From Paracoccus aurantiacus (GTDB lineage: Bacteria; Pseudomonadota; Alphaproteobacteria; Rhodobacterales; Rhodobacteraceae), in contig NZ_VOPL01000003.1 of NCBI RefSeq assembly GCF_007993065.1, positions 310,001 to 374,000 of the forward strand: a stretch of DNA of 64,000 bases, given 5' to 3'. A program made the position numbers and the translations under genes. Of this stretch, positions 1 to 64,000 are shown piece by piece. The notes under the pieces were generated by a model. The model was given only the letters and a program-made list of their open reading frames with translations. It searched no databases and had not been told where the DNA came from. Numbering within the stretch: the stretch's first letter is position 1; the number at the start of each line of letters is the position of its first letter.

Positions 1-890
<890 letters not shown>

Positions 891-917
891 CGCGCACCAT
901 CGAACCAGTGAGTACAG

Positions 918-944
918 CCGGGGCGCAGTGCGCCCCGGTTTTTT
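918..944 (+). terminator. Intrinsic terminator of ilvC
   Basis: A perfect 8-bp stem (CCGGGGCG with CGCCCCGG, loop CAGTG) is followed directly by six T residues, 28 bases after the ilvC stop codon. This is a textbook rho-independent terminator on the plus strand. Confidence 0.92.
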
Positions 945-1042
945 CTTGAACCTTCAATAGCTGAAGCCTGAGACGCGGCGATATAGTCTGGTGGCATCCG
1001 TCTGATTTTGTTACAGTAATGGATCTGCAGCCGGGAAATATC

Positions 1043-1471
1043 ATGACTGATGCGAGCGCGATTATAGGGTCGTGGCGAATGGAGAGCTGGACGCGCACCT
1101 CTGTCGCGACAGGCGAAACCACCGACGCGCTCGGTCCGTCCCCCATCGGTTATATCGCCTATCACCCAGACGGCCGGATGATGGCGACGGTATTCAAAGC
1201 TGATCGCCTTGCGCCGAATGATGACGGGTGGACAGAGGCAGAAAAGGCGCAATTGTTCGACAGCATGCTTGCCTATGTCGCGTCATATCATCTCGACGGC
1301 GACCGCGTCGTGCATCAGGTTGAGGGGTCATGGAACCCGAACTGGGGGGGCGACCTGTCGCGACCGTTCAGGTTGCATGGCGACCGGCTGGTCATCAGCG
1401 GCGCGCCGGGCATAGACCCGACCACCGGGGACGAAGTGATCTATCAGATGGAATTTCGCAAAGTCGTCTGA
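1043..1471 (+). CDS. Lipocalin-like domain protein
   Basis: A 142-residue protein with the pattern of the small bacterial lipocalin-like domain family: an N-terminal IIGSWRMESW strand, a GYIAYHPDGRMMATVF segment near residues 40-55 and a GSWNPNWGG turn near residue 104. Ligand and role are unknown. No signal peptide is visible, so it is probably cytosolic. I chose the ATG at 1043 because GGGAA lies five bases upstream; an ATG at 1019 in the same frame has no ribosome-binding site. It stands alone between the ilvC terminator and a convergent glutathione transferase gene. Similar proteins are sometimes found beside oxidative-stress or catabolic genes, but nothing here fixes a function. Confidence 0.8.
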   Translation: MTDASAIIGSWRMESWTRTSVATGETTDALGPSPIGYIAYHPDGRMMATVFKADRLAPNDDGWTEAEKAQLFDSMLAYVASYHLDGDRVVHQVEGSWNPNWGGDLSRPFRLHGDRLVISGAPGIDPTTGDEVIYQMEFRKVV

Positions 1472-1553
1472 CGCAGATCGTTGGGACCGCGCCGTTATCG
1501 GGCCGCATCGGTTTCCCCCGGTCCGGAACCGGGCGCATCGCGCCGCTGGACAA

Positions 1554-1581
1554 GCGCCCGCCCATCACAGCGGACGGGCGC
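1554..1581 (-). terminator. Stem-loop between convergent genes, possible terminator
   Basis: A 10-bp inverted repeat (one G-U pair) with an 8-base loop lies 29 bases beyond the stop codon of the minus-strand glutathione transferase gene. There is only a very short T run after it on the minus strand, so termination is possible but not strongly supported. Confidence 0.4.
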
Positions 1582-1609
1582 CAGCCATCGCGCAAATCCG
1601 TTCCGCGCC

Positions 1610-2482
1610 CTATTCCGCTGCGTCCAGCTTATCCTGCGTCCGCAGTTCGAAATCCGACGCATCATGCCGTTCCCACAGCTGCCCGGAGGGATCGCCAGAG
1701 GTGCGGTTGACCATCATGCCACGCTGAACGGCGGGACGTGCGGCAATCTCGTCATTCCAGCGCAGAACGTTCTTGTAGCTGCTGCCATCAAGGAAGGTCG
1801 CGGCATCGCCGTAAACCCCGCCCGTGGTCATCCGTCCGTACCACGGGAAAATGGCCATATCGGCGATAGAATAATCCTCACCCGCCATGAAACGGTTATC
1901 GGCAAGATGACGGTCCAGCACGTCCAACTGGCGCTTGGTTTCCATCGCATAGCGGTCGATGGCATATTTGATCTTCACCGGCGCATAGGCATAAAAATGC
2001 CCGAAGCCGCCACCGACAAAGGGGGCAGAGCCCATTTGCCAGAACAGCCAGTTCAGCGCCTCTGTCCGCGCGGCAGGTTCCGTGGGCAGGAAGTCCCCGA
2101 ACTTCTCGGCCAGATACAGCAGGATCGCGCCGGATTCGAAAACCCGCACGGGCGGGTCAACCGAATGATCCATCAGCGCCGGGATTTTGGAGTTCGGATT
2201 AACCTCGACGAAACCGCTGCCGAACTGATCGCCGTCGCCGATCCTGATAAGCCACGCGTCGTATTCCGCGCCCTTGTGCCCCTTGGCCAGCAGTTCTTCC
2301 AGCATGATGCCGACCTTCTGGCCGTTCGGGGTCGCCAGCGAATAAAGCTGCAGCGGGTGCTTGCCGACCGGCAGCGGCTTTTCATGGGTGGGGCCTGCGA
2401 TGGGACGGTTGATGCTGGCAAATTCGCCGCCATTCTGTTCGTCCCAAGTCCAGACTTTCGGCGGGGTGTATTCTTCGCTCAT
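1610..2482 (-). CDS. yghU: Glutathione S-transferase family, YghU-type disulfide-bond oxidoreductase
   Basis: A 290-residue cytosolic protein matching the YghU/Nu-class glutathione transferases, which act mainly as glutathione-dependent disulfide reductases or organic peroxide reductases. The N-terminal extension (EEYTPPKVWTWDEQNGG) is typical of YghU. The thioredoxin-like domain starts near residue 44 with LYSLATPNGQKV, where the conserved Asn replaces the usual catalytic Tyr, Ser or Cys. It continues through NPNSKIPAL (cis-Pro) and FESGAILLYLAEKFG (glutathione contact). The helical C-terminal domain includes DYSIADMAIFPWYGR. It is transcribed as a single gene, convergent with the lipocalin-like gene. 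Function is inferred from the family. Confidence 0.93.
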   Translation of the reverse strand: MSEEYTPPKVWTWDEQNGGEFASINRPIAGPTHEKPLPVGKHPLQLYSLATPNGQKVGIMLEELLAKGHKGAEYDAWLIRIGDGDQFGSGFVEVNPNSKIPALMDHSVDPPVRVFESGAILLYLAEKFGDFLPTEPAARTEALNWLFWQMGSAPFVGGGFGHFYAYAPVKIKYAIDRYAMETKRQLDVLDRHLADNRFMAGEDYSIADMAIFPWYGRMTTGGVYGDAATFLDGSSYKNVLRWNDEIAARPAVQRGMMVNRTSGDPSGQLWERHDASDFELRTQDKLDAAE

Positions 2483-2709
2483 GATGGGTCCTGTCCGGTA
2501 ACCTGATTGCGCGTCACTGATCTGGACCTGTATGCCTCGCCACGGGATTTCAAGCCCTTGCGATGACTGTGCGATCTGTCCGATCCCGTCACTGTGATTG
2601 CAGCCTTGCGCATTCGGGCGCTGACATCCGCTGTCGCCGGGTTTAAGCAGAGGCAGATTTAACGCCGGCCTTGGGGGTTCGGCCCGCAGATTTTTGTCAG
2701 GAGTGTTTC

Positions 2710-4194
2710 ATGCCGGGACAGAACAACCTCGTCTCCGCCCCGATTGCATCGACGCTTCTGGCCTTTGCGCTGCCGACGCTGGCGTCATCAGTTCTGCAAT
2801 CGGCTAACGGGTCGATCGACACCGTCTGGGTCGGGCAGTTGATCGGCGAGGATGCCGTTGCCGCCACGACCAATGGCAATCTGGTCATGTTCCTGATGAC
2901 GGCCTTCGTTTTCGGTTTCGGGATGGCGGCGACGATTCTGGTCGGGCAGTCCTTCGGGCGCGGCGATATCGACGCGGCGCGGCGCGTGGTCGGAACGGCG
3001 GTCGGGACGTTCATCCCCGTGGCGCTGGTTCTGGCCGTGGTCGGCTGGCTTCTGGCCCCGTCCGTCCTGTCGCTGCTGGGAACCGACCCCAGCATCACGC
3101 CATTGGCGCGCGCCTTCCTGAAGGTGACGTTCCTCGCCCTGCCCGCGATCCTGATGATGACCATGCTGATGATGACCCTGCGCGGCAGCGGGGATGCGAT
3201 CACACCCCTGATCTTCATGGTGCTGGCAGTCGCGCTGGATGTGGCGCTGAACCCGGTCTTCATCCTTGGACTAGGGCCAGCCCCGAAAATGGGCATCGGA
3301 GGGTCGGCCTTTGCCATGGCGATTGCGAACTATACCGCGCTGATTGCGATGCTGGCCTATATCTACGCCCGCGATCTGCCGCTGCGGCTGCGCGGACCTG
3401 AACTGGGCTATCTTCGGCCTGACCGCTCGATCCTGGCGCTGATGCTGCGCAAGGGGCTGCCGATGGGCATCCAGATGGTGGTGGTGTCCGGCTCCATGCT
3501 GGCGATGATGCGGCTGGTCAACCGGCAGGGCGTCGATACGACCGCAGCCTTTGGCGCCACGCAGCAGTTGTGGACCTATGTGCAGATGCCCGCGATGGCG
3601 CTTGGCGCGGCGGTCAGCGCGATGGCGGCGCAGAATATCGGTGCCGGGCGTTGGGACCGGGTCGGCAGGATCACCCGGACGGGTATCATCTATAATATCC
3701 TTCTGACCGGCGGGCTGGTGGCGCTGCTGGTCGCCGCGGACAGGCAGGCCATGCAGGTCTTTCTCGGCTCCGGCTCTGCAGCGGTCGAAATCGGGCGGCA
3801 TATCGCCCTGCTGGCCACATGGGGCTTCATCCCCTTCGGCGTCACCATGGTGCTGTTCGCAACGATCCGCGCCAATGGTCAGGTGCTGTGGCCGCTGCTG
3901 ATCCTGATCGTTTCTCTGTTCCCGGTGCGCCTTGGCTTTGCATATGGAATGCAGGGCGCGCTTGGCACCGATGCGATCTGGTTCAGCTTTCCTGTCGCGA
4001 TGGTGGCGACGATGGTCATGGCGATCCTGCTTTACCGTTTCGGCAACTGGCGCAGCGAACAGGACATGCAGGTTCCGGCAGATCGCGCCCCCGACGCCCG
4101 CCCGGTCGCGGCAGCGCTGTATACCGAAGCCGGGCCGCCCGGCGCGCCGACCTCGGGGCACGCCCCGCCTATCGCCGAGGCGCAGGACGCCTGA
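2710..4194 (+). CDS. MATE family multidrug/toxin exporter
   Basis: A 494-residue polytopic inner-membrane protein with about twelve hydrophobic segments in the two-times-six MATE arrangement. Recognisable parts are the opening TLLAFALPTLASSVLQS and VNRQGVDTTAAFGATQQLW with MAAQNIGAGRWDRV in the second half. Such proteins export cationic or amphipathic compounds by Na+ or H+ antiport; the substrate cannot be read from sequence. The start at 2710 is preceded by AGGAG at 2698-2702. An in-frame ATG at 2671 lacks a ribosome-binding site. The C-terminal tail after residue 450 is hydrophilic and Pro/Ala-rich. The gene ends two bases from the convergent macB stop codon, so their transcripts probably overlap. 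Confidence 0.92.
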   Translation: MPGQNNLVSAPIASTLLAFALPTLASSVLQSANGSIDTVWVGQLIGEDAVAATTNGNLVMFLMTAFVFGFGMAATILVGQSFGRGDIDAARRVVGTAVGTFIPVALVLAVVGWLLAPSVLSLLGTDPSITPLARAFLKVTFLALPAILMMTMLMMTLRGSGDAITPLIFMVLAVALDVALNPVFILGLGPAPKMGIGGSAFAMAIANYTALIAMLAYIYARDLPLRLRGPELGYLRPDRSILALMLRKGLPMGIQMVVVSGSMLAMMRLVNRQGVDTTAAFGATQQLWTYVQMPAMALGAAVSAMAAQNIGAGRWDRVGRITRTGIIYNILLTGGLVALLVAADRQAMQVFLGSGSAAVEIGRHIALLATWGFIPFGVTMVLFATIRANGQVLWPLLILIVSLFPVRLGFAYGMQGALGTDAIWFSFPVAMVATMVMAILLYRFGNWRSEQDMQVPADRAPDARPVAAALYTEAGPPGAPTSGHAPPIAEAQDA

Positions 4195-4195
4195 T

Positions 4196-6151
4196 CTATT
4201 CGCGGCTGAGTGCGACCACCGGGTCAAGGCGCGCCGCCGCGCGAGCGGGCAGAAAGCCGAAGGCGATCCCGATCACGGTCGAGGACAGAAAAGCCACCAC
4301 GATCGACAGGGTTGAAAAATTCAGCCTCACCGCGTCGGTCAGCGACGATGTCAGCCAGCCAAAGCCAAGCGCCGTCAGAATGCCAAGCGCGCCGCCCGTC
4401 AGACAGACCAGAACCGCCTCGATCAGGAACTGCGCCGTAATATCGGCGCGCCGCGCACCGACAGCCATGCGAACGCCGATCTCCTTCGTGCGCTCTGTCA
4501 CCGAAACGAGCATGATGTTCATCACCCCGATGCCGCCGACAACCAGCGAGATCACCGCAATTGCCGCCACCAGCAGCGTCATCGTCGTGGTGGCAGAGGT
4601 GATGGTCTGGCGGATCGTGTCGCTGTTCTGAAGAAAAAAGTCCTGCGTGCCGTGCCGCGCAAGCATCAGGCCGGAAATCTGCTGCTGAGCGGCCGTCATG
4701 TCCTGCCCGTCTGCAACCTGAACGGTAATGCTGCTGAGGTATTTCTGACCCGAGATGCGCGACATGACTGTGGTGTAGGGAAGCCAGATATTCAGCGAAT
4801 CCGGCCCGAAGCTGGCCCCGCTGGCGCGCACGACGCCGATGACGCGCACCGGCACATGTCCGATATGCAGAACCTGCCCGACGGCACTTTCCCCGCCTGC
4901 GAAGAAGGTGTCACGGGTGTCTTCGTCGATGACGGCAACCTGCGAAAGTTCCGAAATATCGCTGCCCGCGAACAGGCTTCCGGCGATGGTTTCGTAGGAA
5001 TGAAGCTGGAAATAATCGTTGCTGACCCCGTTGATCGAGGCCGCAGCATCGGTCGCGCCATAGCGCACTGTCGCATTGTCATTGACCGCCGGTGACACAC
5101 CTGCCGCAAAGCTTTGCTGCGAAAGCGCGGTCGCGTCGGACGGCATCAGCGTCCTGATCCGCCCCGCGCCGCGCGCGCCGAACCCGCTGCCCGCGCGCAC
5201 GGTGATCGTATTCGTCCCGAGCGAGCTGATATCTTCCAGCACCTTCTGCTGGCTACCTGACCCGAGCGCCACCACCAGCACGACAGATGCGATGCCGATG
5301 ATAATGCCCAGCATGGTCAGAAAGCTGCGCATGCGGTGCGACAGCATGGCCAGAAGCGCCATGCGCAGCGCCTCTGATACGCGTGTGACCTGCATGAACG
5401 CCGCCGCCCGTTGCAGGCTGGCTGGTTCCGGGCGCAGCGGTGTCGCGGCAGGCCCGTCGCCGCTTTTGTCGGAAACGATGCGCCCGTCGCTGATCTCGAT
5501 GATACGATGGGCCTGCGCGGCGACATTCGGGTCATGGGTCACGATGATGATGGTATGGCCCTGACGATTCAGGTCGATAAGCAAATCCATCAACTCGGCG
5601 CTGCTGTGGCTGTCGAGCGCTCCGGTCGGCTCGTCCGCCAGGATCACTTCGCCGCCATTCATCAGTGCGCGCGCAACCGAAACTCGCTGCTGCTGGCCCC
5701 CCGAAAGCTCGCCGGGCCGGTGATCGGTGCGTTCGCCAAGCCCGAGCCGCCCCAGCAGGGACAAGGCCCTGTGCCGGCGCGTCGAACGACCCTCACCCGC
5801 ATAGACGGCCGGCACCTCGACATTGCCAAGCGCGTCCAGATCACCCAGCAATTGATAGCGTTGAAAGATGAACCCGAAATGCGACCGTCGCAGTTCCGCC
5901 TGCTCATCCGGGCTCAGCGTGCCAACATCGCGCCCACCGAACAGATAAGTGCCACTGCTTGGCCGGTCGAGACAGCCGAGAATGTTCATCAGCGTCGATT
6001 TTCCCGAGCCTGACGCACCGATGATCGCGACCATTTCGCCCCTGCGGATGTCCAGATCGACATCGCGCAGGACCGTGAACTCCTCCTCGCCGGCCTTGAA
6101 GCTGCGGCTGATCGCGCGAAGCGAAATCAGCGGCACGTCCTGCGTCGCCAT
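4196..6151 (-). CDS. macB: MacB-type ABC exporter, fused ATPase and permease
   Basis: A 651-residue protein with an N-terminal ABC ATPase and a C-terminal MacB/FtsX-type permease. The ATPase shows Walker A (GASGSGKS, residues 45-52), the signature LSGGQQQR (149-156) and Walker B VILADE (169-174). The permease has one membrane helix near residue 270 (FLTMLGIIIGIASVVLVVALGSG), a large periplasmic domain and three C-terminal helices. With MacA and an outer-membrane TolC it would form a tripartite pump for macrolides, peptides or haem-like compounds; the substrate is unknown. It is separated from macA by one base, so the two form an operon. No TolC gene lies in the window. Confidence 0.94.
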   Translation of the reverse strand: MATQDVPLISLRAISRSFKAGEEEFTVLRDVDLDIRRGEMVAIIGASGSGKSTLMNILGCLDRPSSGTYLFGGRDVGTLSPDEQAELRRSHFGFIFQRYQLLGDLDALGNVEVPAVYAGEGRSTRRHRALSLLGRLGLGERTDHRPGELSGGQQQRVSVARALMNGGEVILADEPTGALDSHSSAELMDLLIDLNRQGHTIIIVTHDPNVAAQAHRIIEISDGRIVSDKSGDGPAATPLRPEPASLQRAAAFMQVTRVSEALRMALLAMLSHRMRSFLTMLGIIIGIASVVLVVALGSGSQQKVLEDISSLGTNTITVRAGSGFGARGAGRIRTLMPSDATALSQQSFAAGVSPAVNDNATVRYGATDAAASINGVSNDYFQLHSYETIAGSLFAGSDISELSQVAVIDEDTRDTFFAGGESAVGQVLHIGHVPVRVIGVVRASGASFGPDSLNIWLPYTTVMSRISGQKYLSSITVQVADGQDMTAAQQQISGLMLARHGTQDFFLQNSDTIRQTITSATTTMTLLVAAIAVISLVVGGIGVMNIMLVSVTERTKEIGVRMAVGARRADITAQFLIEAVLVCLTGGALGILTALGFGWLTSSLTDAVRLNFSTLSIVVAFLSSTVIGIAFGFLPARAAARLDPVVALSRE

Positions 6152-6152
6152 A

Positions 6153-7322
6153 TCAGAACCTCATTCGCGGGCCGCCCCGCGAATTTCCGCCGTCGGCTGC
6201 GGCGGCATGTTCGGTGCCTGTGACGACGCTGTCGCCTTCCGCCAGCCCTGACAGTATTTCCGCGCTGACCCGGTTATCGAGCCCGACTTCGACTGCCTGC
6301 CGCTTGCTTGTGCCGCTGGCGGGATCGTAGCGCAGCACGTAACGCCCCTGATCGTCGCTGCGGATCGCCGAGGATGGCACGCTCAGGACGTTTTCCGCCT
6401 TGGCGAGTTCGATCGTCACCTGTGCCGTCATGCCGATCCGAAGCGCGCCATCCGGGTTAGCTACCTCCAGCAGTCCGTTGTAATAGATCGCACTTTCGGA
6501 ATCTATGGTGTCGCTCTCTTCGATTTCGGTCGGCGCGGGTTCGATCTCGCGCAGGATCGCCTGGAACGGACGCCCGGATGCGCCAAGCGTGGTAAAGCTG
6601 GCCTCCTGACCCGGCGAGACATTCATCACATCGGCCTCGGAAATCTCTGCCTTGACCAGCATGGTCGACAGATCGGCCAGCTTCACGATCGTCGGGGCAT
6701 CGTTATTCGCGTTGACGGTCTGACCTTGCTTCACCACGACCGCAACGACCGTCCCGTCGATGGGGGCGGTGATCTTCGTCCGTTCAAGCGCGATCCGCGC
6801 GGTCGAAAGTGTCACCTCGGCTGCAGATTTCTTTGCCGCCAGCGCTTCCAGATCCGCCTTCGTAATCTGAACATCGGCCTTGGCGGATTCGACGGTTTCG
6901 GCACTGGAATAGTTCTGCGCGCCCAACCCGCTATAGCGTTGAAACGCAAGCTCCGCGCGTTCCAGCTCGGCATTCTTGGCTGCGATCTGCGCGTCGATAT
7001 TGGCCAGTTCAGCCTCGGCCATCAGCACCTCGTTCTGCTGATCCTGCGAATCGATCTGTGCGATCAGGTCGCCGGCTTCAACGGTCTGCCCCAGCGTCAC
7101 CGCCAGCGTGTCGATCTGGCCGGACACGCGGGCACCGACACTGACAAGCTGCGCCGCCTCAAGCATGCCCGAGGAAAGCACCGTCTGCGCGACCGTCCCG
7201 ATCTGCGCCGTGGCAAGCGTCGGCGCGGCCGTCGGTGCAGGCTGGGACAGCACGCGCCAGCCGAAAAAACCGGCAACGCCGACAATAACCAAAAGTGGCA
7301 GAAGAAGTTTACGCAGTCTCAT
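6153..7322 (-). CDS. macA: MacA-type periplasmic adaptor subunit
   Basis: A 389-residue HlyD/RND-type adaptor. It has an N-terminal membrane anchor (LLLPLLVIVGVAGFFGWRV), a barrel-sandwich (biotinyl-lipoyl-like) domain from about residue 45, and a coiled-coil hairpin rich in Ala, Glu and Lys (about 90-170). The second lipoyl half (ITAPIDGTVVAVVVKQGQTV) and a beta-barrel domain follow. It would link MacB to an outer-membrane channel. It is the first gene of the macAB pair. The C-terminal tail is Gly/Asn/Arg-rich and probably disordered. The adaptor family is certain; the MacA name rests on the neighbour. Confidence 0.93.
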   Translation of the reverse strand: MRLRKLLLPLLVIVGVAGFFGWRVLSQPAPTAAPTLATAQIGTVAQTVLSSGMLEAAQLVSVGARVSGQIDTLAVTLGQTVEAGDLIAQIDSQDQQNEVLMAEAELANIDAQIAAKNAELERAELAFQRYSGLGAQNYSSAETVESAKADVQITKADLEALAAKKSAAEVTLSTARIALERTKITAPIDGTVVAVVVKQGQTVNANNDAPTIVKLADLSTMLVKAEISEADVMNVSPGQEASFTTLGASGRPFQAILREIEPAPTEIEESDTIDSESAIYYNGLLEVANPDGALRIGMTAQVTIELAKAENVLSVPSSAIRSDDQGRYVLRYDPASGTSKRQAVEVGLDNRVSAEILSGLAEGDSVVTGTEHAAAADGGNSRGGPRMRF

Positions 7323-7397
7323 CTCGTCGTCCCGGTCAGCAAAATTCCGTCAATCTCGCGGAAGCCAGACCCGTTATGACAACTGGTTCCCAAATGA

Positions 7398-7431
7398 AAA
7401 CCAAACGGCGCGCCGCAAGCCCGGCACGCCG
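7398..7431 (-). terminator. Probable terminator of gnd
   Basis: Read on the minus strand, a 7-bp GC-rich stem (arms at 7425-7431 and 7406-7412, one G-U pair) is followed by TTTGGTTTT. It lies about 30 bases beyond the gnd stop codon. Confidence 0.6.
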
Positions 7432-7463
7432 CTTCACATTTGCAAGAGCATCAGGTGTTCAGC

Positions 7464-8885
7464 TCAGCCCGCGGTCTTGTCCCACCAGGGCCCATGAGGC
7501 GCGTCCTTCCCGTCCAGGCGCTTATAGCCATGCGCACCGAAGAAATCGCGCTGCGCCTGAATCATGTTTGCCGATCCGCGCGGCGTGCGCATGGCATCGA
7601 ACCACGAAAGCCCCGCAGCAAGCGCCGGAACCGCGATCCCCGCCCCTGTCGCGGCGATCACGACTTTGCGCAATGCTGCTTCGTTTTCCTTGACCAGCCG
7701 CGTGAAGGGGTCTGCGAAGATCAGGTTCTCGCCCGGATTGGCCGCCAGCGCCGAAGCCATGTCGTTCAGCATTTCCGACCTGATGATGCAGCCATTGCGC
7801 CAGATACGGGCGATTTCCGGCATTGGAAGCTTCCAGCCGAATTCCTCGGATGCCCGGCCCAGCATGTCGAAACCCTGCGCGTAACATAGAATCTTGCCAG
7901 CAATCAGCGCTGCCTCCAGCGTATCTGTATCAAGCGCATCCTTCGGCAAAGATTGTGGCATCGCGCCAAACACATCCGCGCCGCGCGCCCGCGCCGCCAC
8001 CTGCGCCGAAAGGTTGCGCGCGACCACCGCGGCCTCGATCACGGGAATGGCGACGGCCAGCTTCTGCGCCTCGATCACGGTCCACCGGCCCGTGCCCTTC
8101 TGACCCGCAGCGTCAAGGATCGCGTCAAGCATCGGGCCGCCGGCGATCGGATCGACGGCGCGGGCGACCTTGCCGGAAATCTCGATGAGATAAGAGGCGA
8201 GCGGTCCCTTATTCCACGCCTCGAAGGTTTCAGCGATGCGGGTCGCGTCAAAGCCCATGCCGTCGCGCATCAGCGCGTAGGTTTCGGCAATCATCTGCAT
8301 ATCCGCATATTCGATGCCGTTATGGACCATCTTCACGAAATGGCCCGCCCCGCCCGGACCCATCAGCGCGGCACAGGGCTCGCCGTCATATTTGGCCGAA
8401 ATCGCCCGCAGCATCTCGCCGACACGATCCCACTGCGCGGGCTTGCCGCCGACCATGATCGACGGTCCGTGGCGCGCCCCCTCCTCGCCGCCGGAGACGC
8501 CAATGCCCATGAAGTCGTAGGTCTCGCCTTCGCTCTGGCGGTCCCGGCGTTCGGTATCGGCGTAATTCGCATTGCCCGCGTCGATAATCAGATCGCCGTC
8601 CTGAAGCAGCGGCGACAGCGCCTCGATCTGCTGATCGACAACCGGACCGGCGGGAACCATCAGGATGATCGCACGCGGCGGCGTGATCGCGGCGACCAGT
8701 TCTTCAAGCGACTTTGCCGGGATCAGCCGCGGCGCAAGATCACCGGCATTGGCCATGAATTCATCGGTAACAGAGGTCGTGCGGTTATAGACGGCAATCG
8801 GATAGCCCTTCTCGGCGATATTCTGCGCCAGCGCTGCGCCCATTGTTCCCAGCCCGATCAGGCCGAAATGTGCTAGATTATCCAT
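7464..8885 (-). CDS. gnd: 6-phosphogluconate dehydrogenase, decarboxylating
   Basis: The enzyme oxidises 6-phosphogluconate to ribulose 5-phosphate and CO2 with NAD(P)+ in the pentose phosphate pathway. The 473-residue length is normal for the long form. The N-terminal Rossmann fold reads GLIGLGTMGAALAQNI, with the NADP-specific NRTTSV at about residues 34-39. The substrate-binding segment near residue 185 holds the catalytic Lys of HFVKMVHNGIEYADMQ. The C-terminus ends with the typical FFGAHGYKRLDGK region. It sits alone between macA and a serine hydrolase gene. It may cooperate with the glucose dehydrogenase further along the window, since gluconate can enter here after phosphorylation; that link is inference. 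Confidence 0.97.
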   Translation of the reverse strand: MDNLAHFGLIGLGTMGAALAQNIAEKGYPIAVYNRTTSVTDEFMANAGDLAPRLIPAKSLEELVAAITPPRAIILMVPAGPVVDQQIEALSPLLQDGDLIIDAGNANYADTERRDRQSEGETYDFMGIGVSGGEEGARHGPSIMVGGKPAQWDRVGEMLRAISAKYDGEPCAALMGPGGAGHFVKMVHNGIEYADMQMIAETYALMRDGMGFDATRIAETFEAWNKGPLASYLIEISGKVARAVDPIAGGPMLDAILDAAGQKGTGRWTVIEAQKLAVAIPVIEAAVVARNLSAQVAARARGADVFGAMPQSLPKDALDTDTLEAALIAGKILCYAQGFDMLGRASEEFGWKLPMPEIARIWRNGCIIRSEMLNDMASALAANPGENLIFADPFTRLVKENEAALRKVVIAATGAGIAVPALAAGLSWFDAMRTPRGSANMIQAQRDFFGAHGYKRLDGKDAPHGPWWDKTAG

Positions 8886-9021
8886 GTTATCATTCCATCT
8901 GAAGCAATTCCGCCCTTGCTGGGCGGGCAGTTTGCCCGGCGGGCGGCCGCGTCGGAATGCGATCTTGCGGGCCGGTGCGATGTCGGCACCTTATCGGCGA
9001 AACGGTGCGGGTTGCAATCCG

Positions 9022-10020
9022 TCAGACAGCGGTCGAGATCGCATTGACAAGGCGGCGAAGGTCGCCGAAATAGCCCTCGCCCCGCGCCGGTCGGTTCGGG
9101 TCAGACGTGATTGCCACAACCAGACGCCGGTCCGGCTGCACAACCAGCAACTGCCCGCCATAGCCCCGCGCATATGCAGCAAAGCGTCCGCCATAGCGCG
9201 TCAGAAACCATCCATATCCATAAAGATCCCCCGAAAACGGTGAGCGCGCCCTCGGTTCCCATGACCGGGACAGCCAGCTTTCGGGGATGACACGCCGCCC
9301 GTCCAACTCGCCGCGATTCAGGACCATCTGCCCGATCCGGGACAGGCCAAGCGGGCTGATCGCCATATCATTGCCCCCCAGATAGCGGCCCTGCGGGTCT
9401 GCGACCCAGGGCGGCATCACGATATCCAGCGGATTGCCCAGCCAGTCCTGCGCCATGCGATGCAGGCTGAGCCCGGAGGCGCGCGACAGTGCGGCGCCAA
9501 GGATATGCCATCCCCCGGTGGAATAGATGAAGCGGTCGCCGGGCGGCCCGTTCATCGGCTGGCGCAACGCATATTCCACCCAGTCGTCGCTGGACACCCA
9601 GGCCCCGTAATTCCCGCCAGAGGTGCTGCCCACGCCTGCCCTCATGCTCAGCAGATCGCCTATCGTCATCGCGTCGCGCGCATCGCGGAAAGGTTCCCGG
9701 CCCAGCAGCGGCAGGACGGGCTGATCGACGCCTTCGACAACGCCACGATCAATCGCGATGCCGGTCAGCAGCGCCACAATGGTTTTCGAAACCGACTTCA
9801 CATTGGCAGGCCGGTCCAGCGGCGGTCCGCGAAACGCCTCGGCGAACAGGCGCTCGCCGTTCTGCGTGATGACAAGCGAGCGAAGCTGATCCAGTCCCGC
9901 CGCCTGATCCACGACGGTCTGCAGACCACCTGTCTGGGCCATTGCGCCACGCGCCACCAAGGGCGCGCCAAGCAACCCTGCGCCGAAAGCCATAAGTCTG
10001 CGTCGTGATATGCCTGCCAT
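9022..10020 (-). CDS. Tat-exported serine hydrolase, beta-lactamase class C family
   Basis: A 332-residue member of the class C beta-lactamase/DD-peptidase-like hydrolases (esterase or penicillin-binding fold). The N-terminus has a twin-arginine signal, SRRRLMAFGAGLLGAP ending in AMAQ near residue 29, so the protein should be folded before export to the periplasm. The nucleophile motif SxxK is SVSK in the NVKSVSKTIVALL region. The YxN position reads YST in FIYSTGGWHIL. The substrate is unknown. The start at 10020 has AAAGGG upstream. An ATG at 10152 would add 44 residues before the Tat signal, which is implausible. The gene is transcribed away from the marR operon. Confidence 0.85.
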   Translation of the reverse strand: MAGISRRRLMAFGAGLLGAPLVARGAMAQTGGLQTVVDQAAGLDQLRSLVITQNGERLFAEAFRGPPLDRPANVKSVSKTIVALLTGIAIDRGVVEGVDQPVLPLLGREPFRDARDAMTIGDLLSMRAGVGSTSGGNYGAWVSSDDWVEYALRQPMNGPPGDRFIYSTGGWHILGAALSRASGLSLHRMAQDWLGNPLDIVMPPWVADPQGRYLGGNDMAISPLGLSRIGQMVLNRGELDGRRVIPESWLSRSWEPRARSPFSGDLYGYGWFLTRYGGRFAAYARGYGGQLLVVQPDRRLVVAITSDPNRPARGEGYFGDLRRLVNAISTAV

Positions 10021-10173
10021 GCGATGCGCCCTTTCTGTTTCCTTCAAGGTGGGGTGCGCGGCCGCACGGCTCAACCGCGAGATTGATGACGAATCTGCAT
10101 AAGACTTATCGTCGTCGCCTCGTGACGCATGCAGGCGCGACATGGCAGCCATTCCTTGACCGTCGCGCGACAG

Positions 10174-10214
10174 TTTATTAGCTAGGCAATGAAATTAATT
10201 CGCAAGCTAATAAA
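10174..10214. promoter_or_regulatory. Probable MarR operator at the marR start
   Basis: A perfect 10-bp inverted repeat (TTTATTAGCT at 10174-10183, AGCTAATAAA at 10205-10214) flanks a 21-base centre, and its right arm ends at the base before the marR ATG. No Shine-Dalgarno sequence is visible before that ATG. Position and symmetry suggest autorepression of the marR-emrB-emrA operon; binding itself is inferred. Confidence 0.7.
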
Positions 10215-10649
10215 ATGGCCGACAGACCCCATACCCTTTACGAATCCGTTCTGCGTCTGACGCGCGCCGTGCGCGCCGCGTTCGAGCTGCGCGTGAAAGA
10301 GACTCAGGGCCTGACATTCGCGCGCGCCCGCCTGCTGGCCATGATCGGCCATAACGAGGGGGCCAGCCAGACAGAGCTTGCCGTGGCGCTTGGGATCGAG
10401 ACGCCGACCCTGAAACGCCAGCTTGACGCGCTTGAGGCACAGGGACTGGCCGAGCGTCGGCCGATGCCCGATGACGCGCGGAAATATGCTGTGTTCCTGA
10501 CCGACGCCGCCCGGATCGAGCCGCTTCTGGGCTTTCGCGCCGAGATCGAGGCCGTGCTGACCGAGGGCGTCGCAGCCGAGGATATCGCGACGACGCGCCG
10601 CGTCCTGGATCGGATGGCTGAGAAGATCGAAAAGCTGAAAGCAAGATGA
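10215..10649 (+). CDS. MarR family transcriptional regulator
   Basis: A 144-residue winged-helix repressor of the MarR family. The DNA-binding core runs from about residue 35 to 100. It includes the recognition region QTELAVALGIETPTLKRQLDALEAQGL and the wing RRPMPDDARKYAVFLTDAA. Such proteins release DNA when bound by small phenolic or lipophilic ligands. It is the first gene of an operon, overlapping the next (EmrB-like) gene by four bases. A palindromic operator abuts its start codon, so autorepression and ligand-induced efflux are the likely mode of control. The missing ribosome-binding site is odd and may mean leaderless or weak translation. Confidence 0.93.
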   Translation: MADRPHTLYESVLRLTRAVRAAFELRVKETQGLTFARARLLAMIGHNEGASQTELAVALGIETPTLKRQLDALEAQGLAERRPMPDDARKYAVFLTDAARIEPLLGFRAEIEAVLTEGVAAEDIATTRRVLDRMAEKIEKLKAR

Positions 10650-12280
10650 CCTACGAAGCCGCACCACAAGGCGCAGCGGCGGCCCCGCCGCCTTTCGTGC
10701 CAAAAAGCTGGCCGATGACGCTTGGCTATATCTGCGCGGCTGTCGTGATTGCGCTGACGCAGGGGCTGGCGCAGGGGTTTGTCAGCACCAATCTGCCGCA
10801 GATCGCGGGCGATCTGGGGGTCAGTGTTACGCAGGCAAGCTGGCTGATGGTCGCCTTTCTGATCCCCCGCGCCTCGCTTCCCTTGCTTCTGATCAAGCTT
10901 CGCACGCAATACGGCCTTCGCCGTTTCGCTGAAATCGCGATCCTCGCCTATCTGGTCGTCGCACTCGCGGCGATGGCGATTTCCGATCTGCGTTCGGCTT
11001 TCGTGATGCAGTTTCTGGCCGGCATGGTCGCGGCACCCCTGTCCACACTGGCCTTCCTTTACATGCTGGAGCCGCTTTCGCAGGCCTGGAAACTGCGGCT
11101 GGGACTGCCGATGGTGCTTGCCCTGATTTCCGCAGGTCCGCTGCTGTCGCGCGTCATCTCACCGGCGCTCATGGGCGATCACGGATGGGACGGGCTGCAT
11201 CTGATGACGCTTGGCATGGCGGCGATTTCGCTTGGGCTGGTTTATGCGCTTCCCCTTGCGTCACCGCCCCGGATGAAGGTCATTGCCGCGCTCGATCTCA
11301 TCAGCTGGTTGCTGATCGCGATCGGGTTCGGCGGGCTGACGGTGGCCTTCGTCACCGGCGCGACCTATTGGTGGACGCAGGCCGACTGGCTGGGCTGGGT
11401 GATGGCGGCATCTATCGCGGCGCTGAGCGTCGCCGTGATGATCGAGTTGAACCGCAAGGCACCGCTTCTGGATATCCGCTGGCTGGCCAGCCCGGCCATG
11501 GTTCACCTGACCCTTACGCTGCTGCTTTTCCGGCTGATCCTTTCCGAGCAGAGCGCCGGCGCCCCGCGCATGTTCCAGCTTCTTGGCGTCACGCAGGGCC
11601 AGCTTGTCCCGATCTTCGCGCTGCTGACGCTTGCGACGGTTCTGGGCGGCCTCGCGCTGATTCCCTTCATGAAGCCAGAGCGTGTGCCGCTGCTGCACGT
11701 GATTGCGCTTTCGCTGATCGCGGTCGGGGCATGGATGGACAGTCACGCGACCGCAGACACCCGCCCGGCCCAGATGATGCTGAGCCAGTCACTGATCGCC
11801 TTCGCAGGGTCTTTCTTCATGGCACCCGCGATGATGCGCGGGCTGATGGCGGCCTTTGCGAAGGGGCCGAACTATATCCTGTCCTTCGTCATAGTCTTTC
11901 TCTCGACGCAAAGCCTTGGCGGGGCGATGGGCTCGGGCCTTTTCACGACGTTCATAAACTACCGCGAGGCGATGCATTTCCAGCTGCTGCGCGAAAGCCT
12001 GACAGCGACCGACCCGCTGACCACCCAGCAGATCGCGATACGCGCCGCGACCCTTGCGTCGCAGATCGCGGACCCCGCCATGCGTAAGGCGCAGGCGGTC
12101 GCGATCATCGCGCAGGATGCGACCAGTCAGGCCTATGTCATGGCATATAACGACGCCTATCTGCTGACCTCGCTGGCCGCGGCGGCGGCGTTAATCATGC
12201 TTCTTCTTCACATATTCCGCGACGGCCTTGCCAGCCTGCTGACCCGCCGCGCTTCGACTGAGACAGAGATAACACCATGA
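10646..12280 (+). CDS. EmrB-like DHA2 family MFS drug exporter
   Basis: A 544-residue polytopic protein with the 14-helix pattern of the DHA2 (EmrB/QacA) drug:H+ antiporters. It opens with a short cytosolic arm, then GYICAAVVIALTQGLAQGFVSTNLPQIAGDLGVSVTQASWL. The last helix is near residue 515 (LLTSLAAAAALIMLLLHIF). With the next gene product it should form an EmrAB-type pump that moves hydrophobic toxicants directly outward through an outer-membrane channel. It overlaps marR and emrA by four bases each, so the three are one translationally coupled operon. Confidence 0.9.
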   Translation: MTYEAAPQGAAAAPPPFVPKSWPMTLGYICAAVVIALTQGLAQGFVSTNLPQIAGDLGVSVTQASWLMVAFLIPRASLPLLLIKLRTQYGLRRFAEIAILAYLVVALAAMAISDLRSAFVMQFLAGMVAAPLSTLAFLYMLEPLSQAWKLRLGLPMVLALISAGPLLSRVISPALMGDHGWDGLHLMTLGMAAISLGLVYALPLASPPRMKVIAALDLISWLLIAIGFGGLTVAFVTGATYWWTQADWLGWVMAASIAALSVAVMIELNRKAPLLDIRWLASPAMVHLTLTLLLFRLILSEQSAGAPRMFQLLGVTQGQLVPIFALLTLATVLGGLALIPFMKPERVPLLHVIALSLIAVGAWMDSHATADTRPAQMMLSQSLIAFAGSFFMAPAMMRGLMAAFAKGPNYILSFVIVFLSTQSLGGAMGSGLFTTFINYREAMHFQLLRESLTATDPLTTQQIAIRAATLASQIADPAMRKAQAVAIIAQDATSQAYVMAYNDAYLLTSLAAAAALIMLLLHIFRDGLASLLTRRASTETEITP

Positions 12281-13365
12281 CGAAGAACCACCTCATCCCG
12301 ACCCTGATCGCGCTGTTTGCGGGCCTTGCCGGCGTTCTGATCGTGCTGTTCGCCTGGCACCTGCCCCCCTTCACGGCGGCGCATCCGCAGACCGAGAACG
12401 CCTATGTGCGCGGCTATGTCACCACCATCTCGCCTCAGCTTTCAGGCTATGTCGCGCAGGTGGAGGTTCAGGATTTCCAGCCGGTCGAGAAAGGCCAGAT
12501 CATCGCGCGGATCGACGACCGCCAGCTTCGCCAGAAGCTGGCGCAGGCGCAGGCGACACTGGACGGCGCGAAGGCATCGCTGGAAATTCAGACCCAAAGC
12601 ATCCATTCCGCCGAGGCTCAGCTTCTTTCGGCCCGCGCAGCACTGCGCTCCGCCGAGGCGGCGCGCGATACCGCAAAGCAGAGCTGGGATCGGGCAAGCG
12701 CCCTTAACACCCGCGGCGTCACCGCGCAAAGCAGCGCGGATCAAAGCGAACTCGCGCTGCATCAGGCCGAGGCGGCCGTGACCCAGGCGGAAAGCGGCAT
12801 CGCGGTGGCGCAGGAAAGCGTAAACGGCGCCAAGGTCGGGCTGGCGGCAGAACAGGCGCAGATCGCGTCGGCAAAGGCGGCCGTCGAACTGGCAGAGATC
12901 GACCTGTCGAATGCTGTGATCCGCGCGCCGGAAAACGGCAGGCTCGGTCAGGTCGGTGTGCGCACCGGCCAGTATGTGACCGCCGGAACCGCACTTGTCA
13001 GCCTTGTGCGGCCCGAGGTCTGGGTGATCGCCAATTTCAACGAGAACCAGCTTCACGGCGTGCGGATCGGCGACAAGGCGGAATTCACCGTCGACGCCAT
13101 GCAACATCGCAGCTTCAGCGGCCGGGTCGAGGCGTTTTCGCCCGCGACCGCGTCCGAATTCAGCCTTCTGTCGTCGTCAAATGCGACGGGCAATTTCACC
13201 AAGGTCGCGCAGCGCCTGCCCATCCGCATCAGCATTGATCCCGGTCAGGACATGGCCGAATTCCTGGAGCCGGGGCTGTCCGTCGTCGTCACCATCGACG
13301 AAGGCAGCGGGACCGGCGCAAAGACCGCATCCGAAACCGCCGCGATCATGGGAAGCGGCGCATGA
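12277..13365 (+). CDS. EmrA-like HlyD family adaptor subunit
   Basis: A 362-residue membrane-fusion protein. One N-terminal helix (LIPTLIALFAGLAGVLIVLFAW) is followed by PQTENAYVRGYVTTISPQLSGYV, the start of the lipoyl half-domain typical of EmrA. A long coiled-coil hairpin spans about residues 85-195. The second lipoyl half is VIRAPENGRLGQVGVRTGQYV and a beta-barrel domain closes the protein. It should work with the upstream EmrB-like exporter. It starts within the emrB stop codon (ATGA overlap). The gene converges with the Lrp-type regulator 18 bases further on. Confidence 0.9.
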   Translation: MTKNHLIPTLIALFAGLAGVLIVLFAWHLPPFTAAHPQTENAYVRGYVTTISPQLSGYVAQVEVQDFQPVEKGQIIARIDDRQLRQKLAQAQATLDGAKASLEIQTQSIHSAEAQLLSARAALRSAEAARDTAKQSWDRASALNTRGVTAQSSADQSELALHQAEAAVTQAESGIAVAQESVNGAKVGLAAEQAQIASAKAAVELAEIDLSNAVIRAPENGRLGQVGVRTGQYVTAGTALVSLVRPEVWVIANFNENQLHGVRIGDKAEFTVDAMQHRSFSGRVEAFSPATASEFSLLSSSNATGNFTKVAQRLPIRISIDPGQDMAEFLEPGLSVVVTIDEGSGTGAKTASETAAIMGSGA

Positions 13366-13383
13366 CACGGCAGGGCGAGGCGT

Positions 13384-13845
13384 TCAGAATCCCAGCGCGG
13401 TGCCGTATTTCACCCGGTCCATCGAAACCAGTGTCCGGAATTTCTTCACGTTGCCGGATTCGAAGAACATCCGCCGCGTGAACTCCTCATAGGCCGACAT
13501 GCTGGCGACCGCGAGGATCAGGACGAAATCTGCCTCGCCGGTGACATAGTGGCATTGCTGGACCTCTGGCGCTGCGCGGAAACGCTGCTTGGCCGCGTCT
13601 ATATGAGCCGGGGTTTCGCTCAGCAATTCGACCTCGACGATAATGGTAAGTGGAAGGCCGACCGCCTCTGGCAGAACCTGTGCGACATTCGCGGCGATCA
13701 CGCCTTCGGCCTCCATCCGGCGGATGCGCCGCTGGACCGAGGGGGCTGACAGGTTGACAGCCTCGCCAATTTCGCGCTGAGGCAGGCGATTGTCGTGCTG
13801 GATCAGCCGCAGGATGGCGATGTCGAAGCTGTCGAGTGCGGTCAT
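13384..13845 (-). CDS. Lrp/AsnC family transcriptional regulator
   Basis: A 153-residue Lrp-type regulator. The N-terminal helix-turn-helix covers about residues 5-60 (LPQREIGEAVNLSAPSVQRRI). The RAM/AsnC effector domain follows, with ITGEAD-type sequence VTGEADFVLILAVASMSAYEEF near residue 100. Lrp proteins form octamers that respond to amino acids. It is divergent from the diaminopropionate ammonia-lyase operon, with 93 bases between the start codons, so it is the obvious candidate regulator of that operon. The ligand is likely an amino acid of that pathway (inference). Confidence 0.92.
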   Translation of the reverse strand: MTALDSFDIAILRLIQHDNRLPQREIGEAVNLSAPSVQRRIRRMEAEGVIAANVAQVLPEAVGLPLTIIVEVELLSETPAHIDAAKQRFRAAPEVQQCHYVTGEADFVLILAVASMSAYEEFTRRMFFESGNVKKFRTLVSMDRVKYGTALGF

Positions 13846-13856
13846 GTGAAAGAATC

Positions 13857-13904
13857 TTGCATAAAAGCCGCATTAATTCAGCGCTTTTTTCACGTCGAAT
13901 GCAA
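13857..13904. promoter_or_regulatory. Divergent lrp/dpaL control region with TTGCAT...ATGCAA half-sites
   Basis: Inverted half-sites TTGCAT (13857-13862) and ATGCAA (13899-13904) flank an AT-rich centre in the only intergenic gap between the Lrp-type regulator and the dpaL operon. This arrangement suits an Lrp-family binding region. It was identified by eye. Confidence 0.4.
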
Positions 13905-13938
13905 TATATCTTCACTGCCAATGATGAGGGAGTGGCCG

Positions 13939-15138
13939 ATGACCTACCGGAAAAACACGATGCCACGCTTCGGTCAGCCACTGGACAAGGGCGACGCCGA
14001 ACTGCTGGGCCGGGACGCTGCCGACCGCGCCGCGCGTGCGCTGTCACTGCGTTCAGACAAAGCGACGCCGCTTCACGCCTTGCCGGGGCTGGCCGCCGAG
14101 CTTGGCATTGGCGCGCTGTATCTCAAGGACGAGGGGCATCGTCTTGGTCTTGGCAGCTTCAAGGCGCTTGGCGGCGCCTATGCGCTGATGGTTCTCGTCC
14201 AGCGGGAAGCCGCGCGCAAACTTGGCCGCCCGGTCGGGATTGAGGAACTTCTGTCAGATGAGATCCGCGAGATCGCGGCCGCGATGACCTTTGCCTGCGC
14301 GACCGACGGCAATCATGGCCGTTCGGTCGCGCAGGGCGCGCAGATGATGGGGGCCCGGGCAGTGATTTTCGTGCATTCCGGCGTCAGCGAGGCGCGGATC
14401 GCCGCGATTGAAGCCTTCGGCGCGGAAATCGTCAGCGTCAGCGGCAATTACGACGACTCCGTCGCCGAGGCTGCGCGGGTCGCCCGGGCCGAAGGATGGA
14501 CGATCCTTTCCGACACCTCATGGCCGGGATATGAGGAGATCCCCGGCCTTGTGATGCAGGGATACACGGCGATGGTCAAAGAAATCCTGACCGCACTGCC
14601 CCATCCCCCGACCCATGTTTTTCTGCAGGCGGGCGTCGGCGGGTTCGCCGCCGCCGTGGCCGGGCATCTGGCGCTTGAATTCGGCGCTGACCGCCCGCAT
14701 GTCACGATTGTCGAACCCGCGCGCGCTGCCTGCATCTTCGACAGTGCCCGCACTGGCAAGCCCGTGACCGTAGCCGGGCAGCCCCCGACCGTGATGGCGA
14801 TGCTGGAATGCTATGCGCCATCGCTTGTGGCGCTTCGCATCCTTGAACGGGTTGCTGACGGTTTCATGCTGATCGACGAGGAAAGCGCGCCTGCGATCAT
14901 GCGCCGGCTGTCGGACCCGGCTGAAGGCGATCCGCCGGTGGTGGCGGGCGAAAGCGGCGGTGCCGGACTTGCGGGGCTGTTGGCCGCGCTTGACGATGCA
15001 TCGGTGGCGGCGGCGATCGGGCTTGACGCGGGTTCGCGCGTTCTGGCGATCAACACGGAAGGCGCAACCGATCCGGCACTCTATACACGGATCGTCGGGC
15101 AAAGCCCCGAGGCTGTTCTGGAAAGGGCGCGGCCATGA
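13939..15138 (+). CDS. dpaL: Diaminopropionate ammonia-lyase
   Basis: A 399-residue fold-type II PLP enzyme that splits 2,3-diaminopropionate into pyruvate and two ammonia. The PLP lysine is K75 in GSFKALGGAYAL. The substrate/PLP loop ATDGNHGRSVAQGAQMMG and the HSGVSEARIAAIEAFGAEI segment are characteristic of this enzyme rather than of threonine dehydratase. The start at 13939 follows GAGGGAG at 13926-13932; the open frame extends further upstream but without a ribosome-binding site. It overlaps the next gene by four bases. Together with two M20 hydrolases it resembles the E. coli ygeX-ygeY neighbourhood. Regulation is probably by the divergent Lrp-type protein. Confidence 0.92.
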   Translation: MTYRKNTMPRFGQPLDKGDAELLGRDAADRAARALSLRSDKATPLHALPGLAAELGIGALYLKDEGHRLGLGSFKALGGAYALMVLVQREAARKLGRPVGIEELLSDEIREIAAAMTFACATDGNHGRSVAQGAQMMGARAVIFVHSGVSEARIAAIEAFGAEIVSVSGNYDDSVAEAARVARAEGWTILSDTSWPGYEEIPGLVMQGYTAMVKEILTALPHPPTHVFLQAGVGGFAAAVAGHLALEFGADRPHVTIVEPARAACIFDSARTGKPVTVAGQPPTVMAMLECYAPSLVALRILERVADGFMLIDEESAPAIMRRLSDPAEGDPPVVAGESGGAGLAGLLAALDDASVAAAIGLDAGSRVLAINTEGATDPALYTRIVGQSPEAVLERARP

Positions 15139-16376
15139 CGTCCGGGATCGAGCGCGCGCCGCTGCTGACGCGCCTGCGCGAGCTTGGCGATACCGGGCGC
15201 GACAGTGCCGGGCGGCTAAGTCGCGTCGCCGGCAGCGATGCAGACCGCGCCGGTCGCGATTTGCTGTGCAAGTGGCTTTCGGCGGCAGGTCTGCGCATCG
15301 CCATCGACAAGATCGGCAATATCTACGGCATCTGGGAACCGCCGGGGGCATCCGGTGCGCCGGTGATGATCGGCTCTCATATCGACACGGTGATAGACGC
15401 CGGGGTCTATGACGGATGCTATGGCGTGCTGGCCGGGCTTTCGGTGATCGAGGCCTTGCAGGCTGATGGCCGGCGCCCGTCGCGCCCGATTGTCGTGGCG
15501 GCGTTCACGAATGAGGAAGGCGTTCGCTTTGCGCCCGACATGATGGGCAGCCTTGTCGCCGCTGGTGGTCTGGACCTGGATGCGGCGCTGAGGTCGCAAG
15601 ATGCGGCGGGTGTCACCTTGGGCGATGCGCTGGCGTCTATCGGCTATGCGGGTCAGGAACAGCCCGGTTTCCTGACCCCCCATGTCTATCTTGAGCTGCA
15701 TGTCGAACAGGGGCCGGTTCTGGAAGCCAGTGGACTTCCCATCGGCGCTGTCGAAAACCTTCAGGGCATCTCGTGGCAGCGCATCGCGATCACTGGCATG
15801 GCCAACCACGCAGGAACCACGCCCATGACGATGCGGCGCGACGCAGGCATCGCCGCTGCGCGGGTCATGGCGTTCGTGGACCAGCAGGCCCGCGCCACCA
15901 GCGGTGGCGTCGCCACTGTCGGCACGCTGACGCTGGCGCCGGGCGCAATCAATGTGATCCCGGCAGAAGCCCGGTTCACGGTCGATATGCGCAACCCGGA
16001 CGAGACACTTCTGAAGCAGCAGGAGGACGGTCTTTCGGCATTCCTTGACGGCCTTCGGGCCGAAGGCTTCACGATCACGACCGAATCCCTCGCACGTTTT
16101 CAACCCGTCGCCTTCGATCCCGGTATCGCGGCAATGGTCGAAGCAGCGGCCGCCGCGCGGCAATTGGGCTGTCGCCGCATGACCTCTGGGGCCGGGCATG
16201 ATGCGCAGATGATGGCACGCATCGCGCCTTCGGCAATGATCTTCGTCCCCTCGAAAGGCGGGATCAGTCACAACCCGATGGAATTCACGGCGGAAAGTGA
16301 CTTGATCGCCGGGGCGGATATTCTGCTGGATGTGGTAAGGAGGCTTGGCGAATGCACACAATCCACGACCGCATGA
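15135..16376 (+). CDS. M20 family Zn-dependent hydrolase, N-carbamoyl-amino acid hydrolase/allantoate amidohydrolase type
   Basis: A 413-residue cytosolic metallohydrolase of the AllC/HyuC branch of M20. Metal ligands are visible in GSHIDTVIDAGVYDG (His and Asp), TNEEGVRFAP (Glu pair), ELHVEQGPVLE (His) and a final His in KGGISHNPMEF. The central lid/dimerisation domain contains GMANHAGTTPMTMRRD. These enzymes cleave N-carbamoyl-L-amino acids, allantoate or ureidoglycine; the exact substrate cannot be decided. In this operon the product should be an amino acid, possibly diaminopropionate. It overlaps dpaL by four bases and the next gene by 25. Confidence 0.88.
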   Translation: MTSGIERAPLLTRLRELGDTGRDSAGRLSRVAGSDADRAGRDLLCKWLSAAGLRIAIDKIGNIYGIWEPPGASGAPVMIGSHIDTVIDAGVYDGCYGVLAGLSVIEALQADGRRPSRPIVVAAFTNEEGVRFAPDMMGSLVAAGGLDLDAALRSQDAAGVTLGDALASIGYAGQEQPGFLTPHVYLELHVEQGPVLEASGLPIGAVENLQGISWQRIAITGMANHAGTTPMTMRRDAGIAAARVMAFVDQQARATSGGVATVGTLTLAPGAINVIPAEARFTVDMRNPDETLLKQQEDGLSAFLDGLRAEGFTITTESLARFQPVAFDPGIAAMVEAAAAARQLGCRRMTSGAGHDAQMMARIAPSAMIFVPSKGGISHNPMEFTAESDLIAGADILLDVVRRLGECTQSTTA

Positions 16377-17506
16377 CCAGTTGGCGGCGCGATCTGCACC
16401 GGCACCCGGAACCCGGCTTTGAAGAAACGCGCACCGCACGCTTCGTCGCCGAGACGCTTCGCAGCTTCGGGATCGACGTTGCCGAGGGAATCGGCGGAAC
16501 GGGCGTCGTCGGAACCCTCAGGCGCGGCGTCTCGAACCGCGCCATCGCCCTGCGCGCCGATATGGATGCGCTGCGCATCACCGAAACAGCCGATCGAGAC
16601 TGGGCATCCGCAACCCCGGGGGTGATGCATGCCTGCGGTCACGACGGACATACCGCAATGCTGCTGGGTGCCGCCGAGGTTCTGGCACGGGAAGGTGGCT
16701 TTGACGGAACATTGCGCCTGATCTTCCAGCCCGCCGAGGAATGGGGCCGCGGCGCGCTTGCCATGCTGGCGGACGGACTTCTGTCCCGGTTTCCGTTTGA
16801 CGAGATTTACGGGCTGCACAACATGCCGGGCCTGCCCGTCGGCCATTTCGAAACGCGCCACGGCCCGATCATGTCCGCAGAAGATATTTTCGAGATCGTC
16901 CTGCACGGTCAGGGCGGGCATGCGTCACGGCCCGATTGGGGCCGAGAGGTCATGGTGCCGGCCTGTGCGCTCGTGCTCGAATTGCAGACCATCGTTTCGC
17001 GACGTTTGCAGCCGTCCGATGTCGCGGTGGTGTCCGTCACCGAACTGGAAACGGATGGAACGCGCAATGCACTTCCCGGCATCGCAAAGGTAAGGGGCGA
17101 TTGCCGCAGCTTTGCGCCGACGGTCTCCGCGACGATCGAGGCCGAGATGCGGCGCATCACGGAGGGCGTAGCGCGGGGGCACGGGATACGCGCAGAGTGC
17201 CGCTACGAGCGGGAATTCATCCCGACACTGAACGATCCGGGACTTGCCGACGCGATGCTGGCAGCGGCCGCGGGCGTGTCGGCGCAGGCATCCATGCGGG
17301 CAGAACCCATGACCGCGTCGGAAGATTTTGCGCGCTTCCTGCAGCACGTTCCGGGCTGCTTCGGCTTCATTGGAAATGGCAAGGAAAGCGCGCCCCTGCA
17401 CAGCCCCGATTACGATTTCAACGACGCGGCGCTGATACACGGGCTGAACGTCCATGTCGCGACGGTACGCGCGCGATTGCCCGAACAGGAAAGGCCCGCC
17501 GGATAG
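16352..17506 (+). CDS. M20 family amidohydrolase, hippurate hydrolase-like
   Basis: A 384-residue protein of the M20D amidohydrolase group (hippurate hydrolase, IAA-amino acid hydrolase, N-acyl amino acid deacylase). Metal-binding parts are HACGHDGHTAMLLGAAE near residue 90, FQPAEEWGRGA (Glu-Glu), LHNMPGLPVG, and the C-terminal MTASEDFARFLQHVPG. It starts 25 bases before the preceding gene ends, with AAGGAGG at 16338-16343. It probably removes an acyl group from an amino acid or dipeptide that is then handled by the two upstream enzymes. The specific substrate is unknown. Confidence 0.9.
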   Translation: MHTIHDRMTSWRRDLHRHPEPGFEETRTARFVAETLRSFGIDVAEGIGGTGVVGTLRRGVSNRAIALRADMDALRITETADRDWASATPGVMHACGHDGHTAMLLGAAEVLAREGGFDGTLRLIFQPAEEWGRGALAMLADGLLSRFPFDEIYGLHNMPGLPVGHFETRHGPIMSAEDIFEIVLHGQGGHASRPDWGREVMVPACALVLELQTIVSRRLQPSDVAVVSVTELETDGTRNALPGIAKVRGDCRSFAPTVSATIEAEMRRITEGVARGHGIRAECRYEREFIPTLNDPGLADAMLAAAAGVSAQASMRAEPMTASEDFARFLQHVPGCFGFIGNGKESAPLHSPDYDFNDAALIHGLNVHVATVRARLPEQERPAG

Positions 17507-17515
17507 CGGGCCTTT
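17490..17515. terminator. Bidirectional terminator between M20 gene and gcd
   Basis: A perfect 10-bp stem (AAAGGCCCGC with GCGGGCCTTT, six-base loop) includes the stop codon of the plus-strand M20 gene. Short T runs are produced on both strands. It lies between convergent genes and can serve both. Confidence 0.8.
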
Positions 17516-17535
17516 CGTCTGGCTCTGGGCCGTGG

Positions 17536-19911
17536 TCAGGGCAGGCTGTAGGCCATGATGTAATCGCCGGGCTTGGTGCCGACGGACCCGTGACCGCCTG
17601 CGACGATGACGACATATTGCTTATCATCAACAGTATAGGTCATCGGCGTTGACTGTCCGCCTGCGGGCAGGCGCGCTTCCCAAAGCTGCTCGCCCGTGGT
17701 CACATCATAGCCGCGAACGTAATCATCGACCGCCGCGCCAAGGAAGGCCACGCCAGAGCGTGTCATCATCGGCCCGCCGATGCCCGGCACGCCCAGCTTG
17801 ATCTTGAGCGGCAGGGGCGTCATGTCGCGCACCGTTCCGTTCTTCAGCTTATAGACGACATTCTCGCCACGCAGATCCGCGCCAGAGACGTAGCCCCAGG
17901 GCGGCGCGGTGCAGGGCACGCCGAGCGCTGACAGGAACGGACCCATGAAGACGCCGTAAGGTGCGCCGTCATTGCGGTTCAGACCCTGCTCGCTTGCCTT
18001 CTCGTCCGCGCCCTTTGGCGGAATATCGGCGGCCGGGACCAGGCGCGAGGTAAACGGCAGATAGGTCGGCATCCCGAACATGACCTGCCGTTCAGGATCG
18101 ACCGCGACCGAGCCCCAGTTGAACGTCCCGAAATTGCCCGGAAAGACGATCGTGCCCTTCAGCGAGGGCGGCGTGTATTGCCCCTCATAATCAAGGCTGC
18201 GGTACTTGATCCGGCAGGACAGCTGATCGAACATGGTAATGCCCCACATATTCGCCTCGTGCAGGCGGTCGGGACGGAATGTCAGCTTGCTGATCGGCTG
18301 TGTGGGAGAGGTGAAGTCCTCGGGGATCGCGCCGCCCGGTGCCGGAAGCTCCTCTCGCGGGGACAGCGGCACGCCGGTGCGGCGGTCCAGAACCCACATG
18401 TCGCCCTGTTTGGTTGGCGCGACAAGCGCCGGGACGACGTTGCCGTCTCGGGTCAGATCGACAAGCACCGGCTGCGCGGGAACGTCCATGTCCCACAGGT
18501 CGTGGTGAACGGTCTGACGCACCCAGCGTTGCTGCCCTGTGCGGATATCCAGCGCCACGATGGATGACGAATGCGCCTCGACCTCGGGGCTGCGGCCCAT
18601 GCCAAGCTGGTCGGGCACGCGATTGCCCATCGGAACATAGACCAGCCCAAGCGCCTCGTCATAGCTGAACACCGACCAGCTGTTCGGAGAGTTGGTGGTG
18701 TAACGTTCGCCACCCGCAATATCGATGGGCGCAGTCTCGGTGGGCTTTGCACTGTCCCAGTTCCAGATCAGTTCGCCGCTGTCGATATCGAAGGCGCGGA
18801 TCACGCCCGACTGCTCCTCGGTCGAGAAGTTGTCGTTCACCGCACCGCCAATGATCAGCTTGCCATCCGTCGCGACCGGCGGCGAGGTCGAATAGTAATA
18901 GCCCGCCGGGTCGTATTTCATCCCGGCTTCAAGATGCAGCACCCCGTTATCGGCAAAGAAGGTGCAAACATCGCCGGTATCGGCATTCAAGGCGATCAGG
19001 CGCGCATCGGCGGTGGGCAGATAGATGCGGCGCGGGCATTCGGCCAGCGCCTGCGCATGCAGCGCCGCCTGCTGAGGCGTCGCATCGGCGGAAACGTTCT
19101 GCGGGGTTTCCCACCACGTCACCCCCCGGCAGGTCTGATGCTGACGGTTGGGGTTCATGCCCGAATCCGCATTGTAGCGCCAGTTTTCCTTGCCGGTCCT
19201 GGCATCCAGCGAGATCGCGATGTTATGCGGCGTGCAGACGTAAAGGCTGTCGCCGATCTTGATGGGCGTGACCTGATAGGTCGTCTCGCCGACATCATCA
19301 GGCAACTTCACATCGCCGGTCTGATACTGCCAGGCAAGCTGCAGATCCTTGACGTTTTCAGGCGTGATCTGTTCCAGCGGCGACCAGCGTTGGCCAAAGC
19401 TGGTGCGGCCATACTGATGCCATTCGCCGTCGCCCGCCTCATTGCCGGTATTCAGGTTCTCGCGCATCGGCTGGGCGATGTCCTTGGTCATCTCGCCGTG
19501 GATTGCCGACGGATCGCGCAGCATCGAATAGCCTGCCGACGCAATAGCGGCGAGCGTCACTGCCGCCAGCACCGCGCGTCCCGCAGGTGCCGGGTCGTCC
19601 AGACGACGACGCAGCGCAGGAAGAAGAAGCAGCAGTCCCAGCAAGACCGGGATGCCGCCGCGCGGCGCGAGTTGCCACCAGTCGAAGCCGACTTCCCAGA
19701 TCGCCCAGGCCAGCGTGCCGCCAAGCGTCACCGCATAAACGATATAGGCCGCCGCACGCCTGCGCCACAAAAGCAGCCCGGTCGCCAGAAAACCCAGCCC
19801 GGCCGCTAGATAATAGGGGCTGCCGCCAAGCGACAGCAGCCAGCCGCCACCGATCGCCAGTGCCGCCCCTGCCAATAGGAATAAAAGGCTCAGGATTGGA
19901 ATGAGCATCAA
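17536..19911 (-). CDS. gcd: Membrane-bound PQQ-dependent dehydrogenase, glucose dehydrogenase type
   Basis: A 791-residue quinoprotein of the glucose/quinate/shikimate group. Five hydrophobic helices occupy residues 1 to about 140, anchoring it in the inner membrane with quinone access. The rest is a periplasmic eight-bladed propeller, recognisable from NEAGDGEWHQYGRTSFGQRW, repeated W-motifs such as LIWNWDSA, HHDLWDMDVPAQPVL and the closing GGHGSVGTKPGDYIMAYSLP. It oxidises aldoses to lactones and passes electrons to ubiquinone. The start has GGGAGA upstream. The gene is monocistronic. No PQQ synthesis genes are in the window, so cofactor supply must be elsewhere. Glucose is the default substrate; quinate or another polyol cannot be excluded. 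Confidence 0.92.
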   Translation of the reverse strand: MMLIPILSLLFLLAGAALAIGGGWLLSLGGSPYYLAAGLGFLATGLLLWRRRAAAYIVYAVTLGGTLAWAIWEVGFDWWQLAPRGGIPVLLGLLLLLPALRRRLDDPAPAGRAVLAAVTLAAIASAGYSMLRDPSAIHGEMTKDIAQPMRENLNTGNEAGDGEWHQYGRTSFGQRWSPLEQITPENVKDLQLAWQYQTGDVKLPDDVGETTYQVTPIKIGDSLYVCTPHNIAISLDARTGKENWRYNADSGMNPNRQHQTCRGVTWWETPQNVSADATPQQAALHAQALAECPRRIYLPTADARLIALNADTGDVCTFFADNGVLHLEAGMKYDPAGYYYSTSPPVATDGKLIIGGAVNDNFSTEEQSGVIRAFDIDSGELIWNWDSAKPTETAPIDIAGGERYTTNSPNSWSVFSYDEALGLVYVPMGNRVPDQLGMGRSPEVEAHSSSIVALDIRTGQQRWVRQTVHHDLWDMDVPAQPVLVDLTRDGNVVPALVAPTKQGDMWVLDRRTGVPLSPREELPAPGGAIPEDFTSPTQPISKLTFRPDRLHEANMWGITMFDQLSCRIKYRSLDYEGQYTPPSLKGTIVFPGNFGTFNWGSVAVDPERQVMFGMPTYLPFTSRLVPAADIPPKGADEKASEQGLNRNDGAPYGVFMGPFLSALGVPCTAPPWGYVSGADLRGENVVYKLKNGTVRDMTPLPLKIKLGVPGIGGPMMTRSGVAFLGAAVDDYVRGYDVTTGEQLWEARLPAGGQSTPMTYTVDDKQYVVIVAGGHGSVGTKPGDYIMAYSLP

Positions 19912-20137
19912 ATCTATCTCCCGATGGGTATATCAGAGCCGCTGGTGGCGTCGCGGGGGGCCTGCTGAAAATGTCTGCAGGACTCAGTGCAGCGCCGGAC
20001 TCAGCGGCAGTTACGCCCATATCGCGGGAAGGGGCAAGGCGGCGGCGCGGATTTTTCTGGGCGAGGTCACCGAAGCATCGGGCGATGCCATGTAAATCCG
20101 CAACAGCGATCGGAAGGTGATCCGGGCAGAGGAAACT

Positions 20138-20162
20138 GCCGCCGCCCGGTGAAGGCGGCGGC
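20138..20162 (-). terminator. Stem-loop after the ABC ATPase gene, probable terminator
   Basis: A perfect 9-bp stem (GCCGCCGCC with GGCGGCGGC, seven-base loop) lies eight bases beyond the stop codon at 20170 on the minus strand and is followed by AGTTTCC. The U run is weak. Confidence 0.5.
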
Positions 20163-20169
20163 CGGATCG

Positions 20170-21300
20170 TCAGGCAGGCACGGCGACCGGCGGCAACGAC
20201 ATGGCGGCAAGGTCGACCTGCCGTTCCAGCGCCTGTCCGCCCGCATCAAACAGATGACAATCTGCAGTCGAGAAGCTGACCTGCAGCGGCTGTTCTTCGG
20301 CAATGCCCCTTGATCCGGGCAGCACGAGGCAGAAGTTCTCGTCCTGACCGTCAAGGGCGGCATAGCCGATGGTCTGCTGACCCAGACGCTCCACCACGGT
20401 CGGCGTAATGGTCATGACCGCCTCACCCGGCCCGATCTCGATATGTTCAGGGCGAATGCCCAACGAAAGCGCGGAACCGACGATGCCGTCGCGCCCCGCA
20501 ACCGGGATCAGCAGCGTCTGCCCGTTGAAGTCGACCTCGACCCCCTGATCGGTGACGCCGGTGCATGTGACCGGCAGCATGTTCATGCGCGGATTGCCGA
20601 TGAAGCCCGCGACAAAGGTGTTCTGCGGCTTGTGATAAAGCTCCAGCGGCGGACCAACCTGAGAGATATAGCCCGCGTGAAGCACCACGATGCGGTCGGC
20701 CATCGTCATTGCCTCGACCTGATCGTGGGTCACATAGATCATCGTTGCGCCTAGCTGCTTGTGCAGGCGCGTCAGTTCGATCCGCATATCGGCGCGCAAT
20801 GCGGCGTCGAGATTCGACAGCGGTTCGTCGAACAGGAAAATCTCTGGTTCACGCACGATGGCGCGACCAATGGCGACACGCTGGCGCTGACCGCCCGACA
20901 GCATCCCCGGCTTCTGTTCCAGCCGCTGATCCAGATGCAGGATCTTCGCCGCCGCCTCGACCTTTTCGCGGATGCTGGCCTCGGGCGCCTTTTCGACGCG
21001 CAGCGGGAAGGCGATGTTTTCGAAGACCGACATATGCGGATAAAGCGCATAGGACTGGAACACCATCGCGATGCCGCGCTTGACCGGGGCCAGGTCGTTC
21101 ACCCGCTTGCCGTCGATCACGATGTCACCGGATGTCGTATGTTCCAGCCCCGCAATCATGCGCAGCAGCGTGGATTTCCCGCAGCCCGAGGGGCCGACGA
21201 ACACGATGAATTCGCCCTCGTTCACATCCAGCGAGACGCTTTTGACGACCTCGATCGCGCCAAACCGTTTCACGATATCCTTCAGTGTCAACTGACCCAA
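20170..21300 (-). CDS. Sugar ABC transporter ATP-binding protein, UgpC/MsmK type
   Basis: A 376-residue ATPase of the MalK/UgpC group. Walker A is GPSGCGKS (residues 36-43), the signature is LSGGQRQR, Walker B is IFLFDEP, and a C-terminal TOBE/regulatory domain begins near residue 240. It energises the carbohydrate uptake system formed by the two permeases and binding protein upstream. I prefer a TTG start at 21300, giving the family-typical opening QLTLKDIVKRFG with AAGGAAGG upstream; an ATG at 21324 would overlap that ribosome-binding site. It is the last gene of the minus-strand transport operon, after a strong intercistronic hairpin. Confidence 0.92.
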   Translation of the reverse strand: MGQLTLKDIVKRFGAIEVVKSVSLDVNEGEFIVFVGPSGCGKSTLLRMIAGLEHTTSGDIVIDGKRVNDLAPVKRGIAMVFQSYALYPHMSVFENIAFPLRVEKAPEASIREKVEAAAKILHLDQRLEQKPGMLSGGQRQRVAIGRAIVREPEIFLFDEPLSNLDAALRADMRIELTRLHKQLGATMIYVTHDQVEAMTMADRIVVLHAGYISQVGPPLELYHKPQNTFVAGFIGNPRMNMLPVTCTGVTDQGVEVDFNGQTLLIPVAGRDGIVGSALSLGIRPEHIEIGPGEAVMTITPTVVERLGQQTIGYAALDGQDENFCLVLPGSRGIAEEQPLQVSFSTADCHLFDAGGQALERQVDLAAMSLPPVAVPA

Positions 21301-21327
21301 AGTGTCATTCCTTCCTTGATGCAAACA

Positions 21328-21356
21328 GGCCCGGCCGCAAATTCCGCGGCCGGGCC
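21328..21356 (-). ncRNA. Intercistronic mRNA hairpin after the binding-protein gene
   Basis: A perfect 11-bp GC stem (21328-21338 with 21346-21356, loop of seven) lies between the stop codon of the binding-protein gene and the ATPase gene. No T run follows on the minus strand, so it looks like an RNA-stabilising or partial attenuating structure that raises binding-protein expression, rather than a terminator. Confidence 0.55.
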
Positions 21357-21366
21357 CTCGGCTGCC

Positions 21367-22584
21367 TCACTTGTACTCTTCAAGCGCCTCTGCGGCCTTG
21401 GTCAGCGCTGCCTGCGGCTCGGCCGAGCCGGTGACGACGGATTGCACCATCTCGATCATCACGTTCTGCAGGCCCTTGTAATCGGTGAACAGCGGTTCTG
21501 GTCCGCCGAACTCGATCCCGTCCACGAACGGCTTCCAGTAGGGATCGGCCTCGACCATCGCATCGACCGCGGGCGAGGGGCGCAGCGGCGTCAGACCCGC
21601 CAGACCGCCGGCTTCGTACTCTTCCTGAATGCTGGGCTGGGTGATGTATTTGGCAAATTCGGTCGCCTTTTCCTCGACCCCGGTATCGGCAAAGACGACG
21701 AGGCTGTCGGTAATCATCAGGGTGCCCGGACCCTGCGCGTCGGGACCAAGCGGCAGGTCGGTCACGCCCCAGTCAATATCGGTGTCTTTCAGAAGGAAAG
21801 CGGTGCTGACAGCGGCCTGCAGCATGCCGACCTGACCATCAAGAAAGATCGCCCGCATCTCGTTCTGCTCATAGGCGGTGGCGCCTTCGACAGACCACGG
21901 CGTGATGTCCTTATAGGCCTGAAGCGCCGCGAGGTTCTGCGGGCTGTCCAGAACGATATTGTCCTCGGCGTCGATGACCTTGCCGTTATTGGTGTAAACC
22001 CAATGCAGGAACTGGTGCATCGTGTTGTCGAAGGTCTTGGCCGACAGACCGTAACCCGCCTTGCCGGTCTTTTCCTTGATGGTCTTGGCGAATTCGATCT
22101 CCTCGGCCCAGGTCTTGGGCGGGGTTTCGGGATCAAGGCCCGCTTCCTTGAACAGATCCTTGTTCCAGTAAAGCGCCTTGGTCGAAAACGCGATCGGCAC
22201 GCCCCATTGGGTGTCCTGGAAGGTCACGGTTTCGACGATGTTCGGGTAATACGCGGCCTTTTCTTCCTCGGTCATGGGGACCGGGACGATCAGCTCGTTC
22301 AACGCGAATTCCTTCAGCGTGCGCGACCCGACATAGGCGATGCCGACGGGGCTGCCTGCGGCGGCAAGGGTCGTGGCCTTGTCCTGACACTGCGCCCAGC
22401 CGACCAGTTCCGGCACGACCGGATAATCGGGGTTCGCCGCGTTCCATTCGCCGATATATTTTTCATGCGCAGGGTCGATGCGGTCGCCGCAATAGATCCA
22501 GCTGATTTCGTCTGCCAGCGCTGGCAAGGCGGTAGTTCCGGCAAGGGCAATGCCGATCAGGCTTGTGCGGAATAGTGTGTTCAC
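21367..22584 (-). CDS. Sugar ABC transporter substrate-binding protein
   Basis: A 405-residue periplasmic binding protein of the MalE-like family. The signal peptide MNTLFRTSLIGIALAGTTALPALA is cut near residue 24, before DEISWIYCGDR. Typical family segments are GVPIAFSTKALYWNKDLFKEAG, FLDGQVGMLQAAVST and AEFAKYITQPSIQEEY. The start is a GTG at 22584 with GGGAG upstream; the open frame runs on past 23000 only because it shadows the permease gene. Position beside nagA, nagB and hexosaminidase genes suggests an amino sugar or chito-oligosaccharide ligand. That ligand is inference. Confidence 0.93.
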   Translation of the reverse strand: MNTLFRTSLIGIALAGTTALPALADEISWIYCGDRIDPAHEKYIGEWNAANPDYPVVPELVGWAQCQDKATTLAAAGSPVGIAYVGSRTLKEFALNELIVPVPMTEEEKAAYYPNIVETVTFQDTQWGVPIAFSTKALYWNKDLFKEAGLDPETPPKTWAEEIEFAKTIKEKTGKAGYGLSAKTFDNTMHQFLHWVYTNNGKVIDAEDNIVLDSPQNLAALQAYKDITPWSVEGATAYEQNEMRAIFLDGQVGMLQAAVSTAFLLKDTDIDWGVTDLPLGPDAQGPGTLMITDSLVVFADTGVEEKATEFAKYITQPSIQEEYEAGGLAGLTPLRPSPAVDAMVEADPYWKPFVDGIEFGGPEPLFTDYKGLQNVMIEMVQSVVTGSAEPQAALTKAAEALEEYK

Positions 22585-22607
22585 GTTCAGGACTCCCAGT
22601 TGGTTGA

Positions 22608-23480
22608 TTATTGTTTCACCGCGCCTGCGGTCAGCCCGCCGACGAGATAGCGTTGCAGGAAGAAGATCAGGATCAGCGCGGGCGCGATGCCGACGAAGCT
22701 GGCGGCCATAAGCTCGTTCCAGATCACCTCTTGCTTGCCGAAATAGGCGAACAGCCCGATCGGCAGCGGCATGTATTCGGTCTTGGAGTTGAAGGTCAGC
22801 GCAAAAACGAATTGCTGAGAATAGGCGCCGATGAAGGTCATGATCGCCACGACGATGATGCCCGGCCGCGCGATGGGCAGGATCACCCGGCGGAAGGTAT
22901 AGAACTGGCTCGCGCCATCCATATAGGCGGCCTCGTTCAGCTCTTTCGGGATGCGCATCATATAGGTGCGCAGCAGCCAGATCGCCGCCGGGATCAGGAA
23001 GGCCGCACCGGGGACAATCATCGCCCAATAGGTGTTCAGCATCCCCAGCGTCCGCATCAGCCGGAACAGCGGGATCAGCAGCACCGCGCCCGAGAACATG
23101 CTGACGGCCAGAAACGCCGCCAGCACCAGACCCATGCCGCGAAAGCTGAACCGCGCGAAGGCATAGGCCGCGGGCACCACCAGCAGCAGCACGATGACCG
23201 TGGCGATGGTCGAGATCAGGAAAGAGTTGAAGATATAACGCGCAAAGCCCGGCACACTTTCCCACATGGTAAAATAGGCTTTGAACGACCCATTTTCCGG
23301 CCAGAAGCTGTAGGGCGTCGAGAAGAGCTGCGACAGCGGCTTCAGGCTGACCAGAAAACCCTCGATAAAGGGGGACAGCATGAAGAACAGGAAGACGAAG
23401 ATCCCGGCATAGATGCCGATGATTTCCCACCAGCGATAGCGGTCGATCATGGGCGTGTCGTCATTGCGAAACAGGGCCAT
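22608..23480 (-). CDS. Sugar ABC transporter permease, MalG type
   Basis: A 290-residue inner-membrane protein with six predicted helices, the first at about residues 13-40 (WWEIIGIYAGIFVFLFFMLSPF cannot be anything but a membrane segment). The cytoplasmic EAA loop reads EAAYMDGASQFYTFRRVILP near residue 187, which docks onto the ATPase. It pairs with the MalF-type permease encoded nine bases upstream and precedes the binding-protein gene by 23 bases. Function follows from the family and the operon. Confidence 0.93.
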   Translation of the reverse strand: MALFRNDDTPMIDRYRWWEIIGIYAGIFVFLFFMLSPFIEGFLVSLKPLSQLFSTPYSFWPENGSFKAYFTMWESVPGFARYIFNSFLISTIATVIVLLLVVPAAYAFARFSFRGMGLVLAAFLAVSMFSGAVLLIPLFRLMRTLGMLNTYWAMIVPGAAFLIPAAIWLLRTYMMRIPKELNEAAYMDGASQFYTFRRVILPIARPGIIVVAIMTFIGAYSQQFVFALTFNSKTEYMPLPIGLFAYFGKQEVIWNELMAASFVGIAPALILIFFLQRYLVGGLTAGAVKQ

Positions 23481-23489
23481 GTCTCTCTC

Positions 23490-24374
23490 CTATGCCTTAT
23501 CCATGGTGTGGAGGCGCCGTGTGACGCGGAAATAGGCAAGGCAGAACAGCGACAGGAACAGGCAGATGACCACTGCGCGTGCCGCACCCTCGCCGTATTT
23601 CTTGGACCCGATAGCGACCTGATAGGTGTCGATGATCATGGTCGTGGTCTGCCCGCTGGGACCGCCCTGCGTCAGGATCCAGATGATGTCGAAGCTGTTG
23701 AAGGTCGCAATCAGCGACAGCATGGACATGGTGATGATCGCCGGCGCCATCAGCGGCAGGGTGATGCGGCGAAAGCGCGTCCAGCGGCTGGCGCCGTCGG
23801 TCCATGCAGCCTCGTACAGATCCTTGGGGATGGCCTGCATGGCCGCCAGGAAATAGATCGTCACCATCGGCACACCGATCCAGACATCGGTGATGATCGT
23901 GGCCCAGAAGGCGGAGCCGCCATAGGCCAGAAACGCCACCGGCCCATCGACGATGCCAAAGCGCTGCAGCAGGCCGGAGATCATCCCGAACTGGCCGTTA
24001 TACATCCAGCCCCACATGAAGATGCCGATGGCCATGGGCACGATCCACGGCGGCATGGTCAGGATTCGGAACAGGTTGCGCCCCGGAACGGCCGCGTTCA
24101 GCATGACCGCCCCGCACATTCCGATGACCATTTTCAGCAGGACGGAAAAGAAGGTCCAGATGAAGGTCCGGGTAATGACGGTCAGGAACGTCTCGTTGAA
24201 GATCTTTTCATAATTGCGCCAGCCGACATAGTTCACCGTCTTGCGCAGCGAGGCGTCAGTAAAGGACAGGCGGAACGTCTCGACCAGCGGCCAGGCCACG
24301 ATAATCAGGACATAGATGATCGCCGGGGCCAGCAGCAGCCAGGCGAATACCCATGCAGATCGGGAACTTGTCAT
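23490..24374 (-). CDS. Sugar ABC transporter permease, MalF type
   Basis: A 294-residue inner-membrane protein with about six helices. Its EAA loop is EAAWTDGASRWTRFRRITLP near residue 187. It forms a heterodimer with the following MalG-type permease. Its start codon shares a base with the stop codon of the upstream oxidoreductase gene, so translation is probably coupled. It lies second in a five-gene operon (oxidoreductase, two permeases, binding protein, ATPase). Confidence 0.93.
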   Translation of the reverse strand: MTSSRSAWVFAWLLLAPAIIYVLIIVAWPLVETFRLSFTDASLRKTVNYVGWRNYEKIFNETFLTVITRTFIWTFFSVLLKMVIGMCGAVMLNAAVPGRNLFRILTMPPWIVPMAIGIFMWGWMYNGQFGMISGLLQRFGIVDGPVAFLAYGGSAFWATIITDVWIGVPMVTIYFLAAMQAIPKDLYEAAWTDGASRWTRFRRITLPLMAPAIITMSMLSLIATFNSFDIIWILTQGGPSGQTTTMIIDTYQVAIGSKKYGEGAARAVVICLFLSLFCLAYFRVTRRLHTMDKA

Positions 24375-25531
24375 CAGGCGGCCCTCCGCAGCAACGCCTC
24401 GTCATAGCGGTCCCAGATCGGCGCGAGGTCGACCACCCTGCCCTGACGGCGCGCATCGTCCATCGCCATTGCAAGAATGCCGGCTTCCAGCGCGTCCAGC
24501 GGCGAAACCGGCAGAGGGCCGCCACGCATCACATGGTCCACCACTTCCGCCGCCATCTTTTCGTCTGCGCCATAATGCTGCGACAGCGCGGTTGCCTGAT
24601 ATTCGCGTTCCACGACGCGGGCCTCGCTCATCACGTCGGTCACGTTCAGGAACCCGCGAATGAAGTCGCCCTCGGCCTGCCCTTTCGTGCCAAAGACCGC
24701 GAAACGCCGGAACTGGTCGGGCGCATTCAGATTGGTGTGGAAATTCATGCCGACGCCATTGGCATATTCGACGATTGCGACCTGATAATCGATAATATCG
24801 GCATCGGTATCGAAAACCTTGTCGGTTCCGTTCCAGCCAGACGGCTTGCTGTGGAACAGGCTCACATCATTGACGCCCTCAAGACGGGGATCGTTTTCCG
24901 GGATGAATGTCTTGCGCCCGCCAAAGCTGGCCACGCGCGCAGGCCGCGCCCCGATCAGCCCGTTATACAGGTCGAGGTCGTGGCAGCACTTTTCCAGCAT
25001 GAAGCTGCCCGACCATTTTTCGTAACGCCGCCAGTCGCGCATGAAAAACGCGCCGTGATAGGGAAAGATATGCTCGGCCGCTTCGACCGAGACGATCTTG
25101 CCAAGCTGCCCCGCATCACGCGCCGCCAGCAGGTCGCGATACAGCGGCGCATAGCGCAGCACCAGCCCGACCAGCAGACGGTCATGGCCATACCGGCCCA
25201 TCAGGCGGGCCAGCTCGACCGTCTGGTCGATCGTCGCGACGATCGGCTTCTCGGAGAAGATCTTGTCGCCCGCTTCCAGTCCCAGCCTGATATGGTCGAG
25301 ATGCATGTGATTGGGAGAGCCGATCATCAGCAGGTCATAGCCACCTGCCTTCACCAGATCCTCGGCCGACGCATATCGCTTGCCGGGCGAAATACGGTGT
25401 TCTTCAAGCGTGGCAAGGCCAGCGGGTTCCGGATCGAAATACCCGACGATCTGAAAATCCGGGTCCATTTCCTGGAACACGTGGCCAAGATAACCCAGTC
25501 GATATCCAAGACCGATAATCGCGACTTTCAT
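24374..25531 (-). CDS. Gfo/Idh/MocA family oxidoreductase
   Basis: A 385-residue NAD(P)-dependent enzyme. The N-terminal Rossmann domain opens with VAIIGLGYRLGYLG, unusual because the common GxGxxG is written GLGYRLG. The family EKP motif is present in IFSEKPIVATI near residue 100. The C-terminal dimerisation domain includes HDLDLYNGLIGARPARVASFGG. Members oxidise, reduce or epimerise sugar derivatives, and some are retaining glycosidases. The first place in the transport operon suggests it processes the imported (amino) sugar. The start has GGGGAAGG upstream. Two copies of a putative RpiR operator lie in the 130-base promoter region. Confidence 0.88.
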   Translation of the reverse strand: MKVAIIGLGYRLGYLGHVFQEMDPDFQIVGYFDPEPAGLATLEEHRISPGKRYASAEDLVKAGGYDLLMIGSPNHMHLDHIRLGLEAGDKIFSEKPIVATIDQTVELARLMGRYGHDRLLVGLVLRYAPLYRDLLAARDAGQLGKIVSVEAAEHIFPYHGAFFMRDWRRYEKWSGSFMLEKCCHDLDLYNGLIGARPARVASFGGRKTFIPENDPRLEGVNDVSLFHSKPSGWNGTDKVFDTDADIIDYQVAIVEYANGVGMNFHTNLNAPDQFRRFAVFGTKGQAEGDFIRGFLNVTDVMSEARVVEREYQATALSQHYGADEKMAAEVVDHVMRGGPLPVSPLDALEAGILAMAMDDARRQGRVVDLAPIWDRYDEALLRRAA

Positions 25532-25547
25532 TGCCTTCCCCGTATGA

Positions 25548-25633
25548 GAAATTCTTTTTCTTCAAAATGCGTGAAACATGACGTTCAGTCAAGAAATATC
25601 CGCATTTTTCTGACGTCGGTGTAATCAATTTTC
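25548..25633 (-). promoter_or_regulatory. Promoter region of the ABC operon with two RpiR-like operator copies
   Basis: GAAATTCTTTTTC (25548-25560) and GTAATCAATTTTC (25621-25633) are 73 bp apart. Between them, on the minus strand, TTGACT (25592-25587) and CATTTT (25569-25564) form a -35/-10 candidate with a 17-bp spacer. The proximal copy overlaps the expected transcription start. The motif matches those at 30847, 30921, 39342 and 39414. Confidence 0.6.
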
Positions 25634-25662
25634 ATGCAATAGGCATTTGAACGCCGTTTCCA

Positions 25663-26577
25663 TCACCGCTGATCCTGCCGGAACGCCAGAATCGCTGCGC
25701 CGACAAGTCCCGGCTCGATCCGGCATTCAGCAGGAACAATCAGCGGGCGGGTGATTCGGCGCAAGATTCGTGCGCGGGTCGCGCGGTCGAGGCCCGCGAT
25801 CAGCGGCGCGGAATTCGACAGACCGCCACCAACCGTCATGACGTCCGCGCCGATCAGGTTCTGTATCATCGAAAGCGGTCCTGCCAGCAATTCCGTCCAG
25901 ATTTCGATGGTGCGCATTGCGTTGGGGTTGCCCGCCTGCCAGCCCTCGACAATGGCGCGGCTGTCCAGGGATTCGTTGTCGTGAAGGTGGCGGTGCAGCG
26001 CCTCCATCCCGCGCGCCCCGCAAAGCGTGTCCAGACAGCCGGACTGGCCACAGCCGCAGGCAAGCACGGGCAGGCTGACCGGCGGCTGACCGAGGGTGCG
26101 CTGCGCCACAGGTCCATGCCCCCACTCGCCCGCAAAGCCACCGCTGGCGTTTATCAGCTCTCCGCGGATGACCAGCCCGCCGCCGACCCCGGTTCCCAGG
26201 ATCAGCCCAAGCACAACGTCATGCCCGCGGCCCGCCCCTGTCACGGCCTCGGCAAGCGCGAAGCAGTCCGCATCATTGGCCAGATCGACAGGCAGGCCGA
26301 GTTCGCCTTCCAGTTCCGCATGCAGCGCGCGTTCGTTCAGGCACGGGATATTCGCAACCTGCGCCCGCCCGGTATCGGGGTCGATCACGCCGGCGATGGA
26401 CACAGCGACGCGGCGTGGCGGTTGCGGCGCATCCTGCAGCGCCTGTTTCAACACCGCCATGAATGCATCGCGGTCACGGCCCGGTGTGGGGCGGGTTCCC
26501 GTCGTGCGGATGTCGTCGACGGCATGAGCATGCGCGATCTTGATCGCGCTGCCGCCGATATCGAAGCAAAGGATCAC
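25663..26577 (-). CDS. nagK: ROK family sugar kinase, probable N-acetylglucosamine kinase
   Basis: A 304-residue ROK kinase, the length of E. coli NagK. The phosphate loop is FDIGGSAIKIA at residues 5-15, the catalytic Asp lies in LANDADCFALAEA, and the ROK zinc motif appears as ACGCGQSGCLDTLCGARG near residue 175. It should phosphorylate N-acetylglucosamine at O6, making the substrate of NagA, encoded immediately upstream with a four-base overlap. It is the last gene of the NTF2-M81-PLP-nagA-ROK operon. Glucose or N-acetylmannosamine kinase activity is possible, but nagA coupling favours GlcNAc. Confidence 0.88.
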   Translation of the reverse strand: MILCFDIGGSAIKIAHAHAVDDIRTTGTRPTPGRDRDAFMAVLKQALQDAPQPPRRVAVSIAGVIDPDTGRAQVANIPCLNERALHAELEGELGLPVDLANDADCFALAEAVTGAGRGHDVVLGLILGTGVGGGLVIRGELINASGGFAGEWGHGPVAQRTLGQPPVSLPVLACGCGQSGCLDTLCGARGMEALHRHLHDNESLDSRAIVEGWQAGNPNAMRTIEIWTELLAGPLSMIQNLIGADVMTVGGGLSNSAPLIAGLDRATRARILRRITRPLIVPAECRIEPGLVGAAILAFRQDQR

Positions 26578-27722
26578 GTGATCTGCCCCGAGCCCTGCCC
26601 GACACGCCGACCGCGTGACCAGACCTCGCCCACCGCGATGTCCGGGGTCAGGGTCAGAAAATCAGCCCGCGCACCGGGGCGAAGATGGCCGCGATCCGGC
26701 AGGCGCATGGCCTCTGCCGGGAAAAGCGACGCGAGCTGCAATGCCTCTGCCAAGGGCAGCCCCAGGCTGCGATGGACGTAGCGCACCGCGTCGATCAGCG
26801 CGATGTCGGCGCCGGCCAGCGTCCCGTCCGCCAATGTCAGGCGTCCGTCCTTGCGATAGATCCGGCGTCCGTTCAGCGAGAAGCCCTCAAGATCCGTGCC
26901 GATGGTGGACATCGCATCCGAGACGAGGAACATCCGGCCTGGGCCAGCCTTACCGCGCAAGGCCACGCGCATGGCCGCATCATCGACATGAAATCCGTCT
27001 GCGATCAGCCCGGCCCAGACCCGCCCGTCATCCAGCGCGGCGCCGACAAGGCCGGGGGCGCGATGCGCAAGCTGGCTCATCGCGTTGAACAGATGCGTGA
27101 CCATGCGCGCGCCCGCATCGAAGGCCGTTCCGGCGGCAGCGGCGTCGCAATCGCTGTGCCCGAGGCTGACGGTTATGCCCGCATCGGCAAGCGCCGCGAC
27201 CTGTTGAGGGGTAATCGCCTCGGGCGCGACTGTCACGATAAGATGCGGAACCCGCTTCGCCGCGGCGACCAGCAGCCCCAGATCATGTGCGGTCATGGGC
27301 CGGATCAGCGCGGGGTCATGTGTCCCCTTGCGCGAGGCGTCAAGGTGCGGACCTTCAAGATGCAGGCCGATAAGCCCGGTCGCGTCAGACGAGGCCGCGG
27401 CCTCGACCGCGCGGGCTGTCACTTCGGGCGTGTCGGTAATCAGCGTGGCCATGATCCCGGTCGTCCCGCAGGCCATATGCGACGCGCATATCTGCGCGAT
27501 CCCGGATGGCGTCGGGTCGTTATTCAGCAATACGCCACCACCGCCATTCACCTGCAGGTCAATCAGTCCGGGCACGATCCAGCCCGGAACGCGCTTCCCT
27601 TCGGGCAGGCTGGCGGACGCTTCGATCGCATCGACCTTACCGTCGCGAAGGATCAGGGCCGCATCATCGTGCCAGGCATCGCCGTCAAAAATACGCTCTG
27701 CATGAAAAACCGTCTGCTCCAT
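26574..27722 (-). CDS. nagA: N-acetylglucosamine-6-phosphate deacetylase
   Basis: A 382-residue amidohydrolase that removes acetate from GlcNAc-6-phosphate in the cytosol. The metal-site Glu is in HLEGPHLDASRKGTHDP near residue 120. Other active-site segments are LGHSDCDAA, VTHLFNAMSQL (substrate and metal His) and the catalytic Asp in FLVSDAMST. Product GlcN-6-phosphate would go to NagB, encoded near 38.5 kb. It overlaps the ROK kinase gene by four bases and follows the PLP enzyme gene by six. Confidence 0.95.
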   Translation of the reverse strand: MEQTVFHAERIFDGDAWHDDAALILRDGKVDAIEASASLPEGKRVPGWIVPGLIDLQVNGGGGVLLNNDPTPSGIAQICASHMACGTTGIMATLITDTPEVTARAVEAAASSDATGLIGLHLEGPHLDASRKGTHDPALIRPMTAHDLGLLVAAAKRVPHLIVTVAPEAITPQQVAALADAGITVSLGHSDCDAAAAGTAFDAGARMVTHLFNAMSQLAHRAPGLVGAALDDGRVWAGLIADGFHVDDAAMRVALRGKAGPGRMFLVSDAMSTIGTDLEGFSLNGRRIYRKDGRLTLADGTLAGADIALIDAVRYVHRSLGLPLAEALQLASLFPAEAMRLPDRGHLRPGARADFLTLTPDIAVGEVWSRGRRVGQGSGQIT

Positions 27723-27728
27723 CCTGCC

Positions 27729-28817
27729 CTACCACACTGTTCCGCGCGCCAGCAGCGGCTCGACCCGCGTCACGATGCCGTCGCGGTGGAAGACGACCCT
27801 GTCGAACAGGTTCGAGACGACGCAGCAATGGTTCGGCACGATCCTGACCTGCTGGCCGACCTCTGGCGCATCGCCCGCGTGGGGGCCAAGATCGACGACG
27901 GCGTGTTCTTCGGACAGGGCGATAATCCGCGCATCGGGCAACCCCTCTATCGTGCCGTATTCGCTGAAGCCCAGCAAATCCGAGGTCAGCGCCTTCGATC
28001 CCGCGTCAAGCACCGCCCGATCCGGCGTCGGTCGCGACACGACGGTCGCAAGAACGTTCATGGCCAGATCGTCGGGGCCGCATTCGCCCGCGCGCAGCAT
28101 CGCACGATCATTATAGACATAGGTGCCTGCCCGGTACTCGGTCGCTGCAGGCACCAGATGCGCGGACCACAAATCAGGGCTGCCCCCGGTAGAGCGGACG
28201 GGACACTCGATCCCCTGCGCTGACAGAAGCGCCATCGTCTCGGCCAGGAAATCCTGCACCTTTGCCGCGCCACCCGGCGACGGATAAGTCATCAGGCCGC
28301 GGAAAATCAGCCCCGGCACATCGTCGATCAGTGCCGCAAGTTCGGCCGCGTCGGCGGGCGTCTGCACCCCGCATCGCTGCCCGCCCGTATCGCATTCGAC
28401 CATTACATGCAGCCGCTTGCCGGTTTCGAAAACCCCGGCATACCCGGATATCGTCGTGTGGCTGTCGGCACAGACCGTGAGCAAATTCAGCCGGTCGTTC
28501 AGCGCGCGCAGCCGCGACAGACGTTCCGCCCCGAGGATGTTATAGGTGACAAGGATATCGTCGAAACCCGCATCCGCGAAGGCTTCCGCCTCGGTCAGCT
28601 TCTGACAGTTCAGGCCGACAGCGCCGGCGTCAATCTGGAAGCGCGCAACCGAGGCGAGCTTGTGCGTTTTGATATGCGGCCGGAAAATCAGGCCGTGATG
28701 TTCCATATAAGCCTGTGCGCGGGTCAGGTTGTTGGCGAGCCGCGCCTCGTCGATCACCGGCATCGGCGTGATGACATCGGACAGCGGCGCGCCCAGCTGA
28801 GGCCAGGGAAAGGTCAT
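27729..28817 (-). CDS. D-threonine aldolase/D-serine dehydratase-like PLP enzyme
   Basis: A 362-residue fold-type III PLP enzyme with an alanine racemase-like barrel and a D-serine dehydratase-type C-terminal domain. The PLP lysine is K50 in RPHIKTHK. The C-terminal metal site His-x-Cys appears in VPNHCCVVSN. Such enzymes cleave or dehydrate D-beta-hydroxy amino acids (D-threonine, D-serine, D-3-hydroxyaspartate). The ATG at 28817 overlaps the M81 gene stop (ATGA). A D-amino acid enzyme between nagA and an M81 peptidase gene suggests a substrate containing D-amino acids, but the true substrate is unknown. It is a distant relative of BhcC further along the window. Confidence 0.87.
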   Translation of the reverse strand: MTFPWPQLGAPLSDVITPMPVIDEARLANNLTRAQAYMEHHGLIFRPHIKTHKLASVARFQIDAGAVGLNCQKLTEAEAFADAGFDDILVTYNILGAERLSRLRALNDRLNLLTVCADSHTTISGYAGVFETGKRLHVMVECDTGGQRCGVQTPADAAELAALIDDVPGLIFRGLMTYPSPGGAAKVQDFLAETMALLSAQGIECPVRSTGGSPDLWSAHLVPAATEYRAGTYVYNDRAMLRAGECGPDDLAMNVLATVVSRPTPDRAVLDAGSKALTSDLLGFSEYGTIEGLPDARIIALSEEHAVVDLGPHAGDAPEVGQQVRIVPNHCCVVSNLFDRVVFHRDGIVTRVEPLLARGTVW

Positions 28818-30322
28818 GACACATCTCCGAAAGGATATTCGCTGCGCGGCCATATGTCGCTGCGCACAAGTCGGTAAGGATTGGTTGCGGGGTCGTTGGG
28901 ATATGGCTTTCCCGCCGAGCAATAGATGATCTCGGACGCGATCGGCTGGAAGGCGGCATAGAAATGGTTGGTGGATTTGACCACCAGGATGCGCTTCTGC
29001 TCGGGCACGATTCCCATGACCGAGAAAAGCGACGGATCATAGCTTTGGGCGCGCACCGTATTCAGGATTACCTCGATGCCGAGATCTTCGCCCTCGGGCG
29101 TCAGCAGAGCAATGCGCGCCGCAGGACCGAAGGGCACGACACTTTGCCCGAACTGCATCTCTGCCCGAGGGGCGATGCGAAGCACGCGCACCAGCGCATC
29201 GAAGGGCTCTCCGGTCAGGGGTGCGGATTTGCCGCCGAAGCGCAAAAGCAGCTCTGCCCCCTCGCCCGCGACCATACAAAGCTGAACGGCGATAGGGTCC
29301 CATATGGTCCCGACCGCGACGCCCCTTGCGCCCCTCGCGACGAGTTCGCGCAGCAAAACGGTCGCGTCGCCCGCAGTCCCGCCGCCCGGATTATCCCACA
29401 TGTCGGCGATGACGACCGGGCCAGACCGGTCCGATGCCATCGCCTTTTCAACCGCCTCGCGCTCATCAAGTGCGGGCATGATATGCCGCCCGCGATTGGC
29501 ATACAGCGCTGCCCCAAGCTCCTCGGCGATCCGCTGGCCCAGTTCGGCATCATCGTCAGTCACGGCGATCATCCGGGTTCCCATTTCCGGAACATCGCCC
29601 GCCATGAAGCCGTGTATCGCCGAAAGCGACAGCAGCTTCGGCATCTCGGTTTCCAGTCGCATCATCCTGTCGACGAAGCTTCGCATCGGCTCTCGGGAGG
29701 TGGGGAAAACGTCGATCATCCGGCAATCGTAAACCGACATGACCGGCCGCACACGCCCCTCCAGCGCATCGACCGCAATGCGCCAGAGATCCTCGGCACG
29801 TTCGACGAAGTCGGTATGCGGAAACTCCTTGAATGCGACAAAGAAATCGGCGGCGCGGACCCGTTCGGCGGTCAGATGGCTGTGCGGGTCAAGGCTGGCA
29901 CAAAGCAGTACATCCGGCCCGACGATCTGACGGACACGGCTCAACAGGTCGCCTTCGGGGTCAAGATAACCCTGCGCCACCATCGCACCGTGCAGCCCAA
30001 GCACCACGGCATCGACCGGCATCGCCTGTTGCAATTGCTCAAGGATTTCGTCGCGCAGCCCCTCATAAGCGCCGCGCGCGACCAGTCCGGCCGGATCGGC
30101 CCACGCGGCCGTCCCTTCGATCAACTGCCACCCCAGTTCCGCACAGACGCGCCGTCCGACGGTGATTGGCGCGGTGCACAGCGTCGGGGTCGGCGGATGC
30201 TGGCCCGGAGGCGCGTAAAGCGATGCCTCGAACCCCTGCCGGTCAATGACGATCGGCGAGAATGTATTTGTCTCGGTCGCGAGGGCCGCGACAAAGATAC
30301 GTTTTCCACGCGCGCCCGTCAT
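28814..30322 (-). CDS. M81 (MlrC-like) metallopeptidase family protein, copy A
   Basis: A 502-residue member of the M81/microcystinase C family. The N-terminal DUF1485-type domain starts RIFVAALATETNTFSPI. Candidate metal ligands are in SLDPHSHLTAERV and MWDNPGGGTAGDATVLL. The C-terminal MlrC domain ends with the KSTNHFYAAFQPIASEI segment. MlrC cleaves linear microcystin peptides; most family members have no known substrate. The start at 30322 has GGAG upstream. It lies two bases after the NTF2-like gene. A second M81 gene (34703-36154) stands on the divergent arm of the same island. Confidence 0.88.
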   Translation of the reverse strand: MTGARGKRIFVAALATETNTFSPIVIDRQGFEASLYAPPGQHPPTPTLCTAPITVGRRVCAELGWQLIEGTAAWADPAGLVARGAYEGLRDEILEQLQQAMPVDAVVLGLHGAMVAQGYLDPEGDLLSRVRQIVGPDVLLCASLDPHSHLTAERVRAADFFVAFKEFPHTDFVERAEDLWRIAVDALEGRVRPVMSVYDCRMIDVFPTSREPMRSFVDRMMRLETEMPKLLSLSAIHGFMAGDVPEMGTRMIAVTDDDAELGQRIAEELGAALYANRGRHIMPALDEREAVEKAMASDRSGPVVIADMWDNPGGGTAGDATVLLRELVARGARGVAVGTIWDPIAVQLCMVAGEGAELLLRFGGKSAPLTGEPFDALVRVLRIAPRAEMQFGQSVVPFGPAARIALLTPEGEDLGIEVILNTVRAQSYDPSLFSVMGIVPEQKRILVVKSTNHFYAAFQPIASEIIYCSAGKPYPNDPATNPYRLVRSDIWPRSEYPFGDVS

Positions 30323-30324
30323 GC

Positions 30325-30828
30325 TCACTCCGGCAGATGCGGCAAATAGCCAAGGAAACCCGCGATCTTCCAGCGCCCGCCTTCGCAGCGGCACACGTAA
30401 AGCGTCTGCCAGTTCATGCGGTCGGAACTGCCGTCGGTCTTGGCCAGACTGCCGTCGAATTTCTTGCGGACAAGCGCGGTTTCGCCGTCGATCTCGATCT
30501 CCTCCAGCCGGGTTGCCGCGAAAATGCCGTCGCGCGGATTGCCGGCAAATTCACCGGCGTCGCGTGCTGCGGTGAAGTCCTTCGCCTGACGCATCCATTC
30601 ACGGCGATAGGCATCAAGCGTCGGAAATGCGAGCGTGTAGCCCTGCGGGTCGGGCTGGAAATTGCCGCTGAAGCCGGTGAAATTCGTCGCGACAAAGTCA
30701 TCTGCAACCGCTTCCCAATCGGCGCTGACGAAGGCATCAATGTCGCGTGTCACCAACATCTCCCACATCTCGCGGCGATCCGCGTCATCTGGGGCGAACG
30801 GGTTCTGAAAGGGATCGCGAGCTGACAC
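30325..30828 (-). CDS. NTF2/SnoaL-like protein of unknown function
   Basis: A 167-residue protein with the cone-shaped NTF2-like pattern: an N-terminal helix region DRREMWEMLVTRDIDAFVSADWEAVADDFV, a middle part with tyrosines and tryptophans, and C-terminal strands TLYVCRCEGGRWKIAGFLGYLP. It may be a small enzyme or binding protein; I do not recognise a specific role. I favour a GTG start at 30828 with GGAAGG upstream. An ATG at 30864 has no ribosome-binding site and would place the operator-like repeat at 30847 inside the coding region. It is the first gene of the nagA operon. Confidence 0.7.
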   Translation of the reverse strand: MSARDPFQNPFAPDDADRREMWEMLVTRDIDAFVSADWEAVADDFVATNFTGFSGNFQPDPQGYTLAFPTLDAYRREWMRQAKDFTAARDAGEFAGNPRDGIFAATRLEEIEIDGETALVRKKFDGSLAKTDGSSDRMNWQTLYVCRCEGGRWKIAGFLGYLPHLPE

Positions 30829-30846
30829 CGGTATTGCGCCTTCCGT

Positions 30847-30933
30847 GAAAATAAATTTCTGCATTCTGCGGAATGCGCTAGAATATTCCAAAGAATCATG
30901 CCTAAATGTCAAGCTGAAACGAAAATAAATTTC
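30847..30933. promoter_or_regulatory. Divergent promoter region with two identical 13-bp operator copies
   Basis: The sequence GAAAATAAATTTC occurs twice, at 30847-30859 and 30921-30933, 74 bp apart. A strong -35 (TTGACA, minus strand 30912-30907) with a weak -10 (GAATAT, 30888-30883, spacer 18) serves the minus operon. Between the copies is also a perfect hairpin palindrome GCATTC-TGCG-GAATGC (30861-30876). The region separates the RpiR gene from the NTF2-nagA operon, so it is the likely autoregulatory site. Confidence 0.65.
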
Positions 30934-30944
30934 GGGAGAGAGCT

Positions 30945-31013
30945 GTGAAGCAACGACAGAGGTCACGCGCCGTCAATCTGATCTGCAACGCAGCGCTTGG
31001 ATTTGGCGCATGA
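30945..31013 (+). CDS. Possible 22-codon leader ORF coupled to the RpiR gene
   Basis: A GTG-started frame with GGGAGAGA seven to fourteen bases upstream runs for 22 codons. Its TGA stop overlaps the rpiR ATG in the sequence ATGA. The rpiR ATG itself has no good ribosome-binding site, so translation could depend on this ORF. Whether the peptide is made or matters is unknown. Its predicted sequence is basic (starting KQRQRSR) and resembles no protein I know. Confidence 0.4.
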   Translation: MKQRQRSRAVNLICNAALGFGA

Positions 31014-31921
31014 CGGACGCAAAGCCGAAGGGCGAAGATCAGGGCGCGGTCAATTCGACCGATCTGATCGCGGCGCTGAGCAATGGCGAGGGGCTGGTAT
31101 CTTCGCTGGAACGCAAGCTTGCAGCGGTGATCCTGTCTGACGTGAATTTCGCCACCGCCGCCTCGATCACCGAAATCGCGGCCAAGGCGGGCGTCTCTCC
31201 GCCGACGGTGACGCGGTTCTGCCGCCGTCTCGGCTGTGCGTCCTTTTCGGATTTCAAGGTGCAGTTGGCCAAAAGCGCCTATGTCGGGCTTCGCTATCTG
31301 CATCCCGAAACCATTACCTCGACCCCGGCCGAGGTGGCCGAGGACATCGTGACAAAGGCGCAGAACGCGCTTTTCGAACTGCATCGCGGTCTGGATATGG
31401 CCAGCTTGTCCAGGGCTGCGGAGCTTTTGGCCGGGTCGAGCATGATCTATGCCTTCGGTGCCGGCGGGAATTCGTCGCTGATCGCGAACGAGCTTCAGAA
31501 CAGGTTGTTCCGTCTGGGCTGCCGCATCACGGCATCGACCGATCATGCCTTTAACCTGATGCTGTCCGCCGCGGCAGAGCCGGGCGCGGTCGTCATCGGA
31601 TCGTCGCTCAGCGGCCGAAATACCGAGATCGTGCGCTGCTTCGATCTGCTCCGGGAAAGAGAGATACCGACAATCGCATTGACCCGCGCTGGCTCTGAGG
31701 TCGCGGCGGCGGCTGATATCGTCATCGCGATCGACCTGCCCGAAGGCAAGAACATCTTCCGCCCGACCTCGACGCGCTACGCGTTTCTGGCGGCGGTCGA
31801 TATCCTTGCCAACCTTGTCGCCTATGCCGACCGGGAAAAGTCGCGCCGATTGCTGCGCAGCATCAAGGAACAGCTCGTCAGACACCGCGACGGCGACGAC
31901 CGCCAGCTTCTCGGGGACTGA
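31010..31921 (+). CDS. MurR/RpiR family transcriptional regulator
   Basis: A 303-residue regulator with an N-terminal RpiR-type helix-turn-helix (about residues 25-100, core ITEIAAKAGVSPPTVTRFCRRLGC) and a C-terminal SIS sugar-phosphate-binding domain (about 130-265; IYAFGAGGNSSLIANELQNRL and VIGSSLSGRNTEIVRC). The expected effector is an amino sugar phosphate such as GlcNAc-6-P or GlcN-6-P. It is the first annotated gene of the plus arm of the island, divergent from the nagA operon. The paired 13-bp repeats in its own and two other promoters are the best candidate binding sites. Confidence 0.93.
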   Translation: MTDAKPKGEDQGAVNSTDLIAALSNGEGLVSSLERKLAAVILSDVNFATAASITEIAAKAGVSPPTVTRFCRRLGCASFSDFKVQLAKSAYVGLRYLHPETITSTPAEVAEDIVTKAQNALFELHRGLDMASLSRAAELLAGSSMIYAFGAGGNSSLIANELQNRLFRLGCRITASTDHAFNLMLSAAAEPGAVVIGSSLSGRNTEIVRCFDLLREREIPTIALTRAGSEVAAAADIVIAIDLPEGKNIFRPTSTRYAFLAAVDILANLVAYADREKSRRLLRSIKEQLVRHRDGDDRQLLGD

Positions 31922-31990
31922 GACAGGTGGCGCGCGGGCCTGCGGCAGCCCGCGTGCCGACGGATGGCCGCGGGATCGTGAAGGAAGAAG

Positions 31991-32761
31991 ATGACGAAAC
32001 GACTGGCCATCGTGACCGGCGCCGCCGGCGATATCGGGGGCGCGATTGCGCAAAGACTGCAGGCGGATCACGACGCGGTCGTGATTGCGGATCTGGATCT
32101 GGCTGCGGCCGAAGCCGTCGCCCGAGATCTGGGCACGGACTGCATAGCGGTCGAACTTGACGTCACCGACCCCGAAAGCTGCGCGCGACTGGCACGGGTC
32201 GTGCATGCCTTGGGTCGCCCCGTCACCCTTGTGAACAATGCCGGCGCAGCCGTTGCGCCAAGCCTGCAGTCGACACGGATCGAGGCGTGGCAGGCGGACC
32301 GCGCGCTTAATCTCGACGCCGCCTATTATGTCTTCGCGGCGCTTGTCGATCAGATGAAGGAAGGCGGTGGATCGGTCGTCAATGTTGCCTCGGTCAATGG
32401 TATGGCGGTCTATGGCCACCCGGCCTATTCCGCCGCGAAGGCCGGCATGATCCATCTGACGCGGCTAATCGCGGTCGAATACGGCGCCTTCGGAATTCGC
32501 GCCAACACCGTGGCACCCGGGACCGTCCGCACGCGCGCCTGGGAAAAACGCGCCGCTGACAATCCGAAAGTTTTCGACGAGGCGGCTGCCCATTACCCCC
32601 TTGGCCGCATCGTCCGCCCCGAGGACGTCGCCGAGGCTGTCGGCTTTCTGGCCTCGCCGATGGCTGGGGCGATTACCGGGGTGACACTGCCGGTCGATTG
32701 CGGACTGACGGCCGGCACGCCCGCGCTCGCGCGGACCTTCAGCCAATCACAGGACTACTGA
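31991..32761 (+). CDS. SDR family oxidoreductase
   Basis: A 256-residue short-chain dehydrogenase. It has the nucleotide-binding VTGAAGDIGGAIA near residue 10, the NNAG motif, a catalytic Ser in NVASVNGMAVYG and the catalytic YxxxK as YSAAK. Classical SDRs of this length act on sugar alcohols, hydroxy acids or 3-oxoacyl groups. Within the amino sugar operon it may oxidise or reduce a sugar derivative; the substrate is not readable. AAGGAAG precedes the ATG. It lies 69 bases after rpiR and 22 before the hexosaminidase gene. Confidence 0.9.
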   Translation: MTKRLAIVTGAAGDIGGAIAQRLQADHDAVVIADLDLAAAEAVARDLGTDCIAVELDVTDPESCARLARVVHALGRPVTLVNNAGAAVAPSLQSTRIEAWQADRALNLDAAYYVFAALVDQMKEGGGSVVNVASVNGMAVYGHPAYSAAKAGMIHLTRLIAVEYGAFGIRANTVAPGTVRTRAWEKRAADNPKVFDEAAAHYPLGRIVRPEDVAEAVGFLASPMAGAITGVTLPVDCGLTAGTPALARTFSQSQDY

Positions 32762-32783
32762 GCAATTCCGAGGGAGGCCCGCA

Positions 32784-34688
32784 ATGACCCTGTTTCTGGA
32801 AAACGCATGGATGCCCGATCCTGCGCCTGACGGCACATGGACGGTCACACTGCACAATCTCGGCACCGAGACGCTTGCTGATTTCACGCTTTCGATCACG
32901 ACGATCACCCGGATCATGCCCGAACATGTCATCACGGGCGCGCGGCTGCTTCGCAGGGTCGCGAATTTCCACGAATTTGCCCCGCCAGAGGGTATGCGCC
33001 TTGCCCCAGGTGCGCGCTGGCAGTTCAGTGCCGACGGTTTGTTCCGCATGCCGTTCCATCGCAACGATGCGGCAAAGACGGCATGGATCACGACTGCGGA
33101 TGGGCAGCATCACGAGGTGCAGATCGGCGACCTGATCCGTGCGGATGGCATACCGCCCGCGCCGCCACCCCGCCTGCCCGAGGGACGCCTGACCCTGCCA
33201 TTCGCGCTGCTGCCCTGGCCAAACGAGATCACTGCGACACCCGGCCCCGCCCCGGTATTGATCCACGCCGAAAGCGGCACCTCGGACGATGACCGCCGAC
33301 TGATGCTTTCGGTCGATGCCCTGCATCGGCGCCTGTTCCCTGCGGCGCGCAGCCTGTTCCAGCTTTCGCCCGCGCCGGGAAGCCGCGCGCTGGCATTCGC
33401 CGAAGACCCGGCTCTTCCGGCCGAGGGCTATCGGCTGGATTTCGGCGAAACGATTACGCTGTCGTCCAGCACCGCCAGCGGCCGCCGCTTCGGACTGGTT
33501 GCGCTTGCCCAGATGCTGCATGGCGCGTTCACCGACCCGGCTTTCGCCTTCCCCGCCACGGGGCATATCAGCGACGCGCCCCGCTATGGCTGGCGCGGAT
33601 GCCATCTGGACGTGTCGCGGCATTTCTGGGGGGCCGATCAGGTCAAGCGCGTCATCGACATTCTGGCCTGGTACCGGATGAACCTGTTTCACTGGCACCT
33701 GACCGATGACGAGGGCTGGCGCGCCGAAATCCGGGCCTATCCCGAACTTACCTCGACCGGGGCGTATCGTGGTCACGACTGCGAGGGAATGCTGCCGCAA
33801 CTGGGCGACGGGCCGTCGCGACGCGGGGGGTTCTACACCCAGGACCAGATGCGCGACGTGGTCGCCCATGCCGCAAGCATCGGCATCGAGATCATGCCAG
33901 AGATCGAAACCCCCGGCCACGCGGCTTGCGTTCTTGCCGCGCTGCCGTTCCTTGTTGACCCTGACGAGGTGCCGAACAGCTATGCGCCCGTTCAGGGTTA
34001 TCCGAACAATTCCTGGAATCCGGGCATGCCAGCCACGTTCGAGGTCCTCGACACGATCATCGGCGAGCTGTGCGAAATCTTCCCGTCCAGGCTGTTCCAT
34101 ATCGGCGGCGACGAGGTGGCAGGCAACGCCTGGCTGCAATCACCCAAAGCACGCATTCTCATGCAGCGCGAAGGGCTGGCGGGCACGTTCGAGCTGCAAA
34201 GCTGGTTCGCCCGTCGCGTCAAAGACATGCTGACCCGGCGCGGAAAGATCATGGTCGGCTGGAACGAACTGGCCAATGGCGGCGGTGTCGACCCCGAAAA
34301 TACGGTCCTGATGGCATGGGAAACGCCCCAGGTCGGGATAGAGCTTGCGAGGCAGGGCTATGACGTCGTCATGACGCCAGGTCAGGCCTATTACATGGAC
34401 ATGGCGCAGGGTGCGGACTGGCTGGAAAATGGGGCCGCATGGGCGGGAGCCGTTCCACCCGAAAAGACCTATGATTACGAAGCCGAGGGCGATTTCCCAG
34501 ACGATTTGCGCCCGCAGATGCGCGGCGTTCAGGCCTGTATCTGGTGCGAACATTTCACCACGGATCACTGGTTCAACGATCTCGTGTTTCCGCGCCTGCC
34601 CGCCGTAGCGGAATCCGGCTGGACGCAGAAGGCGGAAAAGGACTGGCAGCGTTTCGCGGCGCAGGTCCGGCTTCATCCTCGGCTGTAG
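32784..34688 (+). CDS. Beta-N-acetylhexosaminidase, GH20 family
   Basis: A 634-residue glycoside hydrolase that removes terminal GlcNAc or GalNAc from oligosaccharides. Residues 1-130 form a beta-rich extra domain, 135-260 the GH20b domain, and 265-620 the catalytic barrel with LFHWHLTDDEGWR. The catalytic Asp-Glu pair is residues 443-444 in HIGGDEVAGNAW. No signal peptide is visible, so it should act in the cytosol on imported oligosaccharides. GAGGGAGG precedes the start. Neighbours (transport, nagA, nagB) support a chitobiose-like or muropeptide-derived substrate. Confidence 0.94.
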   Translation: MTLFLENAWMPDPAPDGTWTVTLHNLGTETLADFTLSITTITRIMPEHVITGARLLRRVANFHEFAPPEGMRLAPGARWQFSADGLFRMPFHRNDAAKTAWITTADGQHHEVQIGDLIRADGIPPAPPPRLPEGRLTLPFALLPWPNEITATPGPAPVLIHAESGTSDDDRRLMLSVDALHRRLFPAARSLFQLSPAPGSRALAFAEDPALPAEGYRLDFGETITLSSSTASGRRFGLVALAQMLHGAFTDPAFAFPATGHISDAPRYGWRGCHLDVSRHFWGADQVKRVIDILAWYRMNLFHWHLTDDEGWRAEIRAYPELTSTGAYRGHDCEGMLPQLGDGPSRRGGFYTQDQMRDVVAHAASIGIEIMPEIETPGHAACVLAALPFLVDPDEVPNSYAPVQGYPNNSWNPGMPATFEVLDTIIGELCEIFPSRLFHIGGDEVAGNAWLQSPKARILMQREGLAGTFELQSWFARRVKDMLTRRGKIMVGWNELANGGGVDPENTVLMAWETPQVGIELARQGYDVVMTPGQAYYMDMAQGADWLENGAAWAGAVPPEKTYDYEAEGDFPDDLRPQMRGVQACIWCEHFTTDHWFNDLVFPRLPAVAESGWTQKAEKDWQRFAAQVRLHPRL

Positions 34689-34702
34689 AAAAGGGACCAC
34701 GA

Positions 34703-36154
34703 ATGCCACGTATCGCCGTGGGCGGCATTCATACCGAATGCTCGACCTATTCGCCGCTTCTGATGCAGATGGAAGATTTCAGGGTTCTGCGCGGCAGCGG
34801 TCTGTTGTCGCACGACCACTTCGCGTTTCTGAGGCAGTTTGATGCCGAATTCGTGCCGCTTCTTCATGCGCGCGCGGTTCCGGGCGGGCCAGTCTCGGCG
34901 CAGGTCTATCAGGCACTGAAGGCGGAGTTTCTGGATCTGCTTCGCGCCGTGTTACCGGTCGACGGGGTTCTGCTGGCCATGCATGGCGCGGTGAAGGTCG
35001 ACGGCATGTTCGACGCCGAGGCGGACTGGATCGGTGCCGTCCGTTCCCTTGTCGGCCCGGATATTCCGGTCGCCGCCAGCTACGACCTGCATGGCAACGT
35101 TTCGGACGGCGTGGTTGACGCGCTCGACATCTTCGCGGCCTACCGCACCGCGCCGCATGTTGATACGCAGGAAACGATGGCCGCGTCTGCCGCGATGCTG
35201 CTGCGCGCGCTGGAATCGGGCGAACGCCCCGGCATCGTTTATGTTCCCGTGCCGCTGCTGCTGCCGGGCGAGCGATCCTCGACCGAGGATGAGCCGGCCC
35301 GCCGCCTTTACAGGGCGCTGCCTGCGCTGGAAGGGCCCACGGTCTGGCGCACGGATCTGATGATCGGCTATGTCTGGGCGGACGAGCCGCGCGCCACCGC
35401 CGCCGCAATCGTGACCGGAACCGATCGTGTCGCGGCCTCGGCCGCCGCAGAAGGGATCGCATCCGAGTTCTGGGCCGCGCGCGACGAATTTGCCTTCGGT
35501 CCCGTGACAGGCCCCCTCGACGAAATGCTGGATATCGCGGAACGGACCTCGACCCGGCCCGTCATCCTTGCCGATAGCGGCGATAATCCGACCGGCGGCG
35601 GCGTCGGTGATCGCGCCGATGTGCTGGCCGCGCTGATCGCGCGCGACTGGTCCGAGGCGATTGTCGCAGGCATCGCGGATCGCCCCGCGACCGAGGCGTG
35701 CTTTGCCGCCGGCGCAGGTGCGCAACTCGACTTGCGGATCGGTGCCAGCCTCGATCCTGCAGGCGTTCGGGTGCAGCTGCGGGCAGAAGTGGTCACGCTG
35801 GATCACGGCGAAAGCCCCGCGGACCGGCAGGCGGTTGTCCGAAGCGGTGGACTGATCGTGGTTCTGGCAGCACGCCGAAGGCCCTATCACGACATTGCGG
35901 ATTTTACGCGGCTTGGCCTTGACCCTTCCGGGACGCGGCTGCTGGTGGTGAAGTCAGGTTACCTTTCGCCGGAACTTGCGCCGCTCGCCAATCCCAACCT
36001 CATGGCCCTGACAGACGGCGCGGTCAATCAGGACATCCGCCGTCTTGAAAACTGCCATCGACCTGCCGGAACCCTGCCCTTCGACAAGCGCGACAGCTTC
36101 ACCGCGACGGCGCGGCCCTCGCGGCGCTTCGCAGGACGAAAGCCCGGCGCATGA
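34703..36154 (+). CDS. M81 (MlrC-like) metallopeptidase family protein, copy B
   Basis: A 483-residue M81 family protein, related to but clearly different from the copy at 28.8-30.3 kb. The N-terminus is RIAVGGIHTECSTYSPLL. Putative metal-site segments are ASYDLHGNVSDGVVDAL and ADSGDNPTGGGVGDRADVLA. The C-terminal domain ends with LLVVKSGYLSPELAP. The ATG at 34703 follows AAAAGGGA; the open frame upstream is a shadow of the hexosaminidase gene. It lies 14 bases after that gene and overlaps the MFS gene by four bases. The substrate is unknown; microcystin degradation is not implied. Confidence 0.88.
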   Translation: MPRIAVGGIHTECSTYSPLLMQMEDFRVLRGSGLLSHDHFAFLRQFDAEFVPLLHARAVPGGPVSAQVYQALKAEFLDLLRAVLPVDGVLLAMHGAVKVDGMFDAEADWIGAVRSLVGPDIPVAASYDLHGNVSDGVVDALDIFAAYRTAPHVDTQETMAASAAMLLRALESGERPGIVYVPVPLLLPGERSSTEDEPARRLYRALPALEGPTVWRTDLMIGYVWADEPRATAAAIVTGTDRVAASAAAEGIASEFWAARDEFAFGPVTGPLDEMLDIAERTSTRPVILADSGDNPTGGGVGDRADVLAALIARDWSEAIVAGIADRPATEACFAAGAGAQLDLRIGASLDPAGVRVQLRAEVVTLDHGESPADRQAVVRSGGLIVVLAARRRPYHDIADFTRLGLDPSGTRLLVVKSGYLSPELAPLANPNLMALTDGAVNQDIRRLENCHRPAGTLPFDKRDSFTATARPSRRFAGRKPGA

Positions 36155-37443
36155 ACCCCTGGGTCGCCATTCTGCGCCGGCATCCGGTGGTGCGCGCCTC
36201 GGCTGCGGCAATCTTTCTCTATGGATTGGCCGGTGCCGCGACCTCCCCCTATCAGTCGGTGATCGGCATTCGCGAGCTTGGGCTTTCCGACGCGGAATAT
36301 GCGACCATCGCGCTGGCGGCCTCGATCACCAATGTCTTCATGGCAATCGCTATCGGTGCGCTGTCGGATCGCTTTCAAAGCTATCGCCGCCCGCTGATCG
36401 TCGCCGCCGCTTTTGGCATTCTCGGCTATGGCACGATCTGGGCCGCTCCTTCGGCGATTGTCTTTGCGCTGGCCACGGTCGGGCCGCTCGCGCTGTTTCA
36501 CGCGACGAACTCGTTGCTGTTCGGCAATGTCAGCGCCCAGACCGCGCGCCTTCACGCAGATGACGCGCAGATCGTCAATGCGCTGATGCGAATGGCGATT
36601 TCGCTGTCATGGGTGCTTGTGCCGGGGGCTGTCGGGCTGCTGATGATCGGGCGTGACAGCATGATCGGCGCTTATCTGATTGCGGCGCTGGCAGCGGCCG
36701 CCTGTCTTGCCACCATCGTCCTAGGACTGGCACCGGATCATCCGCGCCGCCCGCTGAGACGAAGCGAAACCACCCCCGATGCCATCCCCGAAGGCGGCAC
36801 CGGCACGGCAAGGGTCGCGCCCAGTTCGGGACGCGCCGACCGGCCGGTGCAGGTTCGTCTGCCCGGATCGGTGATCGGCGACATGGCGCAGATTTTCCGC
36901 CCGAGCCTTCTCGCCCCGGTCATCGGCATCGCCCTGATAAGTCAGGTTCTGCATGTCAACGGCGCGGTGCTGCCGCTTATCATGACCGGACAGGCAGGCG
37001 GCCAGACCGGCGATGTGGGCTTTGCGGTCGGCATGGTTGCGCTGCTTGAGGTTGTGTTCATGTTCGGCTGGACCTGGTCGCTTCGCTATCTGCGCGTCAC
37101 CACGGCGCTTGGCCTGTCGATTGCGATCTATATGGGCTATCTGGTCGGCCTCGCGCTTGCGAGCGACCCGGCTCATATTTTTGCGGCCAGCCTGCTGGCC
37201 GGCATCGGGGCGGCGGGCATCATCTCGATCCCGATTTCCTATCTGCTCGATCTCATTCAGGACCGGCCCGGCCTGTCCGCCTCGCTGATCGCGGTCAACA
37301 TGTTCCTTGGCGGCGCGATCGGCGCCGGAATTTTTGCGATGGGCACAGCGCTTCAGGGCTATCCCGCGGCCGCGATCCTCAGCGGCATCGGGGGGCTTGC
37401 GGGGGCCGGGTTGCTGATCTTGCTGGAAAGGAAATCGCGATGA
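36151..37443 (+). CDS. MFS transporter, sugar-efflux-like
   Basis: A 430-residue protein with twelve predicted membrane helices split by a hydrophilic loop near residues 190-235. The first half has AIGALSDRFQSYRRPLIV, an MFS loop-2/3 motif. The pattern, including conserved residues in ATSPYQSVIGI, recalls SetA-type sugar efflux transporters, but the subfamily call is tentative. It starts inside the M81 stop codon and overlaps cutC by four bases. It may export or import an island-specific sugar or peptide. Confidence 0.82.
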   Translation: MNPWVAILRRHPVVRASAAAIFLYGLAGAATSPYQSVIGIRELGLSDAEYATIALAASITNVFMAIAIGALSDRFQSYRRPLIVAAAFGILGYGTIWAAPSAIVFALATVGPLALFHATNSLLFGNVSAQTARLHADDAQIVNALMRMAISLSWVLVPGAVGLLMIGRDSMIGAYLIAALAAAACLATIVLGLAPDHPRRPLRRSETTPDAIPEGGTGTARVAPSSGRADRPVQVRLPGSVIGDMAQIFRPSLLAPVIGIALISQVLHVNGAVLPLIMTGQAGGQTGDVGFAVGMVALLEVVFMFGWTWSLRYLRVTTALGLSIAIYMGYLVGLALASDPAHIFAASLLAGIGAAGIISIPISYLLDLIQDRPGLSASLIAVNMFLGGAIGAGIFAMGTALQGYPAAAILSGIGGLAGAGLLILLERKSR

Positions 37444-38189
37444 ACCGCATCACGCTTGAAATCTGCGTGGACGATGCCGACGGCATACGCGCGGCAGAGG
37501 ACGGCGGCGCGGACCGTATCGAACTTTGCGCCGCGCTTGGCCTTGGCGGGCTGACGCCGTCCGCAGGGCTCGTGGCACTTGCGGCCAGATCGCGCCTGCC
37601 TGTCATGGCGATGATCCGCCCGCGTGCCGGCGCCTTCGTCTGGAGCGCGGATGAGTGCGGCGCGATGCTGGCCGAAATCGACGCCATGCGGGACGCAGGA
37701 CTTGCCGGTGTGGTGATCGGGGCATCCCTGCCCGACGGACGGCTGGATGCGGCCACGCTGGCCAGGCTGATGCGCGCCGCAGAAGGGATGGAGGTCACAT
37801 TGCATCGCGCCATAGACCTTGCGCCAAATCCGGCAGAGGCAATGCAGGTCGTCGCGGGGCTGGGGATCAGACGTGTTCTGAGCTCGGGCGGCGCGCCGAA
37901 TGCGCTTGCGGGATTGGACCGGCTGGCTGCCATGCAGACCGCCGCACCCAACGTCGCGATCATGCCCGGTGGCGGCGTATCGGCCGAGAACGCAGCGCAG
38001 ATCGCGGCGCATCTTCCCGACCTTCAAGAGCTTCACGCCTCTGCTTCTGTCGCGGCAGACCGACCGGCACTGGACAAGGTTGAAAGCTTCGGCTTCCTGC
38101 CGCCTGGCGCAAGGCGCACCGATGCGGGCCGCGTCGCCGCCCTGCGCGCGGCGCTGGATCAGATTGCCCTTTCGCGTCCGCCCGGATGA
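37440..38189 (+). CDS. cutC: CutC family protein
   Basis: A 249-residue TIM-barrel protein of the CutC family. Typical parts are LEICVDDADGIRAAEDGGADRIELCAAL cut short here as IELCAALGLGGLTPSAG, MIRPRAGAFVWS, VTLHRAIDLAPNP and VLSSGGAPNA. The family was named for copper homeostasis, but that role is disputed. Its place as last gene of an amino sugar operon argues for a metabolic role here. The gene starts within the MFS stop codon. Its last 31 bases overlap the 3' end of convergent nagB. Confidence 0.9.
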   Translation: MNRITLEICVDDADGIRAAEDGGADRIELCAALGLGGLTPSAGLVALAARSRLPVMAMIRPRAGAFVWSADECGAMLAEIDAMRDAGLAGVVIGASLPDGRLDAATLARLMRAAEGMEVTLHRAIDLAPNPAEAMQVVAGLGIRRVLSSGGAPNALAGLDRLAAMQTAAPNVAIMPGGGVSAENAAQIAAHLPDLQELHASASVAADRPALDKVESFGFLPPGARRTDAGRVAALRAALDQIALSRPPG

Positions 38190-38938
38190 ACCTCGGCGTA
38201 ATAGTCGCGAAGCTTCAATCGGCTGGCGGCGGCACCATCCAGGATGACGGTCGCCTTGCGATGCATCTGCAACGCCGAGGCGGGGCAGACAGCTGACACC
38301 GGCCCTTCGATCATCGCTGCGGCGGCGTCAGCCTTGTCGTCACCATAGGCCAGCAAAACCACTTCGCCGGCGCGCAGAATGGTTCCGATCCCCATTGTGA
38401 TCGCAAGGCGCGGAACCTGTTCGGGATCGTCGAAGAACCGCGCATTCGCATCCCGCGTCGACCGGGTCAGCGTCTTGATACGCGTCAGCGAGCACAGGCT
38501 CGATGTCGGCTCATTGAAACCGATATGCCCGTTTTTCCCAAGGCCGAGAAGCTGGAAGCCAATATCGCCGGCATCAAGAATGGCCTGTTCATACGCCGCA
38601 GCCTCTGCTTCGGGGTCTGGCGCGTCACCGCGCGGCAGCATGGTCGCGCCAACGGGGAAATCCACGTGGTCGAAAAGCTGTTCCCGCATATAGCGCCAGT
38701 ACGAGCAGGCGTGATCGGGCGCGAGCCCGACATATTCGTCAAGGTTGAAGGACCGTGCGTCGGCGAAGCTGACCCGCCCCGCGCGATGCGCGTCGATCAG
38801 GCGGGTATAGACGGCCTCCATCGTGCCGCCAGTCGCAAGACCAAGCACCGTTTCCGGCCGGGATCGAAGGCGCGCAGCGATCAGGTCGGCGGCATGGTTC
38901 ACCGCCTCGGCGCGATCTTCGTGGATCAGGACCTTCAC
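38159..38938 (-). CDS. nagB: Glucosamine-6-phosphate deaminase
   Basis: A 259-residue enzyme that converts glucosamine-6-phosphate to fructose-6-phosphate and ammonia, the last step of amino sugar catabolism. Family motifs are LGLATGGTMEAVY, the catalytic FNLDEYVGL (Asp), LLGLGKNGHIGFNEP and the active-site His. It overlaps ridA by four bases and cutC by 31 bases at the 3' ends. Together with nagA, the ROK kinase and the hexosaminidase it completes a route from GlcNAc oligomers to fructose-6-phosphate. Control is probably by the paired operator sites before ridA. Confidence 0.96.
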   Translation of the reverse strand: MKVLIHEDRAEAVNHAADLIAARLRSRPETVLGLATGGTMEAVYTRLIDAHRAGRVSFADARSFNLDEYVGLAPDHACSYWRYMREQLFDHVDFPVGATMLPRGDAPDPEAEAAAYEQAILDAGDIGFQLLGLGKNGHIGFNEPTSSLCSLTRIKTLTRSTRDANARFFDDPEQVPRLAITMGIGTILRAGEVVLLAYGDDKADAAAAMIEGPVSAVCPASALQMHRKATVILDGAAASRLKLRDYYAEVHPGGRERAI

Positions 38939-39339
38939 AGCGGCTTCCAGGCGATGGCGTCGATTTCAACCTTGGCATCCACCATAAGCCGCGATTCGAC
39001 CGTCGAACGTGCGGGAGGATTGTCGATGAAATGCTTCTCGAAAACCGCGTTGAAGCTGGAGAAATCGCGGGGATCGTCAAGCCAGCAGGTGACTTTGATG
39101 ACATCTTCCAGCCCGCAGCCGGCAAGCGAGAGAACGGCCTTGATATTCTCGATCACCTGCTCTGTCTGGGCGACGATCCCGCCGGTGACCACCTCGCCAT
39201 TCACGGTCGGCACCTGCCCCGAGACATGGACATAATCACCCGCCCTGACCGCTTTCGCAAAAGGGCGACGCTGGCCGCCAGCCTGCGGATCGGCTGTATC
39301 GTAGCGGATGAGTTGTTTCCCGGTCATTCGATGCACCAT
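38935..39339 (-). CDS. RidA family (enamine/imine deaminase) protein
   Basis: A 134-residue member of the RidA/YjgF/UK114 family with the core HVSGQVPTVNGEVVTGG near residue 40 and VIKVTCWLDDPRDFSSFNAVFEKHF. RidA hydrolyses reactive enamine/imine intermediates made by PLP enzymes; some relatives act in specific catabolic pathways. An ATG at 39327 (starting TGKQLIRYD) is an alternative start; neither has a good ribosome-binding site. It leads nagB with a four-base overlap. An imine-forming partner could be the PLP enzyme of the neighbouring operon (inference). Confidence 0.9.
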   Translation of the reverse strand: MVHRMTGKQLIRYDTADPQAGGQRRPFAKAVRAGDYVHVSGQVPTVNGEVVTGGIVAQTEQVIENIKAVLSLAGCGLEDVIKVTCWLDDPRDFSSFNAVFEKHFIDNPPARSTVESRLMVDAKVEIDAIAWKPL

Positions 39340-39341
39340 AT

Positions 39342-39426
39342 GTTATTTATTTTCTCAGAATGCCGTATATTCTGTGAAAATTCAAGAAACAAGGCGTGAA
39401 TTATCGAAGTAAAGAAAACAATTTTC
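39342..39426 (-). promoter_or_regulatory. ridA-nagB promoter with two RpiR-like operator copies
   Basis: GTTATTTATTTTC (39342-39354) and GAAAACAATTTTC (39414-39426) are 72 bp apart. Between them on the minus strand TTGTTT (39392-39387) and TATACG (39369-39364) form a promoter with a 17-bp spacer. The proximal copy covers the expected transcription start. A second palindrome, CAGAAT...ATTCTG, sits at 39356-39374. Confidence 0.65.
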
Positions 39427-39527
39427 ATGTCGGGTGTTGGCGATAATCGTGGCAAGCGCGAACCAAATACGCCTCGCGCGCTGCCTTTCGCTGTGGCAAG
39501 CCCCTCATCGGGGGCTGAATACGCGCG

Positions 39528-40907
39528 TCAGGATTCCGACTGCCAGCCGCCACGCCCGATCCATTTCAGCGCCGAGATCGACGGCATGAACATATATTCG
39601 CCGCCGCGAAGGCGGTTGAAGGTCGTTATGCCGTTCACGCGCTTGCGGACGGGTTCCGCCGGAATGGTAAACCTGCCCGGTTGCTCATGCAGACCCACGA
39701 TGGGGTCGCGCTCTTCCCCGAGATCGAGGAAATTGCCACGATTGATCCATTCCTGTTGCAGAAATTCGATCGTGTCATAGGCCCGCGCACTGATGAAGAT
39801 GAAGAACAACCCGCGATCGCCCTGGTCGCCGGCAGCACTCACGTCCCGGTCCCATTTCGGCCCGAAGGTCGAAGAGCGCCGGATGATCCGGTGAATGTTC
39901 TGATCCGTCAGGATTGTCAGACTGGACCCGCGCGGGTTCATCCGCCGCATATGCGCTGAATGCGGACAGATCAGCCCCTTCGCGTCGTCCTGATAGGTGA
40001 AATCGTTGTTGCGGCCGGGGTCCGCACCCAGGGCTTCGTCATCCTGGTCGGGCGATAGGGTCAAGGGTGCACCGGACCGCCAGCGGCCGAACATCTTGGC
40101 ACCCAGACTGTCCTGCGCGGCATCATCCTGCCCGTGTTCGCGCAGGAAATCGTTGAACGCGCCGACGCGGCTTTCATATTTGCGTAGGACGACGAAGGAG
40201 CCGTTGCGCCCCAGCACGTCGGGCGCGGGCATGGCGACAGGTGCGCCGGCCTCGCTGTCTTCGCCCAGAATGAACTCGCCCGCCGCAATGGCGCGCTCGT
40301 CACCGTCATTGGGTTCAACCCCTGCACCCGCCACCGTCGGCTGAGAGATCGAGTCGCGATAGCCGAAAGGGTTCTTTGCCTGTTCATCCGCGCCGAATTC
40401 ATGCGTGCCGATCAGGGTCACGCCGCTGGCGCTTTCCAGTTCGGCCATGGCCTTCTGCTTCACGCGGTCCAACTCTGCCGCATCCTGCGCAAAGATGGAC
40501 AGCGCGATATGGCAGTTTTCGTCCTGATAGGCGGGCTCCCATGTCTCGGGCGCGTTCTCGCCTTCGTCCCGAAGCTGGGGCGCGCGGGCCGCCATGCCCT
40601 GCTGAAACGCCAGTGGAAAGGATTTCAGCGAAGCATCCGGCAGGCCAAGCGCTTTCAGCCCGGCATGGCTGATCGCGACGCCCAGCCATGCCGGCATGTC
40701 ATCGGTCCAGCCCTTGGCAGACGGGACATGATCGGCCAGCCGCGCGATAAGGTCGCGCCCGCCGGCCGCGTCATCGACATGCAGCATGGCATGGATGCCG
40801 ACATAGGGCTCGGGGCGCGCGCGCAGGATCAGGCCCTGAATGTCATCAAGCTGAAGCGTCACGCGCTTGCTGTCGAAGCGCTTGCGAAGATTTCCAAGAA
40901 ACGACAT
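39528..40907 (-). CDS. DyP-type haem peroxidase
   Basis: A 459-residue dye-decolourising peroxidase. The distal-site motif GxxDG appears as GYRDS in NPFGYRDSISQPTV near residue 185, keeping the catalytic Asp but with Ser at the last place. The proximal haem His is in CPHSAHMRRMNPR near residue 318. RGLFFIFISARAYDTIEFLQ and the C-terminal EYMFMPS segment are typical. No Tat or Sec signal is visible, so it is cytosolic or exported by other means. It is the last gene of a three-gene operon with a catalase-like protein; start overlaps the preceding stop by one base. Confidence 0.9.
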   Translation of the reverse strand: MSFLGNLRKRFDSKRVTLQLDDIQGLILRARPEPYVGIHAMLHVDDAAGGRDLIARLADHVPSAKGWTDDMPAWLGVAISHAGLKALGLPDASLKSFPLAFQQGMAARAPQLRDEGENAPETWEPAYQDENCHIALSIFAQDAAELDRVKQKAMAELESASGVTLIGTHEFGADEQAKNPFGYRDSISQPTVAGAGVEPNDGDERAIAAGEFILGEDSEAGAPVAMPAPDVLGRNGSFVVLRKYESRVGAFNDFLREHGQDDAAQDSLGAKMFGRWRSGAPLTLSPDQDDEALGADPGRNNDFTYQDDAKGLICPHSAHMRRMNPRGSSLTILTDQNIHRIIRRSSTFGPKWDRDVSAAGDQGDRGLFFIFISARAYDTIEFLQQEWINRGNFLDLGEERDPIVGLHEQPGRFTIPAEPVRKRVNGITTFNRLRGGEYMFMPSISALKWIGRGGWQSES

Positions 40908-41605
40908 CAGTAATCCACCCCCTCGGGGACTGACACGGCGTCGGACAATTCGGCAAGCGCCTTGCGACTGGCGTCGTCCATGCCGCCGTTATCGGCCATC
41001 TTGTCCATGAAATCGTTCAGTGCCGTTTCCATGCGCTGCATGCGCCGCACATCGACGACTGTCACCTGCGGGTTGGCCACGAACCAGCCTGCCGCGTCGA
41101 TTTGATGATCGGCAATGTAGTCCTTGACCTCGGGACTGTCGATGCCGGGCCAGCCCTCGACATTAGCGAATAGCAGGTCCATCAGTCCCGGAATCTTCGT
41201 CGCGAAATCGTTGATATAGGTGTCCCAGTCACCGTCATAAGTGGTGGCGAAGATGATCCGGGTATCGTCGTCGAAGAACACGAAGCGCATGTCGTGCAGG
41301 GTCGAGACCCGCTGCGCGCCGTCGAAATTCCCGCCCGTCAGGTTGAAGATGCGGCGCAGGCGTTCGGCGCCGCCCGGTTTCACCGTGGCAATCGCGGTCA
41401 GTTCGGACACATTGCCCGACTGCCGCCCTGCCCGGCCCGCCTTGTCCGCGGTGCCATCGAACAATTTGTTATGATCGCGGATCAGACCTTCAATGGCGAT
41501 CTTGGCCAGCTGCGGGGCGTCGGCTGCGACCTCCTTCGCGACGCGGCGGAATTCCTGCAGACGGCTTTCGTCGTCCAGACGCGGGTCATTGTGCTTGTCG
41601 GTCAT
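40907..41605 (-). CDS. Unknown protein between catalase-like and DyP genes
   Basis: A 232-residue acidic, soluble protein without signal peptide or membrane helix. Residues 70-160 (ELTAIATVKPGGAERLRRIF, then VSTLHDMRFVFFDDDTRIIFATTYDGDW) read like a ferredoxin-like alpha-beta domain of the dimeric alpha+beta barrel type that also builds DyP peroxidases and chlorite dismutases. I do not recognise a named family. Its position between two haem-protein genes, sharing a base with the DyP start, suggests a partner role such as cargo, haem delivery or substrate handling. Function is unknown. Confidence 0.8.
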   Translation of the reverse strand: MTDKHNDPRLDDESRLQEFRRVAKEVAADAPQLAKIAIEGLIRDHNKLFDGTADKAGRAGRQSGNVSELTAIATVKPGGAERLRRIFNLTGGNFDGAQRVSTLHDMRFVFFDDDTRIIFATTYDGDWDTYINDFATKIPGLMDLLFANVEGWPGIDSPEVKDYIADHQIDAAGWFVANPQVTVVDVRRMQRMETALNDFMDKMADNGGMDDASRKALAELSDAVSVPEGVDY

Positions 41606-41627
41606 GACAAACTCCTTCTGTATCAGG

Positions 41628-42707
41628 TCAATCGGGAAGATCGGCCAGCTTCTGCGGTTCCTGACGCGGCAGATCGTTCAGCCGGTGCCGCTGCGCTGAC
41701 GAGGATTCATAGGCTGCCTTGCGCACCCGCATGATCGACCCAAGCGGGCGATGGGCGGCCACGCCATTCCACGGGTTGAAGGCCAGATGGTCGTCGCCGT
41801 GAACCTGCCGCGCGGGGGAATAGGCGTCCTGCGCGTCAAAATGCAGGCGGGCGACGGGGCGGTGCGGCGACTGATCGGGATCCCAAAGCACCGCCGCATC
41901 CTCGACCGGCATCGCGTCCGGATCGGTGCAAAGCTGCGCGCGCAATGTGTAATCCGCGCCGTTTTTCGCGAAGTAAGCGCCGACCGCGTCGCGCATCGCG
42001 GAAAAGCCGCCTTCGACCTGCTGGCCGGTCAGGTCAGCCACATCGCCTTCGGGCGCAAGCGACAGCTTTGCGATGAAATCGCCATAGCGGATCGCGGCCT
42101 GCGTATGGAACGTCTCGCCCAGCATGTTGGCATTGTCGCGGGCCAGTCCCTGCAGCGTGGCACCGGGCGTGCCGCCAAGCGCCTCGACCACATCTTCGGC
42201 GCCTCGCGCCGCTGCCGCGACCAGTTTCTGGAAGGCGTCAGGGGCGTTGGCGTTCTTTTCCAGCAGCGCCAGCATCTTCTTGTATTTCTGCACCGTGCCA
42301 AAGGCCAGCACAGGGAAATTGACCATCAGAAAATCCTGATTCGCGCCACCGAGCGCCGGGGTCAGCCTGTCGCCGGGCACGCCGATGATCTTCAGCGCAA
42401 AGCCGCGCGGTGCCGGGATGTCGTCGCTGTGGATGTCGCCGGGGGCCGATGACAGCCGGGCGATGACCGGATATTCCGCGCCGGGCACGAAAACCCCCTG
42501 CGCCAGCTCGGGCGGCAGATCGTCCAGCACCGTCATTCGGCCCTTAAGGATCGCATGGCTTTTGGCATGGGCGTCGCGATGGGCGTGGCGGTGGCGTTCC
42601 GCGTTGCCGGCCTGCGTCGCGGCCATTTGCGCGACAATTTCGCGAACGATACCGCCTTCATGAGGCTGCAACGTCTCGATGTCGTCAGTATATTTGATCG
42701 GAGGCAT
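41628..42707 (-). CDS. Catalase-like haem protein
   Basis: A 359-residue protein of the short catalase-related family (y4iL/SrpA-like). An early His is in DAHAKSHAILKGRMTV. PVIARLSSAPGDIHSDDIPAPRGFALKIIGV is the catalase fold core, and NQDFLMVNFPVLAFGTV follows. The protein is shorter than true catalases and may act as an organic peroxidase rather than splitting H2O2. The ATG at 42707 follows GAGGTGG; an upstream ATG at 42755 lacks support. It heads an operon with the unknown protein and DyP peroxidase. Confidence 0.87.
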   Translation of the reverse strand: MPPIKYTDDIETLQPHEGGIVREIVAQMAATQAGNAERHRHAHRDAHAKSHAILKGRMTVLDDLPPELAQGVFVPGAEYPVIARLSSAPGDIHSDDIPAPRGFALKIIGVPGDRLTPALGGANQDFLMVNFPVLAFGTVQKYKKMLALLEKNANAPDAFQKLVAAAARGAEDVVEALGGTPGATLQGLARDNANMLGETFHTQAAIRYGDFIAKLSLAPEGDVADLTGQQVEGGFSAMRDAVGAYFAKNGADYTLRAQLCTDPDAMPVEDAAVLWDPDQSPHRPVARLHFDAQDAYSPARQVHGDDHLAFNPWNGVAAHRPLGSIMRVRKAAYESSSAQRHRLNDLPRQEPQKLADLPD

Positions 42708-43053
42708 AACCACCTCGCTTGTTGTCAGAAGTTGAATGCTGCACCGGAAAATCAATCTTCTGTCCGGTCGCAGTCTACCGCCAGAACCCCCGAAGCTCTG
42801 CGCGGGTTGCGCGTTATTTTCATGACGTCGCGGAATGACTTAACGAAACGCCCAAAGCTGAAAGGGATGCCTGCCTTAGTTTTAGGCAGACGACTTATCA
42901 GTTGATTTTCTGAACGATATGCGACGAAACCTTCTTGACCGGCGCATGCGCAATCCGCAATCCTTGGGGAAATAGCGATGTGCGACCGGCAACAAGGCCC
43001 CATACCTGCTTCTGGCGGGGTGGGGTCTTTGTCGTCTGGGGAACAGGGAAAAG
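42708..43053. promoter_or_regulatory. 346-base divergent region between the haem-peroxidase and amiC operons
   Basis: The region holds no convincing gene. It contains an inverted repeat CTGCCT/AGGCAG (42871-42889) of operator size, and near its right end a long stem-loop (42992-43032) in the amiC leader. Confidence 0.5.
42992..43032 (+). promoter_or_regulatory. Leader stem-loop upstream of amiC, candidate antitermination target
   Basis: ACAAGGCCCCA (42992-43002) can pair with TGGGGTCTTTGT (43021-43032) with one bulge, 22 bases before the amiC ATG. The CCCC run can alternatively pair with GGGG at 43017-43020. Mutually exclusive pairings fit regulation by the ANTAR protein encoded downstream, but I could not identify the canonical twin-hexaloop ANTAR motif. 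Confidence 0.4.
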
Positions 43054-44103
43054 ATGAAAAGACGTATTGAGATCGGAATCCTTCTGTCCCGCTCGGGCGG
43101 CTACAGCGCGATTTCGAATGCAAAATACAAGGGCGCGATGGCCGCGATTGCACAGGTGAACCAGAACCCGGCCCTGGCGGTCGAACTGATCCCGGTAGAG
43201 CGTGATCCGCTTGGCCAGATCGACCTTTACGCCCCGCTCTGCACCGAGATCCTGCGTGACAGCGAGGCACGGCATATCCTTGGCTGCGTGACCTCGTGGA
43301 GCCGGAAGGAGGTTCTGCCCGTCCTTGAACGCGCGGGCGCGGCGCTGTGGTATGCCGTTCCTTACGAAGGGTTCGAGGCGTCGGCACATGTGGTCTATAT
43401 GCATGCCTGCCCGAACCAGCATCTGCTGCCTCTGCTTGACTGGGCGATGCCACGTTTCGGGCAGCGCATGCATCTTGTGGCTTCGAATTATATCTGGGGA
43501 TGGGAGATCAACCGCCTCGCGCGCGAGGTCGTGACCACACGCGGCGGAGAGATCACGGGAGAGCGGCATCTGTCGCTTGGTGAGACAGGCGTGGACGGCA
43601 TGGTCGAGGAAATCGCCGCGATCCGGCCGGATTTCGTGATGAATTCGCTGATCGGGCCGTCGCAATATGCATTTGTCGCGGCGATGCATGAGCGCATGCC
43701 CGGCGTTCCGATCCTGTCCTGCAATCTGACCGAATGCGAATTGCCCCTGATGGGCGCGGCCTCGGACGGGCTGATTGCCGCAGGCCCGTATTTTCATACG
43801 CCGGGTGCCGCATTCGAAAGCTCTCATGAGGCGGCGGGTCATGCGGCGATCATGGAAATGGCAAGGCTGTTCGACGCGCATCCCGGCAGCGAACGGCTCT
43901 CGCTGGCAGAGCTTCTGTCACTGGATGCCAACGAAGGCCCGATTGATCCGCAGACGCATCATACCTCGCTTCCCGCGTTGATAGCGCAGGCAGAAGGCGG
44001 TGCATTCCGTGTCCTGCACAGCTTACCCGCCAGACCCGGCGACCCTTATCTGACCCGCCCCGACCGCAGCCAGACCCGCCAGAAACTGCGGCTGGTGACA
44101 TGA
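43054..44103 (+). CDS. amiC: AmiC-like ligand sensor (periplasmic-binding fold, no signal peptide)
   Basis: A 349-residue protein of the amide/urea-binding Peripla_BP_5 family, opening RIEIGILLSRSGGYSAI without any signal peptide. It is therefore cytosolic like Pseudomonas AmiC, which holds the antiterminator AmiR until an amide binds. Other family segments are SWSRKEVLPVLERAGAALWYAVPYEGFE and YIWGWEINRLARE. Its ATGA overlap with the ANTAR gene fits stoichiometric complex formation. AGGGA precedes the start. The effector is probably an amide or a related substrate of the encoded amidase. Confidence 0.9.
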   Translation: MKRRIEIGILLSRSGGYSAISNAKYKGAMAAIAQVNQNPALAVELIPVERDPLGQIDLYAPLCTEILRDSEARHILGCVTSWSRKEVLPVLERAGAALWYAVPYEGFEASAHVVYMHACPNQHLLPLLDWAMPRFGQRMHLVASNYIWGWEINRLAREVVTTRGGEITGERHLSLGETGVDGMVEEIAAIRPDFVMNSLIGPSQYAFVAAMHERMPGVPILSCNLTECELPLMGAASDGLIAAGPYFHTPGAAFESSHEAAGHAAIMEMARLFDAHPGSERLSLAELLSLDANEGPIDPQTHHTSLPALIAQAEGGAFRVLHSLPARPGDPYLTRPDRSQTRQKLRLVT

Positions 44104-44696
44104 GCGGGCAGCTTCGAATCCTCGACCTTGCGGGCGCAAAGGCGGCGATCCTGCACCGCCCCCACGCGACCGCTGCTGCAATCGAACGCCAGTTGCGCGC
44201 CATCGGGCTGTCGGCCGAAACCCATTGGCCCGAATTGCCGGACACGCTCGCCGTAGATTTCCTGTTTTTCGATGTGGATATGGGCTTCGATGCGCAATTC
44301 CCGTGGCCGCCCGGCCAAAGCCCGATGCCGATGATCGCGCTGATCGGGTCAGAGGCGCCGGGCCGTATCGAATGGTCGCTGTCGCACGGGGCGCATGCGC
44401 AGCTTCTGAAGCCGGTCGGCGATAACGGCGTCTATTCCGCATTGCTAATCGCGCGCGCCGCCTTTCAGGTCCGTCACGGCTACACCGCCCGCATCGGCGA
44501 ACTTGAGGGGCGGCTTGCGGCGCGCGAAACCGTGGTGCGCGCGGTCATGACCCTTGTCGCGCAGGGGATGACCGACGAGGACGCTTTCGCCAGCCTGCGC
44601 CGCATGGCCACCGACCGTCGCGAAAGCTTCGAAGCTGTCGCGGCCCGGATCATCGCCCGTCACGACACCACCAAAACCAACGGAGGCGGTCGATGA
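44100..44696 (+). CDS. amiR: AmiR-like ANTAR-domain antiterminator
   Basis: A 198-residue protein with a degenerate receiver-like domain (residues 1-130, without the phosphoacceptor pattern) and a C-terminal ANTAR RNA-binding domain (about 140-190: RETVVRAVMTLVAQGMTDED then AFASLRRMATDRRESFEAVA). It should bind paired RNA hairpins and prevent early termination in the operon leader. It overlaps amiC and the permease gene by four bases each, so regulator and transporter are one operon. Titration by AmiC is inferred from the Pseudomonas system. Confidence 0.9.
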   Translation: MSGQLRILDLAGAKAAILHRPHATAAAIERQLRAIGLSAETHWPELPDTLAVDFLFFDVDMGFDAQFPWPPGQSPMPMIALIGSEAPGRIEWSLSHGAHAQLLKPVGDNGVYSALLIARAAFQVRHGYTARIGELEGRLAARETVVRAVMTLVAQGMTDEDAFASLRRMATDRRESFEAVAARIIARHDTTKTNGGGR

Positions 44697-45595
44697 CCGA
44701 CACCACCCCGCCCGACCATGCCGCGCCCCTCGCCGCGCCGACCGAACGCGGCGCGTTTGCGCGGATGCTGCGCCGTCCGCTGGCCGTGCTGGGGCTGGCG
44801 CTGATCGTCCTGATCGTCGGCGCCGCCATCGCTGCACCCTGGCTGGTCAGCTATCCGCCCGACCAGCAGAATTTCGACGGGCTGACGCTGGAAGGCGCGC
44901 CGATGCCGCCGGGCGGGCAATGGCTGATGGGCACCGACCTTCTGGGCCGCGATCTGTTCTCGCGGCTGCTTTACGGGGCGCGCACGTCGCTGATTATCGG
45001 GATTGTTGCCAATGGTATCGCGGTCGGGCTGGGCACGGTCGTCGGGCTGACAGCGGGCTGGATGCGCGGTTGGATCGGCACCGTTCTGATGCGCTTCACC
45101 GATTTGATGATGGCTTTTCCGGCCCTGCTTCTGGCGATCTGTCTGGCGGCTATCTTCCGGCCCTCGCTTTGGATCGTGGCGCTTGTCATCGCGATGGTGA
45201 ACTGGGTCCAGACCGCGCGTGTCGTCTATACCGAAACCACCGCCCTGACCGAGCGCGATTTCATCGCGGCCGAGCGAACGCTGGGTGCGTCGGGCGCGCG
45301 CATCCTGTGGCATCACCTGCTGCCGCATCTGTGGCCGACGATCATCGTCTGGGCGACGCTTGGCATTTCGACGACAGTGCTGCTGGAGGCGACGCTGTCA
45401 TATCTTGGCGTCGGCGTGCAGCCCCCGACCCCAAGCTGGGGCAATATCATCTTCGAGAACCAGACCTATTTCCAGTCGGCGCCGTGGCTGGTCTTTATCC
45501 CCGGTGCCGCGATCCTGCTGCTGGCGCTTGCCTTCAACCTTGTCGGCGACGCGCTGCGCGAGGTGCTGGACCCGACGCAAAGGGGGCGGCGCTGA
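44693..45595 (+). CDS. Peptide/nickel-type ABC transporter permease, DppC family
   Basis: A 300-residue inner-membrane protein with six helices, the first after a hydrophilic N-terminal tail (LAVLGLALIVLIVGAAIAAPWLV). The family signature GTDLLGRDLFSRLLYGARTS is at about residues 80-99, and the EAA-type loop FIAAERTLGASGARILWHHL near residue 190. It pairs with the DppB-type subunit whose ATG overlaps its stop by one base. It should form the channel for the ligand of the family-5 binding protein. Confidence 0.93.
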   Translation: MTDTTPPDHAAPLAAPTERGAFARMLRRPLAVLGLALIVLIVGAAIAAPWLVSYPPDQQNFDGLTLEGAPMPPGGQWLMGTDLLGRDLFSRLLYGARTSLIIGIVANGIAVGLGTVVGLTAGWMRGWIGTVLMRFTDLMMAFPALLLAICLAAIFRPSLWIVALVIAMVNWVQTARVVYTETTALTERDFIAAERTLGASGARILWHHLLPHLWPTIIVWATLGISTTVLLEATLSYLGVGVQPPTPSWGNIIFENQTYFQSAPWLVFIPGAAILLLALAFNLVGDALREVLDPTQRGRR

Positions 45596-46515
45596 TGGCG
45601 GCTTACCTGATCCGGCGGCTGATCCAGTCGGCGCTGATCCTTCTGGGCGTCAGCGTCATCACCTTCCTGCTGCTGTATATCCTTCCTGCCGACCCGGTGC
45701 GCCAGATCGCGGGCCGATCGGCCACGCCCGAGGTGGTCGAGAATATCCGCCGTCAGTTGGGTCTGGATCAGCCGGTCTGGGTGCAATACGGCAATTACCT
45801 GTGGGGGCTGCTGCATGGCGATATGGGCCGCAGCTATCTGCAACGCTCCGAAGTCGCGAGCCTGATCGCCGCCCGCCTGCCCGCGACGCTGCAACTGATG
45901 CTGGGCGCGATCATCGCGGAACTGGTGATCGGGCTGACGCTTGGCGTCGTGGCCGCGCTGAATCGGGGCAAACCGCTGGATACCTCGCTGATGGTTGCCA
46001 GCTTCGCCGCGGTATCCGCGCCGCAATTCGTGGTCGCGCTGCTGCTTCTTTATGTCTTTGCGGTCAAGCTCGGCTGGTTTCCCATCGGCGGCTACGGGAC
46101 ATTCTCACATCTGGTTCTGCCCTCGATCACCATGGGGATCATGGGGGCCGGCTGGTATTCACGGATGATGCGGTCATCCATGCTGGACGTGCTTCGCGCC
46201 GATTATATCCGCACCGCCCGCGCGAAGGGGCTGGGACGGATGCGCGTCATCCTGCGCCATGCCCTGCCCAACGCGATCCTGCCCGTCATTGCCATGATCG
46301 GCATGGATATCGGCATCTTCATGGGCGGGGTTGTCGTGGTCGAAAGCGTCTTTGGCTGGCCCGGCATCGGGCAGTTGGCGTGGCAGGCGATCCAGCGCGT
46401 CGACATCCCGATCATCATGGGCGTCACCATTACATCGGCGGTGGCCATCGTTCTGGGCAACCTGCTGGCCGATCTGATTACCCCATTCATAGATCCGCGC
46501 ATCAAGCTGCGGTAA
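45595..46515 (+). CDS. Peptide/nickel-type ABC transporter permease, DppB family
   Basis: A 306-residue permease with the DppB opening YLIRRLIQSALILLGVSVIT and an early conserved LLYILPADPVRQIAGR. The cytoplasmic loop near residue 215 reads RTARAKGLGRMRVILRHALP. It ends with NLLADLITPFIDPRIKLR, typical of the family. GGGGG lies before the ATG at 45595; the longer open frame upstream shadows the DppC gene. It forms the transmembrane heterodimer with the preceding gene product. Confidence 0.93.
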   Translation: MAAYLIRRLIQSALILLGVSVITFLLLYILPADPVRQIAGRSATPEVVENIRRQLGLDQPVWVQYGNYLWGLLHGDMGRSYLQRSEVASLIAARLPATLQLMLGAIIAELVIGLTLGVVAALNRGKPLDTSLMVASFAAVSAPQFVVALLLLYVFAVKLGWFPIGGYGTFSHLVLPSITMGIMGAGWYSRMMRSSMLDVLRADYIRTARAKGLGRMRVILRHALPNAILPVIAMIGMDIGIFMGGVVVVESVFGWPGIGQLAWQAIQRVDIPIIMGVTITSAVAIVLGNLLADLITPFIDPRIKLR

Positions 46516-46531
46516 CAACAGGAGAGGATAA

Positions 46532-48151
46532 ATGAAAAAACTCATGATCTCGACGGCACTCGTGGCCGCACTGGCCCTGCCCGCAGCGGCGCAGGAGACG
46601 CTGGACCCGAACGCCAAGGCGGGTGGCGACATCATCATCACCTACAAGGACGATGTCGCGACGCTCGACCCCGCGATCGGCTATGACTGGCAGAACTGGT
46701 CGATGATAAAGTCGATCTTTGACGGGTTGATGGATTACGAACCCGGCACCACGACCCTGCGCCCTGGCCTTGCCGAAAGTTATGAGATGTCCGAGGACGG
46801 GCTGACCTATACCTTCAAGCTGCGTCCCGGCGTGAAATTCCACAATGGCCGCGAGATGACGGCAGAGGATGTGAAATACTCGCTGGACCGTGTAACCAAC
46901 CCCGAAACGCAATCGCCGGGCGCGGGCTTCTTCGGGTCCATCGCAGGTTACGATGCTGCTGCGGCGGGCGAGGCCGAGGGGCTGTCAGGCGTAAGCGTGA
47001 TCGACCCGCAGACGGTGGAAATCAAGCTGAGCCGCCCAGACGCGACTTTCCTGCATCTGATGGCGCTGAACTTCGCGTCGGTCGTGCCGAAAGAAGCGGT
47101 GGATGAATACGGCGCGGATTTCGGCAAGAACCCGGTCGGGACCGGGGCCTACAGCCTTGGCGAATGGACCATCGGGCAGCGCGTCGTGCTGACGAAGAAC
47201 CCGGACTACTGGCGCGATGGGTTGCCCTATCTTGACAGCATCACCTTCGAAATCGGGCAGGAACCCGTCGTGGCCCTGCTGCGCCTTCAGAATGGCGAGG
47301 TTGACGTGCCCGGCGACGGCATCCCGCCCGCCAAGTTTCAGGAGGTGATGAGCGATCCCGATCAGGCCGCGCGCGTCGTCGAAGGCGGGCAGCTGCACAC
47401 CGGCTATATTACCATGAATGTCGGAACCCCGCCCTTCGACAAGGTCGAGGTCCGCCGCGCCGTCAACATGGCGCTGAACAAGGACCGGATCGTGCAGATG
47501 ATCAACAACCGCGCCGTTCCGGCAACGCAGCCCCTGCCCCCGTCGATGCCCGGATATACCGAAGGCTATGAAGGCATCGCCTATGATGTCGAGGGCGCGA
47601 AAAAGCTTATGGCCGATGCGGGCTATGCTGACGGTGTGGATACCGAGCTTTATGTCATGAACACCGACCCAAACCCGCGCATCGCGCAGGCCATTCAGCA
47701 GGATCTGTCGCAGATCGGCATCAACGCCGAGATCCGCGCGCTTGCGCAGGCCAATGTGATCGAGGCAGGCGGCAATGGCAGCGCCCCGATGATCTGGTCA
47801 GGCGGGATGGCATGGATTGCCGATTTCCCCGATCCGTCAAACTTCTACGGCCCGATCCTAGGATGCGACGGGGCCGGGGATGGCGGCTGGAACTGGTCGA
47901 AATACTGCAACGAAGACCTCGACGCCGCAGCGACCGAAGCGGATTCGATGGCCGCAGAGGATCAGGCCGAGGCACGCCTTCAGGCATGGTCCGACATCTA
48001 CATGAAGGTGATGGAGGACGCACCCTGGGCGCCGGTCTTCAACGAACAGCGCTTCACCATGAAATCGGCGCGAATGGGTGGCGATGACGCGCTTTACGTC
48101 GATCCGGTCTCGATCCCGGTCAATTACGACTACGTCTATGTGAGCGAATAA
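46532..48151 (+). CDS. Family-5 ABC substrate-binding protein
   Basis: A 539-residue periplasmic protein with signal peptide KKLMISTALVAALALPAAA cleaved near residue 20. Family-5 hallmarks are YTFKLRPGVKFHNGREMTAED, VEIKLSRPDATFLHLMAL, NPVGTGAYSLGEW and FDKVEVRRAVNMALNKDRIV. Such proteins bind peptides, nickel complexes, opines or other solutes. The amidase and AmiC/AmiR neighbours suggest an amide-containing or small peptide ligand (inference). AGGAGAGG precedes the ATG. Confidence 0.93.
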   Translation: MKKLMISTALVAALALPAAAQETLDPNAKAGGDIIITYKDDVATLDPAIGYDWQNWSMIKSIFDGLMDYEPGTTTLRPGLAESYEMSEDGLTYTFKLRPGVKFHNGREMTAEDVKYSLDRVTNPETQSPGAGFFGSIAGYDAAAAGEAEGLSGVSVIDPQTVEIKLSRPDATFLHLMALNFASVVPKEAVDEYGADFGKNPVGTGAYSLGEWTIGQRVVLTKNPDYWRDGLPYLDSITFEIGQEPVVALLRLQNGEVDVPGDGIPPAKFQEVMSDPDQAARVVEGGQLHTGYITMNVGTPPFDKVEVRRAVNMALNKDRIVQMINNRAVPATQPLPPSMPGYTEGYEGIAYDVEGAKKLMADAGYADGVDTELYVMNTDPNPRIAQAIQQDLSQIGINAEIRALAQANVIEAGGNGSAPMIWSGGMAWIADFPDPSNFYGPILGCDGAGDGGWNWSKYCNEDLDAAATEADSMAAEDQAEARLQAWSDIYMKVMEDAPWAPVFNEQRFTMKSARMGGDDALYVDPVSIPVNYDYVYVSE

Positions 48152-48152
48152 G

Positions 48153-49112
48153 ATGTGCAAGAATTGCGACTATACCATCCACGGCGCGCAGCATCATTTC
48201 GGCTGGGACAACGCCCTTGCCCCGGTGCAGCGGGTCGAGCCGGGCCAGTCGGTCTATTTCGAATGCATGGATTCATCGGCGGGCCAGCTTGGCCCGTCTT
48301 CGACGGTCGATGATGTGGCGGTGCTGGATTTCGGCAAGATCAACCCGGTGACGGGCCCGATCTGGGTCGAAGGGGCAGAGCCCGGCGATGCGCTGAAGAT
48401 CACCATTCAGCAGTTCTTCCCGAAGGAGGCGGAGGGATCGGCCTCGGGCTGGACCGCCAATATTCCGGGCTTCGGCCTGCTGGCGGATCAGTTCACCGAC
48501 CCGGCGCTGACGATCTGGAAATACGATGGCGCCACGCGCGCGCCGGCGCTGTTCGGCAAGGAAGGCCGGGTTCCACTGAAGCCCTTCGCCGGAACCATCG
48601 GTTGCGCCTTGGCGGAACCGGGGCTGCATACGATCGTGCCGCCGCGCCGGGTTGGCGGCAATCTCGACATCCGCGATCTTGCCGAGGGAGCAGAGCTTTA
48701 CCTGCCGGTCGAGGTCGCGGGCGCGCTGTTCAGCGTCGGCGACACCCATGCCGCGCAGGGCGACGGAGAGGTCTGCGGCACCGCCATCGAAAGCCCGATG
48801 GATGTCGCGCTGAAATTCGATCTGGTGAAAGGCGCAAATCTGAAAATGCCGCGCTTCACAACCCCCGGCCCGGTCACGCGCCATCTCGACGCCAAGGGCT
48901 ATGAGGTCACGACCGGCATCGGTCCCGACCTGATGAGCGGGGCGCGCGACGCTGTGGCAGGCATGGTTGATCACCTTTGCGCAACGCGGGGGATGTCTGC
49001 GGTGGATGCCTATATGCTGTGCTCGACCTGCGGCGATCTGCGGATCTCGGAAATCGTGGACATGCCGAACTGGGTTGTCAGTTTCTATTTCCCCCGCGCG
49101 GTCTTCGAATGA
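48153..49112 (+). CDS. Acetamidase/formamidase family protein
   Basis: A 319-residue cytosolic amidase of the FmdA/AmdA family, which hydrolyses formamide or acetamide to the acid and ammonia. Core motifs are RVGGNLDIRDLAEGAELYLP and VGDTHAAQGDGEVCGTAIES, with metal-binding residues, and a C-terminal SAVDAYMLCSTCGDLRIS. It starts one base after the binding-protein stop and overlaps the ATPase gene by four bases. It is the only clear enzyme of the operon and probably defines the inducer class sensed by AmiC. Confidence 0.92.
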   Translation: MCKNCDYTIHGAQHHFGWDNALAPVQRVEPGQSVYFECMDSSAGQLGPSSTVDDVAVLDFGKINPVTGPIWVEGAEPGDALKITIQQFFPKEAEGSASGWTANIPGFGLLADQFTDPALTIWKYDGATRAPALFGKEGRVPLKPFAGTIGCALAEPGLHTIVPPRRVGGNLDIRDLAEGAELYLPVEVAGALFSVGDTHAAQGDGEVCGTAIESPMDVALKFDLVKGANLKMPRFTTPGPVTRHLDAKGYEVTTGIGPDLMSGARDAVAGMVDHLCATRGMSAVDAYMLCSTCGDLRISEIVDMPNWVVSFYFPRAVFE

Positions 49113-50860
49113 CCGATCCGGTGCTTTCCGTCCGCGACCTGACGGTCGCGGTCGATACGCAGGCAGGTCCAAAGCCGTTGGTTTCGGACCTGTCCTTTGC
49201 GCTTCATCGCGGCGAAACCCTGTGCATCGCGGGCGAATCCGGATCGGGCAAGTCGATCACCTCGCTTGCGGTCATGGGTCTGCTGCCGACGGGCGTGAAC
49301 GTGGCCAGCGGCGCGATCACGCTGGACGGGCAGGAACTGACGAAGCTGCCGGAACGCAGGATGCGGGATATTCGCGGCGCGCGCATCGCGATGATCTTTC
49401 AGGAACCGATGACCAGCCTGAACCCGGTGCTGACCATCGGCACCCAACTGGCCGAGGCGATCCGCACCCATGATCCGAAGGCCGATGCGAAGAAGCAGGC
49501 GCTCGACGCGCTGCGGGCGGTGCGCCTGTCGCAGCCAGAGCGGCGCATGGGTCAATACCCGCACGAGCTTTCCGGCGGGATGCGCCAGCGTGTCATGATC
49601 GCCATGGCGCTTGCGCTGAAACCCGATGTGCTGATCGCCGATGAACCCACGACAGCGCTTGATGTGACCGTGCAGCGCGAGGTTCTGGATCTGCTGCGCG
49701 ACCTTCAGCGCGACACGGGGACCGCAATCATCCTGATTACCCATGATATGGGCGTGGTCGCCGAAATGGCCGACCGCGTCATTGTCATGCAGTCGGGGCG
49801 CATGGTGGAAACAGCGCCCGTCGCGCAGATCTTTGATACCCCGGCCCAGCCCTATACCCGCGCCTTGCTGGCCGCCGTTCCGCGCATGGGCGACGGCGGC
49901 GGTGCCGCGCCAATCACCGCAGACCCCATCGCGCAGCTCCAGGATGTGCAAGTAAGCTATGACATCCACGGGGGGCTTCTGGGCCGCACCACGCATCGCG
50001 TTCATGCGGTCGAACATGTCAGCTTCGACATCCTCGCGGGCGAGACCTTCTCTCTCGTCGGGGAATCGGGGTGTGGAAAATCCACCATCGCGCGCGCGAT
50101 CACCGGGCTGGTCCCGCATGAGGGGCAGATCACGGTCGCGGGCCATTCCGTCCCGCATGACGGGCTCAGCGCGGGCCCGGGACTGCGTCGCGATGTGCAG
50201 ATGGTGTTTCAGGACCCCGCTGCTGCGCTGAACCCACGCAAGAAGGTGGGCGAACTGGTGGCAGAGCCGCTTGTCATCCATCGCATCGGCACCGCGTCCG
50301 AGCGGCGCGCCCATGTGCGTGACCTGTTCAACCGCGTCGGGCTGTCGGCCGATCAGATTGACCGCTATCCGCATGAATTTTCCGGCGGCCAACGTCAGCG
50401 GATCTGCATCGCCCGCGCGCTTGCCCTGCAACCGAAGCTGATTATCGCGGATGAAAGCGTCTCGGCCCTTGATGTATCGGTTCAGGCACGGGTTCTGGAA
50501 CTGCTGGCCGAACTGAAAGCCGAATTCGGCATCAGTTACCTGTTCATCAGCCATGATATGGCCGTCGTCGAAAATATCAGCGACCGCATCGCGGTCATGT
50601 ATCTTGGCCAGATTGTCGAGATGGGAACCCGCGCCCAGATCTTCGGAAACCCGCAGCACCCCTATACCCGCCGCCTGATCGAATCCGTCCCGGTCCCCGA
50701 TCCGGCCTTCATCCGCGCCCCGTCGCCGCGCATGGCGACCGAGGTGCCAAGCCCTGTCTGGGCGGTCGGATCAGGCCCGGCGCGGGTCGTGCTGACAGAT
50801 GCCGGTGGCGGTCATCTTGTGGCAGAGGCCGCGGCAACAGACGACGCCGCGGTTTCTTAA
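49109..50860 (+). CDS. Double ABC ATPase for peptide/nickel-type transporter
   Basis: A 583-residue fusion of two Dpp/Opp-type ATPases (DppD-DppF in one chain, as in GsiA). The first Walker A is GESGSGKS near residue 46 with LSGGMRQR and IADEPT. The second Walker A is GESGCGKS near residue 325 with FSGGQRQR and [11 protein letters not shown]-terminal oligopeptide-transport extensions follow each half. The ATG at 49109 overlaps the amidase stop (ATGA). It powers the two permeases upstream and is the last gene of the operon. Confidence 0.93.
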
Positions 50861-50884
50861 ACCGAGGGCGCCTGCCCCGGCACG

Positions 50885-52102
50885 TTAATGCGCGGTGGCA
50901 ATCACGCCGGTCGGGCGCAGATTCTCGCCACGGCTGCGGGCATGAAGCCATACAAGCGACAGGCTCAGCAGGCCGACGACGGTGAAACCGATGGCAACCA
51001 CCCCCGATGAACGCCAGCCCCACCCGGCGTCAAGCGCCCAGCCAGCGATCAGCGGACCCAAACCGTTCGCGGCATTGAAGGCGGCGTGGTTCATCGCGGC
51101 GGCCATGCTTTGCGCGTCATCGGCAATATCCATCAGCCGGGTCTGAAGCGGCACGAACACGCCAGAACTCAGCCCGAGAAGCAGTGCCGACAGGATCATG
51201 GCGGGCCAGCTTCCGACCGCCCAGGCCGCGAATGCCTGCGTCAGGATCATGAACAGAAACAGCCTTGCGCAGGCCGCAATCGGTCCCAGGACGATTGTCA
51301 TGCGTGCCGCGAGGATGCTGCCAAAAGTGCTGCCGATCCCGAACGCAGAAAGCATTGCAGCCACCGCCCAGACCGGCGGGGTCGTGGTTTCCAGCATGGC
51401 TTTCGACAGGAAAGCGTAAACCGCGAACAGTCCGCCGCAGCCGATCGTTCCCACAAGCAGCGTCAACAGTACCGCCGGATTGCCAAGGGCCTTCAGCTCT
51501 GCCATCGGTCGGGCGTTCGGATCGACACCGACGCGTGGCGCAAGCTTCAGAATCAGTACCGCCGCGATCAGCGCCAGCACGCCCGGCAGCGCAAAGCCGC
51601 TTCGCCATCCCAGCACATCGCCCAATATCCCCGCAAAGGGGACGCCGACGATATTTGCGATGGTCAGGCCCAGCATGATCTGCGTGACGCCCTTCGCCCT
51701 TTTCTCGCGCGGCAGGGCGTCGGCCGCGTAAAGCATGCCGACCCCCAGAAACCCGCCATGCGGTAGCCCGGCAAGAAAGCGCATCCCGACCAGCGAAGAA
51801 TATCCCGGCAGGATAGCGGCCAGAAGGTTGAGCACGCCGTACGCCGCAATCAGCGCCGCCAGATAGCGACGCCGCGGCAGCCGCGCCCCGAGAAGCGTCG
51901 TGATCGGCGCCCCCACGACAACGCCAAAGGCATAGGCCGAAATGACATGGCCTGCCTGCGCCTCAGTCAGGCCAAGATCGTCCGAAAACCACGGAAGCAG
52001 CCCCATGGCAGCAAATTCCGACGTCCCGATGGCAAACGCACCAAGGGCAAGCGAAAGGATGACCAGCGTCATGCTGGCCGGATTGGCATCGTTGGCGGTC
52101 AT
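50885..52102 (-). CDS. MFS transporter, DHA1/AraJ-like
   Basis: A 405-residue polytopic protein with twelve predicted helices. It starts LVILSLALGAFAIGTSEFAA, a typical AraJ/arabinose-efflux-like opening, followed by the MFS motif GARLPRRRYLAALIA and MRFLAGLPHGGFLGVGMLYA. The substrate is unknown; drug or nucleoside/sugar efflux is usual. It converges with the ABC ATPase gene 24 bases away and is not obviously linked to puuD, whose stop is 174 bases upstream. Confidence 0.88.
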   Translation of the reverse strand: MTANDANPASMTLVILSLALGAFAIGTSEFAAMGLLPWFSDDLGLTEAQAGHVISAYAFGVVVGAPITTLLGARLPRRRYLAALIAAYGVLNLLAAILPGYSSLVGMRFLAGLPHGGFLGVGMLYAADALPREKRAKGVTQIMLGLTIANIVGVPFAGILGDVLGWRSGFALPGVLALIAAVLILKLAPRVGVDPNARPMAELKALGNPAVLLTLLVGTIGCGGLFAVYAFLSKAMLETTTPPVWAVAAMLSAFGIGSTFGSILAARMTIVLGPIAACARLFLFMILTQAFAAWAVGSWPAMILSALLLGLSSGVFVPLQTRLMDIADDAQSMAAAMNHAAFNAANGLGPLIAGWALDAGWGWRSSGVVAIGFTVVGLLSLSLVWLHARSRGENLRPTGVIATAH

Positions 52103-52276
52103 GGCGTCAGATTCGCATTGAAGAGGGTTGGTTCAGCGCTAACAGAAACGCGCCTGCGCCACCATCGCCTGCTGCGAAGACCCGCCATGCATTTCAAGCA
52201 AAGCTGGATATACCACTTGCGCCGGGCAGTCGGCCGCCGCGTCCTGCAAGCGTGCGGGCCGAACCATCGTGCCGTT

Positions 52277-53533
52277 TCAGTTCGAAACCTGCGCAACTTC
52301 GGTTGCGCGCTTGGCCGCTCTCACCCAGGCCACGATCGATGCGCGGGCCTCGGCGTCCATTTCGATCGCATTGGGTGGCGGCATCGCCTCGCTGAGCCCG
52401 GCCTGAACGTAAATCTGTTCGGCATGGCGTGCGATATCGGCGGGCGTTTCCAGATAGACGCCCTTCGGTGCCCACAGGATATTCGTCCATGAGGGTTCGC
52501 GCGCGTGGCACATGGAACAGTTGCCGATCACCACATTTGTCGCCTCTTCAAAGCCGGGCGCCGCCGCGAATTGCTGCTCGTAGCGGGTCAGATCGCGCGT
52601 CGAAGCCTCGTCATAGGTTTCGCCTGCCCGCGCGGTCGACAGCCACGCGATCACCACCATCAGCAGCACGGTCACGGCCCAGGTCCAGTGCGGACCCTTC
52701 CCGGTCGCGTGCATGGTGTTGAAATAGTGGCGGATGGTGACGCCGGTCAGGAAGATCAGTGACGCGATGATCCAGGAATATTCCGTCGCGAACGCCAGCG
52801 GATAATGGTTCGACAGCATAAGAAAGACGACGGGCAGCGTCAGATAGTTGTTATGCGTCGAACGCAGCTTGGCGATCTTGCCGTATTTCGGGTCGGGCTT
52901 GCGGCCTTCCTGCAGGTCCTTCACGACGATCCGCTGATTCGGCATGATCTGGAAAAACACGTTGGCCGTCATGATCGTCGCGGTAAACGCGCCAAGATGC
53001 AGAAGCGCCGCGCGGCCGGTGAATATCTGATTATAAGCCCATGACATGAAAACCAGAATCCCGAACAGGACCAGCATCAACACCGTGGGTCTTTCGCCAA
53101 GGGGGGATTTGCAAAGCTGGTCATAGGCGAGCCATCCGATGGTCAACGACCCGCCGGAAATCAGAATCGCCTGCCACAGGCTAAGGTCCATCTTGCTCGG
53201 GTCGATCAGGAACAACTCTCCGCCGACCCAATAGACGATCATCAGCAGCGCCGCGCCTGACACCCACGTCATATAGCTTTGCCATTTATGCCAGACGAGA
53301 TGCGACGGCATGTTTTCCGGCGCGACCAGATATTTCTGGATATGGTAGAACCCGCCGCCATGAACCTGCCATTCCTCGCCATGACAGCCCTTAGGCATCT
53401 GTGCAGCAGGTCTTAGTCCCAGATCGAGCGCGATGAAAAAGAACGAGGCGCCGATCCAGGCCATGGCCGTGATGACATGCAGCCAGCGCACCGAAAAGGC
53501 GATCCAGTCCCAGATGATTGCCAGATCATACAT
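52277..53533 (-). CDS. puuD: Urate hydroxylase PuuD (membrane, cytochrome c domain)
   Basis: A 418-residue membrane enzyme that oxidises urate to 5-hydroxyisourate. About eight hydrophobic helices fill residues 10-310, with a His-rich conserved core (WLHVITAMAWIGASFFFIALD, VHGGGFYHIQKYL, HLVWHKWQSYMTW). The C-terminal domain carries a CxxCH haem site, CSMCH near residue 350, so electrons go to the respiratory chain. No uraH, uraD or puuE gene is adjacent. It is divergent from a LysR regulator, with 100 bases between starts, which probably controls it. Confidence 0.93.
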   Translation of the reverse strand: MYDLAIIWDWIAFSVRWLHVITAMAWIGASFFFIALDLGLRPAAQMPKGCHGEEWQVHGGGFYHIQKYLVAPENMPSHLVWHKWQSYMTWVSGAALLMIVYWVGGELFLIDPSKMDLSLWQAILISGGSLTIGWLAYDQLCKSPLGERPTVLMLVLFGILVFMSWAYNQIFTGRAALLHLGAFTATIMTANVFFQIMPNQRIVVKDLQEGRKPDPKYGKIAKLRSTHNNYLTLPVVFLMLSNHYPLAFATEYSWIIASLIFLTGVTIRHYFNTMHATGKGPHWTWAVTVLLMVVIAWLSTARAGETYDEASTRDLTRYEQQFAAAPGFEEATNVVIGNCSMCHAREPSWTNILWAPKGVYLETPADIARHAEQIYVQAGLSEAMPPPNAIEMDAEARASIVAWVRAAKRATEVAQVSN

Positions 53534-53633
53534 CCCGTTCCTCCTGTCGCGTGTTGATCTGCCAAGACTATGAGAGCGGGATTTCTTCTGGTATCTCTGC
53601 TAATGACCAAGCTGCATCAAAATAATCAGAAGA

Positions 53634-54554
53634 ATGTCCTATCTCGACAATATCCGCACCTTCGTCCGGGTCTATGAGCTGGGCAGCATGTCCGCAGCAG
53701 GCCGGGATCTGCGTATTTCGCCCGCTGTGACATCGTCGCGGATTTCACAGCTGGAGGCACATCTGGGTGTCCGGCTGTTCCAGCGCACCACCCGCAATCT
53801 TAGCCCGACCCAGCAGGGGAAAGCCTTCTATAACGGCGCCGCCGAGATATTGGAGGCCGTGGCAAGCGCCGAGGCGCAGATCGTCAACCTGACGGACAAT
53901 CCGCGAGGCTCGCTTTACGTTTCGGCACCGCTTGGCGTAGGCCGCCGCCTGATCGCGCCGCAGGTCGCGGATTTTCTGGCGACCTATCCCGAGGTCAGCG
54001 TCCGCCTGCGCCTGAGCGACAGGAAAGTCGATCTGACAAGCGAGGGGCTGGATCTTGCATTTTTCCTTGGTCAGCCAGAGGACAGCAATCTGCGCATCCG
54101 CAAGATAACCGATGTCGAGCGCGTTCTCTGCGCCTCGCCAGCCTATATCGCGCGACGGGGAAAGCCGGCGAATGGCGAAGACCTTGTCTCGCTCGACCAT
54201 GAATGCCTGAACCTTCGCTTCCCCGGCGCGACGGAATTCCAGTGGATGCTCAGCACCGAGGACGGACCGCGGCGTTTCCGCGTGTCAGGCCGTTTCGAAT
54301 GCGATGACGGCGACGTGCTGACCGACTGGGCGCTTGCCGGGCATGGCATCGCGCTGAAGCCGTTGTTCGAGGTGGCAGAGCATCTTGAAAGCGGCGCACT
54401 TGTCCCGGTCGCGCAAGAAACCCCGCCAGTGCCGATCCAGATGGCCTGCCTCTTCACCCATCGAAAGCGCCAGGACCCGAAATCGCGGCTGTTCATGGAC
54501 TTCATGGTCGAGCGGATCGGCACCCGGATCAGGGAAGCAGGCCGCGCGCGCTAA
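53634..54554 (+). CDS. LysR family transcriptional regulator
   Basis: A 306-residue LysR-type regulator. The winged helix-turn-helix is at residues 1-60 (LGSMSAAGRDLRISPAVTSSRISQLEAHL), followed by the CrgA-like effector domain with GSLYVSAPLGVGRRLIAP and a second lobe ending FTHRKRQDPKSRLFMDFMVE. It is divergent from puuD and upstream of allA, so purine catabolism is the likely target. The effector, perhaps urate or another purine product, is inference. No strong ribosome-binding site is visible. Confidence 0.9.
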   Translation: MSYLDNIRTFVRVYELGSMSAAGRDLRISPAVTSSRISQLEAHLGVRLFQRTTRNLSPTQQGKAFYNGAAEILEAVASAEAQIVNLTDNPRGSLYVSAPLGVGRRLIAPQVADFLATYPEVSVRLRLSDRKVDLTSEGLDLAFFLGQPEDSNLRIRKITDVERVLCASPAYIARRGKPANGEDLVSLDHECLNLRFPGATEFQWMLSTEDGPRRFRVSGRFECDDGDVLTDWALAGHGIALKPLFEVAEHLESGALVPVAQETPPVPIQMACLFTHRKRQDPKSRLFMDFMVERIGTRIREAGRAR

Positions 54555-54787
54555 GGCTCAACTTTTGCGGACTGCGGCAGGCGCGTATGGTGCATGCCGC
54601 GCCAAGCGGCGGCGACCGGAAACAGCTTATCTATAATTTTGAAAAAATCTTCTGATCTTCTGCTTTATCAGGAAGACGGCAAGAAGAGCGCGGATCATGG
54701 TTATCCGCGCAATCTGGCCGGCGATGCTTCTGCCCGAGGATGAAGCGCGCGACCTCGCAACCCGCGACACACAGCAAGGAGCCATTC

Positions 54788-54901
54788 ATGACTGCCTTTC
54801 AACACCACATTCGGAACGACCGGGATACGAATTTTTCCAAAGCCAGCCGACGGGCCGAACACGTCACGCATTTGCGCCAGATCGAAAGGACGGGCGCATG
54901 A
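54788..54901 (+). pseudogene. 37-codon ORF coupled to allA, possible uraD remnant
   Basis: An ATG with AAGGAG eight bases upstream opens a 37-codon frame whose TGA overlaps the allA ATG. Residues 8-36 (RNDRDTNFSKASRRAEHV then THLRQIER) resemble the C-terminal helix of OHCU decarboxylase (UraD), where NDR-x-x-x-F and a later LR motif are conserved. It could be what remains after an in-frame deletion, or a genuine small protein. The resemblance was judged by eye, so the call is tentative. Confidence 0.4.
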
Positions 54902-55386
54902 GCCAGTCCATCAGAATCCAGACCCTGACCGCCGAGGCATTTGCCGATTTTGGCGACGTTCTGGAAACCGCGGGGCAACCCGACCGCCTCCTGAACGACG
55001 GCATGTGCGGACGGTATCATGACCGCGCCAGTCTCGATTTCACGGAAGGCCGCGCCGGTATCAGCCTGTTCAAGGCTAAGCCCCGCGCCCTGCCCCTGAA
55101 GCTTGAGATGGTCGAACGTCATCCACACGGCAGTCAGGCCTTCGTCCCGATGAGCGAAGCGGGATTTCTGGTCGTCGTGGCCCCTGATGAAGACGGCAGG
55201 CCCGGACAGCCGCAGGCCTTTCTGACCCAGCCCGGACAGGGTGTGAACTATCACCGCGGGGTCTGGCATGGGGCGCTCGCGCCGCTGTCCGATCCGGGTC
55301 TTTTCGCCGTGGTCGACCGCATCGGGGCGGGCGCGAACCTTGAAGAACACTGGTTCGACCGCGAGATCCTGATCGTCGAGGCGTGA
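54898..55386 (+). CDS. allA: Ureidoglycolate lyase
   Basis: A 162-residue cupin-like enzyme that splits ureidoglycolate into glyoxylate and urea, the last step of allantoin degradation. Family segments are IRIQTLTAEAFADFGDVLE at the N-terminus, ISLFKAKPRALPLKLEMVERHPHGSQAF cut here at the HPHGSQAFVPM motif, and VNYHRGVWHGALAPL. The ATG at 54898 follows AAAGGA; the longer open frame upstream has no support. It converges with bhcR, two bases apart. Its product glyoxylate is the direct substrate of the neighbouring bhc pathway and the likely effector of BhcR. Confidence 0.93.
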   Translation: MSQSIRIQTLTAEAFADFGDVLETAGQPDRLLNDGMCGRYHDRASLDFTEGRAGISLFKAKPRALPLKLEMVERHPHGSQAFVPMSEAGFLVVVAPDEDGRPGQPQAFLTQPGQGVNYHRGVWHGALAPLSDPGLFAVVDRIGAGANLEEHWFDREILIVEA

Positions 55387-55388
55387 TC

Positions 55389-56225
55389 TCAGCGCGGCTC
55401 GCCGCCGATGGCCGATGTAAGCTGCCGGGCCGCCTCGATCACGGGGCGGCTTAGCTTTTCGATGCTGTCATCGCGGATACGGCTGGTCGGGCCCGACACC
55501 GAAATTCCCGCCACAGCTTCATTGTTCATGTCAAAGACCGGCGCGGCGATGCAGCGCATGCCTTCGTTCTTTTCCTCGTCATCGAAGGAAAAGCCGCGCG
55601 CGCGGATCAGCGCTAGTTCCCCGATCAGCCGTCCGCGGTCGGTGATCGTTCTGGCCGTGAATCTTTGCAGGCGCGATCCGCGTAGCAGTTTCTGCAGCCG
55701 GTCTTCCGGCATCTGCGCGAGCAGCGCCTTGCCGATGCCCGATGCATGCATGGGCGATGCCGTTCCGGGCGGGAAGAAGGCGCGGATGCTGGCATGGGTT
55801 TCCACCTGACTGACGAAAAGAACCGCCGTTTCCCGTTCGATGCCAAGGTTTGCGGTTTCCCCGGTCGCGTCCATCAGGCCCCGCAGGATCGGCCGCGCGC
55901 GTTCGACAAGGCTGCTGCGGCGCAGGAAACGCGCGCCGATGATGAAAGCGCGTGGCCCGATATGCCACAACTGCGCGCTTGGGTCGAATTCGACCAGATC
56001 ACGGCCGGCCAGAGTCACAAGAATGCGGTAAACTGTCGCCGGCGACTGGTCCATCTGATCGGCAATGGCGGTCAGCGTCAGACCCTGCGACTGGCTGAGA
56101 AATTCAAACACCTGCATCGCCCGGTCCAGCGATTTGATGGTGTTCTGTTCGGTCTTGTCATCCCAGTCACGCGGCCTGCCACGGGCCTTGCGCGCGCCGG
56201 AATCCGCATTGTCTTGGAATTTCAT
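55389..56225 (-). CDS. bhcR: IclR family regulator of the beta-hydroxyaspartate cluster
   Basis: A 278-residue IclR-type protein. A basic N-terminal tail (ARKARGRPRDWDD) precedes the helix-turn-helix (about 30-95, LTAIADQMDQSPATVYRIL). The effector domain follows, with SPMHASGIGKALLAQMPED and RCIAAPVFDMNNEAVAGISVSG. It is divergent from bhcABCD, the arrangement known in Paracoccus denitrificans, where BhcR senses glyoxylate. The 168-base intergenic region carries AT-rich repeats that may be its operator. Confidence 0.92.
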   Translation of the reverse strand: MKFQDNADSGARKARGRPRDWDDKTEQNTIKSLDRAMQVFEFLSQSQGLTLTAIADQMDQSPATVYRILVTLAGRDLVEFDPSAQLWHIGPRAFIIGARFLRRSSLVERARPILRGLMDATGETANLGIERETAVLFVSQVETHASIRAFFPPGTASPMHASGIGKALLAQMPEDRLQKLLRGSRLQRFTARTITDRGRLIGELALIRARGFSFDDEEKNEGMRCIAAPVFDMNNEAVAGISVSGPTSRIRDDSIEKLSRPVIEAARQLTSAIGGEPR

Positions 56226-56393
56226 CTAATACCTTTTGCTTTATATGAAAGCTAATTTCACATTATGAAAAATTCAACCATTTGACAAGGCTGCATAATC
56301 TTTCTCCCCACGCTACCGCACACCCACAATCAAAAAAATATTCGCGCTCGATGACATCCGTTACCGTTGGGTTAACGATGGAAGGAGACCCCC
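56226..56393. promoter_or_regulatory. bhcR-bhcA intergenic control region
   Basis: The region contains an interrupted palindrome TGAAA-GCTAA-TTTCA (56246-56260) close to bhcR, a second TATGAAA at 56264, and a CGTTA/TAACG inverted repeat (56359-56377) just before the bhcA ribosome-binding site. Any of these could bind BhcR; none has been tested here. Confidence 0.45.
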
Positions 56394-57584
56394 ATGAGCT
56401 TTCAGAACCCAGTCTTCATTCCGGGCCCGACGAACATCCCGGAAAACCTGCGCAAGGCCTGCGACATGCCGACGATCGACCACCGTTCGCCGCTGTTCGG
56501 CCAGATCCTGCACCCCGCCCGCGAAGGCGTGAAGAAGGTGCTGAAAAGCGACGCAGCCGAGATCTTCATCTTCCCCTCCACCGGAACCGGCGGATGGGAA
56601 ACCGCGCTCAGCAACACGCTGTCGGCAGGTGACAAGGTTCTGGCGGCCCGCAACGGCATGTTCAGCCACCGCTGGATCGACATGTGCCAGCGCCACGGGC
56701 TGGACGTTCAGATCGTCGAAACGCCCTGGGGCGAAGGTCTGCCCGCAGAACGCTATGAAGAGATCCTGACCGCCGACAAGAACCACGAGATCAAGGTCGT
56801 TCTGGCCACGCATAACGAAACCGCGACCGGCGTGAAATCCGACATCGCCGCCGTCCGCCGCGCGCTGGATGCGGCAGGCCACCCGGCGCTGCTGTTTGTC
56901 GATGGCGTCAGCTCTATCGCGTCGATGGATTTCCGCTTTGACGAATGGGGCGTTGATATCGCCGTCACCGGCTCGCAAAAGGGCTTCATGCTGCCGCCGG
57001 GCCTTGCCATCCTCGGCTTCAGCCAGAAGGCGATGGAGGCGACGAAATCGGCCACCCTGCCCCGGACCTTCTTCGATGTCCGCGACATGGAAAAAAGCTA
57101 TGCGAATAACGCCTATCCTTACACCCCGGCGGTTGGCCTGCTGAACGGGCTTAATCAGGCTTGCGGGATGCTGCTGACCGAGGGGCTGGAAAATGTCTTT
57201 GCCCGCCACCACCGCATCGCCGAAGGCGTTCGCGCCGCGACCGAAGCCTGGGGGCTGAAGCTGTGTGCCGCCAATCCGTCGGTCTATTCCGACACGGTCA
57301 GCGCGATTCGCACGCCGGACGGGTTCAATGCCACCGAAATCGTCACCCATGCCGCCAAGATCTACGGAGTCGCCTTTGGCGTGGGCTTGGGTGAAGTCGC
57401 GGGCAAGGTCTTCCGCATCGGCCATCTGGGCAGCCTGACCGATGTCATGACGCTGTCGGGTCTGGCCACGGCCGAGATGTGCATGGCCGATCTGGGGCTT
57501 GAGATCCGGCTGGGTTCGGGCGTTGCGGCGGCGCAGGAATATTACCGCGCAAATCCGGCGAGCGCCCACAAGGCCGCCGCGTGA
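56394..57584 (+). CDS. bhcA: Aspartate-glyoxylate aminotransferase
   Basis: A 396-residue class V aminotransferase. It transfers the amino group of aspartate to glyoxylate, forming glycine and oxaloacetate, the first step of the beta-hydroxyaspartate cycle. The N-terminal GPTNIPENLRKACDMPTIDHR and the PLP lysine K196 in TGSQKGFMLPPG are characteristic of the serine-glyoxylate type. GGAAGGAGA precedes the ATG. Identity as BhcA rests on gene order with bhcB, bhcC, bhcD and divergent bhcR. Confidence 0.95.
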   Translation: MSFQNPVFIPGPTNIPENLRKACDMPTIDHRSPLFGQILHPAREGVKKVLKSDAAEIFIFPSTGTGGWETALSNTLSAGDKVLAARNGMFSHRWIDMCQRHGLDVQIVETPWGEGLPAERYEEILTADKNHEIKVVLATHNETATGVKSDIAAVRRALDAAGHPALLFVDGVSSIASMDFRFDEWGVDIAVTGSQKGFMLPPGLAILGFSQKAMEATKSATLPRTFFDVRDMEKSYANNAYPYTPAVGLLNGLNQACGMLLTEGLENVFARHHRIAEGVRAATEAWGLKLCAANPSVYSDTVSAIRTPDGFNATEIVTHAAKIYGVAFGVGLGEVAGKVFRIGHLGSLTDVMTLSGLATAEMCMADLGLEIRLGSGVAAAQEYYRANPASAHKAAA

Positions 57585-57598
57585 TGAAGGACGTGGCG

Positions 57599-58549
57599 AT
57601 GCAGATCCCCAGCTATCAGGACATGCTGGACGCGCATGACCGGATCAGGCCGCATATCCGCCTGACCCCGGTTCGCGTGTCGGACTACCTGAACGAGTTG
57701 ACCGGCGCGCAGCTGTTCTTCAAATGCGAAAACTTTCAGGAGCCGGGGGCCTTCAAGGTCCGCGGCGCCAGCAACGCGGTTTTCGGGCTAAGCGAGGAAC
57801 AGGCGAAGCTGGGTGTTGCCACCCATTCGTCGGGCAACCACGCGTCCTGCCTGTCCTATGCCGCGATGCTGCGGGGCATTCCCTGCAATGTCGTCATGCC
57901 GCGCACAGCACCGCAGGCGAAGAAGGACACCGTGCGCCGTTACGTTGGCAGGATCACCGAATGCGAGCCGTCGACCTCGTCGCGAGAGGAGACATTCGCG
58001 CGCGTGCAGGCCGAAACCGGGGGCGATTTCGTCCACCCCTATAACGATCCGCGCGTGATCGCCGGTCAGGGGACGTGCTCGAAAGAACTGATCGAGCAGA
58101 CGGACGGGCTGGACATTGTCGTGGCCCCCATCGGCGGCGGCGGGATGATTTCCGGCACCTGCCTGACGCTGTCGACGCTGGCACCCGAAACGCAGGTGAT
58201 CGCGGCGGAACCCGAAACCGCCGACGACGCCTATCGCAGCTTCAAGGCGGGCCGGATCATCGCTGACGACGCGCCGAAATCGGTGGCCGATGGGCTGCTG
58301 GTGCCGCTGAAGGACCTGACATGGCATTTCGTTTCGAACCATGTTGCGCAGATCTATACGGCCTCCGAGCAGGAGATCGTCGAGGCGATGAAGCTGATCT
58401 GGAAGCATCTGCGCGTGGTGGCGGAACCCTCAAGCGCCGTCCCGCTGGCGACGATCCTGAAGAACTCCGCCGCCTTCAGGGGCAAGCGCGTCGGCATCAT
58501 CATCACGGGCGGCAATGTCGATCTGGACCGCCTGCCCTGGAATAACTGA
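57599..58549 (+). CDS. bhcB: Beta-hydroxyaspartate dehydratase
   Basis: A 316-residue fold-type II PLP enzyme of the threonine dehydratase group. It converts beta-hydroxyaspartate to iminosuccinate. The PLP lysine is K53 in GAFKVRGASNAV, the Asn loop is SSGNHASCLSYAA, and the phosphate loop is GGGGMISG. I prefer the ATG at 57599, with GAAGG eight bases upstream, giving the opening QIPSYQDML; ATGs at 57581/57584 overlapping the bhcA stop are alternatives. It lies between bhcA and bhcC. Confidence 0.94.
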   Translation: MQIPSYQDMLDAHDRIRPHIRLTPVRVSDYLNELTGAQLFFKCENFQEPGAFKVRGASNAVFGLSEEQAKLGVATHSSGNHASCLSYAAMLRGIPCNVVMPRTAPQAKKDTVRRYVGRITECEPSTSSREETFARVQAETGGDFVHPYNDPRVIAGQGTCSKELIEQTDGLDIVVAPIGGGGMISGTCLTLSTLAPETQVIAAEPETADDAYRSFKAGRIIADDAPKSVADGLLVPLKDLTWHFVSNHVAQIYTASEQEIVEAMKLIWKHLRVVAEPSSAVPLATILKNSAAFRGKRVGIIITGGNVDLDRLPWNN

Positions 58550-58559
58550 GGACAAAGCC

Positions 58560-59723
58560 ATGAACGCACCTGTCAACCTCGAAACGCTGGATGTCGGCTT
58601 CGACGTCCCCGCCCTGCCCGGTATGGACGCGGCGGATATCCAGACGCCCTGCCTGATCCTTGACCTGGACGCGCTGGAACGCAACATCAAGAAGATGGGC
58701 GATTACGCCAAGGCGCATGGGATGCGCCACCGCGTCCACGGCAAGATGCACAAATCGGTCGATGTGGCCAAGCTGCAGGAACGTCTGGGCGGCGCTGTCG
58801 GCGTCTGCTGCCAGAAGGTGTCGGAAGCCGAGGTCTTTGCCCGTGGCGGCATCAAGGATGTTCTGGTGTCAAACCAGGTCCGCGACCCGGCCAAGATCGA
58901 CCGACTGGCGCGGCTGCCGAAACTGGGCGCACGCATCATCGTCTGCGTCGATGACGTCGACAATGTAGCGGACCTGTCGGCTGCCGCTGAGAAGCACGGG
59001 ACCGAGATCGAATGCTTCGTCGAAATCGACTGCGGCGCGGGGCGCTGCGGGGTCACCTCGACCGAGGCCGTGGTGCAGATCGCGCAGCCCATCGACGCCG
59101 CGCCGGGTCTGAAATTCACCGGCATTCAGGCTTATCAAGGTGCGATGCAGCATCTGGACAGCTATGAGGCGCGCAAGGAAAAGCTGGATATCGCGATTGC
59201 AATGGTCAAGGACGCCGTGGCCGGTCTGGAAGCGGTGGGGCTGAAGCCGGAACTTGTGTCCGGCGGCGGCACCGGGTCGTACTACTTCGAATCGAATTCC
59301 GGCGTTTTCAATGAATTGCAATGCGGATCTTATGCGTTCATGGACGCAGATTATGGCCGCATTCTGGACAAGGACGGCAAGCGCATAGATCAGGGCGAAT
59401 GGGAAAACGCCTTCTTCATCCTGACCCAGGTGATGAGCCACGCAAAGCCCGACAAGGCGATCTGCGATGCCGGGTTGAAGGCGCAATCGGTCGATAGCGG
59501 CCTGCCCTTCATCTATGGCCGCGACGATGTCGAATACGTCAAATGCTCGGACGAACATGGCGTCATCGCTGACCCGCAGGGCGTGCTGAAGGTGGGCGAA
59601 AAGCTGCGGCTGGTCCCCGGCCACTGCGACCCGACTGCAAATGTCCATGACTGGTATGTCGGCGTTCGCGGCAACAAGGTCGAGGTGGTCTGGCCGGTTT
59701 CGGCCCGCGGCAAAGCCTACTGA
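58560..59723 (+). CDS. bhcC: Beta-hydroxyaspartate aldolase
   Basis: A 387-residue fold-type III PLP enzyme that condenses glycine with glyoxylate to erythro-beta-hydroxyaspartate. The PLP lysine is probably K62 in RVHGKMHKSVD, matching RPHxKTHK of D-threonine aldolases. The metal site His-x-Cys is in VPGHCDPTANVHDW. GAGGA precedes the ATG at 58560. Assignment relies on the complete bhc gene order. A hairpin separates it from bhcD. Confidence 0.95.
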   Translation: MNAPVNLETLDVGFDVPALPGMDAADIQTPCLILDLDALERNIKKMGDYAKAHGMRHRVHGKMHKSVDVAKLQERLGGAVGVCCQKVSEAEVFARGGIKDVLVSNQVRDPAKIDRLARLPKLGARIIVCVDDVDNVADLSAAAEKHGTEIECFVEIDCGAGRCGVTSTEAVVQIAQPIDAAPGLKFTGIQAYQGAMQHLDSYEARKEKLDIAIAMVKDAVAGLEAVGLKPELVSGGGTGSYYFESNSGVFNELQCGSYAFMDADYGRILDKDGKRIDQGEWENAFFILTQVMSHAKPDKAICDAGLKAQSVDSGLPFIYGRDDVEYVKCSDEHGVIADPQGVLKVGEKLRLVPGHCDPTANVHDWYVGVRGNKVEVVWPVSARGKAY

Positions 59724-59764
59724 CATCCCTCAAGGAAGGCCGTTGCCGCGAGGGCAGCGGACGC

Positions 59765-59805
59765 CGCCCATGTGCTGCTTACCTTCCGGCACAGGCACAT
59801 GGGCG
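59765..59805 (+). ncRNA. Intercistronic stem-loop between bhcC and bhcD
   Basis: A perfect 11-bp inverted repeat (CGCCCATGTGC with GCACATGGGCG, loop of 19) fills the 106-base gap between bhcC and bhcD. No T run follows, so it is not a classical terminator; it may stabilise upstream mRNA or set a different level for bhcD. Confidence 0.55.
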
Positions 59806-59829
59806 CACGAAATCCATACGGAGACTGAC

Positions 59830-60795
59830 ATGCTGATCGTGCCAGAGCGCGAAATTGCTGAGCTGATGACGCGCGAGGCCGCTTTCGACGCGGTCGAAAA
59901 AGTGTTTGCCGCCATGGCCGCAGGTGACGCCTATAACTTCCCCGTCGTGCGCGAGGCGATCGGGCATGAGGATGCGCTTTACGGCTTCAAGGGTGGGTTC
60001 GACCGGGCCGGTCTGACGCTGGGGCTGAAGGCGGGCGGCTATTGGCCGAACAATCTGGAAAAGCGCGGGCTTATCAACCATCAGTCGACGGTTTTCCTGT
60101 TCGATCCCGATACCGGCAAGGCGATTGCCATGGTCGGCGGCAACCTGCTGACGGCTTTGCGGACCGCTGCCGCATCCTCGGTGTCGATCCGGCATCTAGC
60201 GCGCAAGGATGCGAAGGTGATCGGCATGGTCGGTGCGGGGCATCAGGCGAAATTCCAGTTGCGTGCGGCGCTGGAGCAGCGCGATTTCGAAAAGGTCATC
60301 GGCTGGAACCGGCATCCAGAAATGCTGAAAAATCTGGAAGACATCGCGGCAGAGGCCGGCCTGCCCTTCGAGGCGGTCGAGCTTGACGGGATGCGTCAAG
60401 CGGACGTGATCGTCACCATCACCTCGTCCTTCGCGCCGATCCTGATGAAGGATCACGTCAGCCCCGGTACCCATATCGCCTGCATGGGTACCGACACAAA
60501 AGGCAAACAGGAAGTTGACGCCCAGCTTCTGGCCGGTGCCAGAGTCTTTACCGATGAGATCGCGCAATCTGTCACCATTGGCGAGTCGCAGCATGCGATT
60601 GCGGCGGGTTTGATCGCCGAAACGGATATTGCGCAGCTTGGCGCGGTCATCAACGGCACCGATCCGGGGCGGAGTTCTGACGATCAGATCACGCTGTTCG
60701 ACGGCACAGGCGTCGGGTTGCAGGACCTTGCAGTCGCGGCTGCGGTCGTCGAACTGGCGGCCGAAAAGGGTGTGGCGACTGAGGTCGAGCTCTGA
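59830..60795 (+). CDS. bhcD: Iminosuccinate reductase
   Basis: A 321-residue member of the ornithine cyclodeaminase/mu-crystallin family that reduces iminosuccinate to aspartate with NAD(P)H, closing the cycle. The Rossmann motif is GMVGAGHQAKFQL near residue 135, preceded by the typical LTALRTAAASSVSIRHLA. The ATG at 59830 has GGAGA upstream; longer frames upstream run into bhcC and have no support. A terminator follows 23 bases later. Confidence 0.95.
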   Translation: MLIVPEREIAELMTREAAFDAVEKVFAAMAAGDAYNFPVVREAIGHEDALYGFKGGFDRAGLTLGLKAGGYWPNNLEKRGLINHQSTVFLFDPDTGKAIAMVGGNLLTALRTAAASSVSIRHLARKDAKVIGMVGAGHQAKFQLRAALEQRDFEKVIGWNRHPEMLKNLEDIAAEAGLPFEAVELDGMRQADVIVTITSSFAPILMKDHVSPGTHIACMGTDTKGKQEVDAQLLAGARVFTDEIAQSVTIGESQHAIAAGLIAETDIAQLGAVINGTDPGRSSDDQITLFDGTGVGLQDLAVAAAVVELAAEKGVATEVEL

Positions 60796-60818
60796 CCTGA
60801 ACCCCGAACACCAAAACG

Positions 60819-60847
60819 AAAGGCGACCCGAATGAGGCCGCCTTTTT
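60819..60847 (+). terminator. Intrinsic terminator of bhcABCD
   Basis: A 7-bp stem (AAAGGCG with CGCCTTT, 13-base loop) runs into five T residues, 23 bases beyond the bhcD stop codon. Confidence 0.8.
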
Positions 60848-61083
60848 CGGCGTATTGCGTCTGCGCCACCTGACCTTCATCGCCTGCCCGGCAACCTGAA
60901 CTGCGCAATGGACCGGTTGTCGCCAAGGAGATGATTCGCAAGTATGCAGGCGAAGCGCGTCAGGAAATGCACGCCCGTCAGGCGAGGAACAAAGCGCAGG
61001 TCAACGGAACAACATCAGAGCACGAAACTGATGCCAAAAGTACTACCCTGCAAGCGCGCGGTACAGCCATGTCTTTGAAAAGA
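60848..61083. other. 236-base gap between bhcD terminator and tRNA-Phe
   Basis: I see no supported gene here. An open frame crossing this gap and the tRNA is an artefact of reading the tRNA as protein. Confidence 0.5.
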
Positions 61084-61159
61084 TGGTGCCCGGAGGCGGA
61101 TTCGAACCACCGACACGCGGATTTTCAATCCGCTGCTCTACCAACTGAGCTATCCGGGC
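61084..61159 (-). tRNA. tRNA-Phe (GAA)
   Basis: Read on the minus strand, a complete 76-base cloverleaf begins GCCCGGATAGCTCAGTTGG. The anticodon stem GCGGA/TCCGC holds the loop TTGAAAA (anticodon GAA), the T arm reads GGTTCGAATCC, and the 7-bp acceptor stem GCCCGGA/TCCGGGC is followed by A and an encoded CCA. Confidence 0.97.
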
Positions 61160-61225
61160 ACATCAGCCTCTGCTGAGGTGTGAGGGTGTTTACGCAAGCC
61201 AGACTGCAGTGTCCAGAGCGAAAAA

Positions 61226-61384
61226 CTATTCTTTCTGATCGTCATCCTCGGGTGTCGCGCGTTCGCCCGGAATGACGTAGTCGCCACGCAGCCAATGTGC
61301 GAGGTCCAGGTCGGCGCAGCGCCGCGAACAGAAGGGCCTGTAGGCCTTGATGCCGGGCTTGCCGCATATCGGACATTTCGCCAT
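61226..61384 (-). CDS. yacG: DNA gyrase inhibitor/zinc-binding protein YacG
   Basis: A 52-residue protein with the YacG zinc knuckle: CPICGKP at residues 4-10 and [17 protein letters not shown] at 19-35, giving the Cx2C...Cx3C set. The tail is acidic (TPEDDDQKE). YacG of E. coli binds and inhibits DNA gyrase. It starts on the base shared with the stop codon of the RNase gene, in the common alphaproteobacterial order infA-maf-rng-yacG. Confidence 0.92.
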
Positions 61385-62424
61385 CACAATCCCTCCAGCA
61401 GGCGATTGATCGGCATTCGGTCGCGCTTGCGGCTCAATTCGAATAGTCCCATCGCTGTCCAGCCAGACAGAACCGCATCGCTGCCGTCCGCGCGGAATGC
61501 CTTCTTCAGTTCTTGTTCGAGAGTACCGCGCTCGCGCTTGGGGATCGGCGCGAAATCCACGACGACCTGTCCGCCGAGACCGCGCAGGCGAAGCTGGCGC
61601 GGCAGGTCGCGCGCAAGGGCGATGTTCGCCTTCAGCCCGGCAGCGGCCGAGCCGTCGCTGCCTGTGTTCACGTCAATGGCGACAAGCGCGCGCGTCTGCT
61701 CGATATAGGCAGACGCGCCGGCAGGCAGCGGGACCCGCGACGACAGAAGCGCGGACAGGGTGTCCTGCGCATCCGGCGACAGGATGTCATGCTCCGTCAC
61801 GACATCAGGTGGCGGCACTGCCCAGTCGCGCCACGCGGTTTCGGATGGGCTGGCCGCGTCCAGCAGCAATTCGGGCGCGCCGTCCAGATCGGCGGCAATA
61901 TCATTCGCAATCGCTGCCAGATCGGCGAGTTCTGCGGCGATGTCGCTGTCTTCGGCCCCAACCGAGGCACTGCGCAGGATCAGACCCGTCTCAGCTCCGC
62001 CAAGCGCCGCATTTCCAATGTCCTGCAGCTCGGACCTGCGGTCGGCGTCGCGTATCGCCCGCGAAACGTTCACGCCCGGCACTCCGGGGGTCGCAATGCC
62101 GTAGCGGCCACGAATAAGGACGCGAGACGAAAGTGGCACGGCTTTGCCATCCTCGGCTACGCCGCTCACCTGCACCAGAACCGGTTGACCCTCGCTAAGA
62201 CCACTGCGATCACGGAGATAGCCGCTTGCACCGTCCGGCAGGGTGACGAACACACCGCCCTGCCCCTTCATCAGCCGGTTGACGCGGCCACGCAGGATCG
62301 CACCAGGCGCAAATGCAACCAGATCAGATGCATCAATCGCGACATCCTCAAGGCGGCCATCGACCATCAGCAGCGCGGCCTCTCGACCGGCGACCTTGCC
62401 AAGCAGTATTTCGCGTCCCTTCAT
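61384..62424 (-). CDS. rng: Ribonuclease E/G family protein, short form
   Basis: A 346-residue RNase E/G-like endonuclease. It has an S1-type start ([33 protein letters not shown]) and the DNase I-like catalytic region [13 protein letters not shown] with the metal Asp, then [14 protein letters not shown]. It is much shorter than E. coli RNase G (489 residues) and lacks the zinc link and C-terminal part; YacG encoded next door carries a zinc motif instead. Role is probably rRNA/mRNA processing. It follows maf directly. Confidence 0.9.
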
Positions 62425-63021
62425 CTAGGCGTCCTCTTGCGTGCAAGTCGATTGCGCAGCGCGCAGCAGGACCTGTGTCTCTGCCAGGGGCAGGCCGACG
62501 ACAGCGCTGAAAGAGCCTGACATCCAGTCGACAAACGCCCCCGCTCGGCCTTGAATCGCGTAACCACCGGCTTTGCCCTGCCATTCGCCACTGGCGAGAT
62601 AGTCGTCAATCTCGCCTTTGCTCAGGGCGCGCATACGCACAACGGTTTCCACCACGCGAACCCATTCGCGGTCCTGACGGCGCACAGCGATGGCGGTCAT
62701 GACCCGATGTCGGCGGCCTGCGAGCAGGCGCAGAAAATCGCGGGCCTCGGACATGTCATTCGGCTTTCCAAGAATCCGGCGACCCGCAACGACGGTCGTG
62801 TCGGCAGCAAGGACGATCTCGCCGGGCCCCGCAGGAATGGCCGCCGCCTTTTCAGCCGCCATCCGCCTGACATAGTCGCGCGGGCGTTCAGATTTGGCGG
62901 GCGTCTCGTCGATATCGGCGGGGCGGACGTCGTCGGGTACGATCCCGATCTGGCGCAGCAGATCAAGCCTGCGCGGGCTGGCAGAGCCAAGGATCAGCCG
63001 GGATGTCGGCACGCTGGTCAT
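62425..63021 (-). CDS. maf: Maf family nucleoside triphosphate pyrophosphatase
   Basis: A 198-residue house-cleaning enzyme that hydrolyses non-canonical nucleoside triphosphates to monophosphates. Motifs are [18 protein letters not shown] at the N-terminus, [18 protein letters not shown], and [18 protein letters not shown] with the catalytic Asp. It ends at the base before the RNase gene begins. It lies 96 bases downstream of infA. Confidence 0.94.
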
Positions 63022-63117
63022 ATCAATCGACGTTTTCTTTCGACAGCGCTCCGCGTCGCGAAGTCACATATACCGACCCCGCCGCTTCGCGACACCGCGA
63101 TGTGCCGCGCCGCACGG

Positions 63118-63336
63118 TCACTTGAAGCGATAGTTGATCCGTCCCTTGGTCAGATCATAGGTGTTCATTTCCACCTGAACCTTGTCGCCAGCCAGAACAC
63201 GGATGCGGTTTTTTCGCATCTTCCCTGCCATATGCGCGATGATTTCATGGCCGTTTTCTAGCTCGACCCGGAATGTCGCATTGGGCAGGAGTTCCTTCAC
63301 GACGCCGGGGAATTCGAGCATTTCTTCCTTGGCCAT
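63118..63336 (-). CDS. infA: Translation initiation factor IF-1
   Basis: A 72-residue OB-fold protein, the standard IF-1 length, with [18 protein letters not shown] then [18 protein letters not shown] and the C-terminal GRINYRFK. It helps place initiator tRNA in the ribosomal P site. AGGAG precedes the ATG at 63336; the open frame upstream is spurious. It is the first gene of the infA-maf-rng-yacG block. Confidence 0.97.
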
Positions 63337-63564
63337 GGTCACTCCTAGACAGCATACCCGCATCAAGCTGCGGGGCGCTGGTTAAATGCGTCCGTGCCGC
63401 CCGGTTTTCAAGGGAAAAAGCGCGCATAGCATCGTTTCGCGGCAGTCGCGTGACAAAAGCGGCGCGGAGAGAGGCATGCAGACCTTCGTCAGTGAACCCC
63501 AAAAGTGATCTGCATGGCGGTCCAATGAGGCACACGTTTTTGCCGGAATAAAGCGCCTGCGCCG

Positions 63565-64000
63565 CTAGTTCGCGATCAGCATATTCTCATCCTCTTCGGG
63601 ATCATCGCCCGTTTCGCGGAACGGGTCAGGGGCATCTGCGTCGCCAAGAGGAAGCATCGCGACCGTATCGTCGTCGTCGCCGCCGGCAAGAGCGGCGCCG
63701 GTCGTGAAGATATTGTCGCGGTATGTATCTGTGGCCTGCCGGTCATCATCACGAAGCCCTGTCCTCGCGGTTTCAGCATCTTCGCCCGAGGCATGAAACC
63801 GGTTGCCTCCCGCCATGCCGCCGATACGCAAAGCCCTCATTCCGTGGAACGCGCCGAGCTTTCCCTGCGCCAGAAGCTGGCTCGCGCCGGTTTCCAGCCG
63901 AACCGCACCCATTGCCCCCGCAGGAAGATTAAGCTCCGCGCCGGGCTGAAGCGCGCGAAGTTCGCGCAGCGAAATCCGACGGCGGCACAGCACGACATGC
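63565..64000 (-). CDS. FliM/FliN-like SpoA-domain protein, 3' part (gene continues beyond window)
   Basis: The frame is open to the last base of the window, so only the C-terminal 144 residues are visible. Residues from the right edge (VVLCRRRISLRELRALQPGA cut to 20, then ELNLP, MGAVRLETG, GKLGAFHGMRALRIGGM) match the SpoA domain of flagellar motor switch proteins FliM and FliN. The remainder is an acidic, Asp/Ala-rich tail ending ENMLIAN. The N-terminal domain that would separate FliM from FliN is outside the window. Confidence 0.7.
   Translation of the reverse strand, partial: HVVLCRRRISLRELRALQPGAELNLPAGAMGAVRLETGASQLLAQGKLGAFHGMRALRIGGMAGGNRFHASGEDAETARTGLRDDDRQATDTYRDNIFTTGAALAGGDDDDTVAMLPLGDADAPDPFRETGDDPEEDENMLIAN

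Follow-up and report, generated by a model that had tools for sequence, protein, structure and literature searches.

What is the purpose of a short sequence that stands twice, letter for letter, between a regulator gene and the amino-sugar operon that diverges from it? In Paracoccus aurantiacus, the 13-mer GAAAATAAATTTC occurs in exact copies at 30847-30859 and 30921-30933 of a 64,000-nucleotide stretch (the window), 74 bp apart from start to start, just where an earlier note had placed them. That note proposed that one repressor, with the neighbouring RpiR-family protein as candidate, binds both copies and closes a loop, and the sequence patterns described here support that interpretation. 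The repeat unit is itself a 13-bp palindrome, GAAAWTNAWTTTC, so each site probably takes a dimer, a correction to the earlier note. The features surrounding the two copies are:

30847..30859, plus strand: operator 1 of the rpiR/DUF4440-MlrC-nagA pair, GAAAATAAATTTC, conserved upstream of rpiR
30921..30933, plus strand: operator 2, partner of operator 1 at 74 bp and likewise conserved upstream of rpiR
30908..30913, minus strand: TTGACA between operators 1 and 2, read as the -35 box of a leftward promoter that the proposed loop would enclose
31010..31921, plus strand: RpiR-family regulator, the proposed binder (above the Pfam gathering scores for HTH_6, at 60.3 bits, and for SIS, at 42.9 bits)
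30325..30825, minus strand: DUF4440-like gene, first of the leftward operon (PF14534, E 2e-4, below gathering)
26574..27722, minus strand: nagA, N-acetylglucosamine-6-phosphate deacetylase (TIGR00221 253.1 bits, cut-off 225.65)
25663..26577, minus strand: ROK-family sugar kinase, probably N-acetylglucosamine kinase (best NCBIfam match NF009835, 184.7 bits, below the cut-off of 380)

The start of the DUF4440-like gene at 30825 is our choice, because the longest open reading frame would cover operator 1. The leftward operon runs from this gene through MlrC, a D-serine-dehydratase-like gene and nagA to the ROK kinase. Two MlrC/M81-family genes (28817-30334 and 34544-36151) lie in the same island, together with a CutC-family, a D-serine-dehydratase-like and a GH20 hexosaminidase gene. 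The TTGACA promoter that the earlier note saw between the repeats stands as far as its box goes, read on the minus strand at 30913-30908. The -10 element of that promoter is weak (TGGAAT at 17 bp spacing, by eye), and a promoter scanner did not report the promoter. The scanner gave one other minus-strand site there, at 30949-30922, against 0.2 expected.

Two further control regions of the island had been said to carry pairs of near-copies with spacings of 73 and 72 bp, and both pairs are borne out, at 25548/25621 and 39342/39414. Their resemblance, put at 11 of 13 positions, holds for three of the four sites; the one at 25621 (GTAATCAATTTTC) reaches 10 of 13 at best by hand count. The relevant features are:

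25548..25560, minus strand: proximal operator of the Gfo/Idh-ABC operon, GAAAAAGAATTTC
25621..25633, minus strand: distal operator of the Gfo/Idh-ABC promoter, GAAAATTGATTAC, 73 bp from the proximal one
25587..25592, minus strand: TTGACT, -35 box of the Gfo/Idh promoter, 32 bp before the proximal operator
24374..25531, minus strand: Gfo/Idh-type oxidoreductase, first gene ahead of the sugar ABC transporter genes
20170-24374: sugar ABC transporter genes, downstream of the Gfo/Idh gene
39342..39354, minus strand: proximal operator of ridA-nagB, GAAAATAAATAAC
39414..39426, plus strand: distal operator of ridA-nagB, GAAAACAATTTTC, 72 bp from the proximal one
38935..39339, minus strand: ridA-like gene that opens ridA-nagB (TIGR00004 101.4 bits, narrowly under the cut-off of 106.25)
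38159..38938, minus strand: nagB, glucosamine-6-phosphate deaminase (TIGR00502 278.1 bits, cut-off 236.9)

Allowing two mismatches, the 13-mer matches five times in the 64-kb window against 0.45 expected (about tenfold; none of 100 shuffles reached five), and the three control regions contain all five. The whole genome (3.79 Mb) holds 26 such matches against eight for a reversed control, so a lone site is nothing unusual. For the paired pattern in its exact form, GWAAN5TTTC-N45-75-GWAAN5TTTC, this genome has matches solely at two of the three island pairs, with one match for the reversed control. An RNA element is ruled out, with no Rfam match in positions 20000-42000.

One further element was noticed at the Gfo/Idh promoter. 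At about 25590-25602, some 40 bp before the proximal operator and just upstream of the -35 box, lies a weak operator-like or UP-like AT element, which recurs upstream of -35 in other Gfo/Idh and MlrC promoters and is a candidate third half-site or UP element. Its mean score with the weight matrix introduced below is far above that of shuffled spacer, but only 16% and 24% of the copies reach 8.

Is the pair kept in relatives? Among 196 relatives screened, 15 further genomes, all of the genus, carry a close RpiR ortholog (62-79% identity), and in 12 of these two consensus-like sites lie 73 bp apart upstream of rpiR; the other three (L046, L050 and L051) each show a single good site, with a weak second one at most. 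Among named genomes, a scan took the best 80 of 442 relatives by RpiR ortholog, comprising 46 Hyphomicrobiales, 32 Rhodobacterales, one metagenome-assembled genome labelled Lysobacterales and one without order. With spacing left free from 20 to 150 bp and a good pair defined by a summed consensus score of at least 21 of 26, 67 of these best 80 loci show a good pair upstream of rpiR, seven a weaker one and six none. The best pair lies at 72-74 bp in 54 of the 67, and at exactly 73 bp in 50. Ten of the 80 repeat genus loci; without them the figure is 47 of 59. The pair is conserved in two orders and its spacing changes chiefly in whole helical turns, as described below, where a lack of conservation would have spoken against the earlier note.

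For pairs elsewhere in the loci, a weight matrix was trained on rpiR pairs preselected at 72-74 bp, after five exact duplicate rows had been dropped. Its spectrum upstream of rpiR is consequently circular, and reliance is placed on the free-spacing scan and on pairs at other promoters. Run over 91 loci (1.86 Mb), the matrix finds 82 pairs outside the rpiR-upstream region at 72, 73 and 74 bp (41, 30 and 11, respectively), with two at 71 and three at 75 bp. Smaller peaks hold 22 pairs (three at 63, 11 at 83-84 and eight at 93-94 bp), and 24 further pairs are scattered over 25-193 bp. Locally shuffled sequence, used as a control, yields no pair at 72-74 bp and, over all spacings, 5.3 pairs per replicate. 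Together with the shuffles of the window, this control rules out a chance origin of the repeats and pairs. The clustered pairs sit mainly ahead of Gfo/Idh, ridA and MlrC genes.

After six loci more than 97% identical had been dropped, 85 remained. At matrix threshold, a pair at 72-74 bp precedes rpiR in 50 of them and is absent there in 35; at least one pair of 60-96 bp occurs somewhere in the locus in 79. By the matrix, the six without a 60-96 bp pair are L046 and five Shinella loci (L117, L129, L143, L146 and L148). RpiR is retained in all of the Shinella loci and an MlrC gene is seen in four of these stretches, but the pair is missing or weak; L143 shows a 62 bp pair under a looser consensus, and several of the six retain one good site by eye. 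These loci possibly represent decay of the paired architecture, which would make them a useful natural loss case.

The spacings also follow the turn of the helix. In the 85 loci, 147 of 160 pairs of 55-105 bp lie within 1.6 bp of 73 + 10.5n, where chance would place a fraction of 0.33, and 13 are off phase; this is the restriction to whole helical turns seen in phase-dependent looping repressors. When 70-76 bp is set aside and each combination of genus and spacing is counted once, 16 of 22 fall in phase (binomial p about 1e-4 for an expected 0.32, the genera not being independent). Five pairs have a spacing of 78 bp: that of L160 has its second site in common with a pair at 72 bp, and those of L150, L151, L152 and L159 tie with 73 bp. 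With these excluded, the fitted helical repeat is 10.39 bp per turn, a consistency check only, as turn numbers were preassigned with 10.5. Further pairs, spaced 63 bp, lie about 2-2.7 kb from ridA in L142 (17729-17804), L153 (18386-18461; both Alloyangia) and L184 (2360-2435; a family genome). They likely mark an extra regulon member with a six-turn loop; the open reading frame beside the pair in L142 looks like a sugar isomerase/epimerase by eye.

Promoter geometry indicates which operator moves. In all 72 Gfo/Idh and MlrC pairs (38/38 and 34/34, respectively), TTGAC precedes the proximal operator by 30-33 bp. Between the distal operator and TTGAC, the main class has 40-43 bp, the 83-84 class 51-52 bp, the 93-94 class 62-63 bp and the single 63 bp case 31 bp. 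Promoter and proximal operator thus move as a unit, with the distal operator shifted by whole turns. These distal shifts, of about -10, +10 and +21 bp, are the signature of a phased loop, as far as sequence can tell. Most of what is known about helical phasing between operators comes from engineered series of spacings; in two promoter families, natural variation seems to have run the phasing experiment itself, with the upstream operator shifted by whole turns and the downstream one fixed.

Mapped on the RpiR tree (from which L155 is missing), the 83-84 state requires one change among the Gfo/Idh rows (38), and two changes account for the 63 and 93-94 states among the MlrC rows (34). Exact length changes number at least 12, 8, 8 and 6 for Gfo/Idh, MlrC, RidA and rpiR, respectively. 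Two apparent whole-turn changes were discounted as mis-assigned: one at rpiR (the 66 bp pair of L132), which by eye overlaps a weaker 73 bp candidate, and one at RidA, where the 63 bp pair is that found about 2-2.7 kb away. With three firm whole-turn events, one at Gfo/Idh and two at MlrC, the phase argument consists of few large and many small changes. It is on this point that an alternative reading may be weighed, in which RpiR binds each site separately and the spacing is no more than a product of common ancestry and a fixed promoter geometry. The species are related and whole-turn changes few, as that reading would have it. Against it, the position of the -35 box within the spacer differs among the four promoter families, the distal sites at Gfo/Idh and MlrC have shifted by whole turns, and the exact length changes are nearly all within 2 bp of phase, which leaves independent binding highly improbable.

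The four families differ in where the promoter lies. None of 29 RidA pairs has TTGAC 30-33 bp before the proximal operator. Among the 50 rpiR pairs at 72-74 bp, 25 have a reverse-strand TTGAC 7-9 bp from operator 2 and 21 have TTGAC on neither strand. Judged from the -35 box, a Gfo/Idh or MlrC promoter would have its sites at about -70 and +3, and the leftward promoter of those 25 rpiR pairs at about -51 and +22. Such positions bear on a second alternative, that of a dual regulator without a loop, in which a distal RpiR dimer would touch RNA polymerase (class I activation) and a proximal dimer would repress alone. A distal dimer that contacts RNA polymerase must be in phase with the promoter, and distal centres near -60, -70, -80 and -91, as estimated here, resemble the in-phase positions of class I activators. 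This role would apply to Gfo/Idh and MlrC promoters, and one RpiR protein, Streptococcus pneumoniae NanR (SpNanR), is described as an activator (PMC12713135). Two independent roles require no fixed inter-site distance in four promoter families, however, and 73 bp is kept at the rpiR pair despite its different placement. Equal spacing at differently placed promoters favours a bridge over separate contacts with RNA polymerase, and activation of this kind is considered unlikely.

Which protein would form such a bridge? Of 125 genomes of the genus, 21 contain the exact pair pattern. It is present in 14 of the 16 with the RpiR ortholog (P. aurantiacus included), 13 times at the island and in G082 on another contig, and in seven of 105 screened genomes without it (spacings of 64, 69, 72, 74, 76, 77 and 83 bp). 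Four genus genomes were outside the RpiR screen, none with a pair-pattern match. NagB regions were examined in 30 of the 40 genomes with a NagB match. With the ortholog and an island-type NagB (at least 76% identity), all eight regions have a pair at 72-73 bp; with the ortholog and a distant NagB, all five lack one at 72-74 bp, though a weak pair is present in one of them at 85 bp. No pair of 55-105 bp occurs in the 17 regions without a known RpiR ortholog, whose NagB proteins are more distant (48-65%) and one of which, G196, was outside the RpiR screen. The pair is kept even where ridA-nagB lies about 0.6 Mb from rpiR (G008) or on another contig (G080). The operator pairs thus appear to follow the RpiR gene. 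AT-rich palindromes are a common operator form and RpiR is a putative binder, so a different regulator could be imagined at the pairs. The 14/16 against 7/105 division, and the 8/8 against 0/17 among NagB regions (with the more distant NagB noted), speak against one, and this reading is rejected as scarcely credible.

A family-wide pair search matched 93 of 394 genomes. Among the matches listed, it mixes in a different, IclR-type promoter (open reading frames in two loci, by eye), and no count is therefore drawn from it. The window has such a promoter at 55389-57584, between a divergent IclR-type regulator and an aminotransferase (by eye), presumably comparable to BhcR/BhcA from the beta-hydroxyaspartate cycle. 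This promoter carries a GAAAN5TTTC site of its own (56247) as well as TTTTTCATAATGTGAAA-like repeats. Other promoters of this IclR type show matches spaced 72-73 bp in many family genomes, again among the matches listed.

The regulator has the RpiR/MurR family layout of an N-terminal HTH_6 and a C-terminal SIS domain, and its HTH motif VSPPTxTRFCR is found in 87 of 91 loci. It is not identified as HexR, scoring 159.1 bits against a cut-off of 296 (NF008451). Its nearest PDB chains are 8ju9 and 8k3b, which we take to be RccR, although the entries themselves do not say so. Tetramers of RpiR proteins are known from crystals. In these, the effector sits at the dimer-dimer interface (PMC12713135). 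When the SIS domain is aligned to SpNanR, three of four phosphate contacts are kept: S155, S199 and S201 align with SpNanR S135, S179 and S181, and N204 replaces T184.

From these patterns we infer that an RpiR tetramer bridges both sites, forming a loop over the promoter that represses until an amino-sugar phosphate binds, and this is judged probable. One RpiR dimer would sit on each 13-bp palindrome through its HTH domains, and two dimers joined via their SIS domains would span the pair. The core promoter would then lie within a closed loop of about 73 bp, or seven turns. Closure at about 63, 83-84 or 94 bp would work as well, because the sites stay on one helix face. At Gfo/Idh and MlrC, with the proximal site about at the transcription start and the distal one at about -70, a closed loop would block or trap RNA polymerase, and GlcNAc-6-P or GlcN-6-P in the SIS domain would open it. 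Loops this short cost much bending energy, which counts against a loop. A broader conjecture, tentative and rather doubtful, is that RpiR/SIS tetramers are phase-dependent micro-loopers family-wide, the interface-bound sugar phosphate controlling loop closure and not DNA affinity. If the proposed mechanism is true, nearly every promoter of the regulon would form a seven-turn loop, and the natural six-, eight- and nine-turn variants would provide a series for tight looping in cells.

How does this arrangement compare with known systems? The earlier note knew of no described RpiR operator of this architecture, which was too strong. In Pseudomonas, RccR, also an RpiR-family regulator, binds two short palindromes in one promoter, that of aceE: they are 15 bp long and 68 bp apart, with apparent cooperativity and DNase I hypersensitive bands between them that were taken as bending (PMC5489143). 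The same layout of two palindromes about seven turns apart around a promoter is found here. Unlike here, the RccR pair occurs at one promoter of its regulon only, the other RccR sites being single 28-bp palindromes; its motif is TGTAGT/ACTACA, its ligand KDPG, and evidence of phase was not seen in the sections of PMC5489143 drawn on. The RccR motif TGTAGT-N3-ACTACA differs from GAAAWTNAWTTTC; the P. aurantiacus genome has no RccR-type pair, and that pair pattern occurs in none of 398 genomes of the phylum.

Other RpiR proteins share parts of the design. Escherichia coli MurR and Vibrio vulnificus NanR are likewise repressors with two adjacent sites, and a MurR tetramer is proposed to bridge its sites (PMC12713135). 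Unlike here, only 17 bp separate the MurR sites, which take up 47 bp together, and those of V. vulnificus NanR adjoin over about 107 bp; as described in PMC12713135, neither has a seven-turn spacing. SpNanR matches the proposal in having an effector-bridged tetramer for which looping was proposed, and its operator core, GAAAGTACTTTT, resembles the palindrome here; it differs as an activator with distributed single sites and ManNAc-6-P as effector (PMC12713135). The lac repressor is also a tetramer that bridges two operators with strong phase dependence, tested in cells from 57.5 to 155.5 bp, but it belongs to the LacI family, with an unrelated fold, a natural spacing of 92 bp and an engineered spacing series (PMC1762422).

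In Proteobacteria, nagA and nagB are also controlled by NagQ, NagC and NagR, which are GntR, ROK and LacI proteins, respectively; the NagQ motif is a tandem repeat, unlike here (PMC5343134). A NagQ regulon is ruled out, since NagQ belongs to the GntR family and the regulator here is an HTH_6-SIS protein. The part of PMC5507952 consulted holds nothing on this RpiR regulator, and no description of this Rhodobacterales/Hyphomicrobiales amino-sugar regulon was found in the open-licence literature on RpiR regulators.

In summary, as the RccR two-site promoter had already been described, the system here is a regulon-wide variant of it. What looks new is the phased pair at nearly every promoter of the regulon, conserved in two orders. 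It offers a concrete looping model for RpiR proteins, and assigns a putative regulator and operator to the amino-sugar regulon of Rhodobacterales and Hyphomicrobiales.
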